Virus record (IMG/VR): IMGVR_UViG_3300009164_000002
Location: 1-64,000 of that record
Source of the DNA: a virus
Strand: one strand, 5' to 3'
Length of the DNA stretch: 64,000 nt
Of the stretch, positions 1-64,000 are shown in pieces. The position numbers were made by a program, and so were the translations under genes. The notes below the pieces were generated by a model. The model did no database searches, was not told the origin of the DNA, and saw only the letters and a list, made by a program, of their open reading frames with translations. Numbering within the stretch: the stretch's first letter is position 1; each line of letters begins with the position of its first letter.

Positions 1-1
1 A

Positions 2-3000
2 AAGGAATTGGAATTAGCTATTAAAACAAGAGAAGCTCTTGAAGCTAAGATTACAAATAAAGGACTAGATAACGTCTTCAATAATCTTAATGATGAGGCA
101 TACGCTCCTGAGATTGCGCGTATCATATCAGAAAGGCTTAAGGCAGAACTTAATTCTATTTACAGCGATACCAATAACAAGCCCGATGCAATGGCTACTG
201 TTGCTTCTGAGATCGTTGGTAATCTTTATAAAGCTAAAGGTGGAGTGTATGCGTCTAAACGCAAATCTATTGATACTCTTTTACGCAGGATGGAGATTGA
301 TCGCAATTCACAAAGCGGATCAACTAGTGCGGCGTTCATTGCAAACAAAACTAAATTACTTGATCTTATTAAGGATTTAGAAAACACCGTAAACAATGAC
401 ATCAAGGATACTGTCCAAGCTAGATTTGGCATGGTCTATGTAGGTAAGCAGTCCGCTGTTAAATTCAAACTTACTTCTAAGGATGATCTTTTAAGTGCTA
501 GTGACATGATGGCTCGTATTGACGCAGGAATGGCATCAGGAGAGCTCTTTAAAGGCATTAAGGGCAAGTTGCAGCCAAAGCCATCTGAGATCGCTAAAAA
601 GGCACAAGCAGCAGCAGTAACCACTATTGCTGAAGTTGAACGCGCATTGCGTGGAGATCAAAGCACATTTGAACGTAAAGCTCAACAATACAAAGCTAGT
701 GATGATGAATTTGTAGGCAAACCTGCAAAACAAAATGAAATCATTTCATTGATTAATAACTTAGTTAATGGACTCAGAAAACAGCCTGAGACTACTAGAG
801 CAAATATGATTGACGAAATGGTCATTAAAGCATTGTCCATTGAATTTGATAATGGAGATACTTACCTAGATATAATCAAAGCCTTGTTACCTACTCGCAC
901 TGAAAGGCTTGAGCTTATTAACTCAATTGGATTCCAAGGGGATATTAAAACTCAAAACCAGATTAGGCAGGCTAAAGTCGCTGAAGATTTTGCGCGAGGT
1001 AAATTAATTGATCTTGAGAAATCTCTAGACAAATTAGCTACACAATCAGCATCACCTAGATCATTGGGTAGAATGTTTGTAAAACTCCAAAACCCAATCT
1101 CTGTTAATGATGAGGTAAGAGTTAATTTACAATTTGTTCCTGAATATATTGCTTCTCGCCCAGAGGTTGACGTAACTGAACTGAGCAAGATCTTAAAAGA
1201 AAAACAAAGTAAGTTAAGCCCAGAAGAAAGATACGACTTTGTAATCAAGGTTAATGCAATTATTGATGCGTTAAATGAATTTGCTGAGGTCTATGCAGAT
1301 GATGCTTTGAAGATTCTTAAAAACAATCAGTCAGCTGGTTCTGATTACAACTATAGACAGATGATGGAACAAACATCTGATTCAATCAAAGCCGAGACAA
1401 TGCTTGCCAATGAGCGTATGGCATTGATGAAAAAGAATATTTCAGAAGCTGAGATTGGTTTTGCGGATTTGAGTCCTGATCTTTTGGCTGCACTTGCTGA
1501 TCCTGAATTGGGCGTAGGCACTATTATCACAGCAACTGGTTCAAGTAGACAAAACGCTGTAATCAAGCTTCTTAAGAACCCTAAAGGAGCTGAAGCAAGG
1601 GCAGAAATGTTTGGTCATCTAGTTCAACAAGATGGTGTCTGGATTATGATGGCTCCGACTGACTTTAAACGAGATCTAGAAAAAAGATTCGGTGCTCAAG
1701 GCATGAAGCCAAGCCAAGTCAGGGAAAAAGTAAGAACAATCGTTTTAGATGCTATTCCGTCAAATAGAACTAATGCAGTTCCAATGTCTTCATTTAAGTA
1801 TTCTGAAGATTACATTAATGGATCTTATGATGAGGATATGTATGTCATAGCAGATGATGGCAATGGCAATATGGTTGAGACTAACTTAAAAGGTAAGTCA
1901 CGCAAGGAAGTTGCCGATGCTGTCATTCAAGGCTATAAAAATAAAGTTATTGAAGCACTTACAATGACGAGATCTAAAGAACTTAATGATAAGCAAAAAT
2001 ATGATTTCAATGATGAGCATGTTGTAGCTGCGTTTTCAAGATATGAACCATTTATCCGCGATATTGTTTACGCTAAAGGAAATAAAAACCTTAGCAGGGA
2101 TCAAGTAAGCGATAAAGGTGAGTTACTTAAAAGAGGGACACTTGGCGAGGTAGATAGATTTATTGCTAAGTTTAATCTCAGAAATGCAGATGGTAGTTTA
2201 AATACTGATTTAGCTTTAACTCAAGATCTTCTTAATAAAATTGGCGATCTTCAAATTGAAAGCGTATTTAATAATGTATTCTCGGAACTTCAAGGAGCAG
2301 ACATTTTAAATAAGATGATCTCTGGTCTTGTGTTAAGTCCAAGTGCATTACAAAGCTTTAATTCTAAATACATTCAGCATCAAGACGCGCGTCAAAGGGC
2401 TAAGTTTATTAACGATTGGGGTGCTTATAGTGAAGCTATTCGCGTTCAAGTATATCTAGATCGTGGATTTGATGGTAATTCGGGACGCACTGGATATGAA
2501 GTTCAGAAACGTGCAGTCCAAAATAAACTAGCTGCCAGCAGAAAGAAACATCTTCAGAAGAATGAGCTTCTAGGATCAAATTCTTTAGACCAAGCTAAAG
2601 CTCGCACATGGGCATGGCTTGAGGGCATAAAGATTGCTAGAGATGGATCTCTTGAGCAGCGCTTCAGAAATGAAATTGAAGGATTCCGTGCAGGAGTTAC
2701 TGATATGCATCGCCTTAGAAAGGCTCAATTAACTCAAAACAAAGATATCATAAGTCGTTGGGCTTCCGATGAGCATGTTGAATTAATGCGGAATGTGCCA
2801 GCAACTGATGCCATTACGGATATGCTTAAGGACATCTTTAATGAGCACCAAGCAGAACGCAGAAGTGATGAATATACTTTAGCTAAAATTGAAGAAGCAC
2901 AAAAGGCTTTGCTTAAAGGAAGCGATATGGCTGATGGCATTGTTAAGCATGGACAAGATATCGTGGAAATCTTCAAAGGTATTGCTGATGCTATTGAGAT

Positions 3001-5170
3001 TACTCGTGTAATGTCCTTCAAACCAGAATCGGATAAGAGTATTATTTCTGGAATAAATTCAATTGTTCCAATGCTTTACACTCATGCAAACGTTCCGGGC
3101 TCTGCGCGTATTGTTCAAGAGAACAACTATAAAGAAGACCCTCTTGAATTGGTTTCCATTACTGAATCGGCAATGTTTGGAAAGCCGGGCAGATATAATC
3201 GTAATGTTACTAAGGCTACATTAAGACCTATTAACATAGATGGCATTACTGGTTTAGATAGCTTGGTAGATGATGCATTATATCGTATGAACGTAGCCCC
3301 AAACTACAATGTTCTTCGCAAAGCATTTGGTCGTAGGGTTATTGATCCTGATACTCAAATGGATACCATTGATGGTTCAACTATTATTGCAGCGAATGAC
3401 AATGATTATTATAACCGCGCATATAGAGAACAACGTTTAGCCTTGGCTAACGTAGCGGCTGAGTTTGAAAGTGATATTGTAAATGATTCACAAAAAGGAG
3501 TCGTCAACACTCTTATGGGTGAACAAGCCAAATGGCTCAGCACTCAATTTATTGGCGGTGCTTTATTCTCGATTCAGCAATTACTTGTCCAAACTGTTCC
3601 TGCTGTCGTCTTTACTCCAATTAAAAAACTTGCTGTTGGCGACGTTGATGGAGCAAAACAATTTGTTACCATATTGGCTAAATATGGAGCATCTATGTTA
3701 TCAAGAAGAATCAATAAGTTAAGCCGTGGCACATTAAGTCTTCCAGATGTCTTTGCTAATAATCTAGAAAATGCAGTTAATAACCTATCTCCATTGAATA
3801 TCATTCGTGGTGGCGATGGAATGGAAGAAAACAAGATTGTATCTAGACGCACGAACAGATATGGCTACGGGATACATAAGCAGATTGCTGGTAGGATATT
3901 TAAGGAGATCGAGAATCTTACAGAGATTGGTATGGATCTTACTATTGCTAGTGGTGAGAGATTAGTTTCTCGTGCTTTGTATATGTCTGAGTTGCTGGGT
4001 GAGCTTAATCGGATGAATGCGGCAGACCCTAGTGTTCAAACATACGATAGTGTTGAGGCGTTAATTAAAGAATCAAACCTTAAAGGCATTAATCCTGAAG
4101 CGGCTAACTATGCTCGTATGAAAGTTAATGATATGTTTGGTCAAGCCGACCAAGCTAAGAAGGGATTCTTGTTCCAAACTCGCACTACACATCCGGGCTG
4201 GAATCAAGTATTACGTAGCACAACACGGTTCAGTAACCATACTGCAAGCACGTCAAGTAACCTTACGGCATTTTGGCCAGCGTTGGGGATTCATGTTTCA
4301 AGTCCATTCTTTAAAACGTTAAACAAAGTTACTGGTGAAATTGAATGGCAAACAAACTTCAAGAAGTTATTTACTATTGAGGATATGTCGGGAGCCAAAA
4401 ACATGGGTCGTCGCCGCATGAGACAAGAAGCAATAGAAAACTTTGTTGGAACTCTTGGACAAAACATTATGTTCCAATTTATCAAGCCAAGGGTATTACT
4501 TCCGCTTGTTGGGATGGCTATAGCTAAAGCTAGTGGTGATGATGATGATGAGGCTACTGTAGCTGGTGCTGAGTTTGCTAATTACATTATGAAATCAGAT
4601 GATGATACTGGTTTTATTACTAAACAACTTAAAGAGTTTATATTTGGTTCAGGTTCTAATGCTATTAAAGAGTGGAGAGATCCAGAATCTGCAAGGAAAT
4701 CAATGTATGCTGACATCACAAGTAAAATTCTACTTGAGCTTTCTCAGGCAGTTCCGGGCGTTGGTTCAATAGCTGGTTATTCTCCTGCATCTTCTGTTTT
4801 AAAACAGTTTATTACAGATGATATGTCTGAGCGTTTACTTGCTACTGGAGACAACATGAAAGTTGCTAAAACTAATAGCGAGAAGAAGGGTGTTCGCATT
4901 TACGATAAATCTAATAATTGGCTTGAGGCTGCATCATTGATGTCAGCACCATCTGCTCAGTTATATAATTACAGTGAGAACGCTTATACTACATTAAAAG
5001 CTATAGGATTGGATGATATCACTATAGTTGATTACATGAAAGTTATGGCTTCCAATGTAATATCTACGCGCGAGTTCAGATCGGCACAAATGGATAAGCT
5101 TAACAAAGCTATTCAATTGGAAGAAATGAGAGAAAAGCAAATAGAGCAACGTAGACTTAATGAAAACTAG
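2..5170 (+). CDS. Giant internal virion / polyvalent protein, C-terminal part (5' end outside window)
   Basis: The frame is open to the left edge, so the gene is 5'-truncated; at least 1722 codons are visible. The first part is charged and helical. Residues from about 1000 to 1600 resemble the conserved C-terminal region of large phage polyvalent or ejection proteins, with hydrophobic helices near residues 1170-1210 and 1490-1510 followed by an acidic run (GDDDDEA). The last 20 residues are a Glu/Gln/Arg-rich helix. The likely role is a virion protein ejected with the DNA, as T7 gp16 is; that is inferred from size and from the gp14/gp15-like genes at the other end of the window. It may be the 3' end of the gene that starts at 55419. 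The assignment to a large polyvalent-protein-associated domain is by recall of sequence style, not a search. Confidence 0.8.
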   Translation, partial: KELELAIKTREALEAKITNKGLDNVFNNLNDEAYAPEIARIISERLKAELNSIYSDTNNKPDAMATVASEIVGNLYKAKGGVYASKRKSIDTLLRRMEIDRNSQSGSTSAAFIANKTKLLDLIKDLENTVNNDIKDTVQARFGMVYVGKQSAVKFKLTSKDDLLSASDMMARIDAGMASGELFKGIKGKLQPKPSEIAKKAQAAAVTTIAEVERALRGDQSTFERKAQQYKASDDEFVGKPAKQNEIISLINNLVNGLRKQPETTRANMIDEMVIKALSIEFDNGDTYLDIIKALLPTRTERLELINSIGFQGDIKTQNQIRQAKVAEDFARGKLIDLEKSLDKLATQSASPRSLGRMFVKLQNPISVNDEVRVNLQFVPEYIASRPEVDVTELSKILKEKQSKLSPEERYDFVIKVNAIIDALNEFAEVYADDALKILKNNQSAGSDYNYRQMMEQTSDSIKAETMLANERMALMKKNISEAEIGFADLSPDLLAALADPELGVGTIITATGSSRQNAVIKLLKNPKGAEARAEMFGHLVQQDGVWIMMAPTDFKRDLEKRFGAQGMKPSQVREKVRTIVLDAIPSNRTNAVPMSSFKYSEDYINGSYDEDMYVIADDGNGNMVETNLKGKSRKEVADAVIQGYKNKVIEALTMTRSKELNDKQKYDFNDEHVVAAFSRYEPFIRDIVYAKGNKNLSRDQVSDKGELLKRGTLGEVDRFIAKFNLRNADGSLNTDLALTQDLLNKIGDLQIESVFNNVFSELQGADILNKMISGLVLSPSALQSFNSKYIQHQDARQRAKFINDWGAYSEAIRVQVYLDRGFDGNSGRTGYEVQKRAVQNKLAASRKKHLQKNELLGSNSLDQAKARTWAWLEGIKIARDGSLEQRFRNEIEGFRAGVTDMHRLRKAQLTQNKDIISRWASDEHVELMRNVPATDAITDMLKDIFNEHQAERRSDEYTLAKIEEAQKALLKGSDMADGIVKHGQDIVEIFKGIADAIEITRVMSFKPESDKSIISGINSIVPMLYTHANVPGSARIVQENNYKEDPLELVSITESAMFGKPGRYNRNVTKATLRPINIDGITGLDSLVDDALYRMNVAPNYNVLRKAFGRRVIDPDTQMDTIDGSTIIAANDNDYYNRAYREQRLALANVAAEFESDIVNDSQKGVVNTLMGEQAKWLSTQFIGGALFSIQQLLVQTVPAVVFTPIKKLAVGDVDGAKQFVTILAKYGASMLSRRINKLSRGTLSLPDVFANNLENAVNNLSPLNIIRGGDGMEENKIVSRRTNRYGYGIHKQIAGRIFKEIENLTEIGMDLTIASGERLVSRALYMSELLGELNRMNAADPSVQTYDSVEALIKESNLKGINPEAANYARMKVNDMFGQADQAKKGFLFQTRTTHPGWNQVLRSTTRFSNHTASTSSNLTAFWPALGIHVSSPFFKTLNKVTGEIEWQTNFKKLFTIEDMSGAKNMGRRRMRQEAIENFVGTLGQNIMFQFIKPRVLLPLVGMAIAKASGDDDDEATVAGAEFANYIMKSDDDTGFITKQLKEFIFGSGSNAIKEWRDPESARKSMYADITSKILLELSQAVPGVGSIAGYSPASSVLKQFITDDMSERLLATGDNMKVAKTNSEKKGVRIYDKSNNWLEAASLMSAPSAQLYNYSENAYTTLKAIGLDDITIVDYMKVMASNVISTREFRSAQMDKLNKAIQLEEMREKQIEQRRLNEN

Positions 5171-5459
5171 AACTCATATGCCAATGGTGGCAATGTTCAC
5201 AAAGATAGCATCTAATTTTATTAACGTTTGATCCTCTGTTTAGACGTGATCTGGCAGCTTGTTTTGCCATACTCTCAGACATATACATCATTTTACCAGT
5301 CTCAGGACATTTTTTTTTTTCTGTCTTAGCAGGTAAGTCTTCATATTCTGAGACGTGCAAGAGCTTAGCGTCTTTAAAGTTGTTTGGAACAATCTCATCT
5401 GGATCTGCTCCAAGAAGTTCTAGTATCCTGTTGATATCTGCTTGTTTTTTCTTTTTCAT
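5157..5459 (-). CDS. Small zinc-finger protein, 100 aa
   Basis: The N-terminus is Lys-rich. The protein has one Cys in 'KCPETGK' and a C-terminal cluster 'CYLCEHCHHWH'. The layout (C-x-x-T-G-K-x-x-Y, alanine-rich helix, then Y-x-C-x-x-C-x-x-W-H) is that of a widespread small phage zinc-binding family of unknown function. The 3' end overlaps the convergent giant gene by 14 bases. It lies downstream of an intrinsic terminator (5474-5506), so it probably depends on read-through or its own promoter. Confidence 0.75.
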   Translation of the reverse strand: MKKKKQADINRILELLGADPDEIVPNNFKDAKLLHVSEYEDLPAKTEKKKCPETGKMMYMSESMAKQAARSRLNRGSNVNKIRCYLCEHCHHWHMSSSFH

Positions 5460-5473
5460 TAAACTCCTTTGTT

Positions 5474-5506
5474 AAAAAGCCACCCCCCTTATTATAGAGG
5501 GATGGC
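5474..5506 (-). terminator. Rho-independent terminator
   Basis: On the minus strand GCCATCCCTC pairs with GGGGGGTGGC (G-U pairs only in this orientation) around a short AT loop and is followed by five U. It lies just after the gene at 5515-6147. On the plus strand the same arms have A-C mismatches, which fixes the direction. Confidence 0.75.
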
Positions 5507-5514
5507 ATTAGTAA

Positions 5515-6147
5515 TTAGCCTTCAAGTGATACGATCAATTCGCGTCCACGTTTTACTGCATCTCGTAAGATTTGTTCGTCGTGTTCTTTAAGACCGCGTG
5601 ATCCCCTTACGTCTTTGATTAAAGAGAATAGGTAATTAAGCCCCTCAATAAGTTCTCCTATCGTTTCTGCGGCATTCTCTGGTATAGTCTTAGTCTCAAG
5701 CTCAATCTCGTTTAAAGGGCTTCCTGAGCCCAATACTGGCGTTGCCTGTTGCAATGGTGCTACGGCATGCACTTTAGCTTTAACGTCAATTACGGCTTCT
5801 AATTCTTCATCTGAATTATTGTAACTATTTTGTCCTAAATCTTGTCGATCGGATTCAATTAAAGAAATAGCTCCTTTTTTTGTTATAACTTTAACCGTTG
5901 CTTTTTCTGGAGGTGCATATTCTTGAAAAGAATCAGGTTCAATCATATCTTCTTCGGATAATTGTTCCTTAGTAATCTGATTGAGATCAGGAATTATTAC
6001 TACAGTTTTATTGGTAGCTTTTTTAGCTCCAATTTTTTTTGGTGTTTTGCGTGATTGCATATTATTTGTTTGGTAAGATGGAGCGTTGGCAGGAGTTGCA
6101 CCCACATTCCTCAGTATCTCTAGTGAGGTCCTACTATTAGATGACAA
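5515..6147 (-). CDS. Unrecognised protein, 210 aa
   Basis: Not recognised. Residues 28-55 are basic (SRKTPKK..KKATNK), residues 60-120 are acidic and the C-terminal 50 residues look helical (ELIEGLNYLFSLI). The open frame begins at TTG 6147; the first in-frame ATG is at residue 28. A TTTAG-N5-CTAAA element ends 7 bases upstream of the TTG. An ATG at 6152, three bases after the element, is in another frame and stops after 10 codons, so either TTG is the true start or the 5' end has a frameshift. It is followed by a terminator. Confidence 0.6.
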   Translation of the reverse strand: MSSNSRTSLEILRNVGATPANAPSYQTNNMQSRKTPKKIGAKKATNKTVVIIPDLNQITKEQLSEEDMIEPDSFQEYAPPEKATVKVITKKGAISLIESDRQDLGQNSYNNSDEELEAVIDVKAKVHAVAPLQQATPVLGSGSPLNEIELETKTIPENAAETIGELIEGLNYLFSLIKDVRGSRGLKEHDEQILRDAVKRGRELIVSLEG

Positions 6148-6154
6148 CGCATTG

Positions 6155-6169
6155 TTTAGGTTGGCTAAA
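6155..6169 (-). promoter_or_regulatory. TTTAG-N5-CTAAA palindrome (copy a)
   Basis: Reads TTTAGCCAACCTAAA on the minus strand, identical to the copies at 12979 and 37546. CATAAT lies directly upstream, so it could be an operator at a transcription start. It precedes the gene starting near 6147. Confidence 0.7.
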
Positions 6170-6170
6170 A

Positions 6171-6647
6171 TTATGATTCCTTGACGAACATTCCGTCAAC
6201 CATTTTTCCTTGGCGGTCTTTAATTTCTTGATAAGCAGCAAGCAAGCAATTTTCAAACTTAACTCCTACAAGTTCAGCCAACAAAATCAAAACAACTGTG
6301 CAATCACCAATGCCATCAATAATTTCATGCTGATCGTTTTTGAGTAAGCCTTCTCGGATTTCCTCTACTTCTTCTGTAAGTTTATGTAACTGGCTAATTG
6401 GCGTTGCTTTACCTTTTTGTCCTGTAATTCCTTTGTCTAAGCCCCATTGTCTTACAGCACTTACTAAAGCAGTAAGCCCACCCATTTGTGCTACTTCTAA
6501 AAACCTAGCTGCATCTCTAAGTGAGTTTGCATGGTTAAGCAGATATTCTTTTTTATCAGGATGCTCCAACTCTTTGTTTGCGTCTTCCTTTGCGATTGAA
6601 GCTAAGCAAGTTAGCTCCCCGATTGCGTTATTAAACATATTGTTCAT
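6171..6647 (-). CDS. MazG-like nucleotide pyrophosphohydrolase, 158 aa
   Basis: The C-terminal half has the all-alpha NTP pyrophosphatase signature: 'EEVEEIREGLL' (about residues 90-100), then 'EIIDGIGDCTVVLILLAE' (about 106-123), which supplies the E-x-x-E and D-x-x-x-D type metal ligands. The family hydrolyses (d)NTPs to (d)NMP plus PPi; phage members clean nucleotide pools or act on ppGpp. The N-terminal 60 residues are helical and unassigned. The start codon overlaps the stop of the gene at 6644-7063 by ATGA, so the two are probably translationally coupled. Confidence 0.8.
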   Translation of the reverse strand: MNNMFNNAIGELTCLASIAKEDANKELEHPDKKEYLLNHANSLRDAARFLEVAQMGGLTALVSAVRQWGLDKGITGQKGKATPISQLHKLTEEVEEIREGLLKNDQHEIIDGIGDCTVVLILLAELVGVKFENCLLAAYQEIKDRQGKMVDGMFVKES

Positions 6648-7063
6648 TGTTTCTTAAGTGTGAATTTATTTATTGGTATGTGAACTAGCATCTCAATGTC
6701 TTTAGCATCGTTGCGGTCAGTTCTACCTCCTATGGTAACTGTAACATCTACAGGGATCATAACGTGTCCTACAGTGCCACAAGACCAGCTTACTATGATC
6801 AATGTAGGTAGACCAGTTGAGATATGAAGTGCGTGTAATTTTCTTAGTTTTTCAGCTGAAATAAAGAATGTAGGGAAGTCACCGTATTTATGAGTTCGGC
6901 ATTTAATTTCTGCTACTGCTTTGATAATGTCATTTTCTAAATAAGCTACATCAAAGTCAAAAAACTTAGGAGTCATTTCAAAAGTGTAACCTTTCTTGCA
7001 ATAAAGAGCAGCCACATAATGTTCATTATTCCTGTCAGATTCTTGTTCGTAGGTTGGCCTCAT
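6644..7063 (-). CDS. PD-(D/E)XK nuclease-like protein, 139 aa
   Basis: 'DFDVAYLENDIIKAVAEIKCR' (about residues 36-56) has the catalytic spacing of the PD-(D/E)XK fold: an Asp on one strand, then E-x-K on the next. A helix with Lys/Arg follows (SAEKLRKL). This suggests a small endonuclease of the resolvase or VRR-NUC kind. The substrate is unknown. The start directly abuts the stop of the upstream gene (TAA ATG), within an early/middle operon of nucleotide and DNA enzymes. Confidence 0.6.
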   Translation of the reverse strand: MRPTYEQESDRNNEHYVAALYCKKGYTFEMTPKFFDFDVAYLENDIIKAVAEIKCRTHKYGDFPTFFISAEKLRKLHALHISTGLPTLIIVSWSCGTVGHVMIPVDVTVTIGGRTDRNDAKDIEMLVHIPINKFTLKKQ

Positions 7064-7408
7064 TTAGATTAATGACCTTAGTTTATTTATTAGTTCTGCT
7101 TGCAGTTGGATGATTAAATTGTTTCGTTCTGCTCCTTTATTGGCTTGTCGTAAATAACGGCGAGATTCGTGATACTTTTCTTTCCATCTTATTACTTCTT
7201 GATTAAGATAATCGGTTAGTATTCTTTGATTAGAAATAATTGTTTGAGCTATTTCTAGTTCTTTTTTGTCAGATATTTTTTTCATAGCATTAGACAAAGC
7301 TTCTTTTTGTGTAGCTTCAACAATTTGCTCTCCTTCAAGGATAGAATTAATTAAATTAGAAGCTTTTGATTGCGACCAAATATGGACCCATTGTTTAGGA
7401 GTTCTCAT
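7064..7408 (-). CDS. Unrecognised coiled-coil protein, 114 aa
   Basis: Not recognised. It is predicted all-helical, with a long charged segment (residues 35-110) rich in Glu, Lys, Gln and Arg that could form a coiled coil. It heads the minus-strand group that leads into the nuclease-like and MazG-like genes. Only 47 AT-rich bases separate it from the divergent gene at 7456, so a compact bidirectional promoter is likely there. Confidence 0.6.
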   Translation of the reverse strand: MRTPKQWVHIWSQSKASNLINSILEGEQIVEATQKEALSNAMKKISDKKELEIAQTIISNQRILTDYLNQEVIRWKEKYHESRRYLRQANKGAERNNLIIQLQAELINKLRSLI

Positions 7409-7455
7409 GTTATTTTTTTTCTTTTATTTTAAATTTAATGTGCTTGTTTATTTGT

Positions 7456-7749
7456 ATGTCAGCAAAGCCAAAAGATAGTAGATTAGCAAAAATTGGAGTA
7501 TCTGGTTATAATCAACCTAAGAGAACTCCATCCCACCCTAAAAAAAGCCATGTAGTTGTCGCCAAAACTGGTGATAAAATTAAGACAATCAGATTTGGAG
7601 AGCAAGGTGCTAAGACAGCAGGAGCTCCTAAACAGGGAGAGAGTCAAGCAATGAAGACCAAAAGAGCTTCATTCAAAGCTCGTCATGGTAGTAACATCGC
7701 CAAGGGTAAAATGAGTGCTGCTTATTGGGCTGACAAAGTGAAGTGGTGA
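7456..7749 (+). CDS. Conserved small basic phage protein, 97 aa
   Basis: The start is taken at the second ATG (MSAKPKDS), because the upstream extension MCLFIC is atypical. The sequence has strings such as 'PSHPKKSHVVVAKTGDKIK', 'IRFGEQGAKTAG' and 'KGKMSAAYWADKVKW', which I recognise as a very conserved family of unknown function in many aquatic phages. It is strongly basic and could bind nucleic acid. It is the only plus-strand gene inside the 5-27 kb minus-strand block and abuts the convergent gene that ends at 7750. Confidence 0.85.
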   Translation: MSAKPKDSRLAKIGVSGYNQPKRTPSHPKKSHVVVAKTGDKIKTIRFGEQGAKTAGAPKQGESQAMKTKRASFKARHGSNIAKGKMSAAYWADKVKW

Positions 7750-8007
7750 TTAGCTTATGTGAAGAACTTTGTTTCCAATAGTTATTTCTAACGTTGGTTG
7801 CATATGATTATCTTCATATGTAAGTAACTCATCAGATCCTTCTACTATTTCAGACACTGGATCAATACCAATGCCGTAAGCCCAGTCGTAAATTTCTAGG
7901 CTGGTAGCTTCTGGGTTTTCATTCAAGAACTTCATTAGTTCTTCTTCGTTTTCATCTTCTATTGAAAAACGTTCCCATATAGTAATTTTTTGGTCGATTT
8001 GTATCAT
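7750..8007 (-). CDS. Small acidic protein, 85 aa
   Basis: Not recognised. It is strongly acidic, with runs of Glu and Asp in residues 14-25 and 55-66. The stop meets the stop of the convergent gene at 7749 with no spacer. Confidence 0.5.
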   Translation of the reverse strand: MIQIDQKITIWERFSIEDENEEELMKFLNENPEATSLEIYDWAYGIGIDPVSEIVEGSDELLTYEDNHMQPTLEITIGNKVLHIS

Positions 8008-8011
8008 AATT

Positions 8012-8557
8012 TTATAGTGATTGGTGTTTAGTGAGAATAGGTATGCAGTAAGTAGGTGGATGCGGCATTAGTCGAACAAGCTCAGTTGCATATTCGATAG
8101 TAAGCTCTTTACTATTACGGCCTTTGGCAAGCAATCCTTTTTCTTCCGCCCACTTTGGGTTATCGTGCACTCTACGGTGGCAGTCTGAATGGAGGAGGAT
8201 GTAGAAACAGAACGCGGCTTTTCGTCTGCCAGCGACGTGGTGTTTTTCCATGCTGCTAGACGCGCACGGGATTCCGCAGACGGCACAAACCGCTTGAGTT
8301 GGTAATTCCGCATGAGATGCCTTGTAGGACGTTAGTAATGATTTCCTGAGAGAACTAGCCTTGGAGCGCTTACGAGCGATTCTAAGCCCATTCTCGTGCA
8401 ATTTAAGTGGTAGGATTTTCTTTACGGGCTTCTGCTTTAAATGGGATGATGTTTTCTTCTCCTTGATTGGCACATTCTTGTTTGTCGGTTGCTGCAAATT
8501 CAGCAAATGCGTCAATTCCTGCGTCCAACTTTTCTTTTTGATCTTCTTTTTTTGCAT
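8012..8557 (-). CDS. HNH endonuclease, up to 181 aa
   Basis: The HNH core is 'CAVCGIPC', then 'EKHHVAGRRK', then 'LHSDCHRRVHDN': a zinc-binding C-x-x-C with paired His residues and the final C-H-x-x-V-H. HNH proteins nick or cut DNA, either as homing enzymes or as packaging and repair factors. The basic N-terminal 50 residues overlap the 3' end of the gene at 8403-8783 by 155 bases in another frame. The only Met is at residue 1, so a non-ATG start near 8400 is also possible. Confidence 0.75.
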   Translation of the reverse strand: MQKKKIKKKSWTQELTHLLNLQQPTNKNVPIKEKKTSSHLKQKPVKKILPLKLHENGLRIARKRSKASSLRKSLLTSYKASHAELPTQAVCAVCGIPCASSSMEKHHVAGRRKAAFCFYILLHSDCHRRVHDNPKWAEEKGLLAKGRNSKELTIEYATELVRLMPHPPTYCIPILTKHQSL

Positions 8558-8783
8558 CTAATTCAGTTTCTGTTCTTAGGAATTCTGCTAAAACCAATCC
8601 AATCCTCTCACAAGCATATTCATATGCTCTAGCTTCCTTACCTATTTCTGGTGTAGATTGAATAACTCTTGCCATTACTATGCACATAGCCGATAAAATA
8701 GTTCCATAGTCAGGGTTAACACGGAACAATGGTCCAAGTCCGTAAGTAATTTCATCTGCAAGTTTATGTGTTTCTGGTTTCAT
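8403..8783 (-). CDS. Unrecognised protein, 126 aa
   Basis: Not recognised. Residues 1-70 form a fairly hydrophobic helical domain with regular composition; residues 75-126 are acidic, then polar. It overlaps the 5' end of the HNH gene. Both frames look protein-like, so either the overlap is real or the HNH gene starts later. Confidence 0.55.
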   Translation of the reverse strand: MKPETHKLADEITYGLGPLFRVNPDYGTILSAMCIVMARVIQSTPEIGKEARAYEYACERIGLVLAEFLRTETELDAKKEDQKEKLDAGIDAFAEFAATDKQECANQGEENIIPFKAEARKENPTT

Positions 8784-8787
8784 ATTT

Positions 8788-8961
8788 TTATTTAATTAAT
8801 TTTTTCTTTAATTCTTCAAATTCTTCCTTAGTTCCGTTGAATGCTAGTTTGTAAATTGGATTGCCTTCTTTATCATAAGAAGTTGCCGCTCTAAAATTTG
8901 AGATTTCGTTATAAAGCTTATTTAATTCTTTATTATTTAATACTTTTATTTTCTTATTCAT
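8788..8961 (-). CDS. Small charged protein, 57 aa
   Basis: ATG 8961 to TAA 8788. It begins MNKKIKVLNN and ends EELKKKLIK, with a central strand-like segment (GNPIYKLAFNG). Not recognised. A TTTAG-N5-CTAAA element ends only two bases before the ATG, which leaves no room for a ribosome binding site but marks it as a genuine cluster head. Confidence 0.6.
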   Translation of the reverse strand: MNKKIKVLNNKELNKLYNEISNFRAATSYDKEGNPIYKLAFNGTKEEFEELKKKLIK

Positions 8962-8963
8962 AG

Positions 8964-8978
8964 TTTAGGTTAACTAAA
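8964..8978 (-). promoter_or_regulatory. TTTAG-N5-CTAAA palindrome (copy b)
   Basis: TTTAGTTAACCTAAA on the minus strand, ending two bases before ATG 8961. It overlaps the stop end of the upstream gene (8970). Confidence 0.65.
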
Positions 8979-9356
8979 GGGACATATTAAATTCGTTTTA
9001 GTTGATTCTATAAATTCCTTTGAATACCATAATGTAACTCCTTCTCTTGATCTAGTATCAGCTTGATGAAACTGCACTGGTAATTCATTAGGTTCAAAAA
9101 ACAAAGGTAATAGTCGTTGAATTTCGGCATGTATTGGTGCGCGTAGATGAAATCTATCGTTTTTAGCTTCATGAACAACTATATGAAGCCGTTCCCAGCC
9201 AAAAATCTTTATCACTTCACATACTACTTTACGCTCAAAGGAGTAGGCATTGTGTCTCCATCTAAATTCAAAGGTTCCAAATTGATCGCCTTTATTTGAT
9301 TTTCCAACGCCTTTAACTCGACGGTGCATCCCTATTGATTTTTCTAGGTCTTTCAT
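8970..9356 (-). CDS. DUF7694-like protein, 128 aa
   Basis: The segment 'FGWERLHIVVHE', a central helix with 'LPLFFEPNEL', 'VQFHQADTRS' and 'TLWY' follows the W-E-x-x / helix / VQ-x-H / LHLW layout of a short phage family annotated as DUF7694. Function is unknown. The family name is from memory and not verified. It lies between the HTH gene and a palindromic element. Confidence 0.6.
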   Translation of the reverse strand: MKDLEKSIGMHRRVKGVGKSNKGDQFGTFEFRWRHNAYSFERKVVCEVIKIFGWERLHIVVHEAKNDRFHLRAPIHAEIQRLLPLFFEPNELPVQFHQADTRSREGVTLWYSKEFIESTKTNLICPFS

Positions 9357-9359
9357 TGA

Positions 9360-9761
9360 TTAAATAGTATCAATTCCGTTATCTTCGTCTATAAGGTTGG
9401 CAATAGATTCCTTCAGGATATCGCGCACTTCGTCAATTGTGTGGTGATAGTTGTATGGATTCGGAGCCCAGTTCTCGACATGTCGGAGTATCTGGGAGAG
9501 GAGGTATGTTGGTTGCTCAGGTGGATTATCTGGCGGCGCTGTATACCTTGTAAGATCTTCTGATTCTGGCATAGTAGTTCGTGGTTTATGGTTGCTTATG
9601 TCTTCAATATAACGTGCTTGTATCCATTTAACTGGTTTACGTCGTCCTGACTTCCAATCATATGCTGTAGGTAAACTGCATCCAGTTGCTGCTGCAATAT
9701 GTTTTGCTGTGTAACTAGCAATTTGAAGATTAAATGATTGATCTTTTGATTCTGATATCAT
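9360..9761 (-). CDS. Helix-turn-helix regulator, 133 aa
   Basis: Residues 17-47 read 'YTAKHIAAATGCSLPTAYDW' followed by KSGRRKPVKWIQ, a Cro/lambda-repressor-like helix-turn-helix with a basic recognition helix. The C-terminal 50 residues are acidic and helical. It lies immediately upstream of the primase-helicase gene. It is the most obvious small DNA-binding protein in the window and therefore a candidate reader of the TTTAG-N5-CTAAA palindromes; that link is only inference. Confidence 0.7.
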   Translation of the reverse strand: MISESKDQSFNLQIASYTAKHIAAATGCSLPTAYDWKSGRRKPVKWIQARYIEDISNHKPRTTMPESEDLTRYTAPPDNPPEQPTYLLSQILRHVENWAPNPYNYHHTIDEVRDILKESIANLIDEDNGIDTI

Positions 9762-9782
9762 TGTTACTAAGTTTGCTATAGT

Positions 9783-11621
9783 TTACCAAGGTTTATCTGA
9801 ATACATAGGGAGAGGATATCCGGGCTTTGCCATGAATCGTTTGGATACATCATCAAACCAAAACGAAGTCATAGGCCATTGACCTGTAGCACGTTGTTTA
9901 CGGACGATAATTTTACCACACGGAGTTGAATCAAAAAATGCTTTACGATCTGATTTAGTGAAGTCGTCACAATCCATCTCAGCTAATCTTTCAGCTTTAT
10001 TTGTATCACGCCAGATAGCTATGACATTAAATGCCATATCTCCCCATTCAGACGCTCCTCGGATGTCTGAGATGGATGGGGGTTTGTTTGTGTGTTCTGG
10101 TGGTTTTCTTGGGTGAGCTACAAGGTGGACGTGCACGGGGTATTTGGCTACGAATACGCGGATTAGATCGGCGGCTTCTGCTTGTGCTGTGTTATCTCCA
10201 CGGTCAATTTGCATAGTCATTACGTTATCAATAACGAATGTATCAATACCGTATCGTTTGTGAGCGTGGATGAATGTGCTAATTAGGTGTTTAGGATTAA
10301 CTTTCTCCATGCTTTTATACATGAAGACGTGTTTAGATAAATGGTTAAAAGCTGGAATAAATTCTTCTGTGTAAGGAAGGTTGGGGTAAGCTGTATATTG
10401 AGTAAGGATTTGAGCAAAGGTCATTTCTGGTGGCTGCTCAAAAGATGCTACACAGGCTTGTTTTCCTCTAGCTGCTAAACAGGCAATCTGATTACCTACA
10501 GCAGTAGATTTGCCGTGTCCTGAAAAACCAAACCAAAGAGTCATCTCATGTTTTCTGAATGTAAGGGCAAAGTCAGGAAGGAAGAATGGATCACCTTCAG
10601 TTAAGTGATCTCCCTTCATGTAGGATCGAGTAGCTTCTAGGATTGAGCCTGAATCCACAATCTCTGCCATAGGCTCTCTTGTGGTTGTTTCTATGAGCTT
10701 TTTAATCTCTGCACCACGTCCTGATCTAAGCATGTCATTAGCATCTTTAAGAGGCAATGTGACAATCAAGCAACGTTCTGTTCCTAGTCGAGCTGAAGCT
10801 TCTTTGGCGCTTTTCTTACCTGCGTCATCATTATCAAAAAGTAATACAATCTCGTCAAAGTGTGACAGAAACTGATAGTCTTCTGTAATCCAATTCATGT
10901 TGGAAGCACCCATAGGGATGGATACCGCTGGGAGTCCTAGTTGCCAGCAAGCCATAGCATCCCATTCACCTTCAGTAATAATAAGGCGTTGCAGGTCTGT
11001 CTCTGGATCGCATACGTCTTTACCGAACAAGCTTTGAACTGCATCCATAGATGGCATAATCCAAGTGTCTTTCTTTCCGTCTGCTTTAGGCTCTAATCCC
11101 CAATGCTTTACCATGCCTAGTTTACCAAAGGCATCGTAGTAGGGAAATAGTAAACCTTTGCGGCGATCTGAGCCAATACCATACTTACGTAAAGTGTCTT
11201 CAGTGATACCACGTTTTGCTGCGTATGATATTGAAGCTTCATTAAGCTCAACCATTTCATTTGCAAGTTTCTCTGGATCTTTAGCACGGCTTATTGCTCC
11301 AAATGATTGAACTGGAGGAACATTAAGGAAATGAGCAAGCCAAGCAATACCTTCTCTGATTGAGATGCCTTGTCTAATTGATACAAGTCTCCATGCATTA
11401 CCCTTCATCTCAGGGTCAGCAAAGTCGATGAAGTAGCCGGGGTTATTGGCACGAGTGCTAATCATAAATGATCCACCTTTTTCTCCGTCAATAGATCCTA
11501 CTTTATAGCAACTAGCTTCACGTTTAGCTTCTGGATATAGACTTAAAATGAATTCATCTATTCTCCCACTGAGCGCATCTTTTAATTGTTGTAAGTCGTA
11601 AAAATTAGATTCGTGATTCAT
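9783..11621 (-). CDS. DNA primase-helicase (TOPRIM plus DnaB-type RecA domain), 612 aa
   Basis: A TOPRIM domain has EGEWDA at 217-222 and FDNDDAG at 262-268. A RecA-type helicase domain follows, with Walker A GFSGHGKST at 365-373, Walker B 'DTFVIDN', a later 'HLVAHPRKP' and 'DIRGASEWGDMAF' near the C-terminus. This is the T7 gp4 layout: the protein unwinds the fork 5'-3' and makes primers. The N-terminal 100 residues show no four-Cys zinc ribbon, so primer-site recognition may differ from T7. It overlaps nothing and follows the gene at 11622 by one base. Confidence 0.93.
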   Translation of the reverse strand: MNHESNFYDLQQLKDALSGRIDEFILSLYPEAKREASCYKVGSIDGEKGGSFMISTRANNPGYFIDFADPEMKGNAWRLVSIRQGISIREGIAWLAHFLNVPPVQSFGAISRAKDPEKLANEMVELNEASISYAAKRGITEDTLRKYGIGSDRRKGLLFPYYDAFGKLGMVKHWGLEPKADGKKDTWIMPSMDAVQSLFGKDVCDPETDLQRLIITEGEWDAMACWQLGLPAVSIPMGASNMNWITEDYQFLSHFDEIVLLFDNDDAGKKSAKEASARLGTERCLIVTLPLKDANDMLRSGRGAEIKKLIETTTREPMAEIVDSGSILEATRSYMKGDHLTEGDPFFLPDFALTFRKHEMTLWFGFSGHGKSTAVGNQIACLAARGKQACVASFEQPPEMTFAQILTQYTAYPNLPYTEEFIPAFNHLSKHVFMYKSMEKVNPKHLISTFIHAHKRYGIDTFVIDNVMTMQIDRGDNTAQAEAADLIRVFVAKYPVHVHLVAHPRKPPEHTNKPPSISDIRGASEWGDMAFNVIAIWRDTNKAERLAEMDCDDFTKSDRKAFFDSTPCGKIIVRKQRATGQWPMTSFWFDDVSKRFMAKPGYPLPMYSDKPW

Positions 11622-11963
11622 TTAGTTTTCTTCTGCTGTTAAGTTGATGTGATTAAGTTTTTCGATTACGTCATGCATTGTAGTATTCCCCGTAAGATTG
11701 GAATGCAAAGCCAAGGCATTCATAAATAGATTGATACCATTTATGGATGCCAATGGCATTGCTCCTACAAAAGCGTATACAGCTTTGTCAATACGTTGCT
11801 GCATTACTTCTTCTGAAGCCTTTGCGTATTTCTCAAGATCCTTTTTGTTTGGAGCGTTCTCAAGTAATGCATCAGCCATTTCGATTTGAAAGTGACTGGT
11901 GAGGTGGTTGAATTTATCAAACATCAACACCAGTTTTTCAAATTCATCTTTCTTGCTATCCAT
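11622..11963 (-). CDS. Unrecognised helical protein, 113 aa
   Basis: Not recognised. It is all-helical with mixed charge and contains short hydrophobic helices (VYAFVGAMPL, INLFMNALAL) that are not typical membrane spans. It sits between the ParB-like gene, whose stop overlaps its start, and the primase-helicase, so a replication accessory role is plausible. Confidence 0.55.
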   Translation of the reverse strand: MDSKKDEFEKLVLMFDKFNHLTSHFQIEMADALLENAPNKKDLEKYAKASEEVMQQRIDKAVYAFVGAMPLASINGINLFMNALALHSNLTGNTTMHDVIEKLNHINLTAEEN

Positions 11964-12970
11964 TATGCTTTTTCAATATCAATGGCTTTTCCTTGGAAAT
12001 AAGCCTTGTTATTTTTCACATCAATTACTACATCGCCAATTGGAACATCTCCGATAAGACCATTCTTTTTGGATACTCCTGTAGTTTTAATGATGTAGTA
12101 TGTTGTTTTTGAATCTTTGTATGCGTCAATTAAGCTCATTGCTTGTTCTTTGCTGCGGATGTTTTTGATCGTTTGATCGTCATCCATCTTCTTAACGATA
12201 GAGCAAAGACTTCTTACATTTTTAGTGCTAAGTTCGTATGCTTCTGCTTTAGAAAGGATTGTTTTCTTTGAAGCATCTGGGATTTTTGCGTAGTGAGCTT
12301 CTTGATGATGGCTGTAGCTAAGGTCGTATCGCTTATCTTGGAATGCTTTATATACGCCAACTTTTTGGGCGACTGTATTGTAAGCAGCACTTTCAATAGC
12401 ACATACTTGAGAGATACTGAAATCTTCACCAAAATATTCCTCCAGCGAAGCTACAATAGACCCAAGCATCCATGCACTTTTATCATCAACAGCGGGAGCT
12501 AACTCACGAAGTTTCAAAACATTTTCTACTACTTGGTAGGCATGAGTGATTTCAGGTGGTTTTTCTGGATTAACTACGCAGCAACCATCTTCACTGATAA
12601 TGAACGAACCATCATTGGTATCTGCCATTGCCCTAATTAGGCTCACAGCGGCGTTTCCTACTACTTCCTGTAGCTCAGTCTTTTGAGCTGGCTCAGCTTG
12701 TTCTAGGGTTGTTTCTGGCTCATCATGAGCATCAATTACTTCTTCTGGTTCTTGTTCTTGCATAATTTCTTGTGTTGTTGAGATGTGTTTTGCCATTTTA
12801 CGGATACGTTCACGGGCAACTCCCATGTATTGTGCGTATAGTGGTTCTCCTTTTGAGCGGATTTGAGAGACAGCTTCAGCTACCATATCGTAGGTAATCT
12901 GAAATTCTTCTGAAATCGTGTAATAATCTTCTTCGATGAGGGGAATCCCCTTGAAATATAGTGTAATCAT
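11963..12970 (-). CDS. ParB/KorB-like DNA-binding protein (tentative), 335 aa
   Basis: The central region contains 'MLGSIVASLEEYFGEDF', then 'LSYSHHQEAHYAKIPDASKK', then 'LSTKNVRSLC'. This order (W-x-LG-x, a helix, S-x-S-H-H-x-x-x-A, L-x-x-A-x-x-x-x-L-S-x-x-x-L-R) matches the helical DNA-binding region seen in many phage and plasmid ParB-like proteins. An acidic linker (EQEPEEVIDAHDEPE) separates it from the N-terminal 65 residues. It heads the cluster with the primase-helicase and has a TTTAG-N5-CTAAA element 8 bases upstream of the ATG. The family call is inference. Confidence 0.55.
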   Translation of the reverse strand: MITLYFKGIPLIEEDYYTISEEFQITYDMVAEAVSQIRSKGEPLYAQYMGVARERIRKMAKHISTTQEIMQEQEPEEVIDAHDEPETTLEQAEPAQKTELQEVVGNAAVSLIRAMADTNDGSFIISEDGCCVVNPEKPPEITHAYQVVENVLKLRELAPAVDDKSAWMLGSIVASLEEYFGEDFSISQVCAIESAAYNTVAQKVGVYKAFQDKRYDLSYSHHQEAHYAKIPDASKKTILSKAEAYELSTKNVRSLCSIVKKMDDDQTIKNIRSKEQAMSLIDAYKDSKTTYYIIKTTGVSKKNGLIGDVPIGDVVIDVKNNKAYFQGKAIDIEKA

Positions 12971-12978
12971 ATGATTTG

Positions 12979-12993
12979 TTTAGGTTGGCTAAA
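12979..12993 (-). promoter_or_regulatory. TTTAG-N5-CTAAA palindrome (copy c)
   Basis: TTTAGCCAACCTAAA on the minus strand, identical to copies a and f. It precedes ATG 12970 by 8 bases and overlaps the end of the upstream gene (stop at 12989). Confidence 0.7.
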
Positions 12994-13276
12994 TAGGTAT
13001 TGGTTGTCCAGTGGCTTTATTGATTGATTCGTTAATTTTTTCAATAGCATTGTCAATCACTTCATTTCGATGAGTGTATCCAATCATGCACATTAAAGCT
13101 ACATTTAGAGCATCGAGCATATCTGGAGCAGCGGCAATGAGGTGAGCGTTGGCATCACGATTCATTAAATGAACGTTATTTATAATTACTCTTTTCCCGT
13201 CTTCTCCAAAAAAATCAAGACTTCCATTATTGTTTTTTTGGAATGACCAAGGTGCGGGTGTATGTGAAGTGTTCAT
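12989..13276 (-). CDS. Conserved small protein with 'HTPAPW...ANAHLIAAAPDML' signature, 95 aa
   Basis: It begins MNTSHTPAPWSF and contains 'ANAHLIAAAPDMLDAL', the hallmark of a very common phage and prophage family of unknown function. The start at 13276 is chosen because it overlaps the upstream stop by ATGA and because family members start just before H-T-P. A longer in-frame start at 13309 would extend into the preceding gene. Confidence 0.75.
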   Translation of the reverse strand: MNTSHTPAPWSFQKNNNGSLDFFGEDGKRVIINNVHLMNRDANAHLIAAAPDMLDALNVALMCMIGYTHRNEVIDNAIEKINESINKATGQPIPI

Positions 13277-13563
13277 GATTTTGTGATAATTTGAATGCGC
13301 TTTCCCCAACCGCTAATGTTCACAAATTCGTAAGTGTCAGGAATTGATGGCAATGGCACGGCTACAGCCTCATACCACTGTTCATCTATTACTGTTCCAC
13401 CATTAAAACGAATTGTTTGCCCATATTGCGGATAGCTTGAGGCATTACTTGCTATGATGCCTTTTGGTGGTTTGTCACCATAAACATTGGCTGGTGCGTA
13501 TTTTGCTCGTTTTGCGCATTCTTTTTTATCCCAAGTTTCCTGTGGATGTGTGTAAGTTTTCAT
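13273..13563 (-). CDS. Unrecognised protein, 96 aa
   Basis: Not recognised. It is rich in aromatic residues and Pro, and mostly beta-like (GQTIRFNGGTVIDEQWYEAV). Both ends overlap neighbours by ATGA (13560-13563 and 13273-13276), so it is part of a tightly coupled operon with the DUF932 gene. Confidence 0.55.
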   Translation of the reverse strand: MKTYTHPQETWDKKECAKRAKYAPANVYGDKPPKGIIASNASSYPQYGQTIRFNGGTVIDEQWYEAVAVPLPSIPDTYEFVNISGWGKRIQIITKS

Positions 13564-13751
13564 GATTCCGTAGTATCACAGTATCCAAATGCTTCTGTGA
13601 CATCAATAGTATGATCCAGTTCTTCAGTCATTAACTCAGATAGCCTTGTAGCCATTCCAGCTAGTAGTTCATCTGATTTAATATGATCAGGATCTTCTTC
13701 GTTTGACTCCACTGAGAAGCAAACATCAAAGGTGTGGGTGAATTTGCTCAT
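13560..13751 (-). CDS. Small acidic protein, 63 aa
   Basis: Not recognised. Acidic (VESNEEDPDHIKSDE). It overlaps the DUF932 gene's stop by ATGA at its start and the next gene by ATGA at its stop. Confidence 0.5.
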   Translation of the reverse strand: MSKFTHTFDVCFSVESNEEDPDHIKSDELLAGMATRLSELMTEELDHTIDVTEAFGYCDTTES

Positions 13752-14758
13752 GATGCCATTGCTGGAATGCGATCTTCTGCAAGAATACGATCACCATGTT
13801 TGACGTGTTTATCCCAGTCTGCTTGCAAACGAGTTGCTGCAAGTGTCTTGATGCCTGCTGAAGCTCCCCATTCGGAAGCCATATATTGAGCATCATCATC
13901 TTTGCGATTTGAACTTTCGTGACTATGGAACTCTGTAAGGGCAGAGAGAGCATCTAAGCGGTTGCGTCCTTCGTTGCCTTTACCAGCTTCGAACAACTCA
14001 ACTTGACGTGCAATCTTCTGTTTAAGTCCATTGGTAAGCTTATCTGTATTACGTGCTTCAATACCCATTAACCAGCTACGTGCTTCATCGCGCGAGCATG
14101 GGGTGTCGAATGCTTGTTGAAGCTTGGCTTTGTAAGTGCTTGATGTTCCAGAGAAGTGATCAATAGCCTCAATAAGTCGAACTACGTTCATCTCAATCAT
14201 TTGAGTGTGCTTAGCTTTACCGATCTGTGTGCCTGATTGCATGTTAGCTGCAAACGTATTAGCGCAAACTACGCAGATATTTGAGTAACGTGCTTGTAAT
14301 GAAGTGCTTTTGTCAAATGAGTCAAGCAATGTAATATAATCTTTGAACTCACGATCACCAATGCGGAAACCATCTGACACTTTGAGCGATGCAAATATTT
14401 TTTGGCGGTTATCTACTGTTCCTGCTGAGATAATATCATATGGAGTGTCTCCCATGCCTTTAGAGATGATTTCCCAGAACATACGAATAGATGTCGGGCA
14501 GTAACTAGCTCCGTAAGGTTGACCTACTGGAAGCCAATCATCATTAGCTAGAAGCGTTTTGAATTCAGGATCTTGAACCATTACATCTTGCATCAAGCCA
14601 TATTGATCTGGCTTTTGAATCTTGTAGTAAATTGGGCTTTCAACTACCTCGAAAGGCATTGAATTACTGCGTTCTACTTTATCTACGATTGTAGTGAGTC
14701 CGTGCCATGCTTGGTCGATACCTGCTTGGATATCACGTTTTTCTATGTTATGTGCCAT
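13748..14758 (-). CDS. DUF932 (phage/plasmid-like TIGR03299) protein, 336 aa
   Basis: The N-terminus 'AWHGLTTIVDK', the repeated substrate-like motif around 'FWEIISKGMG', and 'ARYSNICVVCANTFAANM' are characteristic of the DUF932 family found in phages and plasmids beside replication genes. Its biochemical role is unknown; association with ssDNA or recombination is suspected from context in general. It is the first gene of an ATGA-coupled run (14758 to 12989). The leader just upstream is T/G-rich with no clear ribosome binding site. Confidence 0.85.
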   Translation of the reverse strand: MAHNIEKRDIQAGIDQAWHGLTTIVDKVERSNSMPFEVVESPIYYKIQKPDQYGLMQDVMVQDPEFKTLLANDDWLPVGQPYGASYCPTSIRMFWEIISKGMGDTPYDIISAGTVDNRQKIFASLKVSDGFRIGDREFKDYITLLDSFDKSTSLQARYSNICVVCANTFAANMQSGTQIGKAKHTQMIEMNVVRLIEAIDHFSGTSSTYKAKLQQAFDTPCSRDEARSWLMGIEARNTDKLTNGLKQKIARQVELFEAGKGNEGRNRLDALSALTEFHSHESSNRKDDDAQYMASEWGASAGIKTLAATRLQADWDKHVKHGDRILAEDRIPAMAS

Positions 14759-14789
14759 TTTGTTTGTTTTCTTTCGATTTGTTGTTGGT

Positions 14790-15227
14790 TTATAGTAATT
14801 TCAACTGAGAGGATTTAAGGTTTTTTCTTGTTTGTTTTTCGTGATTGGTGATTCGGTTATGGCAATCTTTGCAGATTGCTTGGAATCCATCTGCTTCACA
14901 AAAGAGACGGCGAATATAATCATCCCAGTTGGTAAAACCTTCTGGTCCGACTACTGCTTCAATATGGTCTGCTACCATTTGATTTTGAGGAAATAAGTTA
15001 TCACATTGTGGGCATTGATGAAGCTTGCACTTCCTTCCTGTCTTAGGATTAAGCCCATCTTCTACATAAGCATTACGAATGCATACATACTTCTGAGGCC
15101 ATCTAGCCCCACGCAAAGCTGACTTGATAAAAGAATTAAAACGAGCTTCAGTCCATTCACCCCCATTACGTGGACGTGGTATGTCTAATCTCTTTTTAGG
15201 GATCTTTTTTGCTTTGCGTTTTCTCAT
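14790..15227 (-). CDS. HNH endonuclease, 145 aa
   Basis: The N-terminus is Lys/Arg-rich. 'QCPQCDNLF' supplies one zinc pair, 'MVADHIEAVV' the catalytic D-H, 'DGFQAICKDCHNRITNHE' the second zinc pair and the terminal H. This is the HNH layout of small phage endonucleases that process replication or packaging intermediates. It lies between the DUF932 gene and a gene-poor stretch. Confidence 0.85.
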   Translation of the reverse strand: MRKRKAKKIPKKRLDIPRPRNGGEWTEARFNSFIKSALRGARWPQKYVCIRNAYVEDGLNPKTGRKCKLHQCPQCDNLFPQNQMVADHIEAVVGPEGFTNWDDYIRRLFCEADGFQAICKDCHNRITNHEKQTRKNLKSSQLKLL

Positions 15228-15591
15228 TTATATTTTTTGAAAAGGTGGTTACTTCCTGTTTTTCTGACGATGAATAACGTATCAGGAACTCTCTGGTCAT
15301 TCCACTTCTTGTAGTGCACTACTCATTGGCGATCATTCATTTGGTGTATATAGAGCTGTTTCGATTGGCTCAATCAACAGTAACCATTATTAGAGCCAGT
15401 TACGGTGTCTGGCAACGTCATTTCGTTACGTTCGCTCAAGAAGCCTCGGCTAACCGACGCATCTTCTTTTTCACGCTGTCATTAGACATGTCATAATGAA
15501 GATGGCGGTCCGTTAACTCTGAGAAGATTTGGAATCTTTCAGTCATAGGATTATACAACAGCACGGACCAACACTGCCATCTATGAAATCA
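15228..15591. other. Gene-poor stretch with chained micro-ORFs
   Basis: This 364-base gap holds no ordinary gene. On the minus strand a run of very short frames follows one another: a 9-codon frame ending near 15551, a 36-codon frame (15436-15546), then MNDRQ, MSSALQEVE and a 34-codon frame beginning MTREFL, the last three linked by ATGA overlaps and running into the HNH start. No strong terminator or tRNA is seen. It may be a leader region or decayed genes. Confidence 0.4.
15436..15546 (-). CDS. Possible small protein, 36 aa
   Basis: ATG 15546 to TGA 15436. It begins MTERFQIFSE and ends RRLAEAS, with an amphipathic charged composition that looks protein-like. Support is limited to composition and position downstream of the OB-fold gene. 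It could be chance. Confidence 0.35.
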   Translation of the reverse strand: MTERFQIFSELTDRHLHYDMSNDSVKKKMRRLAEAS

Positions 15592-16155
15592 TTAGTAAGG
15601 TTGATCGTCTTCTTCTACGCGTGTCTCTACACGAATACAAGGATATTTCTCACCATGGAACCATTGAGCAGCAAATTGAGGAGCATATACAGCTGCTTTT
15701 TCAGCAAACTCTTTACCAACTCCAGCTGCTTGCAATGCACCTAGATACTCCACAGTAAACTCAGCCATGTGACGGGCTAGTTCTAGGTTATCTAGTGCTG
15801 GCTTAGCGCTGTAGGCTTGCTGTGTAGCTCCTGCTGGAGCTGATTGCCCTGCTGGTGCGTTTGCTCCGTCGATAGTGATACCCTTGTCAGCTTGAAGCTT
15901 AGGAGATCCATTATACTCACCTCTTTTAAGAGCTCCTTTAAAGGTAGTTACCATTCCATCTACAATAGGAAGATTGGCGGAATCTCCAAAGAGAGTGATG
16001 TCAATTTGTCCTGAAGCATCAGTAACGCGGATACTACGCATCATTGTGCCTTTAGAGGTGGCTTTTGGTGGATACTTAGCTGATACGGTTACAGGACCGA
16101 GTGATATGGTTTGTCCTCCTATTGGGAGGTTGATTGCTTGGAATACGTTTGTCAT
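15592..16155 (-). CDS. OB-fold single-stranded DNA-binding protein, 187 aa
   Basis: Residues about 40-95 form an OB-like barrel pattern: 'RSIRVTDASGQIDITLFGD', then a turn, then 'MVTTFKGALKRGEYNG'. A Gln/Ala/Pro-rich linker follows near residue 105. The C-terminus 'RVEEDDQPY' is an acidic tail with a terminal aromatic residue, like the protein-interaction tip of SSB. It probably coats ssDNA at the fork and recruits the primase-helicase and nuclease. It is next to the RecB-like nuclease. The stop and start of the adjacent gene overlap (TAATG at 16155). Confidence 0.75.
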   Translation of the reverse strand: MTNVFQAINLPIGGQTISLGPVTVSAKYPPKATSKGTMMRSIRVTDASGQIDITLFGDSANLPIVDGMVTTFKGALKRGEYNGSPKLQADKGITIDGANAPAGQSAPAGATQQAYSAKPALDNLELARHMAEFTVEYLGALQAAGVGKEFAEKAAVYAPQFAAQWFHGEKYPCIRVETRVEEDDQPY

Positions 16156-16394
16156 TATTTTATTTCGTTATATGTGAGATAGTTGTGGATGAGTAGTGTT
16201 GGCTTTTTAGTTTCTGGGTGAGATACTAAACAACAAGAAGAGTGTTGAAGCATAAGTTCTCTGAAATCAAAAGCAATATCTACATCATCTATTTCAATGT
16301 AGACATCATCATCTTTAAAGCTGAATGAATCACGTTCAATACCATGGCGTTCCATGAACTTGACTGCTTCTCTTGGGAAATTATTTATAGACAT
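16155..16394 (-). CDS. Small protein, 79 aa
   Basis: Not recognised. It contains an acidic beta segment (DDDVYIEIDDVDIAFDF). It lies between the nuclease and the OB-fold protein, with the hairpin 16410-16422 just before its start, so it is likely a DNA-metabolism accessory by context only. Confidence 0.5.
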   Translation of the reverse strand: MSINNFPREAVKFMERHGIERDSFSFKDDDVYIEIDDVDIAFDFRELMLQHSSCCLVSHPETKKPTLLIHNYLTYNEIK

Positions 16395-16409
16395 ATACTT
16401 ATTAACTCA

Positions 16410-16422
16410 AGCGCGAAGCGCT
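16410..16422 (-). repeat. AGCGC-GAA-GCGCT hairpin (copy 1)
   Basis: A perfect 5-bp stem with a GAA triloop on the plus strand (UUC in the minus-strand RNA). It overlaps the first base of the stop codon of the nuclease gene (16422) and lies 16 bases before the next ATG. The plus strand contains GCGAAGC, known as an exceptionally stable single-stranded DNA mini-hairpin. Confidence 0.75.
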
Positions 16423-17276
16423 TACATTTCACTTTTATTTGAATTAATTTCAAGTGTTTCTTGCTTGTATTGATAGCAATGATTCTTAAAGCCGCAGAAA
16501 TTATCGCAAAATGTTCTCTCACCTTTACGGACTTGAATGATTTGTCCGGGTTTTATTTCTGCATTAGCTTCTTGTAGAGAGTTGCATACTTTAGATGCTC
16601 TTTTGCCATCTGGTTTTATTAGAGCAAAGGTGTCGTCCTTTTGCCATTTTTCGTCTTTAGTGCATAGCCGAGCGTTACCCTTGAGTGCTTCTAAATGCTC
16701 TGGAATTGCTTTGTTAAATGTATCTACTGCCATTTTTTCATCGTATGGATGAACAAATACTTTGAATGGGCTTTGAGGATAGCTTGGATTCACAGTTGAT
16801 TGCATGTAAGACCAATCCATTTGAATATAAACTACTGCTACATTATCTGATTCAATGCCGTTTAGTTTGGCTAAATAAGCATTCATATTCACTTGCTTGT
16901 AGTGATCTGGTTTCATGCATTCTTGAACGCCACGTGTGCTCTTGTAGTCAAACATAGTGCGATTCTCCCACAAATCCATCTGACCACTCACTTTTGCCCC
17001 ACAAATCTCTGCAAACACACGCTTCTCTGCAATTTCTCCCGATTCAGCATCTACATTATTCTCTAAGATGTGGTGAATAGCTGTCCCAAGAAGGGCAGAG
17101 AATGACCCGTAGGCGCTTTCTTCTTTTTCGTGGAGTGTAGCGAGCCAAGTGCGTAATGGCGGCGAAAGAAGCCCTGTTACGCTGAATTGTGAGTCACCTT
17201 TAGAGTAATTATTCCTCATCAATGCACGTTTAAATGGACTTGGGAAACTTACTATTTCTTGTTTTAAGTTATTCAT
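16422..17276 (-). CDS. RecB/Cas4-like PD-(D/E)XK nuclease, 284 aa
   Basis: The motif series of the RecB nuclease family is present: 'LGTAIHHILE' (about 63-72), Asp in 'SGQMDLW' (101), 'FDYKS' with D110-x-K112, and 'QVNMNAYL' (Q128 to Y133) for the Q-x-x-x-x-Y helix. A C-terminal Cys cluster 'CDNFCGFKNHC', with an earlier Cys at about 91, could hold an Fe-S cluster as in Cas4/AddB. It likely acts as an exonuclease in recombination or host DNA degradation. It neighbours the OB-fold protein. Confidence 0.85.
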   Translation of the reverse strand: MNNLKQEIVSFPSPFKRALMRNNYSKGDSQFSVTGLLSPPLRTWLATLHEKEESAYGSFSALLGTAIHHILENNVDAESGEIAEKRVFAEICGAKVSGQMDLWENRTMFDYKSTRGVQECMKPDHYKQVNMNAYLAKLNGIESDNVAVVYIQMDWSYMQSTVNPSYPQSPFKVFVHPYDEKMAVDTFNKAIPEHLEALKGNARLCTKDEKWQKDDTFALIKPDGKRASKVCNSLQEANAEIKPGQIIQVRKGERTFCDNFCGFKNHCYQYKQETLEINSNKSEM

Positions 17277-17288
17277 TTTATTAAATTA

Positions 17289-17771
17289 TTATTTTGAAGT
17301 CTCGCTAAGGTAATTCCTTAAAGCGTAAATGTATTCAGCAGTAGATTTTGTTTCTTTCCAAAGTGGAGTCTCCCAGCGATTGACTACTGCTTGTGACAAC
17401 TCTTGTAGTTGATTATTTTGAAATTGTAGATCTGCAAGAGAATTTTCTAGATTTTTATTCTCTTCAATCAAATCTTGATATTTTATGAGCAAAGATTTAT
17501 ACATCGTATCTTTATCCAGCAGGATACTGCTTGGTTGAACATATTCTCTATATAGTTTGTATTTTTTACAAGGTGGGCAAATAGCAGGTCTGTTGCGTTT
17601 TTGTTTGGCATTGCTTCTTCTACCTTTTTTACCGCAAATTTCGCAAGTATATCTTCGTGATGGTGTTTTATTGTCTTGGTTATCGGTCATAGATAGGTCA
17701 TTTGGTATAGTTTGTAGGTCGTTATTGCATACGCATCCATCCCAGCCACATTTCTTGCATTGCCCACTCAT
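17289..17771 (-). CDS. Zinc-ribbon and coiled-coil protein, 160 aa
   Basis: Cys pairs 'CKKCGWDGCVC' (residues 5-15) and 'CEICGKKG...CPPCKK' (about 43-68) suggest two zinc-binding knuckles. Residues 85-130 form a Gln/Asn/Leu coiled coil. A DNA- or RNA-binding adaptor is plausible. The start overlaps the upstream stop by ATGA. Confidence 0.6.
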   Translation of the reverse strand: MSGQCKKCGWDGCVCNNDLQTIPNDLSMTDNQDNKTPSRRYTCEICGKKGRRSNAKQKRNRPAICPPCKKYKLYREYVQPSSILLDKDTMYKSLLIKYQDLIEENKNLENSLADLQFQNNQLQELSQAVVNRWETPLWKETKSTAEYIYALRNYLSETSK

Positions 17772-18106
17772 AGTTCGTTCGGGGTTAGGGATTGGAGTGC
17801 TTTGCGTAATCCCTCATAAGCAAGCATGGTGTTGTGTCTGCCTTTAGCTGCAATTAGTATGGTTGCAGCATTAACAGCCTCAGCTAACTTGTCGCGCTGT
17901 TTGGTAATAGCGATTAATGCTTCATTTAACTCTAATCCTTCTGTTCTAGCTGCATCATGATCATTGAGCAATGTGTTTTCTAGCAAGGTAATCTTTATTT
18001 CGTGTTGTTTTGCTAAAGTCCATCCTTCGAAGCCCCACTCTAGGTCACTCAGTGATTCACACTGTAATTGTTTTTCATCAGTTATCGGTGTTTCTGATTG
18101 GATCAT
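17768..18106 (-). CDS. Helical protein, 112 aa
   Basis: Residues 55-90 ('LNEALIAITKQRDKLAEAVN') are a coiled-coil segment common to small phage proteins of unknown function. No catalytic motif. It couples by ATGA to the zinc-ribbon gene. Confidence 0.55.
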   Translation of the reverse strand: MIQSETPITDEKQLQCESLSDLEWGFEGWTLAKQHEIKITLLENTLLNDHDAARTEGLELNEALIAITKQRDKLAEAVNAATILIAAKGRHNTMLAYEGLRKALQSLTPNEL

Positions 18107-18124
18107 ATTATGAATTGTTTACTT

Positions 18125-18763
18125 TTAAGTCTCTTCAGTTACGTTGTATGCCCACGCGTCGGAGTCTTCTGTTGCCCATTTGTCGTAAGCTTCGCAATTC
18201 CATTCGTCAGTATTGACCTTGTAATCAGGTTTCTCTGGATATGGTTTGGTAACATGAGACGGTTCAAACCAACGCAGTCTGTTGTTTGGCTGAAGGGCAT
18301 ATTCTCCGTTATCAAGTTCAATAAAATGTGCACTTTTATGCTCTGCTGGATCGACTGCAAGCGAAAGGTCAATGCCATGTGTCATGTCTGATCCCCATTG
18401 CATTGTCCATAAGTATCTCCCCCTTGCCCATTTGCCAGACTTCAACCTAACTTCAACAATCAAACCAGAAATGTATTGCAACTCAACCAAGTTGAAATTT
18501 GAGCTAAAACAATTCCAAAGTTGAAGATGGTGAAACGGATGTTCGTGTTCATGCTCAACGTGATGTAAGGCATGAATTGGCAGTTTGTCTCTCAACACTC
18601 CGTTCTCAAGCAACACTTGAAATAAAGCTCCATTGCCGGGTATTGACCGAACTGAAATCATAACTCCGAGTTCGTATTCTCCATGCCCTGCTTTGTGATC
18701 AAGCATGAACTCTCTTCGAACTAAAACTTTAATTGGTGGTGTTGATACTTCGTGCAATGCCAT
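18125..18763 (-). CDS. Unrecognised protein, 212 aa
   Basis: Not recognised. It has a His-rich patch 'HALHHVEHEHEHPFHHL' (about residues 64-80) that could bind metal, flanked by beta-like segments, and an aromatic-rich C-terminus. No transmembrane segment. It is in the middle of the minus-strand accessory block. Confidence 0.6.
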   Translation of the reverse strand: MALHEVSTPPIKVLVRREFMLDHKAGHGEYELGVMISVRSIPGNGALFQVLLENGVLRDKLPIHALHHVEHEHEHPFHHLQLWNCFSSNFNLVELQYISGLIVEVRLKSGKWARGRYLWTMQWGSDMTHGIDLSLAVDPAEHKSAHFIELDNGEYALQPNNRLRWFEPSHVTKPYPEKPDYKVNTDEWNCEAYDKWATEDSDAWAYNVTEET

Positions 18764-18767
18764 AATA

Positions 18768-19094
18768 TTATTGTTTTTGACGTTCTTCGCTTTTTACAAT
18801 TATTTTGGCTAGTTGTCTTGATGTGGTAATCTTACTGACTTTGCCGTCATGTCCAGCTTCCATTTTCTTCGCACCGCAGTCGTTTTCAAATAAATACCAA
18901 CTGATCCAGTCGTGTCTATCTACCATTTGGAGCATAGATTCAAATGCAGACCAAATGGCGTGGAACAAAGGTCCTGAACAATTTAACACTCCAGCACTAT
19001 CAGCTGCGTCGCACCATTTACTTAGGTCTTTATAATTAAAAACAATCTTTTCAATTTTTTTTGTCCATTGTTCAATGCGTTCTTCTTTATTCAT
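18768..19094 (-). CDS. Unrecognised protein, 108 aa
   Basis: Not recognised. The middle is rich in Trp and Cys (SKWCDAADSAGVLNCSG; HDWISWYLFENDCG), the ends are basic. Its start overlaps the stop of the membrane microprotein at 19087-19170. Confidence 0.55.
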   Translation of the reverse strand: MNKEERIEQWTKKIEKIVFNYKDLSKWCDAADSAGVLNCSGPLFHAIWSAFESMLQMVDRHDWISWYLFENDCGAKKMEAGHDGKVSKITTSRQLAKIIVKSEERQKQ

Positions 19095-19170
19095 AGTTGT
19101 TGTTTTTGCATAAGTTGTAAATAATCAAGGCGATAAAAATTAAAATTATTAAAATTATTTCATATCTCAT
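19087..19170 (-). CDS. Single-span membrane microprotein, 27 aa
   Basis: ATG 19170 to TAA 19087. It begins MRYEIILIILIFIALIIYN and has a short polar tail. Almost the whole peptide is one hydrophobic helix. The stop codon lies inside the start of the next gene (ATGAATAA), so it is likely translated in the same operon. A similar microprotein lies at 22447-22527. Confidence 0.55.
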   Translation of the reverse strand: MRYEIILIILIFIALIIYNLCKNNNYE

Positions 19171-19171
19171 A

Positions 19172-19396
19172 TTAATAGTCGTCTTCTATGAATTTAGGCT
19201 TATAACCTTTTACTACTTCATATTCTCCAGTTTCCAATATAAGTCCATACTCTCCTCCTACATAGACTTGTCCACGCTCTTTCCATTCTGGAAGGTTCTT
19301 GGCTACTACAGCAGGGTAAACTTCTTCTGGAACTATTTTGATGGCCGTCCCAAGCATTGTAAATGTCTTAACTGGTCTTACGTAAATGATCTTCAT
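19172..19396 (-). CDS. Small protein, 74 aa
   Basis: Not recognised. Mostly beta-like with several Val, Gly and Tyr residues (GQVYVGGEYGLILETGEYEV). It is followed after one base by the start of the membrane microprotein. Confidence 0.5.
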   Translation of the reverse strand: MKIIYVRPVKTFTMLGTAIKIVPEEVYPAVVAKNLPEWKERGQVYVGGEYGLILETGEYEVVKGYKPKFIEDDY

Positions 19397-19414
19397 GATT
19401 AATTGATAATATTC

Positions 19415-19663
19415 TTACTTGTCCCAGTCAATAATTGATCTTCCAGACATAAGACAAATCGTAAGGAAAGCATTACGAGCATAGCGGTTATCAGCCACAA
19501 TCATACCTTAGATAAAAGAGCATTCAATAGTTCTTGCTCGTTTAGTTCCAATTTTAACATCATTGCTTTTGAGGATGTATTTAATCGCGTCGATAATTTC
19601 ATCGTTTGTTTTAAGCACTTCAGGCGCTTTCAATGATTGTTCTTCTGTAATTAGTTTATTCAT
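19415..19663 (-). pseudogene. Gene interrupted by an in-frame TAA (51 + 29 codons)
   Basis: ATG 19663 opens a 51-codon frame that stops at TAA 19508-19510. Two codons later, in the same frame, ATG 19504 opens 29 more codons that end at TAA 19415. The two halves join smoothly (…ECSFI, stop, GMIVADNRYARNAFLTI…), as if one roughly 82-residue protein had acquired a nonsense codon. Alternatives are two separate small genes with re-initiation, or read-through. A TTTAG-N5-CTAAA element lies 4 bases before the first ATG, so transcription is probably still driven. Confidence 0.55.
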
Positions 19664-19667
19664 ATTG

Positions 19668-19682
19668 TTTAGTTTGGCTAAA
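19668..19682 (-). promoter_or_regulatory. TTTAG-N5-CTAAA palindrome (copy d)
   Basis: TTTAGCCAAACTAAA on the minus strand, four bases before ATG 19663. Confidence 0.7.
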
Positions 19683-20060
19683 GTTTACGCGTTACACAGT
19701 CGCGCCCCTGTTTCAATTGTCTATGCCTAGGCTTAGAGGTTGATCATGTTTCCACAGGGATTCTGTTTTACAGCCCGGCTCTTGATTTGTTATCCGATCT
19801 TTTTGTCTGTTACTGAAAATGGTAGGGAGGGGGTGTAGCTTTCCCGTGATGCGCACTACTGTAGTCACCCCGCCTTTGACGGGCTCCCATTACTTGTCTT
19901 TCCAAGCAGTCATCTTAAGCACCCTTTTGCGGAAGAACCGCGCATTTACGTTTTCAGGTGATTACGGACCATTCTTCTGTCTCGTTGTTGGTCATGCACG
20001 ACTTACTCACGGCTTTAAGGAACTATGAGCAGGGACAATGCAGAAATCATATATACATCC
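19683..20060 (-). other. GC-richer gene-free stretch, possible structured RNA or micro-ORF chain
   Basis: No ordinary gene. The base composition is clearly richer in G+C than the neighbours. Local inverted repeats on the minus strand include CCCG-N7-CGGG and ACTAC-A-GTAGT. Three micro-ORFs are chained: MRGSSAKGCLR (ATGA) MTAWKDK (TAATG) and a 26-codon frame beginning MGARQRRGDY. It lies between a gene with a 3' hairpin and the interrupted gene. It could be a non-coding RNA. I could not match it to RNase P, SRP or 6S RNA. Confidence 0.4.
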
Positions 20061-20073
20061 AGCGCGTAGCGTT
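20061..20073 (-). repeat. AGCGC-GTA-GCGTT hairpin (copy 2)
   Basis: The same 13-base hairpin with GTA as the triloop and one G-T pair. Its last base is the first base of the stop codon of the gene 20073-20525. Confidence 0.65.
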
Positions 20074-20525
20074 TATGCTTCAATTGTTTCAACATTACTA
20101 AATATTCGCAACGCAAGATCTTCAATTGTCTTTTTGACTTGGTTGTTATTTAGTAATGGATTTTGAGGTTTTAAAGAATCAATAATTTTCTTTTTAGCTC
20201 TATCTTCATAGAAATGTTCGCTTTTGTATTTTGCTATTTTTTTTGTTAATTGCTTACATTCTGTTGAAGATAAATATAATGTAATACTTGATGATTCTTG
20301 ATAGGGATTTACACAAAGTTGAAATTCATCTGGATTAGCTTTTTTAAGTTCTCTTAATCCAGCATCAAGTAATTGTTTTTCGATTCCTTTGCGAAGTTTG
20401 TTTTTGTTTTCTTCTTCTTTTTTGTGCAATTCTTTTGCTTTAATAAGCAAGGCTTCAATCAATTGACCTTTAGTTGGTTTTGGTATAATCTTATTAATCT
20501 TAGGAGATATTATTAGTTCGGACAT
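20073..20525 (-). CDS. Unrecognised charged protein, 150 aa
   Basis: Not recognised. Basic and helical with Lys/Glu runs (KELHKKEEENKNKLRKG). The start overlaps the stop of the 51-aa gene (TAATG). Confidence 0.55.
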   Translation of the reverse strand: MSELIISPKINKIIPKPTKGQLIEALLIKAKELHKKEEENKNKLRKGIEKQLLDAGLRELKKANPDEFQLCVNPYQESSSITLYLSSTECKQLTKKIAKYKSEHFYEDRAKKKIIDSLKPQNPLLNNNQVKKTIEDLALRIFSNVETIEA

Positions 20526-20680
20526 TATTTAGGTTTTTTCTTTTGTTTGATCTTTGCTTCTTGTTTTAGCATTTCTTTGGTTGGCTTTTTACCTGAACCT
20601 GCGGCTGCTCTGATATTATCATATAATCCACGTTGTGATGTTGAACCGTCAGCACGTTTAATCATTTGTTTCTTTCTCAT
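20525..20680 (-). CDS. Conserved small basic phage protein, 51 aa
   Basis: ATG 20680 to TAA 20525. It begins MRKKQMIKRADGSTSQRGLY and continues 'DNIRAAAGSGKKPTKEML'. This 'K-R-A-D-G-S-x-S-Q-R-G-L-x-D-N-I-R ... G-S-G-K-K-P-T' pattern is a recurring small phage family of unknown function. Strongly basic. Confidence 0.75.
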   Translation of the reverse strand: MRKKQMIKRADGSTSQRGLYDNIRAAAGSGKKPTKEMLKQEAKIKQKKKPK

Positions 20681-20692
20681 ATGTTTATTTAA

Positions 20693-20944
20693 TTAAAATG
20701 TTTTAACTCCTCTTTTATGCAGTTCTCTTTTAAGGTCGCGATAACGGTGAAATTCATAGCTATCTTTCACTTTCGTTACAGGAAGACTTCTTAAATCAGA
20801 TACAATTGCCATAATTGTTTCTGTTTTCATAGTATGATTATATTGGCTATAGATACCATTTAGTGTTTCATAAGGTTTCAATTGTTTTTTTTTGATGGTA
20901 GTATAGCGATGCTCTCCTGTTTTTCTTTTTGTTTGAGCAATCAT
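20693..20944 (-). CDS. Small basic protein, 83 aa
   Basis: Not recognised. Basic, with a Lys/Tyr-rich N-terminal half and a C-terminal helix (YRDLKRELHKRG). Confidence 0.5.
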   Translation of the reverse strand: MIAQTKRKTGEHRYTTIKKKQLKPYETLNGIYSQYNHTMKTETIMAIVSDLRSLPVTKVKDSYEFHRYRDLKRELHKRGVKTF

Positions 20945-20947
20945 GAT

Positions 20948-21358
20948 TTATCTATTGGCATGTTGATTTGCGATTATCATTTGCGTTGGAGCCCATACTT
21001 CTAGTATATGCAACCTTAAGCGTTCTCCATTATAATGTTCACAAGTGCTGCCTTTTTCGTATTCAATTGTCACTTCAAATTCTGTGCAATCGTCAGAAAT
21101 GCTGTCTATACGGCACGGAGCCATGTAATGGTATCTTTGTTCATTATGAGTTATTGAATGGACTATAGGACTATGCACGGAGCAGTAACCGCCTATTGTA
21201 GTTGAATCTACTTTAGGACCATCCCATTCCTTCCAAACCATTCTTAGAAACTTGTGATGATTTTCTATTTCTTTTTTTAAGTCTTCTTTTTCTTTAGTCG
21301 CGGCTAAAGTTTTTTCTTCTTGATCAAAGAAATCAAATATTGGTGTTGTTAATGTCAT
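20948..21358 (-). CDS. Unrecognised protein, 136 aa
   Basis: Not recognised. An acidic helical N-terminus, then a His/Cys-rich beta region (CSVHSPIVHSITH; CEHYNGERLRLHI). It overlaps the upstream gene by 26 bases. Confidence 0.5.
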   Translation of the reverse strand: MTLTTPIFDFFDQEEKTLAATKEKEDLKKEIENHHKFLRMVWKEWDGPKVDSTTIGGYCSVHSPIVHSITHNEQRYHYMAPCRIDSISDDCTEFEVTIEYEKGSTCEHYNGERLRLHILEVWAPTQMIIANQHANR

Positions 21359-21746
21359 TTATTGTAAAGGATATTAGTGCGTTAGCGTGAGCAATTGCCG
21401 CCTCTTTACTTAAGTGGATTAATCCCTTAGACTTAAAGGTTTTATCGCTGGAAGCATCATCCCAAGTGTATATATCATATCCAGTTTGCCCCCACAAGAT
21501 GGGCGTGTAATAATATACACCCAACGACATCTCACCACGATACGGCTCAGGAACTTCGTGTCCGTTGATGTTAATAGTCTTCGGCTTGCGGCGGTATTGG
21601 GTATTCGTAAACCAGATAGGATAAACTTGTCTCAGTGGTCTCCAAACTTGATTATCGAAATACTCCCATCTTTCCCAAGGCGTTTCTGTTTCCATTGCGT
21701 CCTTGGCGTATTCCATCATCAACTCAGCATGTTTGTGTGGTTTCAT
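21333..21746 (-). CDS. Unrecognised protein, 137 aa
   Basis: Not recognised. Trp- and Tyr-rich in the first half (WERWEYFDNQVWRPL) with an 'INGHEVPEPYRG' segment often seen in small phage proteins. It overlaps both neighbours by 20-26 bases. Confidence 0.55.
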   Translation of the reverse strand: MKPHKHAELMMEYAKDAMETETPWERWEYFDNQVWRPLRQVYPIWFTNTQYRRKPKTININGHEVPEPYRGEMSLGVYYYTPILWGQTGYDIYTWDDASSDKTFKSKGLIHLSKEAAIAHANALISFTINDINNTNI

Positions 21747-22137
21747 TTTTTTCTTTAATATAGTTTTCTAATACATCTGCAATTTCATCGAAAGTATATC
21801 CTCCGAAATCATTTAATTCTGGTAGAGTCATTTTTTCTTTCTCCCCATTTTTAGTTATATAATCAAATTGTTGGTATAAATTTATACCGTAATAATCTTT
21901 GAACCAATAATGATCTGGCAAGCCACTTGCAAAGTATCCTAATGAATCAATAATTCCTTTAATATTTCTTGATAATGGATATGGAACTAAAATACCTTGC
22001 ATTTCACAAGCTACTCCTAAGCAACAATAACCATCTTCAGTGCAAAGCTTATTAGTGATCTGTTTCCAATTGCCTGAACGTAATTCCTTGATCCATTCTT
22101 TTACGTTTTGTATTTGAGTTGTATTCATTGTATCCAT
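21724..22137 (-). CDS. Conserved phage protein with 'LRSGNWKQ...CCLGVACE' signature, 137 aa
   Basis: 'WIKELRSGNWKQ', 'GYCCLGVACEM' and 'LNDFGGYTFDEIADVLE' are the three conserved blocks of a widely distributed phage and bacterial protein family of unknown function. The two adjacent Cys may be structural. It overlaps the next gene by 14 bases. Confidence 0.75.
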   Translation of the reverse strand: MDTMNTTQIQNVKEWIKELRSGNWKQITNKLCTEDGYCCLGVACEMQGILVPYPLSRNIKGIIDSLGYFASGLPDHYWFKDYYGINLYQQFDYITKNGEKEKMTLPELNDFGGYTFDEIADVLENYIKEKNETTQTC

Positions 22138-22454
22138 TTATCAATTGTTTTAAGAAAAGCTTCTGCGCGTTGGGCTGCGGTGGCATGAACAATGTCAAAT
22201 GTATCGTCTAAACCAGAAGTGTAATAGCCTCCATTTAATTGATAGGCGTATTCTCTTTTGTCTTTTTGGCTTAATGTTTTCTCCGCCTCGTGCATCGCGT
22301 TGAGGTCGTTGAGGTAGTCGGGAATTCCGATACTGCCCCAGTATTTACCCTCCGCATTCATTCCTATGGAGGCAATACAAGATTCACCCCACATTCTGAC
22401 ATTGATAAACTCACAAGTCTCTGCGATGGCGATTCTTTGTTGTTCTTCAGTCAT
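22125..22454 (-). CDS. Unrecognised protein, 109 aa
   Basis: Not recognised. Mixed alpha/beta with 'MWGESCIASIGMNAEGKYWGS'. Its ATG overlaps the stop of the membrane microprotein just upstream, suggesting translational coupling. Confidence 0.55.
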   Translation of the reverse strand: MTEEQQRIAIAETCEFINVRMWGESCIASIGMNAEGKYWGSIGIPDYLNDLNAMHEAEKTLSQKDKREYAYQLNGGYYTSGLDDTFDIVHATAAQRAEAFLKTIDKWIQ

Positions 22455-22527
22455 ATTTGTAATAGAGTATTACCATAACAACTGTTATGACTGCGGCGAT
22501 TATGATTTCAATTGTATCTTCAGACAT
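22447..22527 (-). CDS. Single-span membrane microprotein, 26 aa
   Basis: ATG 22527 to TGA 22447. A short acidic N-terminus (MSEDTIE) precedes a hydrophobic helix (IIIAAVITVVMVILYY) and a KYD tail. The frame ends inside the start of the next gene. Of the same type as the microprotein at 19087. Confidence 0.6.
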   Translation of the reverse strand: MSEDTIEIIIAAVITVVMVILYYKYD

Positions 22528-22548
22528 AAATAAATAAATTTAGTTGAA

Positions 22549-23724
22549 TTAAAGTGTTTCTTTGAGCTTACCTTTGGCTTGTTTGATTATTTCTTTAATA
22601 AGATATGTTTGGAAGTTTCTATCCATGTCAAAATATCCAGCTACATGAGCGTTTTCTTCGAAAAGAGTTACTACAAGAAAGAACAAGCCCTCACTAAACG
22701 CTTTTTTAGTGAGATAGATGCTACCTTTGTATTCGTAAGCATAAGTGTTACCATCTTCTGAATGAACCATCTTGATTGGTGCAGTGATTGGATAACCTGC
22801 TTTAGTTAAGAATTCTTTGCCGCGCTCAATCATCAATGCTTCTTCTTCATCTGGTTCTATTAAAGTAAAAGCAGCTCCTTTCATTTTCTTGGAAATTAGC
22901 TTTTGAATACGGCTATTAAGTTTTGCTGGGCTGTTCGTCCAAAGATTAGTGACAATGTTTTTAAAGTCGTCTTTCCAATCCCAGTCAAAGTCCAAACGTT
23001 CTACTTCCCAACACATCTGGTTAGTGATGATGTTTGTAATAATTTCTTTGTCTTTAATATATCTTACGATTGCTTGTCCTACTTTTTGTGTGACTTGATG
23101 ATCATACTTGTATGTCCTGTCTTCAGTTAGTTCTAAGTAATCTTTGATGTGATAAGAATAGAGAGCTCCATCAACTGATCCTACTTTAACTCCTCTGTGG
23201 TAAATTGTTCCGTTGCCAGCATAAATATCTACACTGTCACTTGTTGCTAATGGCTCACGATCACCTATGAAGTAGTCGTTATGTTTCTTCATGCATTCAG
23301 CAAATTCTTTGCCTTCTACGATGATTGACGTGCCTTCTTCCATAGGCTCACCCATGAAGTGAATGCCTCCTTCGTCCATTGTATTGCTGACAAGCTCTCT
23401 GTAAGCTCCCCATACGTCCCATGTATGCCCGTAGTGGGTGGTGAAAGATAATGGCTTACCATTGCAGGTGATACGTTTGAACTCTTTACCACGGAAATTA
23501 AGGTCGATTAGCCCAAATTCATAAATGTTAGTGCCGGACTTGATCGTAATCTTATGTTCAGTTCGAAGTAGAACTGCAATAGCATAGCAAAGACCTGTGC
23601 CAAATTTACCAATAGCTTCATCTTGGTCAATTTTTGCACTAACTCCTTGCATTTCCCATGCTTCTGGTTGGATTTCTTCATTATTGTGGAAGATTATTTT
23701 ATTACTTAGTAATGTATTAGTCAT
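22549..23724 (-). CDS. Possible GHKL (HSP90-like) ATPase with permuted motifs, 391 aa
   Basis: IGKFGTGLCYAIA (residues 38-50) closely resembles the G2 box of HSP90 (I-G-Q-F-G-V-G-F-Y-S-A) and 'RELVSNTMDEGG' (109-120) resembles the N box (L-R-E-L-I-S-N-A-S-D-A). In HSP90, GyrB and MutL the N box comes first; here it follows G2. 'IIFHNNEEI' (10-18) could stand in for the G1 box. If real, this is a circularly permuted Bergerat-fold ATPase. Other clear domains are not seen; the C-terminal part is helical and may contact 'LFEENAHVAGY'. The role is unknown. The upstream leader is T/A-rich with no ribosome binding site. Confidence 0.5.
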   Translation of the reverse strand: MTNTLLSNKIIFHNNEEIQPEAWEMQGVSAKIDQDEAIGKFGTGLCYAIAVLLRTEHKITIKSGTNIYEFGLIDLNFRGKEFKRITCNGKPLSFTTHYGHTWDVWGAYRELVSNTMDEGGIHFMGEPMEEGTSIIVEGKEFAECMKKHNDYFIGDREPLATSDSVDIYAGNGTIYHRGVKVGSVDGALYSYHIKDYLELTEDRTYKYDHQVTQKVGQAIVRYIKDKEIITNIITNQMCWEVERLDFDWDWKDDFKNIVTNLWTNSPAKLNSRIQKLISKKMKGAAFTLIEPDEEEALMIERGKEFLTKAGYPITAPIKMVHSEDGNTYAYEYKGSIYLTKKAFSEGLFFLVVTLFEENAHVAGYFDMDRNFQTYLIKEIIKQAKGKLKETL

Positions 23725-23771
23725 TTTTGTGTGTTTTCTTTTATTGATATTTAGAATCTATAAACTTATCT

Positions 23772-23784
23772 AGCGCGAAGCGCT
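23772..23784 (-). repeat. AGCGC-GAA-GCGCT hairpin (copy 3)
   Basis: Identical to copy 1. It begins one base after the stop codon of the gene 23786-24016. Confidence 0.75.
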
Positions 23785-23785
23785 T

Positions 23786-24016
23786 TTAGTCAGCGTCGAT
23801 TTGTTCTTCACATTCGTAGTTTGAGTCAGTAAATATCTCTTTTCTATATTTGCTCATAACTGTCTTCTCACAGCTATTACATACGCTTTGGCAGTATATG
23901 CCCCGCGCGTCATAAAGAGGGAACCATGGCAGTTCTGAGCCGCAACTACAGGCATTGTAGGGAACTCTATCGTTGCTTAGTGTTATTGTATTTTCTTGAG
24001 TGTTAATGCTATACAT
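23786..24016 (-). CDS. Small Cys-rich protein, 76 aa
   Basis: Cys residues in 'YNACSCGSELPWF', 'YCQSVCNSCEK' and 'YECEE' suggest a zinc ribbon. Function unknown. It has the palindromic element three bases before the ATG and a 13-base hairpin at its 3' end, so it may be a separate cistron. Confidence 0.6.
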   Translation of the reverse strand: MYSINTQENTITLSNDRVPYNACSCGSELPWFPLYDARGIYCQSVCNSCEKTVMSKYRKEIFTDSNYECEEQIDAD

Positions 24017-24019
24017 TGT

Positions 24020-24034
24020 TTTAGTCAGGCTAAA
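24020..24034 (-). promoter_or_regulatory. TTTAG-N5-CTAAA palindrome (copy e)
   Basis: TTTAGCCTGACTAAA on the minus strand, three bases before ATG 24016. Confidence 0.7.
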
Positions 24035-24035
24035 G

Positions 24036-24227
24036 TTATTTCCATGCCTTTTTTTTTGCTATCTCATAAGTCTTATAAGTATCAATTAATTTATCATCAT
24101 GATATAGATCAAAGACGTTGTTTTCACATACATGAGTTTCACCCATAGCGAATATAACGCCATCAGGCTTGCGACTTTGTTTGATTGTAAAGCCTTCCTT
24201 GAATTTATATTCTTTATAGTTTTCCAT
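24036..24227 (-). CDS. Small protein, 63 aa
   Basis: Not recognised. A short beta-rich protein (EGFTIKQSRKPDGVIFAMG) with a basic C-terminus, resembling small nucleic-acid-associated phage proteins only in size. Confidence 0.5.
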   Translation of the reverse strand: MENYKEYKFKEGFTIKQSRKPDGVIFAMGETHVCENNVFDLYHDDKLIDTYKTYEIAKKKAWK

Positions 24228-24229
24228 GT

Positions 24230-24448
24230 TTATTTACGTATTACGTGATACAATGGTGCTGATTTAACCCAAATGGTTCGGCTGAGCTCATTTAATACAA
24301 TGGGCTTTGTCTTTTGATACACTCCACCCTCTTTGCATATAGGGTCTAGTTGTGCTTTAATCTTAGATATTTCATTTAATGTCGCATTTAATGTTATTTG
24401 CATAGCTAGGAACGTAAGCCCAATTATTACAGTTAGTGTCGTTATCAT
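24230..24448 (-). CDS. Small membrane-anchored protein, 72 aa
   Basis: The start at 24448 is chosen because it overlaps the upstream stop by ATGA. It then begins MITTLTVIIGLTFLAMQITL, a single N-terminal membrane helix, followed by a charged helix (NEISKIKAQLD). An in-frame start at 24487 is less likely. A toxin-like or lysis-accessory protein is possible. It is not in the lysis cassette. Confidence 0.55.
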   Translation of the reverse strand: MITTLTVIIGLTFLAMQITLNATLNEISKIKAQLDPICKEGGVYQKTKPIVLNELSRTIWVKSAPLYHVIRK

Positions 24449-24870
24449 CTCGCTAATGTTACTGATTCTGGGAGATAATCCCCCCAACTTGCTGTGTTGT
24501 ATTTTTCTTTGGAAATGCTTTTGAATTTTACATAGACATCTATGCCTTCAATTAACTCAAATGTCCTTTTTAACGTGGCGAATATAAATATTGGTTCGCA
24601 TCTTACTTTCCCGTTAATTACTTCATACGCACTATTGGTTATCGTTTCTTCGAATAGTATCTTTCTGAATTGGAAAGCATTTTTTGACAGCTTATTGCTG
24701 ACTTCGAATACAATATAGTCGGATTTAACATCTGTTTTAGCTTTGATCCATGCTTCGCAAATGAACAATCTACCCCACTCGTAGCCTTTCTCTCTTCTTT
24801 CAGCTGTATCAAGACGATAGTCATTGCCTTGTTTGATTAGCATTAGTTCTATGTGATCGTATTTTTGCAT
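24445..24870 (-). CDS. Unrecognised protein, 141 aa
   Basis: Not recognised. Alpha/beta, with 'IELMLIKQGNDYRLDTAERR' at the start and 'GIDVYVKFKSISKEKY' near the end. It lies just downstream of the tmRNA and its trailing structure, so it may be separated from that transcript by termination. Confidence 0.5.
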   Translation of the reverse strand: MQKYDHIELMLIKQGNDYRLDTAERREKGYEWGRLFICEAWIKAKTDVKSDYIVFEVSNKLSKNAFQFRKILFEETITNSAYEVINGKVRCEPIFIFATLKRTFELIEGIDVYVKFKSISKEKYNTASWGDYLPESVTLAR

Positions 24871-24900
24871 ATAGTAAAATTGATTATTGTAAAAAAAGGT

Positions 24901-24978
24901 GCGTGATCTAGGAGGGACTTTCGATGTTTCACCGCCTTCAATGTCACAGACGTATATGTTGCACCGCTAGACCACGCA
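24901..24978 (-). ncRNA. tRNA-shaped RNA structure downstream of tmRNA, possibly a terminator
   Basis: On the minus strand GCGTGGTCTAG at the 5' end pairs perfectly (one G-U) with CTAGATCACGC at the 3' end: an 11-bp closing stem around about 55 bases. CGTCT/AGGCG forms an inner stem. ACC and seven U follow directly, so it may end the tmRNA transcript. It lies about 14 bases after the tmRNA CCA. The closing stem looks like a tRNA acceptor and the 5' start resembles 'GGTCTAGCGGT' of tRNAs, but no canonical T arm or 7-base anticodon loop can be fitted. Confidence 0.45.
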
Positions 24979-24991
24979 TTATTTAGGAAAA

Positions 24992-25400
24992 TGGTGGAGG
25001 TGTCGGGAGTTGAACCCGAGTCCTTAACGCTTTTCACAATCTTTTCGAACACGTTTATATTAGCTCGTCAAAGTGAGCCAGTCTTAGGGACATTCCAGTT
25101 ATGGAACATCCTCCACCATCCTGTCTTTACGCCACAGACTTGCGTTGTTTTCCCGTTTTGTATCTTATCATAGAGCGGGAGTATTGATAAGCGTGTTTGA
25201 CCTGCGTCGATTAAGCAGCAGCAAGCTCGCGCTCCACGAAACCGTGGAATTCAAGGATGTTGTTTGCTTCCTCAACGGAAGGTGCGAATTCGTTAGAATC
25301 TGCATTTATTTGTTTTTAATCGGCTTTTAACGCAGCCAACCGATTAACTGCGACGTGCTTAGATTGAGTAGAGCATTAAGTCGAAACCATTTGCACCCCC
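24992..25400 (-). ncRNA. ssrA: tmRNA (transfer-messenger RNA), 409 nt
   Basis: The 5' end GGGGGTG pairs with CACCTCC before an encoded ACCA 3' end (7 bp, one G-U). The 5' tRNA-like part has TGGTTTCGAC, the 3' part a T arm TCGGG-TTCAACT-CCCGA. A pseudoknot follows the 5' domain (CGCAG/CTGCG interleaved with TTAATCGG/CCGATTAA), then an A-rich spacer and resume codon GCA at 25303. The tag frame runs 30 codons to TAA 25211, starting ADSNEFAPSV and ending VERELAAA. tmRNA with SmpB rescues stalled ribosomes and tags the nascent chain for proteolysis. No smpB is seen. Tags are usually 8-25 residues, so this one is long. Phage tmRNAs are known but uncommon. Confidence 0.93.
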
Positions 25401-25442
25401 GTAAAAATTGATTGTAATGCACTTATTAAGATTGACTAGTGC

Positions 25443-25482
25443 AAAAAAAGAAAGCCCCCACCCCGATTAAGGAGTGAGGGCT
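25443..25482 (-). terminator. Rho-independent terminator
   Basis: On the minus strand AGCCCTCACTCC pairs with GGGGTGGGGGCT around TTAATC and is followed by TTCTTTTTTT. It ends the transcript of the gene at 25500 and separates it from the tmRNA. Confidence 0.9.
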
Positions 25483-25499
25483 GAATACACACGATGAGA

Positions 25500-25928
25500 T
25501 TAGAACGCTGGCTCGTCTGCTTCTGAGCCGAGTCCGAAAGCTGCGAGGAAGTCTTTGTTTTCTTTGAGACGACCAAGTGCTTCTGAGTCTTTGACGTTGC
25601 TTAGGAAGCAATGAACTGTTCCGTTCTTGACTTTGGATTTGTTCTTGAGTGCCCACAAGTTGATATACTGGAGGTCACCGATTGCGTCTGCATTGTCCAT
25701 GTATACGCCAGTGGAGTAGATGGCATCTCCATTGCGACTTGCTGCACGAACGGCTGCATCTGCTTCTGGATTAGCCGTTGTGGTCATGCGAACGACACCG
25801 TTAGCGTCTGCAATTTCTTCGTTCTTGACGCGATACACAACTTTGGTTGTTTCTGGTTTGAACGCGAGATATTTACGCACTTCTAGTTCTTCTGCTTGGT
25901 CACGGACATGTAGTAATACTGTTTTCAT
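25500..25928 (-). CDS. Unrecognised protein with acidic C-terminal tip, 142 aa
   Basis: Not recognised. Predicted alpha/beta. The C-terminus 'GLGSEADEPAF' is a short acidic tail with a terminal Phe, like the interaction tip of SSB proteins. It has a strong terminator at its 3' end. Together with the 561-aa gene upstream it forms a two-gene unit with more G+C and different codon choice from the rest of the block, so it may have been acquired or be highly expressed. Confidence 0.7.
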   Translation of the reverse strand: MKTVLLHVRDQAEELEVRKYLAFKPETTKVVYRVKNEEIADANGVVRMTTTANPEADAAVRAASRNGDAIYSTGVYMDNADAIGDLQYINLWALKNKSKVKNGTVHCFLSNVKDSEALGRLKENKDFLAAFGLGSEADEPAF

Positions 25929-26013
25929 TTCTATTTGTTTCTTTCTGTTTGTTTGTTATTGGTGTGTCTCCCTCAACTCCGTATTGAAGCTGAGAGAGAC
26001 TAATTTACTCACT

Positions 26014-26026
26014 AGCACGAAGTGCT
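26014..26026 (-). repeat. AGCAC-GAA-GTGCT hairpin (copy 4)
   Basis: The G-C pair of copies 1 and 3 is replaced by A-T on both arms, a compensatory change that supports base pairing. It overlaps the first base of the stop codon of the gene at 26026. Confidence 0.75.
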
Positions 26027-27711
26027 TAAGCAAGAGCTATATCAAGTGTTCTATGAAACTCACGCTGTGCACGTTTTTCTGACGAGTATTCGAACTTGTC
26101 ATAGATCATGTTCGCAAGGACACGTTTGAGCGTAGGTGACGCATTACGTGCTGTTGTTGGTCTTTCTGGCAGTTTTGGTATTGCTTTGGTGACGATTTTC
26201 CTACCTTCTACCATAATACCTGTTGTTCCGCGTTTGAGGCGACGCACTGAGCCATGACGACCTTCTGGTTTATTATCACTTGTTAGTGTCACTCTGCTTT
26301 CGATGTGATTGTCTGGCAGTATGTGTGCGTTTTCTATCACACGCACTTTAGTTTGGCTAAATGCGTTTTCTGTGAACACATAACGCGGGACGACCTGCAC
26401 GGCTTCTTGCGTATGATTCTCTAGTATCATTTCTAGAGTGTTAATCATGCGAGTGAATAACTTGATACGCATTAGGGCTGAGTTGTAGGCTTCGAAAGCC
26501 CACGCTTCGCCTGTCCCGTTAAGTATGCTAAGGAACTTTGCTGTGTCTTGCGTTGCACCCTTAAGCCCGTGATACCATTGCATCTCGCCTTTGTCGTTGA
26601 TTGCTTGCTCACCATAGAGAAGCTCTGTCACTTGTGGACGTGTTAAATCCTCTTTGGTGATGGATGTCTCATTAAGGTCTAGTTTACTTTGCAAGAACAT
26701 GACAAGCTCAAGCTCTGCATCATCTTCTGCAAACTTAGACGTGTCTATTGCATAACCTTCTTTGTCACGCTCTACGCCTAAGTTGTATGAAGCCTCCGCA
26801 GGATCTTCGTAATCTACGATGATTTCTTCTTCATCGTGAATCTCTAGGTCACTGCAATCTTTTAGGATGTAGTAGTCTAGCTCTGATACGCTGAGCGGAG
26901 GTTCTTCTGCGACTTGCTTCATGGTCAAAGCTCCGTTCTCGTCTAACCAGTAACGGCTTGGAGTGAGTTTAGGATCTTTTTGCCATGATACGATGACTAA
27001 CCAACAGTCTTGAAACCAAATTGTTGTGTAAGCAGGGATGATGTCTGTCAAACCCGTGAGCTCTTGTAGGATGCTGTGAGCACCGCCACGTATATCTTTA
27101 CCAAGACGCTTTGCAATACTTTGCATTGCTGCATCTGGTGCTGATCTAAGCACTGGTGACCATGCACCATCATGTTTTCCTAGATCGCAATACGTGCCGT
27201 CTGGAAGGCGGATTGCATAGCGAGCAGGTTCGTGTTGCATACCATTACCCTCTGATTTGATGAGAGGTGGAAGCTCGTAAACTTCTGCTGAGTGCCATTT
27301 ACCGCCATTCTTGCGTGTGTTTGTCTTAGCACCATGACGCTGAGCACGACGGATAACGCCCTGCTCTACTTTCCATTGTTCTAGACCACGTAGGCGTTCT
27401 GAAGCCCACATGAGAGAAGCAATCTTATCTTCTACGGTTTTGAGCCCGTCAAACGCTTCCTTCATTACTTTGTCTGCACCTTTTGGCAGCCATTTACCGA
27501 AGTTACGCTGCATTATGATTTTAGCAGCACGATCTAATAGAGCGGCTTGCATAGACTTGTCTAGCTTGAAACGTTCTGGTTTCTCTGACTTAGATGCGGA
27601 GACTTCTTCTAGCATCATTAGTATCTGATCTGGAAGAGCGAATCCTCCGTCAGTGATCTCAGTGTTAAGTCCTGAGTATGTTTTTAGCGTCTTGAACGCG
27701 GTATTTTTCAT
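26026..27711 (-). CDS. Large unrecognised protein, 561 aa
   Basis: Not recognised. Residues 60-130 are helical and basic ('RAAKIIMQRNFGKWLPKGAD', 'VIRRAQRHGAKTNTRKNGG'), residues 290-350 are strongly acidic ('IHDEEEIIVDYEDPAEA'), and the C-terminus is basic again ('GRHGSVRRLKRGTTG'). This alternation suggests a nucleic-acid- or polymerase-interacting protein. No Walker, nuclease or zinc motif is seen. It contains an exact TTTAG-N5-CTAAA element (26347-26361). It starts from the divergence region, so it is probably expressed early. Confidence 0.75.
   Translation of the reverse strand: MKNTAFKTLKTYSGLNTEITDGGFALPDQILMMLEEVSASKSEKPERFKLDKSMQAALLDRAAKIIMQRNFGKWLPKGADKVMKEAFDGLKTVEDKIASLMWASERLRGLEQWKVEQGVIRRAQRHGAKTNTRKNGGKWHSAEVYELPPLIKSEGNGMQHEPARYAIRLPDGTYCDLGKHDGAWSPVLRSAPDAAMQSIAKRLGKDIRGGAHSILQELTGLTDIIPAYTTIWFQDCWLVIVSWQKDPKLTPSRYWLDENGALTMKQVAEEPPLSVSELDYYILKDCSDLEIHDEEEIIVDYEDPAEASYNLGVERDKEGYAIDTSKFAEDDAELELVMFLQSKLDLNETSITKEDLTRPQVTELLYGEQAINDKGEMQWYHGLKGATQDTAKFLSILNGTGEAWAFEAYNSALMRIKLFTRMINTLEMILENHTQEAVQVVPRYVFTENAFSQTKVRVIENAHILPDNHIESRVTLTSDNKPEGRHGSVRRLKRGTTGIMVEGRKIVTKAIPKLPERPTTARNASPTLKRVLANMIYDKFEYSSEKRAQREFHRTLDIALA
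26347..26361 (-). promoter_or_regulatory. TTTAG-N5-CTAAA palindrome inside a gene
   Basis: TTTAGCCAAACTAAA on the minus strand, identical to copy d, and coding for FSQTK. It is about 420 bases upstream of the next gene (25928). Confidence 0.4.
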
Positions 27712-27732
27712 ATAGTGTGTATCTTTCTTGAA

Positions 27733-27751
27733 CTTACTAATGAGTAGTAAG
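27733..27751. promoter_or_regulatory. CTTACTA-N5-TAGTAAG inverted repeat
   Basis: A 7-bp perfect inverted repeat lying 22 bases upstream of the start of the 561-aa gene. It is a plausible operator. Confidence 0.4.
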
Positions 27752-27768
27752 CTGTTATTTTAGCATCC

Positions 27769-27781
27769 AGCACGAAGTGCT
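27769..27781. repeat. AGCAC-GAA-GTGCT hairpin (copy 5)
   Basis: Identical to copy 4 but not at the end of a recognised gene. Its right arm can also pair with AAAGCAC at 27796-27802, giving two mutually exclusive hairpins before the plus-strand gene at 27844. Confidence 0.55.
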
Positions 27782-27784
27782 TTG

Positions 27785-27799
27785 TTTAGTCTGCCTAAA
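27785..27799 (+). promoter_or_regulatory. TTTAG-N5-CTAAA palindrome in divergent region
   Basis: TTTAGTCTGCCTAAA, 44 bases before ATG 27844 (+) and 73 bases before 27711 (-). It could serve either direction. Confidence 0.55.
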
Positions 27800-27843
27800 G
27801 CACGGGCAGTTTCGTGTTTGACCAAGTGCGGTCTAAAGTGTAA

Positions 27844-28341
27844 ATGTCTGTTATGACTGAAGAGAAACAAAAAGGCTTGCCGTGCATCCATCCCAATAAG
27901 ATCGTAAGAGACGAAGACTGGGTAGGAATCAAGCACATGGCAGAACAAGGAGTAGGCTATGAAGAGCTAGGTGCACAGTTTGGTGTAAAGGCTTGCACTA
28001 TCGGTAAGAAGGCTTCTAAGGAGCGTTGGCTCACTCCGACACGCATAGCTAGAGCAAAGAATGGAAACGTCTCTGAGGACGATCCTGCGGCTGCTATCGC
28101 CCTATTGTGGAAAAGACGCGGCGTAGATTCAAGGGACAAGGTTTATCAAGGAGCTACTAAAGCCCTAGATAGGTTCTTTGCAATGTCCCCTGTCCCCCAA
28201 AGCTTCAACGAAGCACAAATAGCTCTTAAGATGGTAAATGAATCTATCAACCCTAATGGAGAGCTTACACATAACGCAAATGTCTCTATTCACGTCCTTG
28301 CTTCTAAGGAGTTCAGTCCGACTCCCGTTATAGATGTTTAA
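27844..28341 (+). CDS. HTH protein, candidate small terminase subunit, 165 aa
   Basis: Residues 27-60 ('IKHMAEQGVGYEELGAQFGV', then KACTIGKKASKERWLTPTRI) form a helix-turn-helix of the type found in small terminase subunits, where W-x-T-P-x-R-I often ends the domain. The middle is helical and could be the oligomerisation segment. TerS binds DNA at the packaging site and recruits TerL. It is 3.7 kb upstream of terL, farther than usual, so a transcription factor is the alternative. The start could also be the second ATG, three codons on. Confidence 0.55.
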   Translation: MSVMTEEKQKGLPCIHPNKIVRDEDWVGIKHMAEQGVGYEELGAQFGVKACTIGKKASKERWLTPTRIARAKNGNVSEDDPAAAIALLWKRRGVDSRDKVYQGATKALDRFFAMSPVPQSFNEAQIALKMVNESINPNGELTHNANVSIHVLASKEFSPTPVIDV

Positions 28342-28879
28342 ACGCAAACCATTCGCATTAGTGTGTTTCTTGCGTCTGGTTCGTTCTGTAGTTTAGTCAT
28401 ACCGTCTCGGAGGTGATTATCCAATCCCCTCTAAAACTCCTAATAGACCTACAAACACCTATACCTCTCCTCCTTGATCTCCAACCTACCTCCAAACCTA
28501 CCTTTATGCCATACATGTGACACAAAAATAAGTATGAATAAGCAGAGGGGAGAGGGGGGGAAAGGTGTATATACAAAGGAAATCCTAAGACCCTTGGTAA
28601 AACTACGATTGAAACCAGTAAAAAAGTTCGGCACAGATGGATGTAAGTGGTTCTAAGGTGTGGTTACACAGCCCCAGAGAGGAAAGCACCGTAGTTATTA
28701 GTTACGATGCTCTCTAGCTCTAGGTAGAATAAAGTTATTGACTCCTTATTCTAATTGGGTTTAACTACGCGCGGATGTGATTCCATTGTCTTATCTGAAC
28801 GCCGTCCTCGTAGGCTTTACGAGTAAACCGCAGAAGGAATAGAAAGGTTATCCTTACGTATGGCTAAAGAGGGAGTATT
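28342..28879. other. Intergenic region of the divergence zone
   Basis: Contains a polypyrimidine/polypurine stretch with a G7 run (about 28545-28560), an AGAATAA/TTATTCT inverted repeat (about 28727-28753), an imperfect hairpin AGAGAG…CTCTCT (about 28676-28718) and one possible 40-codon gene. No clear terminator or promoter. Confidence 0.4.
28534..28656 (+). CDS. Possible small basic protein, 40 aa
   Basis: ATG 28534. Starts MNKQRGEGGKGVYTKE and is rich in Lys and Arg (ILRPLVKLRLKPVKKFG). The basic composition is protein-like, but there is no ribosome binding site and its 5' part is the G-rich tract. Uncertain. Confidence 0.3.
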   Translation: MNKQRGEGGKGVYTKEILRPLVKLRLKPVKKFGTDGCKWF

Positions 28880-29446
28880 ATGAATCAATTCATGACCTTA
28901 GAAGAAAGAAGAGCGAAGCGCGAAGCTACTCGCTCTTTTCGTGTGTCTAGAAAGAAAGAGCTCAAGGAGAAGCGAGATAACTTAACTCCTGACCAGATTC
29001 AGTGGCTTGAAGATCATCGTGTTAAAGAGGATCGAGTTCATGATCATAAGGTGTGTTGCCTAACCTGTAAGCGCATGAAGAGCTTAGATCAGTTTGCATT
29101 TAAGACAGCCTTGCGTTGTATGGTCTGTGATAAGTCAGATGCAATAGCGCAGTTATTCACCACTAGGTTATACAGCTTGGTATCTGGACGCATTAAGCAC
29201 CATCGTATTGAGAGGTTCTTAGGTTGCAATCGTGACCAGCTACTGAAGCACTTAGAGAGCTTGTTTGTTGATGGTATGGGATGGCACAACCGAAACCTTT
29301 GGCACATAGACCACATAATCCCAGTCTCTCACTTCAATCACAATAATGATGATGAGGTGCAGAAGTGCTGGAACTACATGAATCTACGTCCATTGTGGGC
29401 TCACTTGAACCTAAAGAAGAGTAACAAGCTTGATACAGGTATCTAA
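28880..29446 (+). CDS. HNH endonuclease, 188 aa
   Basis: An Arg/Lys/Glu-rich N-terminus, then a zinc ribbon 'CLTCKRMKSLDQF…CMVCDK' (about residues 56-76) and a C-terminal HNH core 'LWHIDHIIPVSHFN' with 'NLRPLWAHLNLKKSNKL'. These are typical of free-standing phage HNH nucleases. A Shine-Dalgarno-like GGGAG lies 5 bases before the ATG. It shares the N-terminal string MTLEER-x-K-R with the minus-strand gene at 30138. Confidence 0.88.
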   Translation: MNQFMTLEERRAKREATRSFRVSRKKELKEKRDNLTPDQIQWLEDHRVKEDRVHDHKVCCLTCKRMKSLDQFAFKTALRCMVCDKSDAIAQLFTTRLYSLVSGRIKHHRIERFLGCNRDQLLKHLESLFVDGMGWHNRNLWHIDHIIPVSHFNHNNDDEVQKCWNYMNLRPLWAHLNLKKSNKLDTGI

Positions 29447-29472
29447 ATGTTGCCTCTCTTTTTGTTTGGTGG

Positions 29473-29730
29473 TTAAACCTTTGTGTAGAGTTCCATGAAT
29501 CTCTCTATTGGGTAGAGGGTGGATTCTATGGAGTTCTCGTTCCATTTCACGCCGAGCGTCCAGTTTGAGACGTAGTGGATGATACAACGTCTGCCACTGT
29601 GCTTAGCTATGTAAAGCTCCCCAGCTTTGGGTCTGAGAGGCTCTAGTTCATCCTGTCTTCTTCTCTCAAGGATCTCTAAGCAATCCTCGACGAATGTATC
29701 CATGTTTATCGGTTTGTTTATGTCTATCAT
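29473..29730 (-). CDS. Small protein, 85 aa
   Basis: Not recognised. An N-terminal helix (DCLEILERRRQDELEPL), then beta-like 'GELYIAKHSGRRCIIHYV'. Convergent with the HNH gene. Confidence 0.55.
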   Translation of the reverse strand: MIDINKPINMDTFVEDCLEILERRRQDELEPLRPKAGELYIAKHSGRRCIIHYVSNWTLGVKWNENSIESTLYPIERFMELYTKV

Positions 29731-30106
29731 ATTATTTGCATTTTGTTGTAGAAAGTTCTTGCACGTGTGTGCGTGTTATAGTTAAGTCTTTTCAGGCAGG
29801 GTCAGTTCGCCAATGATTTCGGTAGTTTTCTCAAAAGCTACTATAGGAGCCATAGACTGATGACCCCAGTCGTGGCTCCTTTCTTTTTGTATGAGGAAAG
29901 GGAATGCCACCTGTTCCATAGTCAGCACAGATCAACAGCAAATGACACACTGAGACGTTAGGGTTAAATAACTGAGCGTCCTTAAATAAGTCAGTTAGGG
30001 TCACTCTCTGCTCCACTGTGGTAATCCATGGGGGGTAGGGGGGTATTGAGAAATAAGAAACTCGTCAATGAATAACAAGATGCTCCTCACCCTTAACCAA
30101 GACTAA
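29731..30106 (+). other. Intergenic stretch with a possible small RNA
   Basis: No gene is supported. A plus-strand intrinsic terminator (29845-29888) has no gene in front of it, which points to a short RNA starting near a TATAGT box (about 29777). A hairpin GTAGTTTT/AAAAGCTAC lies at 29822-29841. Two G6 runs occur at about 30030-30046. A perfect GACTAA-G-TTAGTC palindrome (30101-30113) merges with the next element. Confidence 0.4.
29845..29888 (+). terminator. Rho-independent terminator
   Basis: AGGAGCCA pairs with TGGCTCCT, with inner GACT/AGTC, followed by TTCTTTTT on the plus strand. Confidence 0.8.
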
Positions 30107-30121
30107 GTTAGTCTGGCTAAA
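30107..30121 (+). promoter_or_regulatory. Near-match TTTAG-N5-CTAAA palindrome
   Basis: GTTAGTCTGGCTAAA, one mismatch. It ends one base before an ATG (30123) that opens only a 23-codon frame on the plus strand, so its target is unclear. Confidence 0.45.
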
Positions 30122-30137
30122 GATGAAGAGATTCACA

Positions 30138-30362
30138 TCATCCATTCCTATACCTGCCTTGACCAGTATTCACTTCACCATCTCTGCGGCTTGATTGCCA
30201 AGAGTCGTAAGCAATATACCTACGTCTTGAACTATCAATAGCAGGACGTTTTTCTCTCTGTCTCCTTAAGAACTCTTCATGAAGTCTTTCCACTTCGAGT
30301 TCCTCTAGTCGTTTCTTCTCTAGCCTTGCAGCCTTCCTTTTTGCTCTTTCCTCTAAGGTCAC
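30138..30362 (-). CDS. Basic coiled-coil protein, 74 aa
   Basis: The GTG start at 30362 has the strong ribosome binding site AAGGAGGT five bases upstream and overlaps the stop of the preceding gene (GTGA). The first 40 residues are an Arg/Lys/Glu helix (EERAKRKAARLEKKRLEELE). Its start resembles that of the HNH protein at 28880. Function unknown. Confidence 0.65.
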   Translation of the reverse strand: MTLEERAKRKAARLEKKRLEELEVERLHEEFLRRQREKRPAIDSSRRRYIAYDSWQSSRRDGEVNTGQGRYRNG

Positions 30363-30598
30363 TTGGCACCTCCTTCTAATGCATTAGCAGGTAGGCCGAT
30401 AGCTCTATCACTAGCATCACTGCACTTAGGGCAGATCAAAGCTATTATGATTAGTATTACGAGAGCTAGTAGGTTAAACCCAATGTAGCGAAGCTTGCCT
30501 TCATTAGCTGGGGTTGATTCTAAATAACTCTCACGTTCAATAAGCTGTTCTCTGGTCAGCTCTTCACCATTAGGTAGTTTCATTAGTTCATTATTCAT
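30359..30598 (-). CDS. Single-span membrane protein, 79 aa
   Basis: The start at ATG 30598 is preferred because AGAGGA lies 9 bases upstream; an earlier in-frame ATG at 30637 has none. A 35-residue polar N-terminus precedes one membrane helix (IGFNLLALVILIIIALI) and a short tail with two Cys. Probably a membrane accessory protein. Confidence 0.65.
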   Translation of the reverse strand: MNNELMKLPNGEELTREQLIERESYLESTPANEGKLRYIGFNLLALVILIIIALICPKCSDASDRAIGLPANALEGGAK

Positions 30599-30680
30599 AT
30601 GTGTATTCCTCTTCCTAGAGGGCTCAATGGTGACCACCGAGCGGGGAAGATGCCTGTTGTGCGGTCAGGCTCCGCGATAA

Positions 30681-30980
30681 TCAGAAAGGACAATCAACTA
30701 GAACCCTAGGACTAACTCCTCCCATGAGTTCATCATGAGCTAGAGAGTCCCAGAACTCCTGTTCAGCAGTCTCATCATACTCACGCTCTAGCATAGCTAT
30801 GCGATCACTGCATACCTTTTCAGCTTCCTTCTCCTTACCTAACTCATAGAGTCTATCAATTAGGTCAGTGGCTTGCTTCCATAGATGTGCAGTGTGAGGT
30901 CTACCATCCCATATCAGGTTGATAGCGTTCTGTGCATCGAGGGCGGCTTGGCATCTAGTTACATCATTTGTCTTAGTCAT
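30681..30980 (-). CDS. Unrecognised helical protein, 99 aa
   Basis: Not recognised. Helical and acidic ('LYELGKEKEAEKVCSDRIAM', 'EYDETAEQEFWDSLAHDEL'). First gene of a short minus-strand group. Confidence 0.55.
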   Translation of the reverse strand: MTKTNDVTRCQAALDAQNAINLIWDGRPHTAHLWKQATDLIDRLYELGKEKEAEKVCSDRIAMLEREYDETAEQEFWDSLAHDELMGGVSPRVLVDCPF

Positions 30981-31383
30981 AGTAGTGTGTGTTTGTGTTC
31001 AAGCTGGTGCATACAGAGCGTATACATTACAGCAAGGTGGTGATCACTACTCATGAGCTACAGATCCAATCCTAATGACTAGATGCTACACTAGGGGCGA
31101 CGGGTGTCCATCCACTCCCCAATATACTCACAGACTCCAGAGAGACAGTATGGGATACCTGTGATATTTTTTTTATTTCTGGTGATATTTTTTTATTTTG
31201 GGGCATCAATTTTATTTTATTTTTTTGGGGGATGAGAAAGAGAGGAGGGGGGGGTGTAAGAGGAATGTAATATATAAAGAGGGGGGGATATGTTAGGTTT
31301 TTACGAAAAAAAAATTGTTTTTTGTTTCGGCAAGATGTGGTAGAAGATTGCATGGCTGGGGCAAAACTATTACTAATTGACTT
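30981..31383. other. AT-tract and G-tract region upstream of the terminase block
   Basis: A 403-base gap with no gene. It has two near-identical copies of GTGATATTTTTTTATTT in tandem (about 31160-31198), long T runs, and G runs of 5 to 8 (about 31226-31290) on the plus strand. It could hold the late promoter, a replication origin or the packaging site. None can be assigned from sequence alone. Confidence 0.4.
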
Positions 31384-32085
31384 ATGAGTGAGATAGAAAA
31401 CAAGGGTCGGCAAAGCGACAACAAGGTTTTAGCTGCTAATTTAGGAGTAGATTTTGCAAAAGAATGGGCAATGGGAGAGGGTTTGGATAAGCTTACTGCT
31501 AAGTTAAAAATTCCGCTTGAGTCTTTAGCAGGAGGAGTTGGGAAAAAAGCAGTGAGCAAATTGGCTAGTGCACCAGCTGCTACCGCAATAGAAATAGTAA
31601 AGGGGCTTTATAAGCTAAGGAGTCCTGATGCTAGGGATGGAGATGCAGAAAAAGGTAGGCAGTTAATGCGAGAACCAGCGTGGTATCAGGTAGCAAATAC
31701 TATTTTGAATTCAGCTGATGCAATGAGTGAGTATGGTGCAGCAATAGAGGAATCAGACAAGAAGGCGTTTGATAAAGCAAATGATCAAGGATGGCAGTCG
31801 ATTAATGCAAAGGTTCAAGAGAAGTATGCAAGAAGTTCTTTAGCTCGTATGGAAGATGATCAAACAAATAGACTTATCGAGGATATAGCGTATGATCGGA
31901 GCTTGAGGGAAAAGAATGAAATGACGCGAGCAGCGGCTAAAGAATCTGGGAAGCCAATGGGTCCATTATATGGTGTTGAAAAAGAAACAGAATATAATCG
32001 TAAACAATTAGCAGAACAGGAAAAGATGAAAGATAAAGAAATAACAATGAATATGATTCGTTCTTATTTTAAAGATTACGCATAA
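31384..32085 (+). CDS. Unrecognised protein next to terminase, 233 aa
   Basis: Not recognised. Residues 45-80 are Ala/Gly-rich and amphipathic ('LAGGVGKKAVSKLASAPAAT'), the rest is charged helix. The position directly before terL, 3 bases away, makes it an alternative candidate for the small terminase or a minor virion protein. No ribosome binding site. Confidence 0.6.
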   Translation: MSEIENKGRQSDNKVLAANLGVDFAKEWAMGEGLDKLTAKLKIPLESLAGGVGKKAVSKLASAPAATAIEIVKGLYKLRSPDARDGDAEKGRQLMREPAWYQVANTILNSADAMSEYGAAIEESDKKAFDKANDQGWQSINAKVQEKYARSSLARMEDDQTNRLIEDIAYDRSLREKNEMTRAAAKESGKPMGPLYGVEKETEYNRKQLAEQEKMKDKEITMNMIRSYFKDYA

Positions 32086-32088
32086 TAT

Positions 32089-33882
32089 ATGAGTGGAGAT
32101 TGGAATGGAGTTATAGATGGCATGAGGTTTCCGCAGGGAGACAACATGGAGTTAACAAGTAATCTATGGATGTTTGCGCATGGTCGTAAGAAGGGAGATG
32201 GAAGTGATGTTACGCCTAATGATCGGTATAATTATTTTGTTCGGGCTGTGGATTTGGCGTTTAACTGTGAAGGATCTATCCGTGAGGTTGTGTGGAATGA
32301 ATGGACTGAAATGATCATTCGTGAGTTGATTGGAGATTGGTCGCATCATCGGTTTCTATCTTTGGCTGGATGTTCGTCTAGTGGTAAGTCGGACGCTGTG
32401 GCTTTGTATGGATTGATGTCTTACTGGTCGAGGCCTACGGATACCTATTTCATTGTAATGAGCACAACTAAGTTGTCTGCAAGGGGGCGTATCTGGAAGT
32501 CAATCAACCAGTTCTGGAGTCAAGCAACAGAAAAGGGATGCCCCGGAAAGCTTATTGATTCAGATGGTTACATCAAAGGAGTTAATGCTAAGGGACAATT
32601 AACACGAAATAGTGGCATTGTATTGATGGCAGCGGGAGGGAGTGAGGCTGCAACTGCGTGTAAAGAGATTCAGGGCTTGAAGAACGCTAATTTCTTAGTG
32701 GCGGCAGATGAGTTTGCTTACTTAGGCGAAGGCATATTGAGAACATCTAGGCAAAACTTAACATCAAATGAACGCCTTACATTTTGTGGGATGAGTAACC
32801 CAGATAGGATAAGTGATTCATTTGGTGATTTGAGTGAACCTAAAGGAGGCTGGAAAACTATCACTGAGGAAGACGAAAGATGGGAGACTAAGTATGGTGT
32901 ATGCGTAAGATTGAATGCAGAAAAGAGCCCACGTATCCTTCACCCTGAACTGGTGGATGAAAATGGTAGGCACAAATATCACTGGCAACCAAACCAAGAG
33001 CTTTGCGACATGGTGGCTGAAGAGCGAGGTGGTAGGAAATCAAGGGGTTATTATCAATTCATCAAAGCTTTCTGGTGTCCAGATGGTGCAAGTAATTCAA
33101 TCTATTCTGAAATAGAGTTTTTAAATTCAGGAGCATTGGAACTTGGTGAGCCTGATTGGGATGACAGACCAATAGTTATAACGGCACTTGATGAAAGCTT
33201 CTCTAGGGATGGCGATAGATCATTCTGTGCGTTTGCAAGGCTTGGTAAAGTAAACGGAAGAGATCATTTACATATATGTCATGAAACCACTCTTGAGGAG
33301 GACGCTACGAATAAAAGTGTTCCTCATACATTCCAAATTGTAGATAAATGGAAGTCTTTAGCCAATGATTTTGAAGTTAAGCCCAACAACGCAATTATGG
33401 ATGGTACTGGCGGAGGTCAAGCATTTGGTCATATTGTGGATGTTCAATGGAGTCCTGCGGTTCAAAAGGTAAACTTTCAGGGAAAAGCATCTGATCGGGT
33501 AGTGGTGTTTAGAGACAAGAATACAACCTTCTTTAATAAAAATAGTGAGATGTGGATTCAACCAAAAGAATACATACGATCTAAACAGATTACTGGGCTA
33601 TCTAAAGAAACAATGGCTGAGTTAATTGAGAGGGAATATCATGCTAGGGAAATTCGCGCTTTGCGAGTAGAAAGCAAAGATGAAGCTAAGAAGCGGCTAA
33701 AGAGAAGTCCTGACCGAGCTGATGTATTTAATATGTTAGTCGAGAAAGCAATTAGCTTAGGGGCTTTTCGGAGCGAAGAAGTAAAGAGAGTTAGCAAAAT
33801 GGCTAATAATGGATGGCAAAAAGCTAGAAGTAATAAGCAAATTGCTACAACTTGTGGTCGTAAATTTAAACGTGGACTATGA
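32089..33882 (+). CDS. terL: Terminase large subunit, 597 aa
   Basis: The N-terminal ATPase has a Walker A GCSSSGKS (94-101), 'MSTTKLSARGRIWKS' and a Walker B with catalytic pair 'LVAADE' (203-208). The C-terminal RNase H-like nuclease has the first Asp in 'ITALDES' (368), then 'IMDGTGGG' (about 441-448) and a late Asp in 'RSPDRADVFN' (about 557). TerL pumps DNA into proheads and cuts concatemers. Length and layout match podovirus-like terminases. Start ATG 32089 has an A/T-rich leader and no ribosome binding site. Confidence 0.95.
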   Translation: MSGDWNGVIDGMRFPQGDNMELTSNLWMFAHGRKKGDGSDVTPNDRYNYFVRAVDLAFNCEGSIREVVWNEWTEMIIRELIGDWSHHRFLSLAGCSSSGKSDAVALYGLMSYWSRPTDTYFIVMSTTKLSARGRIWKSINQFWSQATEKGCPGKLIDSDGYIKGVNAKGQLTRNSGIVLMAAGGSEAATACKEIQGLKNANFLVAADEFAYLGEGILRTSRQNLTSNERLTFCGMSNPDRISDSFGDLSEPKGGWKTITEEDERWETKYGVCVRLNAEKSPRILHPELVDENGRHKYHWQPNQELCDMVAEERGGRKSRGYYQFIKAFWCPDGASNSIYSEIEFLNSGALELGEPDWDDRPIVITALDESFSRDGDRSFCAFARLGKVNGRDHLHICHETTLEEDATNKSVPHTFQIVDKWKSLANDFEVKPNNAIMDGTGGGQAFGHIVDVQWSPAVQKVNFQGKASDRVVVFRDKNTTFFNKNSEMWIQPKEYIRSKQITGLSKETMAELIEREYHAREIRALRVESKDEAKKRLKRSPDRADVFNMLVEKAISLGAFRSEEVKRVSKMANNGWQKARSNKQIATTCGRKFKRGL

Positions 33883-33907
33883 AATAAACGTTGATGATAA
33901 ACTATTC

Positions 33908-33936
33908 TTGACAATGGTTTGATCAAAATATATTAT
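33908..33936 (+). promoter_or_regulatory. Sigma70-type promoter, near-leaderless
   Basis: TTGACA, exactly 17 bases, TATTAT. The start would be 33942-33943, one or two bases before ATG 33944, so the mRNA should be leaderless or nearly so. It drives the tail-fibre and sulfotransferase genes. Confidence 0.75.
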
Positions 33937-33943
33937 TCATTCA

Positions 33944-34210
33944 ATGAATACAGAATTTCTAGGTAAAAGTCGTTTAGAGCAAGATGGTTCTGCTAACAGA
34001 TACCAAGCAGTCACCTTTACTGGTGGCACATATGCACCTACAATTAATTTTAAAGGAATTCATGTCAATCAGGATACAACTCTTGTATCTGTAGGGCTAG
34101 ATGGTAATGCTGTTTCATTTGCTTTATCAAAAGGAACGCATCCAATTGCTGGCATTTCATTGACTGAATCTGGAACATCTCCGACTACTGGAATTATTGC
34201 TTTATATTAG
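33944..34210 (+). CDS. Small beta-rich virion protein, 88 aa
   Basis: Not recognised by name. It is Gly/Thr-rich and beta-like ('NRYQAVTFTGGTYAPTINFK'), ending 'GTSPTTGIIALY'. It looks like a head decoration or tail-fibre accessory protein and resembles small proteins found beside fibre genes. Its promoter is directly upstream. Confidence 0.65.
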   Translation: MNTEFLGKSRLEQDGSANRYQAVTFTGGTYAPTINFKGIHVNQDTTLVSVGLDGNAVSFALSKGTHPIAGISLTESGTSPTTGIIALY

Positions 34211-34212
34211 TT

Positions 34213-36354
34213 ATGCCTACTCACATTCGTTTAGGAATTTCACTATCTTCCATTTCTAATGGCGGAAGTTTATTTCCTATTAACGGATTTGCTTATCCAA
34301 ATGAAACCCTAATTGCTCCAGCAGGAACAAGTTATCAGTGGTATGTGAACGATATAGCAAGAGTGACTACACAAACTATAGTGCTGACTCTAAACGATAT
34401 TGGACTTACTGTTCGGTGCGTGGTTGACGGGGTAAAATCTATCCCAGTAACTGTGTGGCATCCAAGAGATGTATCAGCGGTCAAGCATTTCTGGTGGGCT
34501 GAGAGCGGGGCGTTTAATTCTTTAGGTAATAATTTCACCGACGAAACTAGAAGCTTTACCACTACTCAACCAGAGACTATGACTTTGAGTAGGAATGGTT
34601 CTTTGAATGGTAAAGCTGCGTATGGTGACGTAGGAACTCCTGACAGTAATTACTGTTCTTGGAGCATTGTCAATAGCAGATGGGAGCTGGTAATTAGTTC
34701 CGCATATTATGGAGAACTCAGTGACTTCATTTACTATAGTACGGAAAACACTACATATCCTTGGCAGGTAACTACTTGGACGGGTGGACTAAACGCAAAC
34801 TTACAAACTGCTACGCAAGTAGCTACTACCGTTGATACTCTTGCAACTGACGGGCAGACGGTGCTTTATTGGAGGGATATTATTGGTGGATTAAATGCGC
34901 TCAGTACCTCACCCAATGCTGGTCTTTTTGAATCCACAGATTTAGATACTGCATCCATAAAATTTGATTCAACAGATTTCTTTACTCTCCATTCAAATCA
35001 ACGAACTATTTTCAATTCACAGAATTGTTGTTATATTTTTGCAGGAGCGCAGGACACATTACGAACTGGCGGCGATGTCACGCACGGTGTTGTTTCAGTT
35101 AACAGAACTTCAACCATTCCGAAACTTGGATTGTTTACGCGATTAAATAGTTCAAATTCATTTGCCGCTTCTGCAAGTTCAAACAATTCTACGGCAGTAA
35201 ATGTAGTTTCAACCTCAGATGCCGATTACAATGTATTAACTGCGGAAGCAATATTTAGTGACGGTGCCTTAAGGCTTAGGCGTAATGGTAGTCAATTAGA
35301 TTCTGTAGCTGTATCCTCCACAATCCCAAATAACACCACCGCTGGTTCATACATCGGGGCAGGAGCCAGCAACAGCACAGCAAACTTCAACGGCTACATG
35401 ACAGCCATTGTATTGGCTGCTGACTCCACCCCTTTATCAAATACAAATCGCAACCATATTGAGAGATTCATAGGCTTGCTTGATAGTGGCATCGACATTC
35501 CGTTGGTTTATCCACCAAACACATTTAGTGCTACGGCGAGTGTTGTATATGATACAGTGGATGGCGTTCGGCTAACAGAATCAAGCAACGCTATCCCAGA
35601 TTATTGGACAAGTTCTGACAGTCTTTATACTTCCCGCATAACCTTTAAATCGACGCTGACTTCGATTGGGATAGATGCTTTTGCAGCCAGCACATTAGAC
35701 TACCCTCTTACTTTTCCGAGTTCACTTATTACAATCGGAGAAGGCGCATTCCGAGACTGCATAACTATAACAGGTTCTTTGACAATACCAAACTCAGTCA
35801 CCACGATTGGAAGTAACGCATTCTATTACTGCTATGGTTTAACAGGACTTACCATTGGCAACTCAGTCACCACGATTGGGAGTGCCGCATTTACCAACTG
35901 CACTGGTTTTACAGGGTCGCTCGTCATACCCAACTCAGTCACTTCGATTGAGATCGGAGCGTTTCAGGGTTGCAACAGTTTTAATGGTTCATTGACTATC
36001 GGAAATTCAGTCAATACGATTGGGACATTAGCATTCTCAGGCTGTTCTGGATTCACAGGATCTCTCACCATACCTAACTCAGTTACTGTCATCGGAGATA
36101 CTTCTTTTCAATTATGCTCTGGTTTTAATGGAACCTTAACTATTGGAAATTCAGTTACTTCCATTGAGTCTCTTGCATTTTTTAGTTGTAGCAACTTTAC
36201 ACGAATCAACATTAATAAATCGGTCGCGCCAACTATCAATGCAAGCGCGTTTAACGGCATGACAGGGGTATCCCCAGCAGTCATCCACGTTCCAGTTGGT
36301 GCAACGGGATACGCCGCAAGTTATAGTGGACTAACAGTTGTAAAAGATCTCTAA
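34213..36354 (+). CDS. Tail fibre / adhesin with BspA-type leucine-rich repeats, 713 aa
   Basis: Residues 1-90 form an Ig-like domain (SYQWYVNDIA; LTVRCVVDGVKSIPVTV). The middle (about 200-440) resembles a concanavalin/LamG-type lectin domain ('YIFAGAQDT', 'RLRRNGSQLDSVAV', 'AGSYIGAGASN'). From about 475 there are eight repeats of about 24 residues (S-V-T-T-I-G-x-x-A-F-x-x-C-x-x-x-x-G-S-L-T-I-P-N), the BspA/LRR_5 pattern used by surface adhesins. The likely role is receptor binding. No chaperone or trimerisation motif is seen. Confidence 0.85.
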   Translation: MPTHIRLGISLSSISNGGSLFPINGFAYPNETLIAPAGTSYQWYVNDIARVTTQTIVLTLNDIGLTVRCVVDGVKSIPVTVWHPRDVSAVKHFWWAESGAFNSLGNNFTDETRSFTTTQPETMTLSRNGSLNGKAAYGDVGTPDSNYCSWSIVNSRWELVISSAYYGELSDFIYYSTENTTYPWQVTTWTGGLNANLQTATQVATTVDTLATDGQTVLYWRDIIGGLNALSTSPNAGLFESTDLDTASIKFDSTDFFTLHSNQRTIFNSQNCCYIFAGAQDTLRTGGDVTHGVVSVNRTSTIPKLGLFTRLNSSNSFAASASSNNSTAVNVVSTSDADYNVLTAEAIFSDGALRLRRNGSQLDSVAVSSTIPNNTTAGSYIGAGASNSTANFNGYMTAIVLAADSTPLSNTNRNHIERFIGLLDSGIDIPLVYPPNTFSATASVVYDTVDGVRLTESSNAIPDYWTSSDSLYTSRITFKSTLTSIGIDAFAASTLDYPLTFPSSLITIGEGAFRDCITITGSLTIPNSVTTIGSNAFYYCYGLTGLTIGNSVTTIGSAAFTNCTGFTGSLVIPNSVTSIEIGAFQGCNSFNGSLTIGNSVNTIGTLAFSGCSGFTGSLTIPNSVTVIGDTSFQLCSGFNGTLTIGNSVTSIESLAFFSCSNFTRININKSVAPTINASAFNGMTGVSPAVIHVPVGATGYAASYSGLTVVKDL
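35650..36215 (+). repeat. LRR-coding DNA repeats
   Basis: About eight degenerate 69-72-base units encoding the BspA-type repeats. Several share the core AACTCAGTCACCACGATTGG, which could promote unequal recombination and change repeat number. Confidence 0.8.
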
Positions 36355-36362
36355 TTAAGCCC

Positions 36363-37163
36363 ATGCCTAAAACGATACATTACACATCTGGTCTGCCACG
36401 CGCTTGCTCCACTCTACTTCAGAACCTCTTAGCACAGAACCCGCTTGTCCATGCTACTGCTACCAGCGGTGTACATGAGATCATGTATATCAGCAAGGCG
36501 TTCTTTAAAACCGATGAGTTTCGTTCGCTGCCCCAACCACAAGAAGGTGAACAGCTTTTTTCTAACTTCATGCACGCTGGGATTGAATCAGCTTTTGACA
36601 ACTTAACTGACCGCCCGATTGTGGTGGATAAGTGCCGCGCATGGATTGGCAGTGCTAACCTATTGTTCAAACTATTTCCTGACGCTAAACTACTTGTTCC
36701 AGTCCGCGACATTCGCGGTGTGCTTTCGAGCATGGAAAAGAAGTTTCAGAAACATCCTGAGTTCCAGTTTGAAGTCAATCAGCAAGATACCATGCGTCTC
36801 CAAACAGTCGAAGGCCGTTGCCAGTTCTGGCTTGATTCCGCTCCTGTAGGACTTGCTATTCAACGTCTGTATGAGCTTGCTCGTCTTCACAAAGACAAGG
36901 TTCACTTCGTCCACGCTGAAGACCTTACACGCGATCCCCAAGGCACAATGGCTAAGGTATGGGCGTATCTAGGCATGGATCAATTTATCCACGATACAAA
37001 CAACGTGGAGCAATACACACAAGAGCATGAGCTTGGTTATCCTTATGGCGATCATGCTGTTCGTGGCGAAGTAAAGCCATTGGTACCTGATTGGCATGAT
37101 ACCCTCGGTCGCCAACTCTCCGAAGGTATAGCTCAGAAATTTAACTGGATTAACGAATTATGA
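36363..37163 (+). CDS. PAPS-dependent sulfotransferase family protein, 266 aa
   Basis: 'SGLPRACSTLLQ' (9-20) is the 5'-phosphosulfate-binding loop and 'VRDIRGVLSS' (114-123) the 3'-phosphate-binding motif. 'HFVHAEDLTRDPQGTMAKVW' is the typical late motif before the C-terminal helix. The enzyme moves sulfate from PAPS to a hydroxyl or amine of a glycan, lipid or peptide. It lies 8 bases after the tail-fibre gene, so the substrate may be a surface glycan or the fibre itself. Related genes are known from marine and freshwater phages. The G+C content is higher than in neighbouring genes, which hints at transfer. Confidence 0.9.
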   Translation: MPKTIHYTSGLPRACSTLLQNLLAQNPLVHATATSGVHEIMYISKAFFKTDEFRSLPQPQEGEQLFSNFMHAGIESAFDNLTDRPIVVDKCRAWIGSANLLFKLFPDAKLLVPVRDIRGVLSSMEKKFQKHPEFQFEVNQQDTMRLQTVEGRCQFWLDSAPVGLAIQRLYELARLHKDKVHFVHAEDLTRDPQGTMAKVWAYLGMDQFIHDTNNVEQYTQEHELGYPYGDHAVRGEVKPLVPDWHDTLGRQLSEGIAQKFNWINEL

Positions 37164-37444
37164 AATATGCAATTTTAAACCAACGGCAAAACGTTATGGC
37201 AGTTTTTGATGAACCGCCAGAGCAATCGCATGTTGAGGTTTCTGACGAGCTAGTTGAAAAAATCAACTCCTTCAAAGAACAAAACAGATTAGCGTTCTTA
37301 ATCAATGGGGAGATTACTAATTTTCGGGAACAGAAGTCTCTTGGTAACTTCTTGAGATGGGATAGCGTGAATAGTGAATGGATTATAACACCTATGCCAA
37401 TCCTCCCTGCTGACCCACAACCTACTAACTTCGACACAATTTAA
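37160..37444 (+). CDS. Small protein after sulfotransferase, 94 aa
   Basis: Not recognised. It begins 'MKYAILNQRQNVMAVFDEPP' and has a C-terminal Pro-rich tail (PMPILPADPQPT). It overlaps the sulfotransferase stop by ATGA. A tail-fibre assembly factor is possible by position only. Confidence 0.55.
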   Translation: MKYAILNQRQNVMAVFDEPPEQSHVEVSDELVEKINSFKEQNRLAFLINGEITNFREQKSLGNFLRWDSVNSEWIITPMPILPADPQPTNFDTI

Positions 37445-37545
37445 TGTCCTCCAACAAATACGACATCAGTATTGATCGGATAGTCAAATAGATAAAACTT
37501 GACCAATATATAGATAAAGTCTAATTCATCTATGTAATTATTTAA

Positions 37546-37560
37546 TTTAGCCAACCTAAA
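37546..37560 (+). promoter_or_regulatory. TTTAG-N5-CTAAA palindrome (copy f)
   Basis: TTTAGCCAACCTAAA, two bases before the portal ATG (37563). TATGTAAT lies just upstream, as for copy h. Confidence 0.75.
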
Positions 37561-37562
37561 AA

Positions 37563-39896
37563 ATGTCATTATTTTCTGAAAGCGAAGAATCACTAGAGTT
37601 ATTGCAAACTTTAGATGATGAAACATATGAGCCGCCATCTGAAAGACTTGGATCTCCAGAAGCTTTAAGGGCAATCTATGATAAGCTAAAAGATGATGAT
37701 GCAGATGGATCTTATAATAGGTCTTTAATACAAGGACAAATGGATTTCGTTCCTCCCCATGATGATGTTGAATTGGAAAATAAAGGACAATCTGATCGTT
37801 TTAATATTACAACTGGTGAAGGACCTGCTATTAAGAATGAAGCTGTAGCCGCTTACATGGATATTTATACAACTCCTAAAGTGCTGGCTGACATTCCATT
37901 AGACGGGACTATAGACAAACAACAAGCTGATGCATGGAGTTCCATCTTAGCTGAAGAATTTACAGCAATGGACAGAAATGATGATGCATCATTACCTTTG
38001 CATTTGCAGTTATCTGATACATACGTAACTCATGGAGTTGCCATAGCTTACTTTGATGATAAATATACCATGCGTTATTCTGTTGCTGGTTTAGATCACT
38101 TTAAGTTCCCGCGTAATACAGGCATTGTTTCAAGTGAAGTAGAAGCAACTACAGCATTAGGTCACTACACAGTGACACAGCTTTACGCTAAGGCTAGGAG
38201 TGGAGCAGAGGGCTGGAATGAGGAAATGGTTAAACTTGCAATTTTACAATCTACTGCTGCAACAAGTAATAAAGATTGGAATAACTGGGAGCTTATACAG
38301 CGTGATATTAAAGCTAATGAGATTTACGTAAATTCTATTTGCCCACCAATTGAAGTTATTCATGGATGGTTTCAAGAATTTGATGGTAAAGTTAGTTATT
38401 ATATTTCAGCTAAAAATCCTCTTTCAAAAAAAGGTGGAGTAAAAGAACAGTTCTTATTTAAATCTAGAGGGTTCTTTGAATCTGCTGACCAAGGATTCCA
38501 AATCTTTCCATTTAGCGTAGGCAATGGTGGCAAACTATATACTGTTCGTGGACTTGGTTATTTAATTTATCAATTGTGTAACGCAATGGATATTATGCAT
38601 TGTAAGCTTCTAGATAACGCTCGCGTGAGTTCTTCGCTGATTGTGCAACCCGGATCTACAGAAGACATGCAGGATATGCAGCTTACTGACTTTGGTGGCG
38701 GTATTGCTATTCCACCTAATATGAAGTTGCCTGAGCGTCAATTGGCTCAGAATCTTAACAATAGTTTGATCCCAGCGATCAATGAAAGTCGTAACATCTT
38801 AAATCGTGCAACTGGCGGATTAGCTAGTGGCAATATGATGATGCAACCTGATCAAGATCGTAGAACAAAACTAGAAGTTAGTTCTCAACTCGATTACATC
38901 AATAAACTAAACAGCTTTGCTATTAATCTATTCTATGGACCTTATGATAAAATCATGCGCGAAAAAGTAAGACGTGCCTTCACGGTTCCTCAAAAAGATC
39001 GTGTCGCTAAAAAGAGAGTTATTGAGATGAAGGCTAGGTGCTTAGCACGTGGAGTTCCTGAAGAAGTATTTAGTAAAATTGACTTTAAAGGAGTTCGTGC
39101 TTCTCGTATTATTGGGACAGGATCAAGAAGTAGCCGCATTATGTTGATGGATCAAATGCAACAAATGTATTCCACTTGGGATGCAGTAGGTCGCAGTAAC
39201 TTTGAATATGATTACTTAGTTGAACTCGTTGGAGTTGATAAAGCAGAACGTTACGCAGGAAAACCAAATGAGACACGACTACCTTATGATCACAAAATTG
39301 CAACGCTCGAAAACCTTGAAATGCTTGAGGGCGATGTTATTAATCCTGTGGATGGTGAAAACCACATGGTGCATTTGCCTGTTCACATTGATGAACTTGA
39401 AGCTGGTTTGCAAGGCGTTGATGAAGGACAAGTAGATATCATGCAATATACAATGCAGCATAAGACAATCTATGAGCATTGTGTTGCTACGCTTGAAATG
39501 ACAACTGTTCATGAAACTGTTCAGCCTGAGCTTAATCAATACAAACAACGGATTCAACAGATTGGCGAGATTGTAATGAACGGATTGAAAATGATCAATA
39601 AGCAGAATCGTGAAAATGATGCTGCCGCTCAAAACGCAGAAATGCAACAAGGTCAAGAAGTCACTGCGGATCAGAAGGAACAACAGAAGTTACAACAAGA
39701 ATTGCAAATGAATGATCTCAAGCATAAGCAAAAACTTCAACAAGAATTCCAAAGCCATTCCATGAGATTGCAAATGATCAAAGAATCAGGACAACAAAAA
39801 ATGGTTATGCAAGCTCAAGACGCAATGAGTAAAATAGCATCACGCGACGCAGAAGTTCAGCAACGCATGGCTAGATTACGAGCTTCTTCAATTTAA
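37563..39896 (+). CDS. Portal (head-tail connector) protein, 777 aa
   Basis: 'LPLHLQLSDTYVTHGVAIAYFDD' and the central wing and stem region ('YTVRGLGYLIYQLCNAMDIM') are typical of podovirus portals, followed by 'ATGGLASGNMMMQPDQD' and a long Gln/Lys helical C-terminus (about residues 690-777) that can form a barrel inside the head. Twelve copies form the ring through which DNA enters and leaves and on which the tail is built. Larger than T7 gp8 (536 aa) because of the C-terminal helix. First gene of the head cluster. Confidence 0.9.
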   Translation: MSLFSESEESLELLQTLDDETYEPPSERLGSPEALRAIYDKLKDDDADGSYNRSLIQGQMDFVPPHDDVELENKGQSDRFNITTGEGPAIKNEAVAAYMDIYTTPKVLADIPLDGTIDKQQADAWSSILAEEFTAMDRNDDASLPLHLQLSDTYVTHGVAIAYFDDKYTMRYSVAGLDHFKFPRNTGIVSSEVEATTALGHYTVTQLYAKARSGAEGWNEEMVKLAILQSTAATSNKDWNNWELIQRDIKANEIYVNSICPPIEVIHGWFQEFDGKVSYYISAKNPLSKKGGVKEQFLFKSRGFFESADQGFQIFPFSVGNGGKLYTVRGLGYLIYQLCNAMDIMHCKLLDNARVSSSLIVQPGSTEDMQDMQLTDFGGGIAIPPNMKLPERQLAQNLNNSLIPAINESRNILNRATGGLASGNMMMQPDQDRRTKLEVSSQLDYINKLNSFAINLFYGPYDKIMREKVRRAFTVPQKDRVAKKRVIEMKARCLARGVPEEVFSKIDFKGVRASRIIGTGSRSSRIMLMDQMQQMYSTWDAVGRSNFEYDYLVELVGVDKAERYAGKPNETRLPYDHKIATLENLEMLEGDVINPVDGENHMVHLPVHIDELEAGLQGVDEGQVDIMQYTMQHKTIYEHCVATLEMTTVHETVQPELNQYKQRIQQIGEIVMNGLKMINKQNRENDAAAQNAEMQQGQEVTADQKEQQKLQQELQMNDLKHKQKLQQEFQSHSMRLQMIKESGQQKMVMQAQDAMSKIASRDAEVQQRMARLRASSI

Positions 39897-39899
39897 TTT

Positions 39900-40145
39900 A
39901 TGATACAATTAAGCGATACTGAAAAACAAGAATTACGCAATATATTGCTAAACCCAATCTTTAAACGTAGTTTTGAGGATGCAATGCGAAAAGTTTGGAA
40001 TAAAAAAAGAGGGGCTGAAACCTTAGAGGGCGCGGCTATGGCTTATAATCATCAATCAGGTGCTAGTGATCTTGTTGATGAACTTTTTGCTTTAGCTGAA
40101 CTAAAGGACAAACACTCTGTTCCAATGCGTAAATTAAAACACTAA
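39900..40145 (+). CDS. Small protein between portal and scaffold, 81 aa
   Basis: Not recognised. Helical ('ELRNILLNPIFKRSFEDAMR' near the start). The slot between portal and scaffold is often filled by a small minor capsid or assembly protein. Confidence 0.6.
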   Translation: MIQLSDTEKQELRNILLNPIFKRSFEDAMRKVWNKKRGAETLEGAAMAYNHQSGASDLVDELFALAELKDKHSVPMRKLKH

Positions 40146-40160
40146 TAACTAAAATAACCA

Positions 40161-41405
40161 ATGAGCACATTAAATACAAAAGCTAAAGATAGCGAACTAG
40201 AATCAACCAATTGGGGCGACCCTACTGGCAAAGGAATTATGGCTGCAATGAATGAAATGTTCGATGATGCGCCTAATAAAGAAAAAGCAAAAGAAGTCAT
40301 TCAGGACATTGCACCAGAACCAGAGAAAAAGGTAATTGAACCTGAAGTAGTTGAGCCTAAAGTTGCTGAGCCTAAAAAGGCTGAAGTTGTAGAGCCAATT
40401 GTAGAAGAAGATATTATCGAAGAGGAATTCTTTACAGACACTACTGAAGAGGATACTAAAAAAGACGAAGAATCTAAACCTTTTGATGAAGCTGATTTCG
40501 ATAAGCAAACTGAAGAATCAGTTGTTGGTATGGAAGCTAAAGCTGGTGATAAGTTTAGAGAACTCAGAGCTGAGCTTAAAGAAGCCAAGAAGCAGGTTAT
40601 TTCGCCCGATATTACCACTAAGCTACAATACCTAGAACTTAAAGCACAAGAGGCTGAAGGGCTACGTGAGCGCTTAGAAGAGATAAGTAGTCAAAGTGCC
40701 AAACTTAAAGTTGAGGCAAGTGATGAATACAATAATTCTATTGTTAAGCCAGCAATGGAAATCTTCCAGAAAGCTGATCAACTTGCAGGTCTTTATGATA
40801 TAGATCCATCTGCCTTTAAAGATATTATTCGTGAAAAAGATCGTAAGGTTCAAAACCAAATGATTGCCGAACATCTTAACGATCTTTCTGATTTTGATCG
40901 CAATGAAGCATATCGCATGATTCAAGACTTTGGTTCACTCATGAATAATCGTGAGAAGATGCTTAGCAATGCAGATCAGGAAATTGAAAGACAGCAAGTT
41001 CAACGTATTGAAGCTGACAAAGCTTTTCTTGCTGAGCAAAAAAAAGCTGTTCAAGTTATTCAAAAGGACATTTGGGAGAAGTATAAAGATAAGATTCCGG
41101 GTTTCATTGAAGAGGGCAAAGAAACTTCTGAGTTTAAAAAGCTCATGGCAAAAAGCCTATCTATTGACTTTAGTCAGGCTAAAGCCCGTGATCAAGCCTA
41201 TGCTTCCTTTGCTGGCGTTGCTCTTCCTCATGCAATGAAAGAACTACACGCCATGCGTAAACGTCTAAGTGTATATGAAAGCAATGATGAGAAATCAGTT
41301 AAATCAACACCTAAACCAAGTTCTTCAGTATCTGCTACACCACATTCTGAAAAAGTTGCAGGTTCTTTCTTAGAGCGTTTTGCTAGTGAAGATTTCGAGT
41401 CTTAA
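40161..41405 (+). CDS. Scaffolding protein, 414 aa
   Basis: A low-complexity acidic N-terminal half with Glu/Pro/Val/Lys repeats (residues 45-85: EPEVVEPKVAEPKKAEVVEP), then a long helical region and a basic, Ser-rich end ('SVKSTPKPSSSVSATPHSEKV'). Position between portal and capsid and coiled-coil composition are those of podovirus scaffolds, which template procapsid assembly and then leave. Confidence 0.85.
   Translation: MSTLNTKAKDSELESTNWGDPTGKGIMAAMNEMFDDAPNKEKAKEVIQDIAPEPEKKVIEPEVVEPKVAEPKKAEVVEPIVEEDIIEEEFFTDTTEEDTKKDEESKPFDEADFDKQTEESVVGMEAKAGDKFRELRAELKEAKKQVISPDITTKLQYLELKAQEAEGLRERLEEISSQSAKLKVEASDEYNNSIVKPAMEIFQKADQLAGLYDIDPSAFKDIIREKDRKVQNQMIAEHLNDLSDFDRNEAYRMIQDFGSLMNNREKMLSNADQEIERQQVQRIEADKAFLAEQKKAVQVIQKDIWEKYKDKIPGFIEEGKETSEFKKLMAKSLSIDFSQAKARDQAYASFAGVALPHAMKELHAMRKRLSVYESNDEKSVKSTPKPSSSVSATPHSEKVAGSFLERFASEDFES
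41169..41183 (+). promoter_or_regulatory. TTTAG-N5-CTAAA palindrome inside scaffold gene
   Basis: TTTAGTCAGGCTAAA, coding for FSQAK. It lies about 460 bases before the capsid gene. Confidence 0.4.
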
Positions 41406-41434
41406 GATAAATATAATTAATTTAATAATAATTA

Positions 41435-41463
41435 TTGACTAAGCGGTCGAATTGGGATAAAAG
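41435..41463 (+). promoter_or_regulatory. Possible promoter for the capsid gene
   Basis: TTGACT, 17 bases, TAAAAG. The start would fall near 41470, inside the following hairpin. Confidence 0.45.
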
Positions 41464-41515
41464 TCTTTTGAACCTGTAAATCGGTAGGGTTCTAAAAACT
41501 TCCTGATTCGGCCGC
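41443..41515 (+). ncRNA. Structured leader before the capsid gene, 73 nt
   Basis: An outer 10-bp stem GCGGTCGAAT/ATTCGGCCGC (one G-U), then GGGA/TTCC, TTTT/AAAA and GAACC/GGTTC around a 13-base loop. The 241-base gap is otherwise AT-rich with no gene. The hairpin could stop or process read-through RNA from the scaffold gene, or stabilise capsid mRNA. Confidence 0.65.
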
Positions 41516-41646
41516 TCGCACGTTATCGCGTTCTAGAAAGCACAAATTAAAGCAACCTCTAGTAGGTATGTTTTGTTTTCATTTACGTTAAAAGCATTTG
41601 CTTTAACAAATCTCAATAATCATTCACAATTTAACTTAATAAAATT

Positions 41647-43137
41647 ATGGCTTACACAGTAGAAGACTTCCTCGTAGAGCAAGCACCAATGATCGGCACC
41701 GACATCAATCAAAAGATGATGGAGCAACCAACCCCGTGGATTAACCTTTACAAGCAAGAGACTTGGGAAGACGAGAAATCGAGCACACAAAAAACTTTCC
41801 AGTTTGACCGTGCTAAATTGACCGACCCAACTGGAACCCTTAGCGACGAACTTATCGAAGAAGTCGAATGGGCAAATGTTACGACCGATGTTTCCCTTAA
41901 CAACAACACCGCTAACCATCAAGCTACTAATGGCGATGGCATTCCTCCTTCGGATAATGTTGAGTTCACACAAACTCTTCGTGAGTATAACCTCCAGCAC
42001 AAAGCTGTTTGGGGTCCTCCAATGAACACCAACCAACTTCGTAACAAGTTTGTCCGTGCTCAACAAATGGGAGCATGTGTTGCTGCACTTGCTGACCAAG
42101 CACGTGAGTTCTGGATTGAACGTAAACGCTCGGAATATACCCGTATTGCAGATAACCTTGTCGTTCTTGACTCTGGTTTCTCTCTCGCTGGCGGTTATTA
42201 TGGTGACATGGCTGCTCCTGCAACCACTGGAACTGATCAATCTATCCTTACCACAAGTTTCTGCGATGAAATTTACGAATACCTCAACCTTCATGGTGCT
42301 GGTAAAGGCTCTATGGGCGTAGCAGAAAACCGTCCTGTTTATGGATTGGTTACCTCTTCTCGTCAAAGCCGTCGTTTGATCATGGCTGATCCAGATGTCC
42401 GCGAGGATTTCCGTTATTCCGCACAGAACGAGAAACTTCTCGCTCCTATGGGAATCAAATGGACTTACAATGGTTTCACCCACATCATTGATGACAAAAC
42501 TGAACGTTGGGAATTCGTTCCTGCATCAGCTGTCACCGTTGCTTTGGATGCAGCTACTAAAGTCGTTACCTTCAGTGGACCACTTGTTAGCTCGACTGGT
42601 GCAACTGTCCGTCTCTTTAAAGGTTCTACCATCATCGTCACTGGTGCAGATGCTTGCAAACTGATCGTAACTGGTCGCCATGCAACTGCTAACAAATACT
42701 ACGTGAAGAGCGCAGTAGACAGTGTAGCATTGATCGACGTTACCCCAGCGGTAACTACCTTCACTGCATGGGCAAGTGTTCCTCAGTATGTCGTTACCAC
42801 CGTCAATGGTGTTCTTAAACGCGTTCCTAACCCGAATTGGTTGATCGCTACTTGGGAAGATTCTCAAGTATTCCATCAAGACGTATGCACAAGCTTGATT
42901 CCAAAACCAATTACATCTGTAGGACAAGCTTCCTTCGATGCAATTAACTACACTGGAACCTATCGCTGGACTAATTACGAAGATCGTCAAGATAACCCTG
43001 ATGGTCAAATCGGTCAATTCCGTGGAGTTCTCTCCAACGGAACACGTCCTGAGAATCCAGAGTTTGGTATCATCATCCGCCATCTTGCCGTCCCGCGTCC
43101 TGCTGGTCGTATTGTTGGTGCATCTTCTCTTGGTTAA
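41647..43137 (+). CDS. Major capsid protein, 496 aa
   Basis: Position after the scaffold, the size and the HK97-like elements fit: an N-terminal arm and extended loop ('TWEDEKSSTQKTFQFDR'), the spine helix ('AACVAALADQAREFWIERKR'-like region near 145) and C-terminal 'GIIIRHLAVPRP'. A Thr/Val/Ala-rich segment at about residues 298-385 looks like an Ig-like insertion domain that could decorate the surface. Codons are strongly biased to C-ending forms, unlike most neighbours, as expected for a very highly expressed gene. It is followed by a strong terminator. Confidence 0.9.
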   Translation: MAYTVEDFLVEQAPMIGTDINQKMMEQPTPWINLYKQETWEDEKSSTQKTFQFDRAKLTDPTGTLSDELIEEVEWANVTTDVSLNNNTANHQATNGDGIPPSDNVEFTQTLREYNLQHKAVWGPPMNTNQLRNKFVRAQQMGACVAALADQAREFWIERKRSEYTRIADNLVVLDSGFSLAGGYYGDMAAPATTGTDQSILTTSFCDEIYEYLNLHGAGKGSMGVAENRPVYGLVTSSRQSRRLIMADPDVREDFRYSAQNEKLLAPMGIKWTYNGFTHIIDDKTERWEFVPASAVTVALDAATKVVTFSGPLVSSTGATVRLFKGSTIIVTGADACKLIVTGRHATANKYYVKSAVDSVALIDVTPAVTTFTAWASVPQYVVTTVNGVLKRVPNPNWLIATWEDSQVFHQDVCTSLIPKPITSVGQASFDAINYTGTYRWTNYEDRQDNPDGQIGQFRGVLSNGTRPENPEFGIIIRHLAVPRPAGRIVGASSLG

Positions 43138-43151
43138 GAGTTGTTATTAAC

Positions 43152-43190
43152 CCCCGTCTCAGAGCCCTCTGGGGCGGGGTTTTTTCTTTT
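43152..43190 (+). terminator. Strong rho-independent terminator after capsid gene
   Basis: A 12-bp stem CCCCGTCTCAGA/TCTGGGGCGGGG with loop GCCC, then TTTTTTCTTTT. Confidence 0.93.
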
Positions 43191-43211
43191 AAAGGGCAAC
43201 TATATAAAATT

Positions 43212-43646
43212 ATGAAAACACTATTATCGCTTATTCTTCCCGAAAATTCTACTTTTCGTTATTTAAAAAATGGACGTAAAGGTATTGGATTCCGCAATGG
43301 AACTCTTATTACTCGTGACTCTAATGGAGTTGAAGTAGGTATTACTGGTTTGGCTGTTGCTGATGTAACAATGGCTGCTGGTGATGCTGCTGTTATTAGT
43401 AAACGTCTGACTGTATTCTCTGGTCGCACAGCTGCAACCGCAGCAACTATTCCAGCTGCAAGTGGTCCTGTTCGTGATTTAATTATTCAAAATGCTAATA
43501 CAAGTTCAGGTGCAGTTACAGTAACAAGTCCAGCAACTAATATTTACTCGGCTGCAAGTGCTTCGCCTTCTGCGACGCATACAATTCCAATTGCTACTAC
43601 ACATCGTTTGCTATCTGATGGAACTAGTTGGTTCCGTACACATTAA
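43212..43646 (+). CDS. Capsid decoration or fibre-like protein, 144 aa
   Basis: Gly/Thr/Ala-rich and beta-like ('AATAATIPAASGPVRDLIIQ', 'GAVTVTSPATNIY'), ending 'LLSDGTSWFRTH', a phrase common in small virion proteins. Flanked by terminators on both sides, so it forms its own transcript. A head decoration or capsid fibre protein is the likeliest role. Confidence 0.65.
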   Translation: MKTLLSLILPENSTFRYLKNGRKGIGFRNGTLITRDSNGVEVGITGLAVADVTMAAGDAAVISKRLTVFSGRTAATAATIPAASGPVRDLIIQNANTSSGAVTVTSPATNIYSAASASPSATHTIPIATTHRLLSDGTSWFRTH

Positions 43647-43650
43647 ATTA

Positions 43651-43692
43651 AATAGGGGTCCCTGTAAGAAATTATGGGGGCTCCTTATTTTT
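43651..43692 (+). terminator. Rho-independent terminator
   Basis: AATAGGGG-T-CCCT pairs with GGGGG-C-TCCTTATT (several G-U pairs, one mismatch) and is followed by a T-rich run. Confidence 0.65.
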
Positions 43693-43702
43693 CATTTATA
43701 AT

Positions 43703-43816
43703 ATGCAAGACAACAAAGACAATAACGATAATCTTATTGATTGTATTATTGAGTTCTCTACTTTCTGTGTGGCAGTAGGGCTTCTTTTGTTTATTGCCAA
43801 TTTACTTATTTTATGA
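43703..43816 (+). CDS. Small membrane protein of lysis cassette, 37 aa
   Basis: An acidic N-terminus (MQDNKDNNDN) and one membrane helix (TFCVAVGLLLFIANLLIL). It ends by ATGA overlap with the next gene. Could be an antiholin or pinholin-like protein. Confidence 0.6.
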   Translation: MQDNKDNNDNLIDCIIEFSTFCVAVGLLLFIANLLIL

Positions 43817-43989
43817 ATCATCATTACCACACTTTACTTAATGGACTTACAGGCACTATAGCTGCCATTAGCGGAGTCTCTATAACTTACATGGAACACG
43901 TTGAAACTTCGTTAAGAATAACTACTTCATTTTTAGGCTTGATAGTCCTAGTTTTATCTATTAGGAACTTATGGCGTAACAAGAAATAA
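43813..43989 (+). CDS. Two-span membrane protein, holin candidate, 58 aa
   Basis: Two hydrophobic segments ('GLTGTIAAISGVSITYM' and 'SFLGLIVLVLSI') and a basic tail (RNLWRNKK): class II holin layout. Holins form pores that let the endolysin reach the wall. Confidence 0.65.
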   Translation: MNHHYHTLLNGLTGTIAAISGVSITYMEHVETSLRITTSFLGLIVLVLSIRNLWRNKK

Positions 43990-43991
43990 TT

Positions 43992-44177
43992 ATGAATAAG
44001 ACATTATTGACATCAAAAACATTTTGGGTTCAGGTTATAACATTTGCTTCTGCATTTTTTCCTCCTGTCCAACAATGGCTTGCTTCTAATCCAGAGCAAT
44101 TCCTTGCCGTATTAGCTTCCGTTAACGTAATTGTTCGGTTTGCTACTAAAGGTAAATTAACTCTCTTCGGTGAGTAG
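43992..44177 (+). CDS. Holin-like protein, 61 aa
   Basis: 'TFWVQVITFASAFFPPVQQWL' followed by 'LAVLASVNVIVRFATKGKL' is the pattern of a small phage membrane-protein family found next to endolysins and spanins, often annotated as holin. Two weakly hydrophobic segments. It sits just ahead of the spanin pair. Confidence 0.65.
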   Translation: MNKTLLTSKTFWVQVITFASAFFPPVQQWLASNPEQFLAVLASVNVIVRFATKGKLTLFGE

Positions 44178-44417
44178 ATGAATCTGATCGCCGCCTTTAC
44201 AGCTGCTTGCAATGCTTTTGTTGCATGGGTTGACTGGCGGCTTTCTAACGACTTAGATAACGATGAAGATGAACTTGACCGCCTTGGTAAAATTATGGAG
44301 TCTAAGCCTTCTGCTGATACCGAGTTGCACATCATTCGGTTACGTCAAAGAATCCAGCGTAAGAAGCGACAAAGCCGCATTAGTGAGTCCACAGTGGATA
44401 ACAATGAAGCACGGTGA
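44178..44417 (+). CDS. i-spanin-like (Rz-type) protein, 79 aa
   Basis: An N-terminal membrane helix (residues 3-20, LIAAFTAACNAFVAWVDW) and a periplasmic charged helix ('ELHIIRLRQRIQRKKRQ'). The overlapping lipoprotein in the +1 frame supports a spanin pair that fuses inner and outer membranes. This implies a Gram-negative (diderm) host. Confidence 0.65.
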   Translation: MNLIAAFTAACNAFVAWVDWRLSNDLDNDEDELDRLGKIMESKPSADTELHIIRLRQRIQRKKRQSRISESTVDNNEAR

Positions 44418-44514
44418 GGTTTATCACTTTGCTGAAGGCAGCATGGTAGGTGACGGACAAGTTTATATGAGTAGTTACAAATTTAGAAAACTATTAATTG
44501 AGGACACAAAATGA
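44263..44514 (+). CDS. o-spanin-like (Rz1-type) lipoprotein, 83 aa
   Basis: A signal peptide 'LVKLWSLSLLLIPSC' with lipobox I-P-S-C (Cys at about residue 22), leaving about 61 mature residues. It overlaps the i-spanin gene in another frame for 155 bases, the classic Rz/Rz1 layout, and runs into the endolysin by ATGA. A second ATG two codons in may be the true start. Confidence 0.7.
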   Translation: MKMNLTALVKLWSLSLLLIPSCTSFGYVKESSVRSDKAALVSPQWITMKHGEVYHFAEGSMVGDGQVYMSSYKFRKLLIEDTK

Positions 44515-45134
44515 TGATAGCAATCTGCATAGGACACAGCCGCAAGATCGGTGGGAGATACGATGGCGGCGCTTACTCCGAACATCTGAAAACTAATGAG
44601 CGAGACTTCAATTTAAAGGTCGCAACCAAGCTATCTGCAAATCTTACTCGCAAAGGTATTCCTTCGCAGATATTTAGCGATTACGTTGGCAACGGATATG
44701 GGACAGCAATGGTTAACGCAGCTGATCAAATCAGAAAAGCTCAAGCAACCATAGCAATCGAATTACATTTTAACTCAGCGGCTCCAGAAGCTAATGGGCA
44801 TGAATGGTTATATTGGTTTAACTCAATGAACGGAGCAAGTATCGCTAAGAATTTCGAGACTGAATTTAAACGTGCATTCTCAGGAATTAAATCAAGAGGT
44901 GTTAAAATGATTACTAGAGTTAATCGTGGGGGGAAATTCCTTGAGCTTACGCACTGTCCAGCAGTAATTCTTGAGCCGTTCTTTGGTAGCAACGAAAATG
45001 ACTGCAAGCAGATTACTATTGACGGAGTGGCTTCTGCATACGCTAATGCAATTGAACTTTGCGTCAATCCTGCTGGACATGAACCATTTAAATTTGGAGT
45101 CGGAGAAGGCAGTTATATCAATCGAAAAGCATGA
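44511..45134 (+). CDS. Endolysin, N-acetylmuramoyl-L-alanine amidase (Amidase_3), 207 aa
   Basis: 'IAICIGHSRK' (H9), a Glu in 'TNERDF' (about 30), 'IAIELHFNSA' (H86) and 'ILEPFFGSN' (about 157-165) supply the zinc ligands and catalytic Glu of the Amidase_3 fold. The enzyme cleaves the bond between MurNAc and L-Ala. No signal peptide, so it needs the holin. It follows the spanins and overlaps the next gene by ATGA. Confidence 0.88.
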   Translation: MMIAICIGHSRKIGGRYDGGAYSEHLKTNERDFNLKVATKLSANLTRKGIPSQIFSDYVGNGYGTAMVNAADQIRKAQATIAIELHFNSAAPEANGHEWLYWFNSMNGASIAKNFETEFKRAFSGIKSRGVKMITRVNRGGKFLELTHCPAVILEPFFGSNENDCKQITIDGVASAYANAIELCVNPAGHEPFKFGVGEGSYINRKA

Positions 45135-45415
45135 AACTTCCCCGTAGCGTCAAAATAGCAGGTCAATCTGTAAAGATTAAGAAAGGCAAGCTTGAGGACG
45201 CATACGGACAATACGAACACGACAACCGAACAATCTGGATATCAAACGCAATCAAAGACGAAAAAGAAATCATTACTACTTTGCGGCATGAAATCCTTGA
45301 GGCATCGCTATTAATATCGGGAGTCGGCTGGATGGAGAAATACGAGCAGGAAGCCGTAGTAAGATGCGTTGATGAAATATTCTGGGTAGCTTGGGAATCA
45401 CTTAAATTTAACTAA
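45131..45415 (+). CDS. Degenerate metallopeptidase-like protein, 94 aa
   Basis: It begins 'LPRSVKIAGQSVKIKKGK' and has 'TLRHEILEASL'. This is the layout of a small phage family with a zinc H-E-x-x-H (…TLLHEILHAI), but the second His is replaced, giving H-E-I-L-E. It may be inactive or use another ligand. Its position between endolysin and phosphoesterase offers no clear role. Confidence 0.6.
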   Translation: MKLPRSVKIAGQSVKIKKGKLEDAYGQYEHDNRTIWISNAIKDEKEIITTLRHEILEASLLISGVGWMEKYEQEAVVRCVDEIFWVAWESLKFN

Positions 45416-45416
45416 C

Positions 45417-46142
45417 ATGGCTTGGGAAAAATCAATCTTTATGGCAGACTCTCACGGGGATTTAGTTTGTCCAAACGCAATCAAGGTATTCAAGTCTTTC
45501 ATGGACGACTGGAATCCTAAACATCGAATTCATTTAGGAGATGTCTGGGACTTTCGAGCAATTAGACGTAACGCTGGAAACGAGGAACGTGCAGAAGGTA
45601 TTCGATATGATTATAACTGCGGCATGGAGCTACTTGACTGGTATCGTCCGAACTACTTAACGCTAGGAAATCACGACCACAGGCTATGGAGAGCGGCAGG
45701 AGAGACTAGCAATGGCGTATTGGCAGACCTATGTGCACAGAAAGCACAAGAAACTGAAGACGAGTTCCGCAAGATGGGAATTAAATGGGTTCACTGGAAA
45801 GTTACGGAACGATTTAAGTTGGGTAATTTAACTATGATCCATGGTTTCCATTCCTCAATGCATCCAGCTAAAGCTCATCATGAAAAATATGGTTCTTGCA
45901 TATTTGGACACGTCCACGCCCCGAATGATTACGAAGCTAGGCACATTGACGGCGGCAGTTCACATGCTATTGGCACAATGGCTAAGATTGATAAAATGGC
46001 TTATGCGGATGCTTACACGGCAAAGTTGGGTTGGCGTAACGGATTTGCTTACGGATTACATAACACAAAAACTGGAGATTTTAAGATATGGCAAATAACA
46101 AAAAACGGATCGGATTGGATCAGTCCTCACGGGATACTGTAA
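45417..46142 (+). CDS. Calcineurin-like metallophosphoesterase, 241 aa
   Basis: The metal-binding series is complete: D11-x-H13 ('MADSHGD'), GD in 'IHLGDVWD' (about 40-43), 'GNHDHR' (84-89), a His in 'MIHGFHS' (about 141) and 'FGHVHA' (about 163-168). Such enzymes hydrolyse phosphomonoesters or diesters, including DNA, cyclic or capped nucleotides. In a phage it may work in nucleic acid metabolism or defence evasion. It lies in the late operon, unusual for such an enzyme. Confidence 0.9.
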   Translation: MAWEKSIFMADSHGDLVCPNAIKVFKSFMDDWNPKHRIHLGDVWDFRAIRRNAGNEERAEGIRYDYNCGMELLDWYRPNYLTLGNHDHRLWRAAGETSNGVLADLCAQKAQETEDEFRKMGIKWVHWKVTERFKLGNLTMIHGFHSSMHPAKAHHEKYGSCIFGHVHAPNDYEARHIDGGSSHAIGTMAKIDKMAYADAYTAKLGWRNGFAYGLHNTKTGDFKIWQITKNGSDWISPHGIL

Positions 46143-46372
46143 AAGATGACGTATGGGGCAAGATTGATCTAATGATCAGCACGTTGGATAAACCTAAACA
46201 GCCCGATGAGTTCACAATTAGCGATTATATCGACAGGATCGAATCTCAAGGCAACGCTATCAGCGCGAGCCAAGCTGGAAAGCAATTGCTATTAAAAGTC
46301 AAAGATGGGACATTAACCTCCCGCAAAACGAAAGTTAAAGGCTTTAAGGTCAACGTATTTAAGTTTGTTTGA
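46088..46372 (+). CDS. Small protein, 94 aa
   Basis: Not recognised. A helical N-terminus and a possible winged-helix-like C-terminus ('ISASQAGKQLLLKVKDGTLTS'). It overlaps the phosphoesterase gene by 55 bases. Confidence 0.55.
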   Translation: MANNKKRIGLDQSSRDTVKDDVWGKIDLMISTLDKPKQPDEFTISDYIDRIESQGNAISASQAGKQLLLKVKDGTLTSRKTKVKGFKVNVFKFV

Positions 46373-46474
46373 ATTGATACTTGTTAATTTGATGCGCGTA
46401 TTTTTTATTGATATAAACCACAAATGATATATAGGTTTAATGCATTGATACACTCTTAAAGAATCATTAATTAT

Positions 46475-46489
46475 TTTAGTCGGACTAAA
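46475..46489 (+). promoter_or_regulatory. TTTAG-N5-CTAAA palindrome (copy g)
   Basis: TTTAGTCGGACTAAA, three bases before ATG 46493. A TTGATA-N16-TATAGG pair, about 55 bases upstream, is a weak promoter candidate. Confidence 0.75.
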
Positions 46490-46492
46490 GCT

Positions 46493-48064
46493 ATGGCACT
46501 ACCTAACCCTCCAAACAATGTTCCTCAGATTATAGATGTTCAAAACCCATCTAGTAATCACCATATAGTAAGCGTTAAGATGCCTACTAATTTGGCAAGT
46601 AAATGGCCTTCTAAGGCGTGGGGAACGTCAATTGCAGACATTGGTCTATCAGCCAAGGATGCGGCTCTCTACCCCAATTACGTGCTAGTTGATGTAGAGC
46701 CAATTAAAAACACTCCTGATCTTCTTTGGATATTCCAGAAGCTTGATGGTCCTGAGTGGAAGACAAAATCAACTGGAGTTCCAAATCTTGCACCAGCTAA
46801 GTTTTCGAATCAAATTACTACAATTCAAAAAAGACGTGAGGTTGATCCTTTAACAGACCCATCACCGTTGGGTGGCAATTTAATTTCATCTATTATACAA
46901 CAAAAAGATGATACAGGTAAGGCTATTGAAGTAAATACTGAGGAAATAATTACTTCTACTTCCCCATTGATTGGAGAAGTTACAGATACTTGGGGAATAA
47001 ATAAAACTGAAGAATCTTATGTTGATGAAGCAACTTCAGTTGAATCTGGATTTGGAGTTAAAGCTAGTAAAGTCGCACCTATTGGAATGTCTAAAGCTGT
47101 AAAAATCACAGAAAGATACCCAGATGTAATCACTAAATTAGAGGGTGAGGAATACGACAGGGAAACAAGTGCAGTCATTCAAACCAGTAAACATCTTGTT
47201 GATGCAAGTTTAGCAAGTAGCTTTGCCAATCAACTCCGAAATAGTGGAGGCATAATTAATCAAGTTGAAGTTCAACCTTTAGATAAATGGCATAGTATAG
47301 TTATTGCCAATAAAATGAATGATCTTCCAGACATTCAAGAATGGCAAGAAACTACTGAAATCAGTCTTCCTGCTAAATTAAAAAAAGTTGGTGTAGTATG
47401 GGATACTAGTGAAAGCGTAGAGGAGAATTCATCTGGTGTTAATAATATATCAATTATCAGGGCTAGGAATTACGAATGGGGAATAACCGCTTTTGGCAAA
47501 ATACAAGCAACTTGCTCTGGGGCTCCATTTATTGATATTGAGCCCGGACTTAGGGGAACTGCATTAGTGAGTGTGAAAAGAGAATATTTCCATGAAGCTC
47601 CACTAGTAGATATTGCTTCAGTCCATGTATTTAAACCAGTCATTGGTATACTTCAAATAAACGGGTTTTCTGTTACAGATGCTCGTAAAGTCGTTTGGAA
47701 TGGAATTGGTAATAGGAAATTTAGCGATGATTATAATAATTCGTATGATATAGATGATAAACTTATTATTAGCACATTTGGACCATTTGAGCATGATAGC
47801 ATTCCTGCGACACCAGACAACATGGGTGATGATCCAAATATAGTTAAAGATATATATTCTACTACAGGATCTACTCCTGATGCTTTTATAATAGAAAATC
47901 CAACTGTAGCTTTTACTTTTCAAAAAAGTGGAAGTGCAACTTTAACTTTACCTGTAAGCTCTATTCCTTTAATAAAAGGAGATACATATGTTTCTAATAT
48001 TATAGTTAAGCCTTGGAGACTTGGAAAATGGGTTCGAGAAACTTATACTGTAACTGTTCCATAA
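46493..48064 (+). CDS. Putative virion structural protein, 523 aa
   Basis: Not recognised by name. It has a Pro-rich start, many beta segments and a C-terminal domain like an Ig-like fold ('GSATLTLPVSSIPLIKGDTY', 'WVRETYTVTVP'). First gene of the tail cluster. Confidence 0.6.
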   Translation: MALPNPPNNVPQIIDVQNPSSNHHIVSVKMPTNLASKWPSKAWGTSIADIGLSAKDAALYPNYVLVDVEPIKNTPDLLWIFQKLDGPEWKTKSTGVPNLAPAKFSNQITTIQKRREVDPLTDPSPLGGNLISSIIQQKDDTGKAIEVNTEEIITSTSPLIGEVTDTWGINKTEESYVDEATSVESGFGVKASKVAPIGMSKAVKITERYPDVITKLEGEEYDRETSAVIQTSKHLVDASLASSFANQLRNSGGIINQVEVQPLDKWHSIVIANKMNDLPDIQEWQETTEISLPAKLKKVGVVWDTSESVEENSSGVNNISIIRARNYEWGITAFGKIQATCSGAPFIDIEPGLRGTALVSVKREYFHEAPLVDIASVHVFKPVIGILQINGFSVTDARKVVWNGIGNRKFSDDYNNSYDIDDKLIISTFGPFEHDSIPATPDNMGDDPNIVKDIYSTTGSTPDAFIIENPTVAFTFQKSGSATLTLPVSSIPLIKGDTYVSNIIVKPWRLGKWVRETYTVTVP

Positions 48065-48080
48065 ATTATTTTTTATTAAT

Positions 48081-48866
48081 ATGTCTAGTGATTATATAAA
48101 CGAAACGCTTAAACAAGTAACTGATGCAGTATATAGTGCTTTAGTTGGACCGTCAGATAATAAAATGTCGATGGAAGAAAAATTAAAAGCTTTAAGTAGT
48201 TCCCAACCAAGTGTTACATCAAATAAATTATTACAACCAGATTTCGAAAGAATCAAACCAAGTCCAAATGGTATTCCTAATTATGGATTGAATTTAGATC
48301 CAAATTTCAAAGTTGAAAACTTTGTTATGGTGGAAAGAAAAAAAGATAAATTTGTTTCAGAAACAATAGTAAATAAAGTTAAAGTTGGTATTAAAGAGCG
48401 AATACCTTTAAGTATAATTGATTATCAACCAGCGCATTTACCAGTTCCTGCATCAGAACCTGCTGAAGGATCAATTAGGTATTGGATTGAGTATGGTGAT
48501 GTAAATGGATTGCTTCCTATTAACATAGATAGTTATCATGACATAACCAGCACTACACATTTCTTTGTAAAAATAACTCTTAATTCTGATCCAGATAGCT
48601 CACTGGCAAATTCAGTTGAAATTGTAAAAGGAGCATCAAATACAACTTATTCAACTCCGCCATGGGGCATTGATGGTAGTAGACCTGCAAATACCTATTA
48701 TTATTTAGGCTCGGTAACTATTAATGATGATTCATTTGTAATCCTTAATACAGGTGGTGGTTCGTTATCTTTAACTGAACATATAAGTAATATATCTCCA
48801 AATGGAGCGATAGCTGGTGACGTATCTATATCTAAACAATTTGCTTTTATTAGACAAAATTACTAA
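48081..48866 (+). CDS. Putative tail structural protein, 261 aa
   Basis: Not recognised. A charged helical N-terminus (residues 1-60) then a beta-rich C-terminus ('PANTYYYLGSVTINDDSFVI') of the kind seen in tail-fibre tip or adaptor proteins. Followed immediately by the next gene with a one-base overlap. Confidence 0.6.
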   Translation: MSSDYINETLKQVTDAVYSALVGPSDNKMSMEEKLKALSSSQPSVTSNKLLQPDFERIKPSPNGIPNYGLNLDPNFKVENFVMVERKKDKFVSETIVNKVKVGIKERIPLSIIDYQPAHLPVPASEPAEGSIRYWIEYGDVNGLLPINIDSYHDITSTTHFFVKITLNSDPDSSLANSVEIVKGASNTTYSTPPWGIDGSRPANTYYYLGSVTINDDSFVILNTGGGSLSLTEHISNISPNGAIAGDVSISKQFAFIRQNY

Positions 48867-50953
48867 TGCCAAATTATCAGGACAGTTTGAATTTAACTCC
48901 TCCTAGCATCGGCTTTAAGGCTGAACTAGGTGATAATGGTTGGAATATGAATTATTATGCTCCTTTCCGTCCATTTTTCTTTGTCCCATTTGCTAATGGT
49001 GTAAGTGGAATAACTGTAACTGCTTCCTTAACTGGGGCTTCAGTGAGTGCTTATCAACCTTACTGGAGTCATCCTGTTCAACCTGATGATTATGAAGTGC
49101 ATTGTGGAGATGTCCCGCCATATGCTTATCGCACATATGATTATACTTCTACGGGTAGTAAAATATACAGTAGTCAAAATCAACAATATTTAAATGAAAC
49201 TTACAACCTAGTTATTCATACTGAAAATGAATATCAATACACTACTAGTTCTGCTGGGTTAAGTGTAAATAATGTAATTATTGTAAATACTCAAACAGGA
49301 TCAGGCGCTCAATTTCAAGCCGAACTTGATTACAATTACACTGTAGATTCTTATAGCTCAACAAAAAGCATTGAAGATATAAATCCGGTTTATACTTTAA
49401 TTGCCACTAATGTTGAAGACATAGCATTAAGTGATCCATTATCTACTGGAAATATTAATACATGGGTAGATGAAATATTAAACGCTAGATCAATTGACTC
49501 AAATTATAATTCATTTCAAAATGGTGTACTTGAATTATCTTATTTGTCTGATAGCTCTGATTTCCATGGATATAGTAGATCAAAAGTAAGGTTCAGGGTG
49601 AACTTAGGTAACTATCTTAGCGGTTATGGAACTAATATAGATGAGGATACATCAACTATAAATGGGACATTTAAAGCTCAGATACGAATGATTCGCAGGA
49701 GAAATAAAATAGCAGCAATAACTGGAAGAACGGCAAGTTCTTTTGGTGGAAGTAAACAAGCTATTTCTTTTGCTAACGGATTCTACCAAGAAGTTCTATC
49801 TGAAGAGTGCACAGGGATATTAGTTGAGCAAGATACTAGGGAAGAGTTTTTTGCTACTTATGATAACTTTCAATCTGGATTAGACGCATTTCCTAATCAC
49901 AGTTACACTATTAAGCATGATTTAATGAATGGAGCTAAACCATATTATAGTCCTCGTGCTTCCCGTGATTTAGTCTCTTATGATAACTATTATACTAACT
50001 CTCCAAGTTTTGGTGGTTTTTATCGTTATCACGATATTTTTGCAGCTAATATAGTTATGCGTCCAAAAGATGGAATGATCTATCGAATTACTTTAACATT
50101 AGTTACTACTGATCCAGATACATATCAAGAAGTTATAGAGACTTTTACTGAAACAATTGACGAAACTACTTTAAAAGCTACATGGTTATTATCCAAAGAT
50201 TATCCGATTGATTCAGATGAGTATAATTTATATATATCTTTATTAGAATTAAGAGTAGTTGATAACACAGGCAATATAACATGGCAAGAAATACCAGAAC
50301 CTAATGAGCAAATTTCTCAATCATTAAATGATTCTAAAGTTCTTTTAGTTGAATCTAAAAGTGTAGCTAATAATTCCTTTGGATTTAAAGGTGGAAATAT
50401 TAATTTAGTGCCTCGGACACGTTATAGAGTGAAAACTGATACTGCTGCTCTTACTACTTTAATAGCTGATCCGCAAAATATACCTGATCCTAATTGTGGT
50501 GAGAATGGATATCCAACTGGATCTTATAATCAAGTAAACGTATCTACATACAATGAATTTAATACTGGATACACAACCGAGACAATTACATGTTCTCGAA
50601 CCGCAGGTGGAAAAACAGATAGAAATCTGTATTCTTATTCTTCATCAAACAAAAGTTCTAATTTTTTAAATAATCCATATTTATTTATTACTGATGTCAG
50701 CGCACCTGATTTTGTAAGTGATACTACTTACAGGAAAGAATGGAGCGGCAATGAATCAAATGAAGTATATAGTGGAGTGAAATATGATGGCGGTGGTGAT
50801 GCATACGAAATGACTATTATTGAAGAAGAATTAATACAGGATGTTGATGTAATATATGAAAATGGTGGAAACTGGACTGATTGGATTGAAGTTCCAGTTC
50901 CAGCCTCTGGTAGTCATTGGCAATATGGAGGAATACGTCCAGTTCCTGATTAA
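48866..50953 (+). CDS. Putative tail tube/nozzle or fibre protein, 695 aa
   Basis: Not recognised. Beta-rich and strongly enriched in Tyr, Ser, Asn and Asp throughout ('DYNYTVDSYSST', 'YYTNSPSFGGFYRYHDIF'). No transmembrane segment. Size and position are compatible with a nozzle-like protein (T7 gp12-like) or a second fibre; homology is not claimed. Confidence 0.6.
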   Translation: MPNYQDSLNLTPPSIGFKAELGDNGWNMNYYAPFRPFFFVPFANGVSGITVTASLTGASVSAYQPYWSHPVQPDDYEVHCGDVPPYAYRTYDYTSTGSKIYSSQNQQYLNETYNLVIHTENEYQYTTSSAGLSVNNVIIVNTQTGSGAQFQAELDYNYTVDSYSSTKSIEDINPVYTLIATNVEDIALSDPLSTGNINTWVDEILNARSIDSNYNSFQNGVLELSYLSDSSDFHGYSRSKVRFRVNLGNYLSGYGTNIDEDTSTINGTFKAQIRMIRRRNKIAAITGRTASSFGGSKQAISFANGFYQEVLSEECTGILVEQDTREEFFATYDNFQSGLDAFPNHSYTIKHDLMNGAKPYYSPRASRDLVSYDNYYTNSPSFGGFYRYHDIFAANIVMRPKDGMIYRITLTLVTTDPDTYQEVIETFTETIDETTLKATWLLSKDYPIDSDEYNLYISLLELRVVDNTGNITWQEIPEPNEQISQSLNDSKVLLVESKSVANNSFGFKGGNINLVPRTRYRVKTDTAALTTLIADPQNIPDPNCGENGYPTGSYNQVNVSTYNEFNTGYTTETITCSRTAGGKTDRNLYSYSSSNKSSNFLNNPYLFITDVSAPDFVSDTTYRKEWSGNESNEVYSGVKYDGGGDAYEMTIIEEELIQDVDVIYENGGNWTDWIEVPVPASGSHWQYGGIRPVPD

Positions 50954-51044
50954 TTAAAATCAATTATTTAGTTTTTACTTTTTAGTCTTTTCATTTAGAA
51001 TTTAATCATATACAAATATTTCAACCTTAATTTAAATAACGTTT

Positions 51045-51629
51045 ATGCCTTACTCTTCAGCCCCAGTTTCATTCTTTGGTCCCACTTACGCTCTTACTAG
51101 TAATGCAGTCACATTGCCTACAGTGGATAGCACCGACGTAACCGTAGGGACTTTCACCGTAACGGGAACTAGTGCGATAGTAACTGTGTCAACAACTCAC
51201 AATTTGCTTGTTGGTGATAAGGTAGCTTTGTCAAGTAGCACGACTCTTCCTGCTCCGTTTACCGCAACTGATTACTTTGTGGTTAGTGTTCCTACTCCAA
51301 CTACTCTTACGCTTTCGCTTACTAATAATGGCAATGCTGTTGTAAGCACTAATACAGGCACTGGAACGCATACAATTAAGGTGCTTGGAATCCTTCAAGA
51401 GGTTACCAATGTTGAAGCACACGCAACTACAGGTGACTGGAGGAAGATTACTTATGGAATCATGGAGATGCTTTATCAACGTTGGTTAAATACAGATACA
51501 GCAAATCGTTCTGCTCAAATGAGCATTAGTCGTTCATCTACAACAAATGATGTTACAGGAGCGGTTACTCGTTCTTATACTGTTCGTGTAACGACTATTC
51601 CATCTGGTATGGAAGTAATTGATGAATGA
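51045..51629 (+). CDS. Beta-rich virion protein with Ig-like domain, 194 aa
   Basis: Thr/Ser/Val-rich ('VTGTSAIVTVSTTHNLLVGDK', truncated) with an Ig-like or carbohydrate-binding pattern. The C-terminal 70 residues ('GDWRKITYGIMEMLYQRWL') look like a stopper or decoration domain. No name assigned. Confidence 0.6.
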   Translation: MPYSSAPVSFFGPTYALTSNAVTLPTVDSTDVTVGTFTVTGTSAIVTVSTTHNLLVGDKVALSSSTTLPAPFTATDYFVVSVPTPTTLTLSLTNNGNAVVSTNTGTGTHTIKVLGILQEVTNVEAHATTGDWRKITYGIMEMLYQRWLNTDTANRSAQMSISRSSTTNDVTGAVTRSYTVRVTTIPSGMEVIDE

Positions 51630-51697
51630 TTTTAGTCTTTATTTAATTCATGTTAAATGCTTGAGTTTTTTAAAGATAATTGTATCATGCACCTAAG

Positions 51698-52357
51698 ATG
51701 TCTAAGACTATTACATTAAGTGAAGCCGTAACACGCTTTGGTCCTTTAATTACAACAGGTGTTGAAATTGAAGACGTAATCCAAGAGGCTGTAGACCGCA
51801 TTTTTGAACTAGGCAGATACCCCGGAACTACTATTGAAGTTGAACTTTTAGAGTCTGATTTTATTGCTAGTTCAGATAACAATGAGTGGTATTGTGAGTT
51901 TGATGAGGCTCTTTATGCGGGTGCTATTGGCTTTCGAAACAAGAGTCGTGGTTGGTCAATTGTAGATCAAGTGTCTCTTTATAAAGATGGTATTAACTCA
52001 GGAGATCATGATTTCATTGATCTTGGAACAATCCTTCAGGGCGATGGCACTGAGATTAGACGTTATCGTTGTCCTCGTAATTTCCAACCAGAACATGCTC
52101 CTTTTTATGCTTTAATGAAAAAGGAAGCTCCACTATTGGATGATAATGATTTGATTCCTATTCAAAGTATTTCAGCTTTAAAGATCGCCATTCAAGCAGT
52201 ATGTTATGAGAACGTATCCGATGAAAATCTAGCTCAATCTAAATGGGCTGAGTTCTTTCAATTTATGACGGCAAGTGAGAAACAATCCTCTGGTAGAAAG
52301 AAATACTACATTGGAATGGATTCTTCCTTGAAACGTAAGCCAAAACAATTTATGTAA
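51698..52357 (+). CDS. Head-tail adaptor / tail tubular protein A-like, 219 aa
   Basis: The ATG at 51698 (MSKTITLSEA) is chosen over an upstream TTG. 'VIQEAVDRIFELGRYPGTTIEVEL', a beta domain and a C-terminal helix ending in a basic tail (SLKRKPKQFM) fit the gp11-like gatekeeper of podoviruses, which joins portal to tail. It is followed by a palindromic element that starts the ejection cluster. Confidence 0.6.
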   Translation: MSKTITLSEAVTRFGPLITTGVEIEDVIQEAVDRIFELGRYPGTTIEVELLESDFIASSDNNEWYCEFDEALYAGAIGFRNKSRGWSIVDQVSLYKDGINSGDHDFIDLGTILQGDGTEIRRYRCPRNFQPEHAPFYALMKKEAPLLDDNDLIPIQSISALKIAIQAVCYENVSDENLAQSKWAEFFQFMTASEKQSSGRKKYYIGMDSSLKRKPKQFM

Positions 52358-52360
52358 TAT

Positions 52361-52375
52361 TTTAGCCAGACTAAA
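52361..52375 (+). promoter_or_regulatory. TTTAG-N5-CTAAA palindrome (copy h)
   Basis: TTTAGCCAGACTAAA, three bases before ATG 52379, with TATGTAATAT directly upstream. Confidence 0.75.
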
Positions 52376-52378
52376 GAC

Positions 52379-53911
52379 ATGGGAGCATTTGATAACAGAG
52401 CAGGTAGAGCGGGATACGATGAGACAGGTCGGGCTATTTCTGGTATGGCTGGAAGTCAATCTAGAGACGAAGATCGTCGCCGCATCCAAGGAGAAAAGAA
52501 TGTCATTAGACAGGCTCAAAAGAATGCTAGAAATGCCCTTAGAAGTGGAGACATAAAAGCATGGACTGAATGGAATACCGCAGCAGGTGGTGTTACATCT
52601 GCTATTCCTAGTTCTGAACAACTTAACAGAAATGCAGAAGCTCGTGTGTTCCGTAATACTAATGATGCAGCTAATCTACGTCCAGCTGGAGTTGCACCCC
52701 AAGAACAAGCTAATGCACAACAACCAGCAGCAAGTAATGTAGCAACTAATAATACTGTTGCCAGTGCTCCTCCTAAAGGTGGGCTTGGAAGTGGTGCAGC
52801 TGGCTCTGGATTAACATCTGGTGCAGCAGGTTCAGGACTAGGTAATGGAGCGGCTGGTGGTGGTTTAAGATCTGGTGCTGCGGGTAGTGGATTGAATAAC
52901 GGTAAAGCACCTGCTGGCGGTGTCGATGATGGTGTTGCTTCTGCCGCTCCTTCTGCCGCAGCAGATAGTAGTGTGCCATTCGTTGGTCCTCCAGCTCCTA
53001 GTGGCACTACAGAGCAATCTACGCGTGATGCGTTATCTGGTGCATCAAGTTACAATCCATACAACTTGCCATCGGTAGATCAAGAGAATGCAAAAAGAGC
53101 AGAGCTTGAGAAACAAGGAGCATTTGGAACTAAGACTAAAGAGTTTGAAAGATTCCAAGATTCCAAGCAACGTCGTAGTGATGCTGATCAGCTTAAAGAG
53201 CAATATGCTTCTGGTGCTATGGGTAAAGATGAATTCATGGAAAAAGGGATGGCTATTAAAGGAGCCACTAAAGCATCTTTAGAAAATATTATTAATTCAA
53301 CTGAAGCAGTTAATAGTGCGGAACCTCCTGCTAAAGTTGCGGATAATAGAATTTCAGATAATAATAAAAGAATCTTAGACGAAGCTAGGGCTAGAGGAGC
53401 ACTCGATAGTCGAGATCCTAATTACAATCCCAATGATCCTAAATTCTCCGAAGCTGCAATTAAAAAAGGAGCCTCAGACACTTTAGATCAAGCTGCTTTT
53501 GACCAAAGTCAAAAAGACTTTAATGATAAGATGTTAGCATCTGAATCAACGAAGCAAAATATTGATATATTCAAACAACAGATATTAAATCCAAATAGCA
53601 CACCGCTCGAAAAAGCAAAAGCTACAGCTTCATTGAATAAAATCAATGATGAGATATTAGCTAAGGGAACAGGTGTAGAAGCTCAACAAGCTCAAGAGAG
53701 ATTGAATAATTTTAAATATTTAGATAATGCTGCCTTTGATGTTAATACAAAAGAATCAAAAGACAAATATAATGCTAATGCTCGCAATGCACGTAATGCT
53801 GCGGCTAAACGTAGTATGGAAATTGCTGCTCGAAATCAAAAAGCAAAAGCAGAAAGAAAGACCGCAATAGATAATCAATCACAATCCATGTCTTATTGGA
53901 TGCAATTTTAA
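52379..53911 (+). CDS. Internal virion / ejection protein (first of three), 510 aa
   Basis: Residues about 132-182 are a Gly/Ser/Ala repeat of about 10 residues (GLGSGAAGSG unit). The rest is charged helix rich in Lys, Asn and Ala. Position between the gp11-like gene and two larger internal proteins mirrors T7 gp14-gp15-gp16, whose products form the DNA-ejection channel. A short repeat-rich linker is unusual for such a protein. Confidence 0.65.
   Translation: MGAFDNRAGRAGYDETGRAISGMAGSQSRDEDRRRIQGEKNVIRQAQKNARNALRSGDIKAWTEWNTAAGGVTSAIPSSEQLNRNAEARVFRNTNDAANLRPAGVAPQEQANAQQPAASNVATNNTVASAPPKGGLGSGAAGSGLTSGAAGSGLGNGAAGGGLRSGAAGSGLNNGKAPAGGVDDGVASAAPSAAADSSVPFVGPPAPSGTTEQSTRDALSGASSYNPYNLPSVDQENAKRAELEKQGAFGTKTKEFERFQDSKQRRSDADQLKEQYASGAMGKDEFMEKGMAIKGATKASLENIINSTEAVNSAEPPAKVADNRISDNNKRILDEARARGALDSRDPNYNPNDPKFSEAAIKKGASDTLDQAAFDQSQKDFNDKMLASESTKQNIDIFKQQILNPNSTPLEKAKATASLNKINDEILAKGTGVEAQQAQERLNNFKYLDNAAFDVNTKESKDKYNANARNARNAAAKRSMEIAARNQKAKAERKTAIDNQSQSMSYWMQF
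52780..52920 (+). repeat. Gly/Ser/Ala-coding tandem repeats
   Basis: About five 30-base units coding for G-L-x-x-G-A-A-G-S-G, in the gene 52379-53911. Confidence 0.7.
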
Positions 53912-53915
53912 TATA

Positions 53916-55388
53916 ATGGCTGACACATACATTACAGAAAGAGATCGCTATGACCTGCCAACCGTATCATCGGGGCAATTCACTGAAGACGTTAACACAA
54001 GAGCAGCTGCTAACTTAGGAACAATGAGTGGACAGCTTAACTTATTGCAAATGCAGAAGTTACAGTCCGAAGTAAATTCGGCAGATATGGCTCGCCGCCA
54101 AACAATCTTTCAAGAAGATCAACGATTTAAAAAACAAGCTGAAACAGATGATTATGTTGGATTCTTAATGACTCAAGCTGATCAACCAGAAGAAGATAGA
54201 GTTAAAAATAACAATCAATATATTAAAGAGAATCCTAATCTTTTGCGAAATCCAGATGCTATGCAAATGTTTGGAAACGTAGATATTGGTAGTCGTGCTC
54301 AAAGTGAATATAACAAACGCAGAGTTGAAAACAAACAAACTGCGTATGCAGAAAACAAAATTGATTTTGATATGGCAAATCAAGATAAGGCGGAAGAAAC
54401 GGCTTTGTTACAAATGGATAATACATTTAAAGCTGCAACTGCTCAAAGACAAGCATTTGATACTGCTTTAGCTTCAGGTAAAATAAAAGATGCTGGAGAA
54501 GTAGCAAGATTGCTTCGTGTATCTAAATTAGATGGCGAAACTCAAAAGAACTTTTCTGATGTAATGTCAGATCTAAGGTTAATGGGTAATGAAACTTATA
54601 ATCCTATAGAAACGTATGGTCCTGCATTGCTTGATATGGCAGCATCTTTATCTACTGGATCTAATTTAGAACAGACTTATGATTATAAAATGGCTCGTAA
54701 TGCACCGCTTTTAAATTCTTTAGCCAAAGAAGGTATCACTCTGAACTGGAAAGGGACTGATGAAGAATTTGAAGCTTCTATTGATGAAGCGGAAAAAAAT
54801 ATTGTATCTAAATTTAAACCTGAAGAAGTGGAAGCTCGATTAAATGGACTTCAAAAGGCAGCAAAAGATATTACTGAATATAGAGGTGCAAGCGCATCTA
54901 GCGAAACAAATAGAGTTCAAGTAAATGAAAAACTAAACCTTCTTAAAGAGCTAACTAAGAAATCTAATCTTGGAGATCCTGAAGCTAAAATTGAAGTGGA
55001 AAGATTGCTTTCTGAATTGTCTGTAGTTGCTGGCGGGATGAAAGGTGCATACGATAAAAATATGGCGGATGTAGAACGTCTCATGAAGATTGATAAAGAT
55101 AATCTTGATGTTCGTGCTAAAGAAATGAATATTCGCAAGAAGGGTGTTGATATTATTAATTCAACAAACGAGGGCGAAAGACAAAAACTTGAACTAGAAA
55201 TGAAGATTGAACTTCAAGATGCTAAATCAAGAGAGGATTATTTAAAATTCTTACAAGACCAACTTGTAACTGCAACCAGTGAAACCAAGCCTAGAATTAA
55301 ATATCAATTAGATCAATTAGCTAAGCAGACAAAATCAACTGATTTTATAGCTCCTGCTGAATCTTCTGGTTCAATGATCCCAAGATAA
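53916..55388 (+). CDS. Internal virion / ejection protein (second), 490 aa
   Basis: Almost wholly helical with charged heptads (residues 40-110, 290-460). No membrane segment. Equivalent in position to T7 gp15. It probably forms the middle of the ejection tunnel; the assignment is by context. Confidence 0.65.
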   Translation: MADTYITERDRYDLPTVSSGQFTEDVNTRAAANLGTMSGQLNLLQMQKLQSEVNSADMARRQTIFQEDQRFKKQAETDDYVGFLMTQADQPEEDRVKNNNQYIKENPNLLRNPDAMQMFGNVDIGSRAQSEYNKRRVENKQTAYAENKIDFDMANQDKAEETALLQMDNTFKAATAQRQAFDTALASGKIKDAGEVARLLRVSKLDGETQKNFSDVMSDLRLMGNETYNPIETYGPALLDMAASLSTGSNLEQTYDYKMARNAPLLNSLAKEGITLNWKGTDEEFEASIDEAEKNIVSKFKPEEVEARLNGLQKAAKDITEYRGASASSETNRVQVNEKLNLLKELTKKSNLGDPEAKIEVERLLSELSVVAGGMKGAYDKNMADVERLMKIDKDNLDVRAKEMNIRKKGVDIINSTNEGERQKLELEMKIELQDAKSREDYLKFLQDQLVTATSETKPRIKYQLDQLAKQTKSTDFIAPAESSGSMIPR

Positions 55389-55418
55389 TCTTTTAAAACA
55401 AATTTAACTAACACACTA

Positions 55419-58400
55419 ATGCCATTTGACCTTGATGCGATATTTGGAGGTTCCTTAGAGGATCTAAATGCACAGACTGAAAAACCTATTGGTGATCTGA
55501 CAGATCCACGCAACATTATGTTGTTTGATGAGTGGGCTAATGCTACACCTGAGAAACGTAAAAGTGAATTAGTAGATGTTGCATTCAATGCACATTATAA
55601 AGCTCTAGAAGCTGACAAAGCAAAGAAAGTAGAAATTGTAAATGAAAAGGGTGAGAAGCAAGAGATCAATATTTTTACTCCAGATGGTAATGTCTCCAAT
55701 CAAGGAAATGATTATCTAAAGAGAACTAAATCAATGTTTGATGCCGCAGCAGATTCTCCTACTGGTGGTGTTTATACAGATGAATTTGATGGTCAACGCC
55801 GCGTAGAATCATGGACTGGCGAGCTTTATAATAAACGTAAAATAGTAGATCCTTTAGAGGACTACGATAAGCTTAAGAAATCTAATGATTCACTTCAAGA
55901 AGAGGGTAAATCGGATTGGAGTTTTGATAAATATGTTCAGCTTAAGAATGAAGAACTTGGATTGAAAGAAGGAGATCCAGCAAGAATTAGTTCTGATAAT
56001 AAAGCATTAAAGGAACAATTTGATAATCGCAAGGAACTATCAGAAGTCACTAAGGAAAGCTTTGGTGAGAATTATATCATTAAAAAAGGTGGAGTTTATT
56101 TATTGAATCCTGAACGTATTGGTGAAATCACTAAAATGAAAGAAGCTATTAATGCTTTAGATATTTCATCGTCAGATAAAAAATTGATGCTTCTAGATTA
56201 TAGAAGTAAATTTAATGAGGTTGGTGGTCAGTATGTTTCAGAAGCAGCAGCCGCAGAAGCTTCTTCTGTATCATTCTTGCCTACTAATATGTCAGGAAGT
56301 GCTCTTTCCCCTGCAGTTGGTCTTGGTCCATTAACTCCAATTTTGCGTGATGCTGGTGGTAGAATAAAAGAAGCAGTTGGAATGGATCGTCAAGACTTAC
56401 AATCTAAGTTTGAAAGGTTCATGTCAGAAGGTAAAGGAGATGTCTTTGACTTTGCTGAACAAAATGCTGAAGTATTCAACAAGGATAATTACAGTTGGGG
56501 TGATAAGCTTAGTAATGAATTCTGGTCAGCAGGTCGTGCAACAGGTGCTGGTATTATGACTTTAGCTGGCGCTGTTAGTGGTAATGATGACCTAAAAGAA
56601 TTTGCTACAAGTTTTGCTGGTGATTCCCAAGCATTTACAGATATGGCTTCTAAAGGCCTAATGAATGAAAGTGAAATAGCATTGGGTATTACTAATAAAG
56701 ATCTTTATAATGTAGGTGGTCAGATTACAAACATGATGGCTACTTTTGGAACTGGCTCTATTATTAAAGCTGGTCTTATTGGGGCTGGTAAAGTTGGACT
56801 AATGAAGTCTATGTCTATAGCTGCTGCTAAGGCTGCTGGCACGGCAGCTGGTGGAGTTCTGGGTGGATATGGTGGTGAGGCTATAGGTGAGGCTGTAGGT
56901 GGTGATGTAGGAGGAACTATTGGTGGTATTGCTGGTTCTCTTGTTGGTGGTGGATTAGGTCTTAAGGGTGTTTCTGAATTAAAAGGAACAGGACTTGCTG
57001 AACGTCTATCTAAAATTACAGCTGCTTCTGAAAAGAAAATTGCAGGTGCTGCTGATGAACTTGCACAAAAAAGTTTTATTCATCGTAATGCTTTAGGCAT
57101 GATTAAAGATCCGTCTGCTTATATTGGATCAATGCAAGCTACTGGTTTGTCTTTTGGTTCTGAGTATAACCGATTGATTGAATCTGGTGTTCCTCAAGAT
57201 CAAGCTTACAATCAAGCATTAAATGAGGGTTTAGCCAGTGGTGCTTCTGCTCTTATTGCTACATCAGTATTTAACCGCATAGCTCCGGGTGCTGAGCGTT
57301 TAATGAGTGGCGTTGAAGGTTCATTGTCACAAAGCTTTGTTAAAAACATGGCTTCTCGTTTTAATGGTGCTGCTGGAATGGAAGCAACTAGAGAAGTTAT
57401 TGAGGAACTTTCTACTGATAAAGCTCTTACTTCAGCAATCTTTAAAGGCGTTAAGGAAACTATGAATGAATCAGCCAAGAAAGCTGGTCTTCGTGGATAT
57501 GGCATGGCGGCTGACGTAGCTGCTGAAAGTATAGAAGAGATGACTGATGAGGCTTTGAATGATGTATTTTCTTATATGCTTGATGATTCCAAGAAATGGG
57601 AAGATCAAAACGTATGGGCTAATATTTCTAATAACTTTGCAGACTATGTTAAAGCTGGTGTCCTCGGTGCTATTGGTGGTGCAATGGGTGGTAGTATCAA
57701 TTCTGGAGCGGAAATTGGTAAATTAATTGTTTCTCCAGAAGCTCGCGCTGAATTCAAAAAAGAAACTAAGACCAATATTGAAGCTCAATGGAAAATGCTC
57801 GCTGATACTTCTAAGACGTTTACTCCTGAATTACGGACTGCGCTTAATGTTGATCCAAATAGTAAAAAAGCATTAAACTTAGCTGAATATGTTTCTTCGT
57901 TTGAAGGACCAATTACTCCTGCTCTTATTGCAGAGAAATCAAAAGCATTTACCAGTATGGCATTGCTTAGCAATCAAGCTGCCCTAGAGACTGCGATTAA
58001 AGGTAGTGAGCCAGTTGCAGAGGGCGATAAAGAGCCAAAGATGCCCCTTGCTGAGGCTATGAAGGGATTCAGCCGTCAAGCACCCGGAAGTAGCAATCAA
58101 GTCTTACAAGCGGTATTTGGTGAGAATCCTAACTTTAATAAAGATCTTGAGGTAGCTCCTGATAAAAAAGGAATTAAAATTACAGGAGATCCTGAATTTG
58201 CTGGAGCTACGCTTTATCCAGTTAGGATTGGTAACGAAACTTCTGCTATCGCTATGGTGGAAAAGAAAGACGGAACTGTTTCCTATGTTAGTCCGACTAA
58301 AGCCAAAGAGCTACTTGTAAGCAATGGTCAGGCTAAGCTTTCAAATCAAATTAAATCTTTCGATGATACAATTTCTAGACAACAAAATAATATAGATAAT

Positions 58401-61400
58401 GAGTGGACCACAAAACAAGATACAGGAAGCAATGCAAATAATCAGCAAAAGCCCATTACCCAGCAAAAAGATACTGGAGATAATGGAATACCCCAAGGAG
58501 ACGGCAATCGCCAAACTCCAGACGCTGGCAATGCTGAGCAGGCACAACGCCCAAAAGTTGCACTTCCTACTCAAGGGGTAGCAAGTAAAACACCAGTAAC
58601 CTATACTGATAAGGAAGGTAAGAGTTATCCAGCTGAGTTTCTAGGATACAAATCAATTGTTCAAGGAACGCAGATGGTTGAGATTAAAGTTGGAGAGGCT
58701 ACAAGAAGTGTGCCCATTGCTCAGCTTACAGTTGATTCTGTAAGTCCAGCAACTGCTCCTTCTCCTGCAACTGTAACTAAAATTGCTAATGGCAAATATA
58801 AGGTCACAACTCCAGCTGGCGACACAATGATTGAAATGAGCGATAACGCTCAAGCTTTAAAGTCAGCCAATGAAATGGCGAATAAATACAATCAATCTAC
58901 AACTACTCAAACAACTACTGCTCCTGTAGCAGGTAAGCTTGAAGGTTCCGAGCGTATCAAAGATCCTAAAGTCAGAGCTATGGTTACTGCTGCTTCTAAA
59001 GTAGCTACCGATGCTGGTATTGATGTGGTCGTCGTGACTAATGCTAAAGAAGCTTTAGATGCAATGGAGGAGACTACTGAGACTGTTTCTAATGTTACCG
59101 ATAATAATTTTAATGGCATTGCAAATATTAACAAATCGGGGCGTAAAGTTATTGTCATACATGCCACTCAAGCAACTAAGAATGAAGGATTAATAAAGAA
59201 AACAGTTAAGCATGAAATGCTTCACATTGCTGAACAAGAGTTCAGAAAGACTGATGAAGGAAAAGCTCTCTTTGAAAAAGTTATTAAAGTTACCGATAAG
59301 AACAGTCCTGATTATGATCCTGAACTAGAGGCATTCATGGAAAAAGAATATCCGGGTTATAAGGATATTAAAAACCCAAGGTGGAAGATGGAGGAGCTTG
59401 TTCGTGCCTTAATTGAAGGTAAGATGGACGGCAAGACATCAGGATTTGAAACATTTAAAAAATACGTCAAAGCATTTATTGATTACGTTCAAAAGACGTA
59501 TCCCAAAGATTCAGCTATGGCTGAGTATATCAATGGCGTAGAAACCCAATACAATGATTGGCTAAAAGGATCTCAACAAACAAATGAAAATTATGAAACC
59601 AAAAAGCAAACCGAAAGTAAAAGTAGCAAAGCCAATGATGAAGCCAGCAATGAAGCCAATGACAAAAGGCAAAATGAAAGGAATGAAGTAGAACCGCCCA
59701 CAGCGGCTGAAAAATTAAAAGCTAAAATAGCAGCTAGACTTGAAGAGAAGAAAAAATTCAAAGAGCAAGGCGAAACTGCAAAGACGGATGATGTGCCATT
59801 TAATCAAGCTCCACTTAGTCCTACTAAGACTGGTATAGAAGCAATAAACGATTTAATTGATACACTTAGTGATCTTCAAGAAAAGGGATCAACTAAAAAA
59901 GAAGCTACAAAAAAAGCAATTGAAGAACTTGCTAAATTAGATCTTTCTCCAGAAGATAGAATAGAATTCGGTAATGATCTTGAAGAAGTAATTTCTGATT
60001 TATATCCTGACGATACTACTGCAATTCCTAATGTTGGACAAAGCAGTCAACGCCCTGTTATAAATGAATCAGGAGTTCCTTCTTACGTAGTTAGTGTTAA
60101 AGAGATTGAAGATCCTAAGTATGTTGATTCGATGGGTGGTAGATGGGAATTTAATAATACTAATGGTATTAAAAGTTATTCTTACATCCCCGCAGCAGGT
60201 AAGACATTAGATGTTACCATTGGCACTGTAGTGTCTATTGGCACTGACAATGGCATAGATTCAAATCGTGTGCTAGTCCTAGCTGGTATTGTAGGGCGTA
60301 ACTATGTATTCAAAGAGATTAACCTAGAGGATACCCTTGATGCAGCTGTTGGGCGTAAATCAGCAACTAAGCTTTATCAGCTTGGCAACCAATGGAACAA
60401 TAATCGCTTAGTAGAAATTGCAGATAAAATTAAAGGTGATTTACCTAAGATGCTTCTTGCTGATGGCAATGTTAGCGAGAAAGAATTTAAAGCCATCCTT
60501 AAATCAGTTTTTGCTGTAATTGCACCAAACTTTGATATAGAAGAGATTCAATATAAAAGCCTCAATGGTGATTCATATTTTACTACTACTTTAGAAGAGG
60601 TTACAGAAGACAATCAAAATGTAGATACTGGTAAGACAAAATACACTGGTCCCCCTGTTGAAATGGATGCTGATGGGAACCAGATCAAATTTAATTTAGC
60701 TCCTAAAAATGATGCTGGCGTAGCAGTTGCTGGTGTGTTTTATAAAGGCTTAGATGGTGAGTTAATACCAGTTGGTAAATACGATAAACCTATCGTTAGG
60801 CGGGCTAAACCAAATAAGACTTCTACAAAGATTACTATTTCTGTAGATCAAGCTAAGATGCTTTCTGAGCTTCGTCAGATTTTTGATGGATATAAAATTG
60901 GGCAAGATAGAACTTATAATATGCTTGTCGCTACTGATGTAGCTCGGATGTTTGCTAAGTGGGTAGATGAGGAAAGCATTCATATGGCACTATTGAGTGA
61001 GTTCAATTTAGAGGGAGATAGAGATAAACTTATTGCTGCTGCTAATGAAGCTGCACAGGCTTCAGGACGTGCTGAGTCTATCCGCCGTATCTACGAGAAG
61101 ACTGCTGCTGAACGCTTTGATGGCGTTGCTATTGATGCACTTACCGATGATCAAAAGATTGTAGTCTTCCATGAGGTAATTAGGAAGGTTAGTCAGCTAG
61201 TCACTTCTGGTTCATTCACTGAGATGCAGATTGATGATGCTAAAAGCTTAGTTGCTGCGCTCAATCAAGATGTCGCTTCAAGCAAGGCTAAGACAGGCAT
61301 CTTTAAAGGACTTAAAACAGTTATGGAATTGCTGCATAGATATATGCGCAAGATGAACAACATGCTCTTTACTCGCCAATTAATGGGTCAATTATCTCCT

Positions 61401-64000
61401 GAGATGCAACAGCTTTTCCAACGCGTTGAAAGCGCTACAAGTAAAGCTGGTTTGCGTGGCGACGTAGATATGATTGCGGATAAGGCATTAAATAATGCAA
61501 TATTTGAATATGAACAATTCAAAGCTTCAGCCACTAAGGATATTGCTGCGGCAGTTTTCTCGACAGATAGTTCGGATGCAATCAATCAATTGAAATCTTT
61601 CGTAAGTGGTCGTGATAGAATCTTTGCTAATGCTACAATTGAGGAGTTAATTGAAGTTGATTACATTGCTGGCACTTTGAAGCTTAGTGATACAGCTAGG
61701 AGTTTGATTGAACAATATCGTCCTAATGTTGATATTAAGAAGATTGATGAAGCGCTTAGTGTTCTCAATGCTAATCCAGTTTCTGATTCAACTACAAAAG
61801 AAGGCATTAAAGATACCGCCCTATCAAACACTTCAGAATTTTCTAAAGGTCGTGGTGAGTCTTCCGTAAGGCTTACACAGTTGCAGTTAGTCATGGCTAA
61901 TAGAGCACTTGAGGCTGCACGTTATCGTGTTGGCAATGTGCTTGATATGTTCAATGTTACATCTGCAAGTATTGAATCTAATCTTAGAGGAGAAGATAAA
62001 CAAGGTTCTATTAGCGATGATAGAAGACGTAATTTTATTCTTGAGAATGTAAATAACTTAAAAGCGTTCTTTAGGGAGAGAGCTAAATATAAGGATTACA
62101 ATGAAGAGGTTAAAACCTATATTACCCAGCTTCAAAATCGACGTGATGCTTCACTTGAGAAATTCGACACGGCATCTAGGCAATTAGATTTGTCCGTCTT
62201 AAACGCAATTAAAGTAATTACAGAAAATCCCGATTCTATTGCATCACAGAATAATGCTTTTGATATAGCTGAGAAAATTGGATACGCTCCATTAGATCTT
62301 AGTTCTGGCAGAGTTGACATTAGTCGTTATGTAGATACTGGAACGCTTGGTCCTCAATCATTTGATCAATGGTTAAATGGATTGATGGAATATGCTTTGT
62401 TGAAATCAAGAATTGGTGATACAGCCATTGGCAAAGAAGCCTACGAGGTCAATGTTGATTCTGGCACACTTGGGCAGCTTTATAGTCCAGAGACTTACAA
62501 CAAGCTTCTAGCTACCAAAGAATCCGACTTAAATAATATTGATGACATTATCAATACAGCTATAGATCTTGTTCAAGAAGAAGGAGCAATTTCTACGCTT
62601 GAATCTAATGTCGATAGTGATTTTCAGAATCTTGTTGAATATAATAAAGCTCTTGAGGAATTTAATAACATTCAAGAGAATTTTGTCCGTAGATCTCTTG
62701 GAGACTTTGGAGTTAAATCACAAGGTTATGGCTTAGGTTTTAACGATCTTAGCCTACCTAAAGGTAGTATTGATACGGTTTATATTCAATGGATGGAAGA
62801 GAATCGTCCAGAGGGTGGTATTAACATCCCGCCGATTCAAAGCGAAGAGTTGCCTGAAACTGCCGTCGGATTGAATGTTTTTGGTTATGATTATATCTCA
62901 ACTGAAAAGAGCTATAGCGTCCAATCAACTTATGGTCAAAGAGATGAATTTGGAGTGAGGAAGGCTGAGCACAAAATTCCTATGGATTGGATTGTTACTG
63001 GTCAAGTTAACAATGAAGTTAATCCATATGATACGATGATTCGTAATAATGCTGCGGCTATTGGGAGAACATTCGCCAGAGATTTGATACAGATTTCTGG
63101 TAAAGGATTAACTCTCAATACTGATTCAGTTAAAGACTTACGTAAAACTGGTGGTTTTAATTTTACCTTTGATGATAGTGATGGCCCTAAAGCCATGATT
63201 CAATTTCCATCAATGCCAAATGCTGCTTTAACTAATCTATCTAATTGGAAGCTTACTGATAAGACTCTTACTAAAGATCTTAAAGCAATGATTGGCGTTA
63301 GTGCTTATACAGCATCAGAAGGAACAATGTTCTTTGAGGGGAACAATCCTGTAACTAATGTTGATGTTGATTACATTCCTGAATTTGGAATTGAAGAAGG
63401 CTTTGATCAATCAACTTTATTTGGAGCTTTGGATCGAATCACTCATTGGATGCGTCAAATTCAAGAGACTGTTGATAATGCTCAAATGACCTATGGAGAT
63501 AACCATACAACTTTAGCAGGACATCTTAGCCCTATTCTACAAACAAGATTAAATGAAGCCAATAAATACATGGCTCTTTATCACAAGCACGTAGCAGATA
63601 CATTAGCTAAAGCACCGAGTGATAAAATTGGTAATGAGGTTGCAACGAATCTTATTCAAGTTGATCGTCAAGATGGCGACATTACAGTTCATCCTTTTGA
63701 GAATATGAGCAGGGCGTTTAGGCTCTTGGCTAAGACAGTTTCTTATACTCGTTCATCTTACGCGGCTTACACTGATAAGAATTGGAATAAAAACCAAATG
63801 CGTGAGTTGGTTGCTTCTTCTAGAGACGCTGGATTTAAAGTCACTAAAGGGTTCTCTTATCTCCGCGATTATGCTGGCGATCCTGCTACTGATTCACAAG
63901 TTGAGTTCAACTATAAATATGCTGCTGGTGCAAGCAAGAAGTATAAAGTTTCTGCTCATTGGGCTTTTGAAGCAATGAACGCTTACAATAAAACTGAATG
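55419..64000 (+). CDS. Giant internal virion / ejection protein, N-terminal part (3' end outside window)
   Basis: ATG 55419 opens a frame that is still open at the right edge: 2860 complete codons. An N-terminal soluble region (1-410) is followed by two Gly/Ala-rich hydrophobic segments (about 455-530 'GGVLGGYGGEAIGEAVGG'-like, and about 745-765 'AGVLGAIGGAMGGSINSG') fit for membrane insertion. 'VKHEMLHIAEQE' (about 1264-1275) is a zincin-type H-E-x-x-H that might cut the cell wall or a protein; a cytoplasmic helical mass follows. It corresponds to T7 gp16 but is several times larger. It may continue into the frame that enters at position 2. Confidence 0.8.
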   Translation, partial: MPFDLDAIFGGSLEDLNAQTEKPIGDLTDPRNIMLFDEWANATPEKRKSELVDVAFNAHYKALEADKAKKVEIVNEKGEKQEINIFTPDGNVSNQGNDYLKRTKSMFDAAADSPTGGVYTDEFDGQRRVESWTGELYNKRKIVDPLEDYDKLKKSNDSLQEEGKSDWSFDKYVQLKNEELGLKEGDPARISSDNKALKEQFDNRKELSEVTKESFGENYIIKKGGVYLLNPERIGEITKMKEAINALDISSSDKKLMLLDYRSKFNEVGGQYVSEAAAAEASSVSFLPTNMSGSALSPAVGLGPLTPILRDAGGRIKEAVGMDRQDLQSKFERFMSEGKGDVFDFAEQNAEVFNKDNYSWGDKLSNEFWSAGRATGAGIMTLAGAVSGNDDLKEFATSFAGDSQAFTDMASKGLMNESEIALGITNKDLYNVGGQITNMMATFGTGSIIKAGLIGAGKVGLMKSMSIAAAKAAGTAAGGVLGGYGGEAIGEAVGGDVGGTIGGIAGSLVGGGLGLKGVSELKGTGLAERLSKITAASEKKIAGAADELAQKSFIHRNALGMIKDPSAYIGSMQATGLSFGSEYNRLIESGVPQDQAYNQALNEGLASGASALIATSVFNRIAPGAERLMSGVEGSLSQSFVKNMASRFNGAAGMEATREVIEELSTDKALTSAIFKGVKETMNESAKKAGLRGYGMAADVAAESIEEMTDEALNDVFSYMLDDSKKWEDQNVWANISNNFADYVKAGVLGAIGGAMGGSINSGAEIGKLIVSPEARAEFKKETKTNIEAQWKMLADTSKTFTPELRTALNVDPNSKKALNLAEYVSSFEGPITPALIAEKSKAFTSMALLSNQAALETAIKGSEPVAEGDKEPKMPLAEAMKGFSRQAPGSSNQVLQAVFGENPNFNKDLEVAPDKKGIKITGDPEFAGATLYPVRIGNETSAIAMVEKKDGTVSYVSPTKAKELLVSNGQAKLSNQIKSFDDTISRQQNNIDNEWTTKQDTGSNANNQQKPITQQKDTGDNGIPQGDGNRQTPDAGNAEQAQRPKVALPTQGVASKTPVTYTDKEGKSYPAEFLGYKSIVQGTQMVEIKVGEATRSVPIAQLTVDSVSPATAPSPATVTKIANGKYKVTTPAGDTMIEMSDNAQALKSANEMANKYNQSTTTQTTTAPVAGKLEGSERIKDPKVRAMVTAASKVATDAGIDVVVVTNAKEALDAMEETTETVSNVTDNNFNGIANINKSGRKVIVIHATQATKNEGLIKKTVKHEMLHIAEQEFRKTDEGKALFEKVIKVTDKNSPDYDPELEAFMEKEYPGYKDIKNPRWKMEELVRALIEGKMDGKTSGFETFKKYVKAFIDYVQKTYPKDSAMAEYINGVETQYNDWLKGSQQTNENYETKKQTESKSSKANDEASNEANDKRQNERNEVEPPTAAEKLKAKIAARLEEKKKFKEQGETAKTDDVPFNQAPLSPTKTGIEAINDLIDTLSDLQEKGSTKKEATKKAIEELAKLDLSPEDRIEFGNDLEEVISDLYPDDTTAIPNVGQSSQRPVINESGVPSYVVSVKEIEDPKYVDSMGGRWEFNNTNGIKSYSYIPAAGKTLDVTIGTVVSIGTDNGIDSNRVLVLAGIVGRNYVFKEINLEDTLDAAVGRKSATKLYQLGNQWNNNRLVEIADKIKGDLPKMLLADGNVSEKEFKAILKSVFAVIAPNFDIEEIQYKSLNGDSYFTTTLEEVTEDNQNVDTGKTKYTGPPVEMDADGNQIKFNLAPKNDAGVAVAGVFYKGLDGELIPVGKYDKPIVRRAKPNKTSTKITISVDQAKMLSELRQIFDGYKIGQDRTYNMLVATDVARMFAKWVDEESIHMALLSEFNLEGDRDKLIAAANEAAQASGRAESIRRIYEKTAAERFDGVAIDALTDDQKIVVFHEVIRKVSQLVTSGSFTEMQIDDAKSLVAALNQDVASSKAKTGIFKGLKTVMELLHRYMRKMNNMLFTRQLMGQLSPEMQQLFQRVESATSKAGLRGDVDMIADKALNNAIFEYEQFKASATKDIAAAVFSTDSSDAINQLKSFVSGRDRIFANATIEELIEVDYIAGTLKLSDTARSLIEQYRPNVDIKKIDEALSVLNANPVSDSTTKEGIKDTALSNTSEFSKGRGESSVRLTQLQLVMANRALEAARYRVGNVLDMFNVTSASIESNLRGEDKQGSISDDRRRNFILENVNNLKAFFRERAKYKDYNEEVKTYITQLQNRRDASLEKFDTASRQLDLSVLNAIKVITENPDSIASQNNAFDIAEKIGYAPLDLSSGRVDISRYVDTGTLGPQSFDQWLNGLMEYALLKSRIGDTAIGKEAYEVNVDSGTLGQLYSPETYNKLLATKESDLNNIDDIINTAIDLVQEEGAISTLESNVDSDFQNLVEYNKALEEFNNIQENFVRRSLGDFGVKSQGYGLGFNDLSLPKGSIDTVYIQWMEENRPEGGINIPPIQSEELPETAVGLNVFGYDYISTEKSYSVQSTYGQRDEFGVRKAEHKIPMDWIVTGQVNNEVNPYDTMIRNNAAAIGRTFARDLIQISGKGLTLNTDSVKDLRKTGGFNFTFDDSDGPKAMIQFPSMPNAALTNLSNWKLTDKTLTKDLKAMIGVSAYTASEGTMFFEGNNPVTNVDVDYIPEFGIEEGFDQSTLFGALDRITHWMRQIQETVDNAQMTYGDNHTTLAGHLSPILQTRLNEANKYMALYHKHVADTLAKAPSDKIGNEVATNLIQVDRQDGDITVHPFENMSRAFRLLAKTVSYTRSSYAAYTDKNWNKNQMRELVASSRDAGFKVTKGFSYLRDYAGDPATDSQVEFNYKYAAGASKKYKVSAHWAFEAMNAYNKTE

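Follow-up and report, generated by a model that had tools for sequence, protein, structure and literature searches.

Phage-encoded tmRNAs: the described systems

tmRNA is a bacterial RNA that releases stalled ribosomes. The standard one-piece molecule, as represented by the model RF00023, consists of a tRNA-like domain, the pseudoknot PK1, a resume codon, a tag reading frame, further pseudoknots and a CCA end, and all of these elements recur in the phage gene described here. This gene differs from the standard by its tag of 30 amino acids, since tags are most often 10 amino acids long (PMC11915505), a length that bears out the statement in the original prediction that most tags are shorter. 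tmRNA genes are carried by only about 2.3% of phage genomes (PMC9004378), a frequency consistent with a conditional benefit.

One-piece phage tmRNAs, like the one studied here, are known from the mycobacteriophages Bxz1, Wildcat and Kumao, from Bacillus phage G and from the Streptomyces BE phages, and the Kumao RNA also has a long tag (31 amino acids). Their RNA bodies are alignable with that of our phage only in the conserved parts, and our phage, unlike this group, possesses no tRNA genes. In the marine cyanophages S-CAM1, S-CAM3, S-SSM7 and Sf-FS3, an ANNI-type tag core stands behind an additional N-terminal segment, an arrangement shared with our phage. This cyanophage segment, however, is seven residues long, is lacking in nearly all host tags and is unrelated in sequence to the extension reported below, and the cyanophage gene is two-piece and circularly permuted, whereas ours is one-piece. 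The ssrA gene of the OM43 phage Melnitz is a tmRNA gene of a lytic phage placed behind an early promoter, a setting that ours probably shares, but it is two-piece and stands under a glutamine riboswitch (PMC9004378); no riboswitch was found at our tmRNA gene. The gene is of a known kind and its tag variant is new. Although phage tmRNAs are already known, the phage family considered here offers a natural comparison in which the same locus carries an 18-residue tag, a 30-residue tag, or no gene at all; no description of this comparison was found in the searchable literature.

The tmRNA gene and its genomic setting

The stretch of DNA analysed (64,000 nucleotides; hereafter the window) comprises positions 1-64000 of a 66,967-bp IMG/VR record. 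The first 123 bases of this record are identical to its last 123, and an open reading frame of about 5,500 codons crosses the joined ends (55389-66967 continued by 1-5170 of the record); because of these two features the record is in all likelihood a complete phage genome. Similar frames of 4,800-5,500 codons are present in relatives (e.g., positions 16843-32904 of G411); the part tested had no family match. Replication genes lie on the left on the minus strand, and structural genes on the right on the plus strand. Protein families matched in the genome include a primase/helicase, an exonuclease, MazG, an HNH protein and an endolysin, while neither an integrase nor SmpB was among the matches listed; this is apparently a small phage with a lytic lifestyle. 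The structural proteins are for the most part without a family match; a 597-residue protein (32089-33882) matches terminase large subunits weakly. A sulfotransferase-family gene (36363-37163; Pfam E 1e-17) is located in the structural arm, adjoining a gene for a 713-residue leucine-rich-repeat protein.

ARAGORN called a single gene in the whole window, a one-piece tmRNA (ssrA) of 409 nt at positions 24992-25400 on the minus strand. RF00023 matched the same interval over the full model (1-374) with 121.3 bits (E=7.4e-47), well above its gathering score of 47 bits. The original prediction of a one-piece phage-encoded tmRNA with a 30-residue tag, which gave no strand and named the absence of a match to a tmRNA model as its refutation, was thus confirmed at exactly the predicted coordinates. 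A two-piece (permuted) gene was rejected, as ARAGORN reads the gene as one-piece and RF04321 reached only 30 bits against a cut-off of 47.

An explicit check of the pairs found every part that had been proposed from the letters alone: acceptor stem, T arm, CCA, pseudoknot, resume codon and TAA. The acceptor stem has seven of seven pairs, including a G3-T pair, and the T stem five of five; the tRNA-like domain contains the alanine identity region, the T arm and the CCA, and has no anticodon arm. Its 3' half (24992..25019, minus strand; RF00023 alignment and pairs) comprises the T arm, the 3' acceptor strand and the encoded CCA. PK1 (25316..25352, minus strand) is built from CGCAG/CTGCG (5/5 pairs) and TTAATCGG/CCGATTAA (8/8), all pairs being standard, with a paired sequence that differs in the relatives. 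PK2 (25151..25191, minus strand) forms 7/7 and 5/5 pairs, and PK3 (25120..25145, minus strand) forms ACGC/GCGT (4/4) and TCTGT/ACAGG (5/5), with CTCAG/CTGAG in the relatives. GCA, the resume codon, follows PK1 at a distance of 12 nt, within the spacing of about 10-12 nt that characterizes tmRNAs, and is followed by 30 codons and TAA.

The flanking DNA, read on the same strand, carries several candidate signals. Just upstream of the tmRNA gene, a consensus scan picked out a sigma-70-like promoter candidate, TAGTCA-N16-TACAAT (25411..25438; 9/12 matches), a weak candidate given that the 800-base region contains three such sites against 1.3 expected. A terminator-like hairpin with a T run (25453..25482) separates the upstream gene from the tmRNA gene, an arrangement similar in all relatives read. 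Directly downstream, a stem with 11 bp at its base is followed by ACC-TTTTTTT (24900..24978; fold z=-2.4); it has a tRNA-like outline and is possibly the terminator of the tmRNA transcript or a small RNA. The tmRNA gene belongs to the left, replication-side arm; the strand switch near 27.8 kb is about 2.4 kb away from it. This position makes early expression plausible.

Orthologues and absences among related phages

Twenty-two related contigs were retrieved via the primase, and their whole records were searched for tmRNA genes. Such genes are present in three contigs (G411, G403 and L213) that represent two phages, as L213 is nearly identical to G411 across the tmRNA stretch. In all three, the tmRNA gene lies downstream of a 561-codon gene, as it does in the window, and encodes the 18-residue tag GNNVIRGNFGSNTVALVA. 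Three further relatives of similar size (G406, G395 and G416) possess the same upstream gene and terminator-like hairpin, followed by more protein-coding sequence; they have no tmRNA gene at the syntenic site, and the gene is on this comparison dispensable for the phage family. Two relatives without a tmRNA gene contain segments resembling the Type-P1 twister ribozyme (L210, 2215-2266, and L211, 3661-3747), which scored 56 and 35 bits, respectively, against a cut-off of 67.

The RNA body of the window tmRNA is 71% identical to the orthologous phage RNA L170 and 63% identical to L169, with alignment scores of 94.5 and 74, while no other tmRNA collected scored above about 24. Both orthologues form the corresponding helices despite their different sequence, with the exception of PK2b, which is not formed in L169, and base changes preserve pairing in the acceptor stem (G-C to C-G), in the T stem (T-A to G-C) and in PK1. 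The gap between PK1 and the resume codon measures 12 nt in the window and 11 nt in both relatives, which places the resume codon at RNA positions 98 and 97, respectively. While the tag sequence has diverged, the site of resumption is unaltered and the tag frame is still open and ends in A-A or V-A, which is what selection for tagging would produce. By these comparisons, the window tmRNA is a homologue of the other phage genes that has been maintained, present in some members of the family and absent from others.

The 30-residue tag

The tag reading frame (25211..25303, minus strand; ARAGORN coding part 98-190), whose resume spacing is near-identical in the relatives, encodes ADSNEFAPSVEEANNILEFHGFVERELAAA followed by TAA; the peptide has 30 residues and ends in -LAAA. 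When aligned with L169 and L170, the length difference resolves into a 36-nt in-frame N-terminal segment encoding the 12 residues ADSNEFAPSVEE (25268..25303, minus strand), which is missing from the orthologous phage tmRNAs and precedes an 18-residue core, ANNILEFHGFVERELAAA in the window versus GNNVIRGNFGSNTVALVA in the sister phages. The [AG]NN[IV]-type core of Cyanobacteriota-type tmRNAs is recognizable as ANNILEF, but 12 residues in. The original prediction had singled out the length of the tag; its 30 residues are real, but a length of about 30 is not unique, given the Kumao tag, the tags of 21-31 residues in marine cyanophages, and one class of potential hosts with tags of up to 26. A further proposal, that the CCACG-GTTT-CGTGG hairpin within the frame is unusual, did not hold: the hairpin exists (TTCCACG/CGTGGAG; 25232..25249, minus strand), yet when the tag was recoded synonymously 2000 times, 22% of the versions gave a local hairpin that was as strong or stronger (p=0.22).

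If the extension arose by tandem duplication, this would fit a shared GAATTC...GT.GAG pattern (p=0.02 under base shuffling, 0.09-0.10 under codon shuffling), but the pattern is not significant and only a hint. We keep a duplication in view because some tags of the putative host class consist of two parts, and because of a cyanophage tag (L078, 6826 onwards) that reads ANNIDTA-ANNI, which suggests that a cyanophage prefix can arise through a repeat of the tag start.

A pattern search of viral contigs for ANNI-type tags brought up tmRNAs of cyanophages. The first scan, whose spacing window admitted extended two-piece tags only, yielded 51 two-piece calls with a seven-residue prefix (e.g., ANTSDSA-ANNIVAFSRSTVAA), and this prefix is likewise found in the isolates S-CAM1, S-SSM7 and Sf-FS3. 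A second scan with shorter spacing added 15 cyanophage tmRNAs without the prefix, and the freshwater phage S-CRM01 is also devoid of it. The tags of 30 picocyanobacterial genomes are the plain 16-mer in 29 cases, and ARAGORN gives VTANNIVRFSRQTAPVAA in the remaining one. These sequences indicate that N-terminal tag extension took place in phages on two or more occasions, with a different sequence each time, and that it is frequent without being universal. Among the records read, for instance those of S-CAM1 and S-SSM7, the two-piece cyanophage genes (L073-L130 and L139-L143) are unannotated or lie under hypothetical proteins; the tmRNA genes of Xanthomonas phage Rb1 and Alcaligenes phage QDWS595 (L202 and L203), permuted according to ARAGORN, are unannotated as well.

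Putative host

When genomes were scanned for one-piece tmRNAs whose tags start in a similar way, the matches came mostly from Cyanobacteriota; those outside this phylum that were read by ARAGORN (Planctomycetota, Acidobacteriota and one Thermoflexia genome) have ANNM and not ANNI. The GNNVIRGNFG segment of the sister phages matches the host tags ANDNVIAGNFG and ANNETVADNVIRVNFGS, and in one class of Cyanobacteriota, which includes many genomes of about 2 Mb alongside larger ones, some tags, for instance ANDNVIAGNFGGRALRAAA and ANNETVADNVIRVNFGSRARAAA, come near the sister-phage tag GNNVIRGNFGSNTVALVA. This class is probably Vampirovibrionia-like; among its genomes picked for long RF00023 spans, tags of 21-26 residues are frequent. 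Host tmRNAs of this class (L305-L311) have tags of 24-26 residues, several of which ARAGORN missed or misread, and some of these tags resemble two degenerate repeats (e.g., AESNVVAFGRK-SNVVRANFGSRRAA).

From these tag motifs, a cyanobacterial host seems rather likely, and a host within the Vampirovibrionia-like class can be put forward tentatively. In a tmRNA tree, the three phage RNAs cluster on a long branch apart from both cyanobacterial classes. No close match to the window tmRNA, and none to the portal-position protein, was found in 386 cyanobacterial genomes, and matches of the tmRNA DNA to phages and plasmids were confined to the T arm. An actinobacterial host was rejected, as none of 24 records contained WhiB. 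Gene content did not decide for a cyanophage either: the ferredoxin-like PHROG 3704 is mostly found in cyanophages, yet phages of Pelagibacter and of Flavobacterium have it too.

Function and alternative explanations

In our view, the gene quite probably encodes a functional tmRNA, inherited within the phage family, that works with SmpB and proteases of the host to free ribosomes. This reading is favoured by the completeness of the RNA, by the conserved spacing, by a tag frame that stays open and ends in A-A or V-A, and by base changes that preserve pairing. How the RNA is expressed, when, with which partners and to what effect, we infer as follows. The gene was probably acquired long ago from a Cyanobacteriota-type host and then inherited within the phage family. 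Its transcription would proceed from the leftward, replication-side arm, and host AlaRS would charge the RNA with alanine. SmpB would be supplied by the host, as the phage showed none, and together with EF-Tu would bring the RNA to ribosomes stalled on truncated mRNA. Alanine and the 30-residue tag would then be added, the ribosome would terminate at TAA, and the hydrophobic C-terminus (-LAAA) would direct the product to ClpXP-type proteolysis of the host. The phage may thereby gain freed ribosomes, and possibly amino acids, while host and phage mRNAs are cut in the course of takeover. Besides redirected trans-translation, the original prediction had raised protection of the phage's own mRNAs and compensation for a loss in the host as possible roles; none of the present results points to such a loss.

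Two readings that deny the gene a role of this kind seem to us very improbable. The RNA might be a decoy that titrates host SmpB, as the TLD-only RNA of mycobacteriophage DS6A, a type of molecule that inhibits tmRNA (PMC4131195); the least likely of the readings considered, it conflicts with the intact pseudoknots, resume codon, tag frame and stop. Scarcely more credible is a passenger, either an assembly chimaera or a piece of host ssrA that the phage picked up where it had integrated. Integration into tmRNA genes is common, and fragments of these genes occur in some phage records (e.g., H132), but the gene studied here is full-length, no integrase was among the matches listed, and the 386 cyanobacterial genomes hold no close match. 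A chimaera, which the original prediction had named as a possible refutation, is refuted by the orthologues at the same internal locus in other viral contigs, and these orthologues, along with the 123-bp terminal repeat, mark the tmRNA gene as a true phage gene.

More serious, although still unlikely, is the proposal that the longer and strongly acidic tag reprograms trans-translation by altering the choice of protease or adaptor, so that particular proteins are spared or targeted. The tag is extended relative to those of the sister phages, and its net charge of -6 compares with 0 to +5 in 19 tags of the putative host class and +2 in picocyanobacteria. The independent seven-residue prefix of the 51 cyanophage calls, which is absent from nearly all of the 30 picocyanobacterial hosts, points in the same direction. 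Against this proposal stand the degron-like C-terminal end that the tag retains, the 15 cyanophage tmRNAs without a prefix, the long tags in bacteria of the putative host class, and the ordinary 18-residue tag of the sister phages. If the gene is a working tmRNA of the usual kind, as we favour, the additional 12 N-terminal residues would spare the C-terminal degron and would most likely be neutral or act only modestly, through spacing or contact with an adaptor. The long-tagged bacterial class and the short-tagged sister phages advise caution about the importance of the extension.

A wider version of the reprogramming proposal, to which we likewise assign a low probability, would have phages repeatedly lengthen captured tmRNA tags by in-frame insertion just past the resume codon; the phage tag would then serve as a takeover device instead of copying the signal of the host. 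In this version, the added N-terminal segment would alter the delivery of tagged proteins to proteases in infected cells, and the cases would comprise the family of our phage, the marine cyanophages and perhaps Kumao. The prefix of many cyanophages, which nearly all of the host tags that were read lack, suggests that evolution on the phage side concerns the tag itself and not ribosome release alone.
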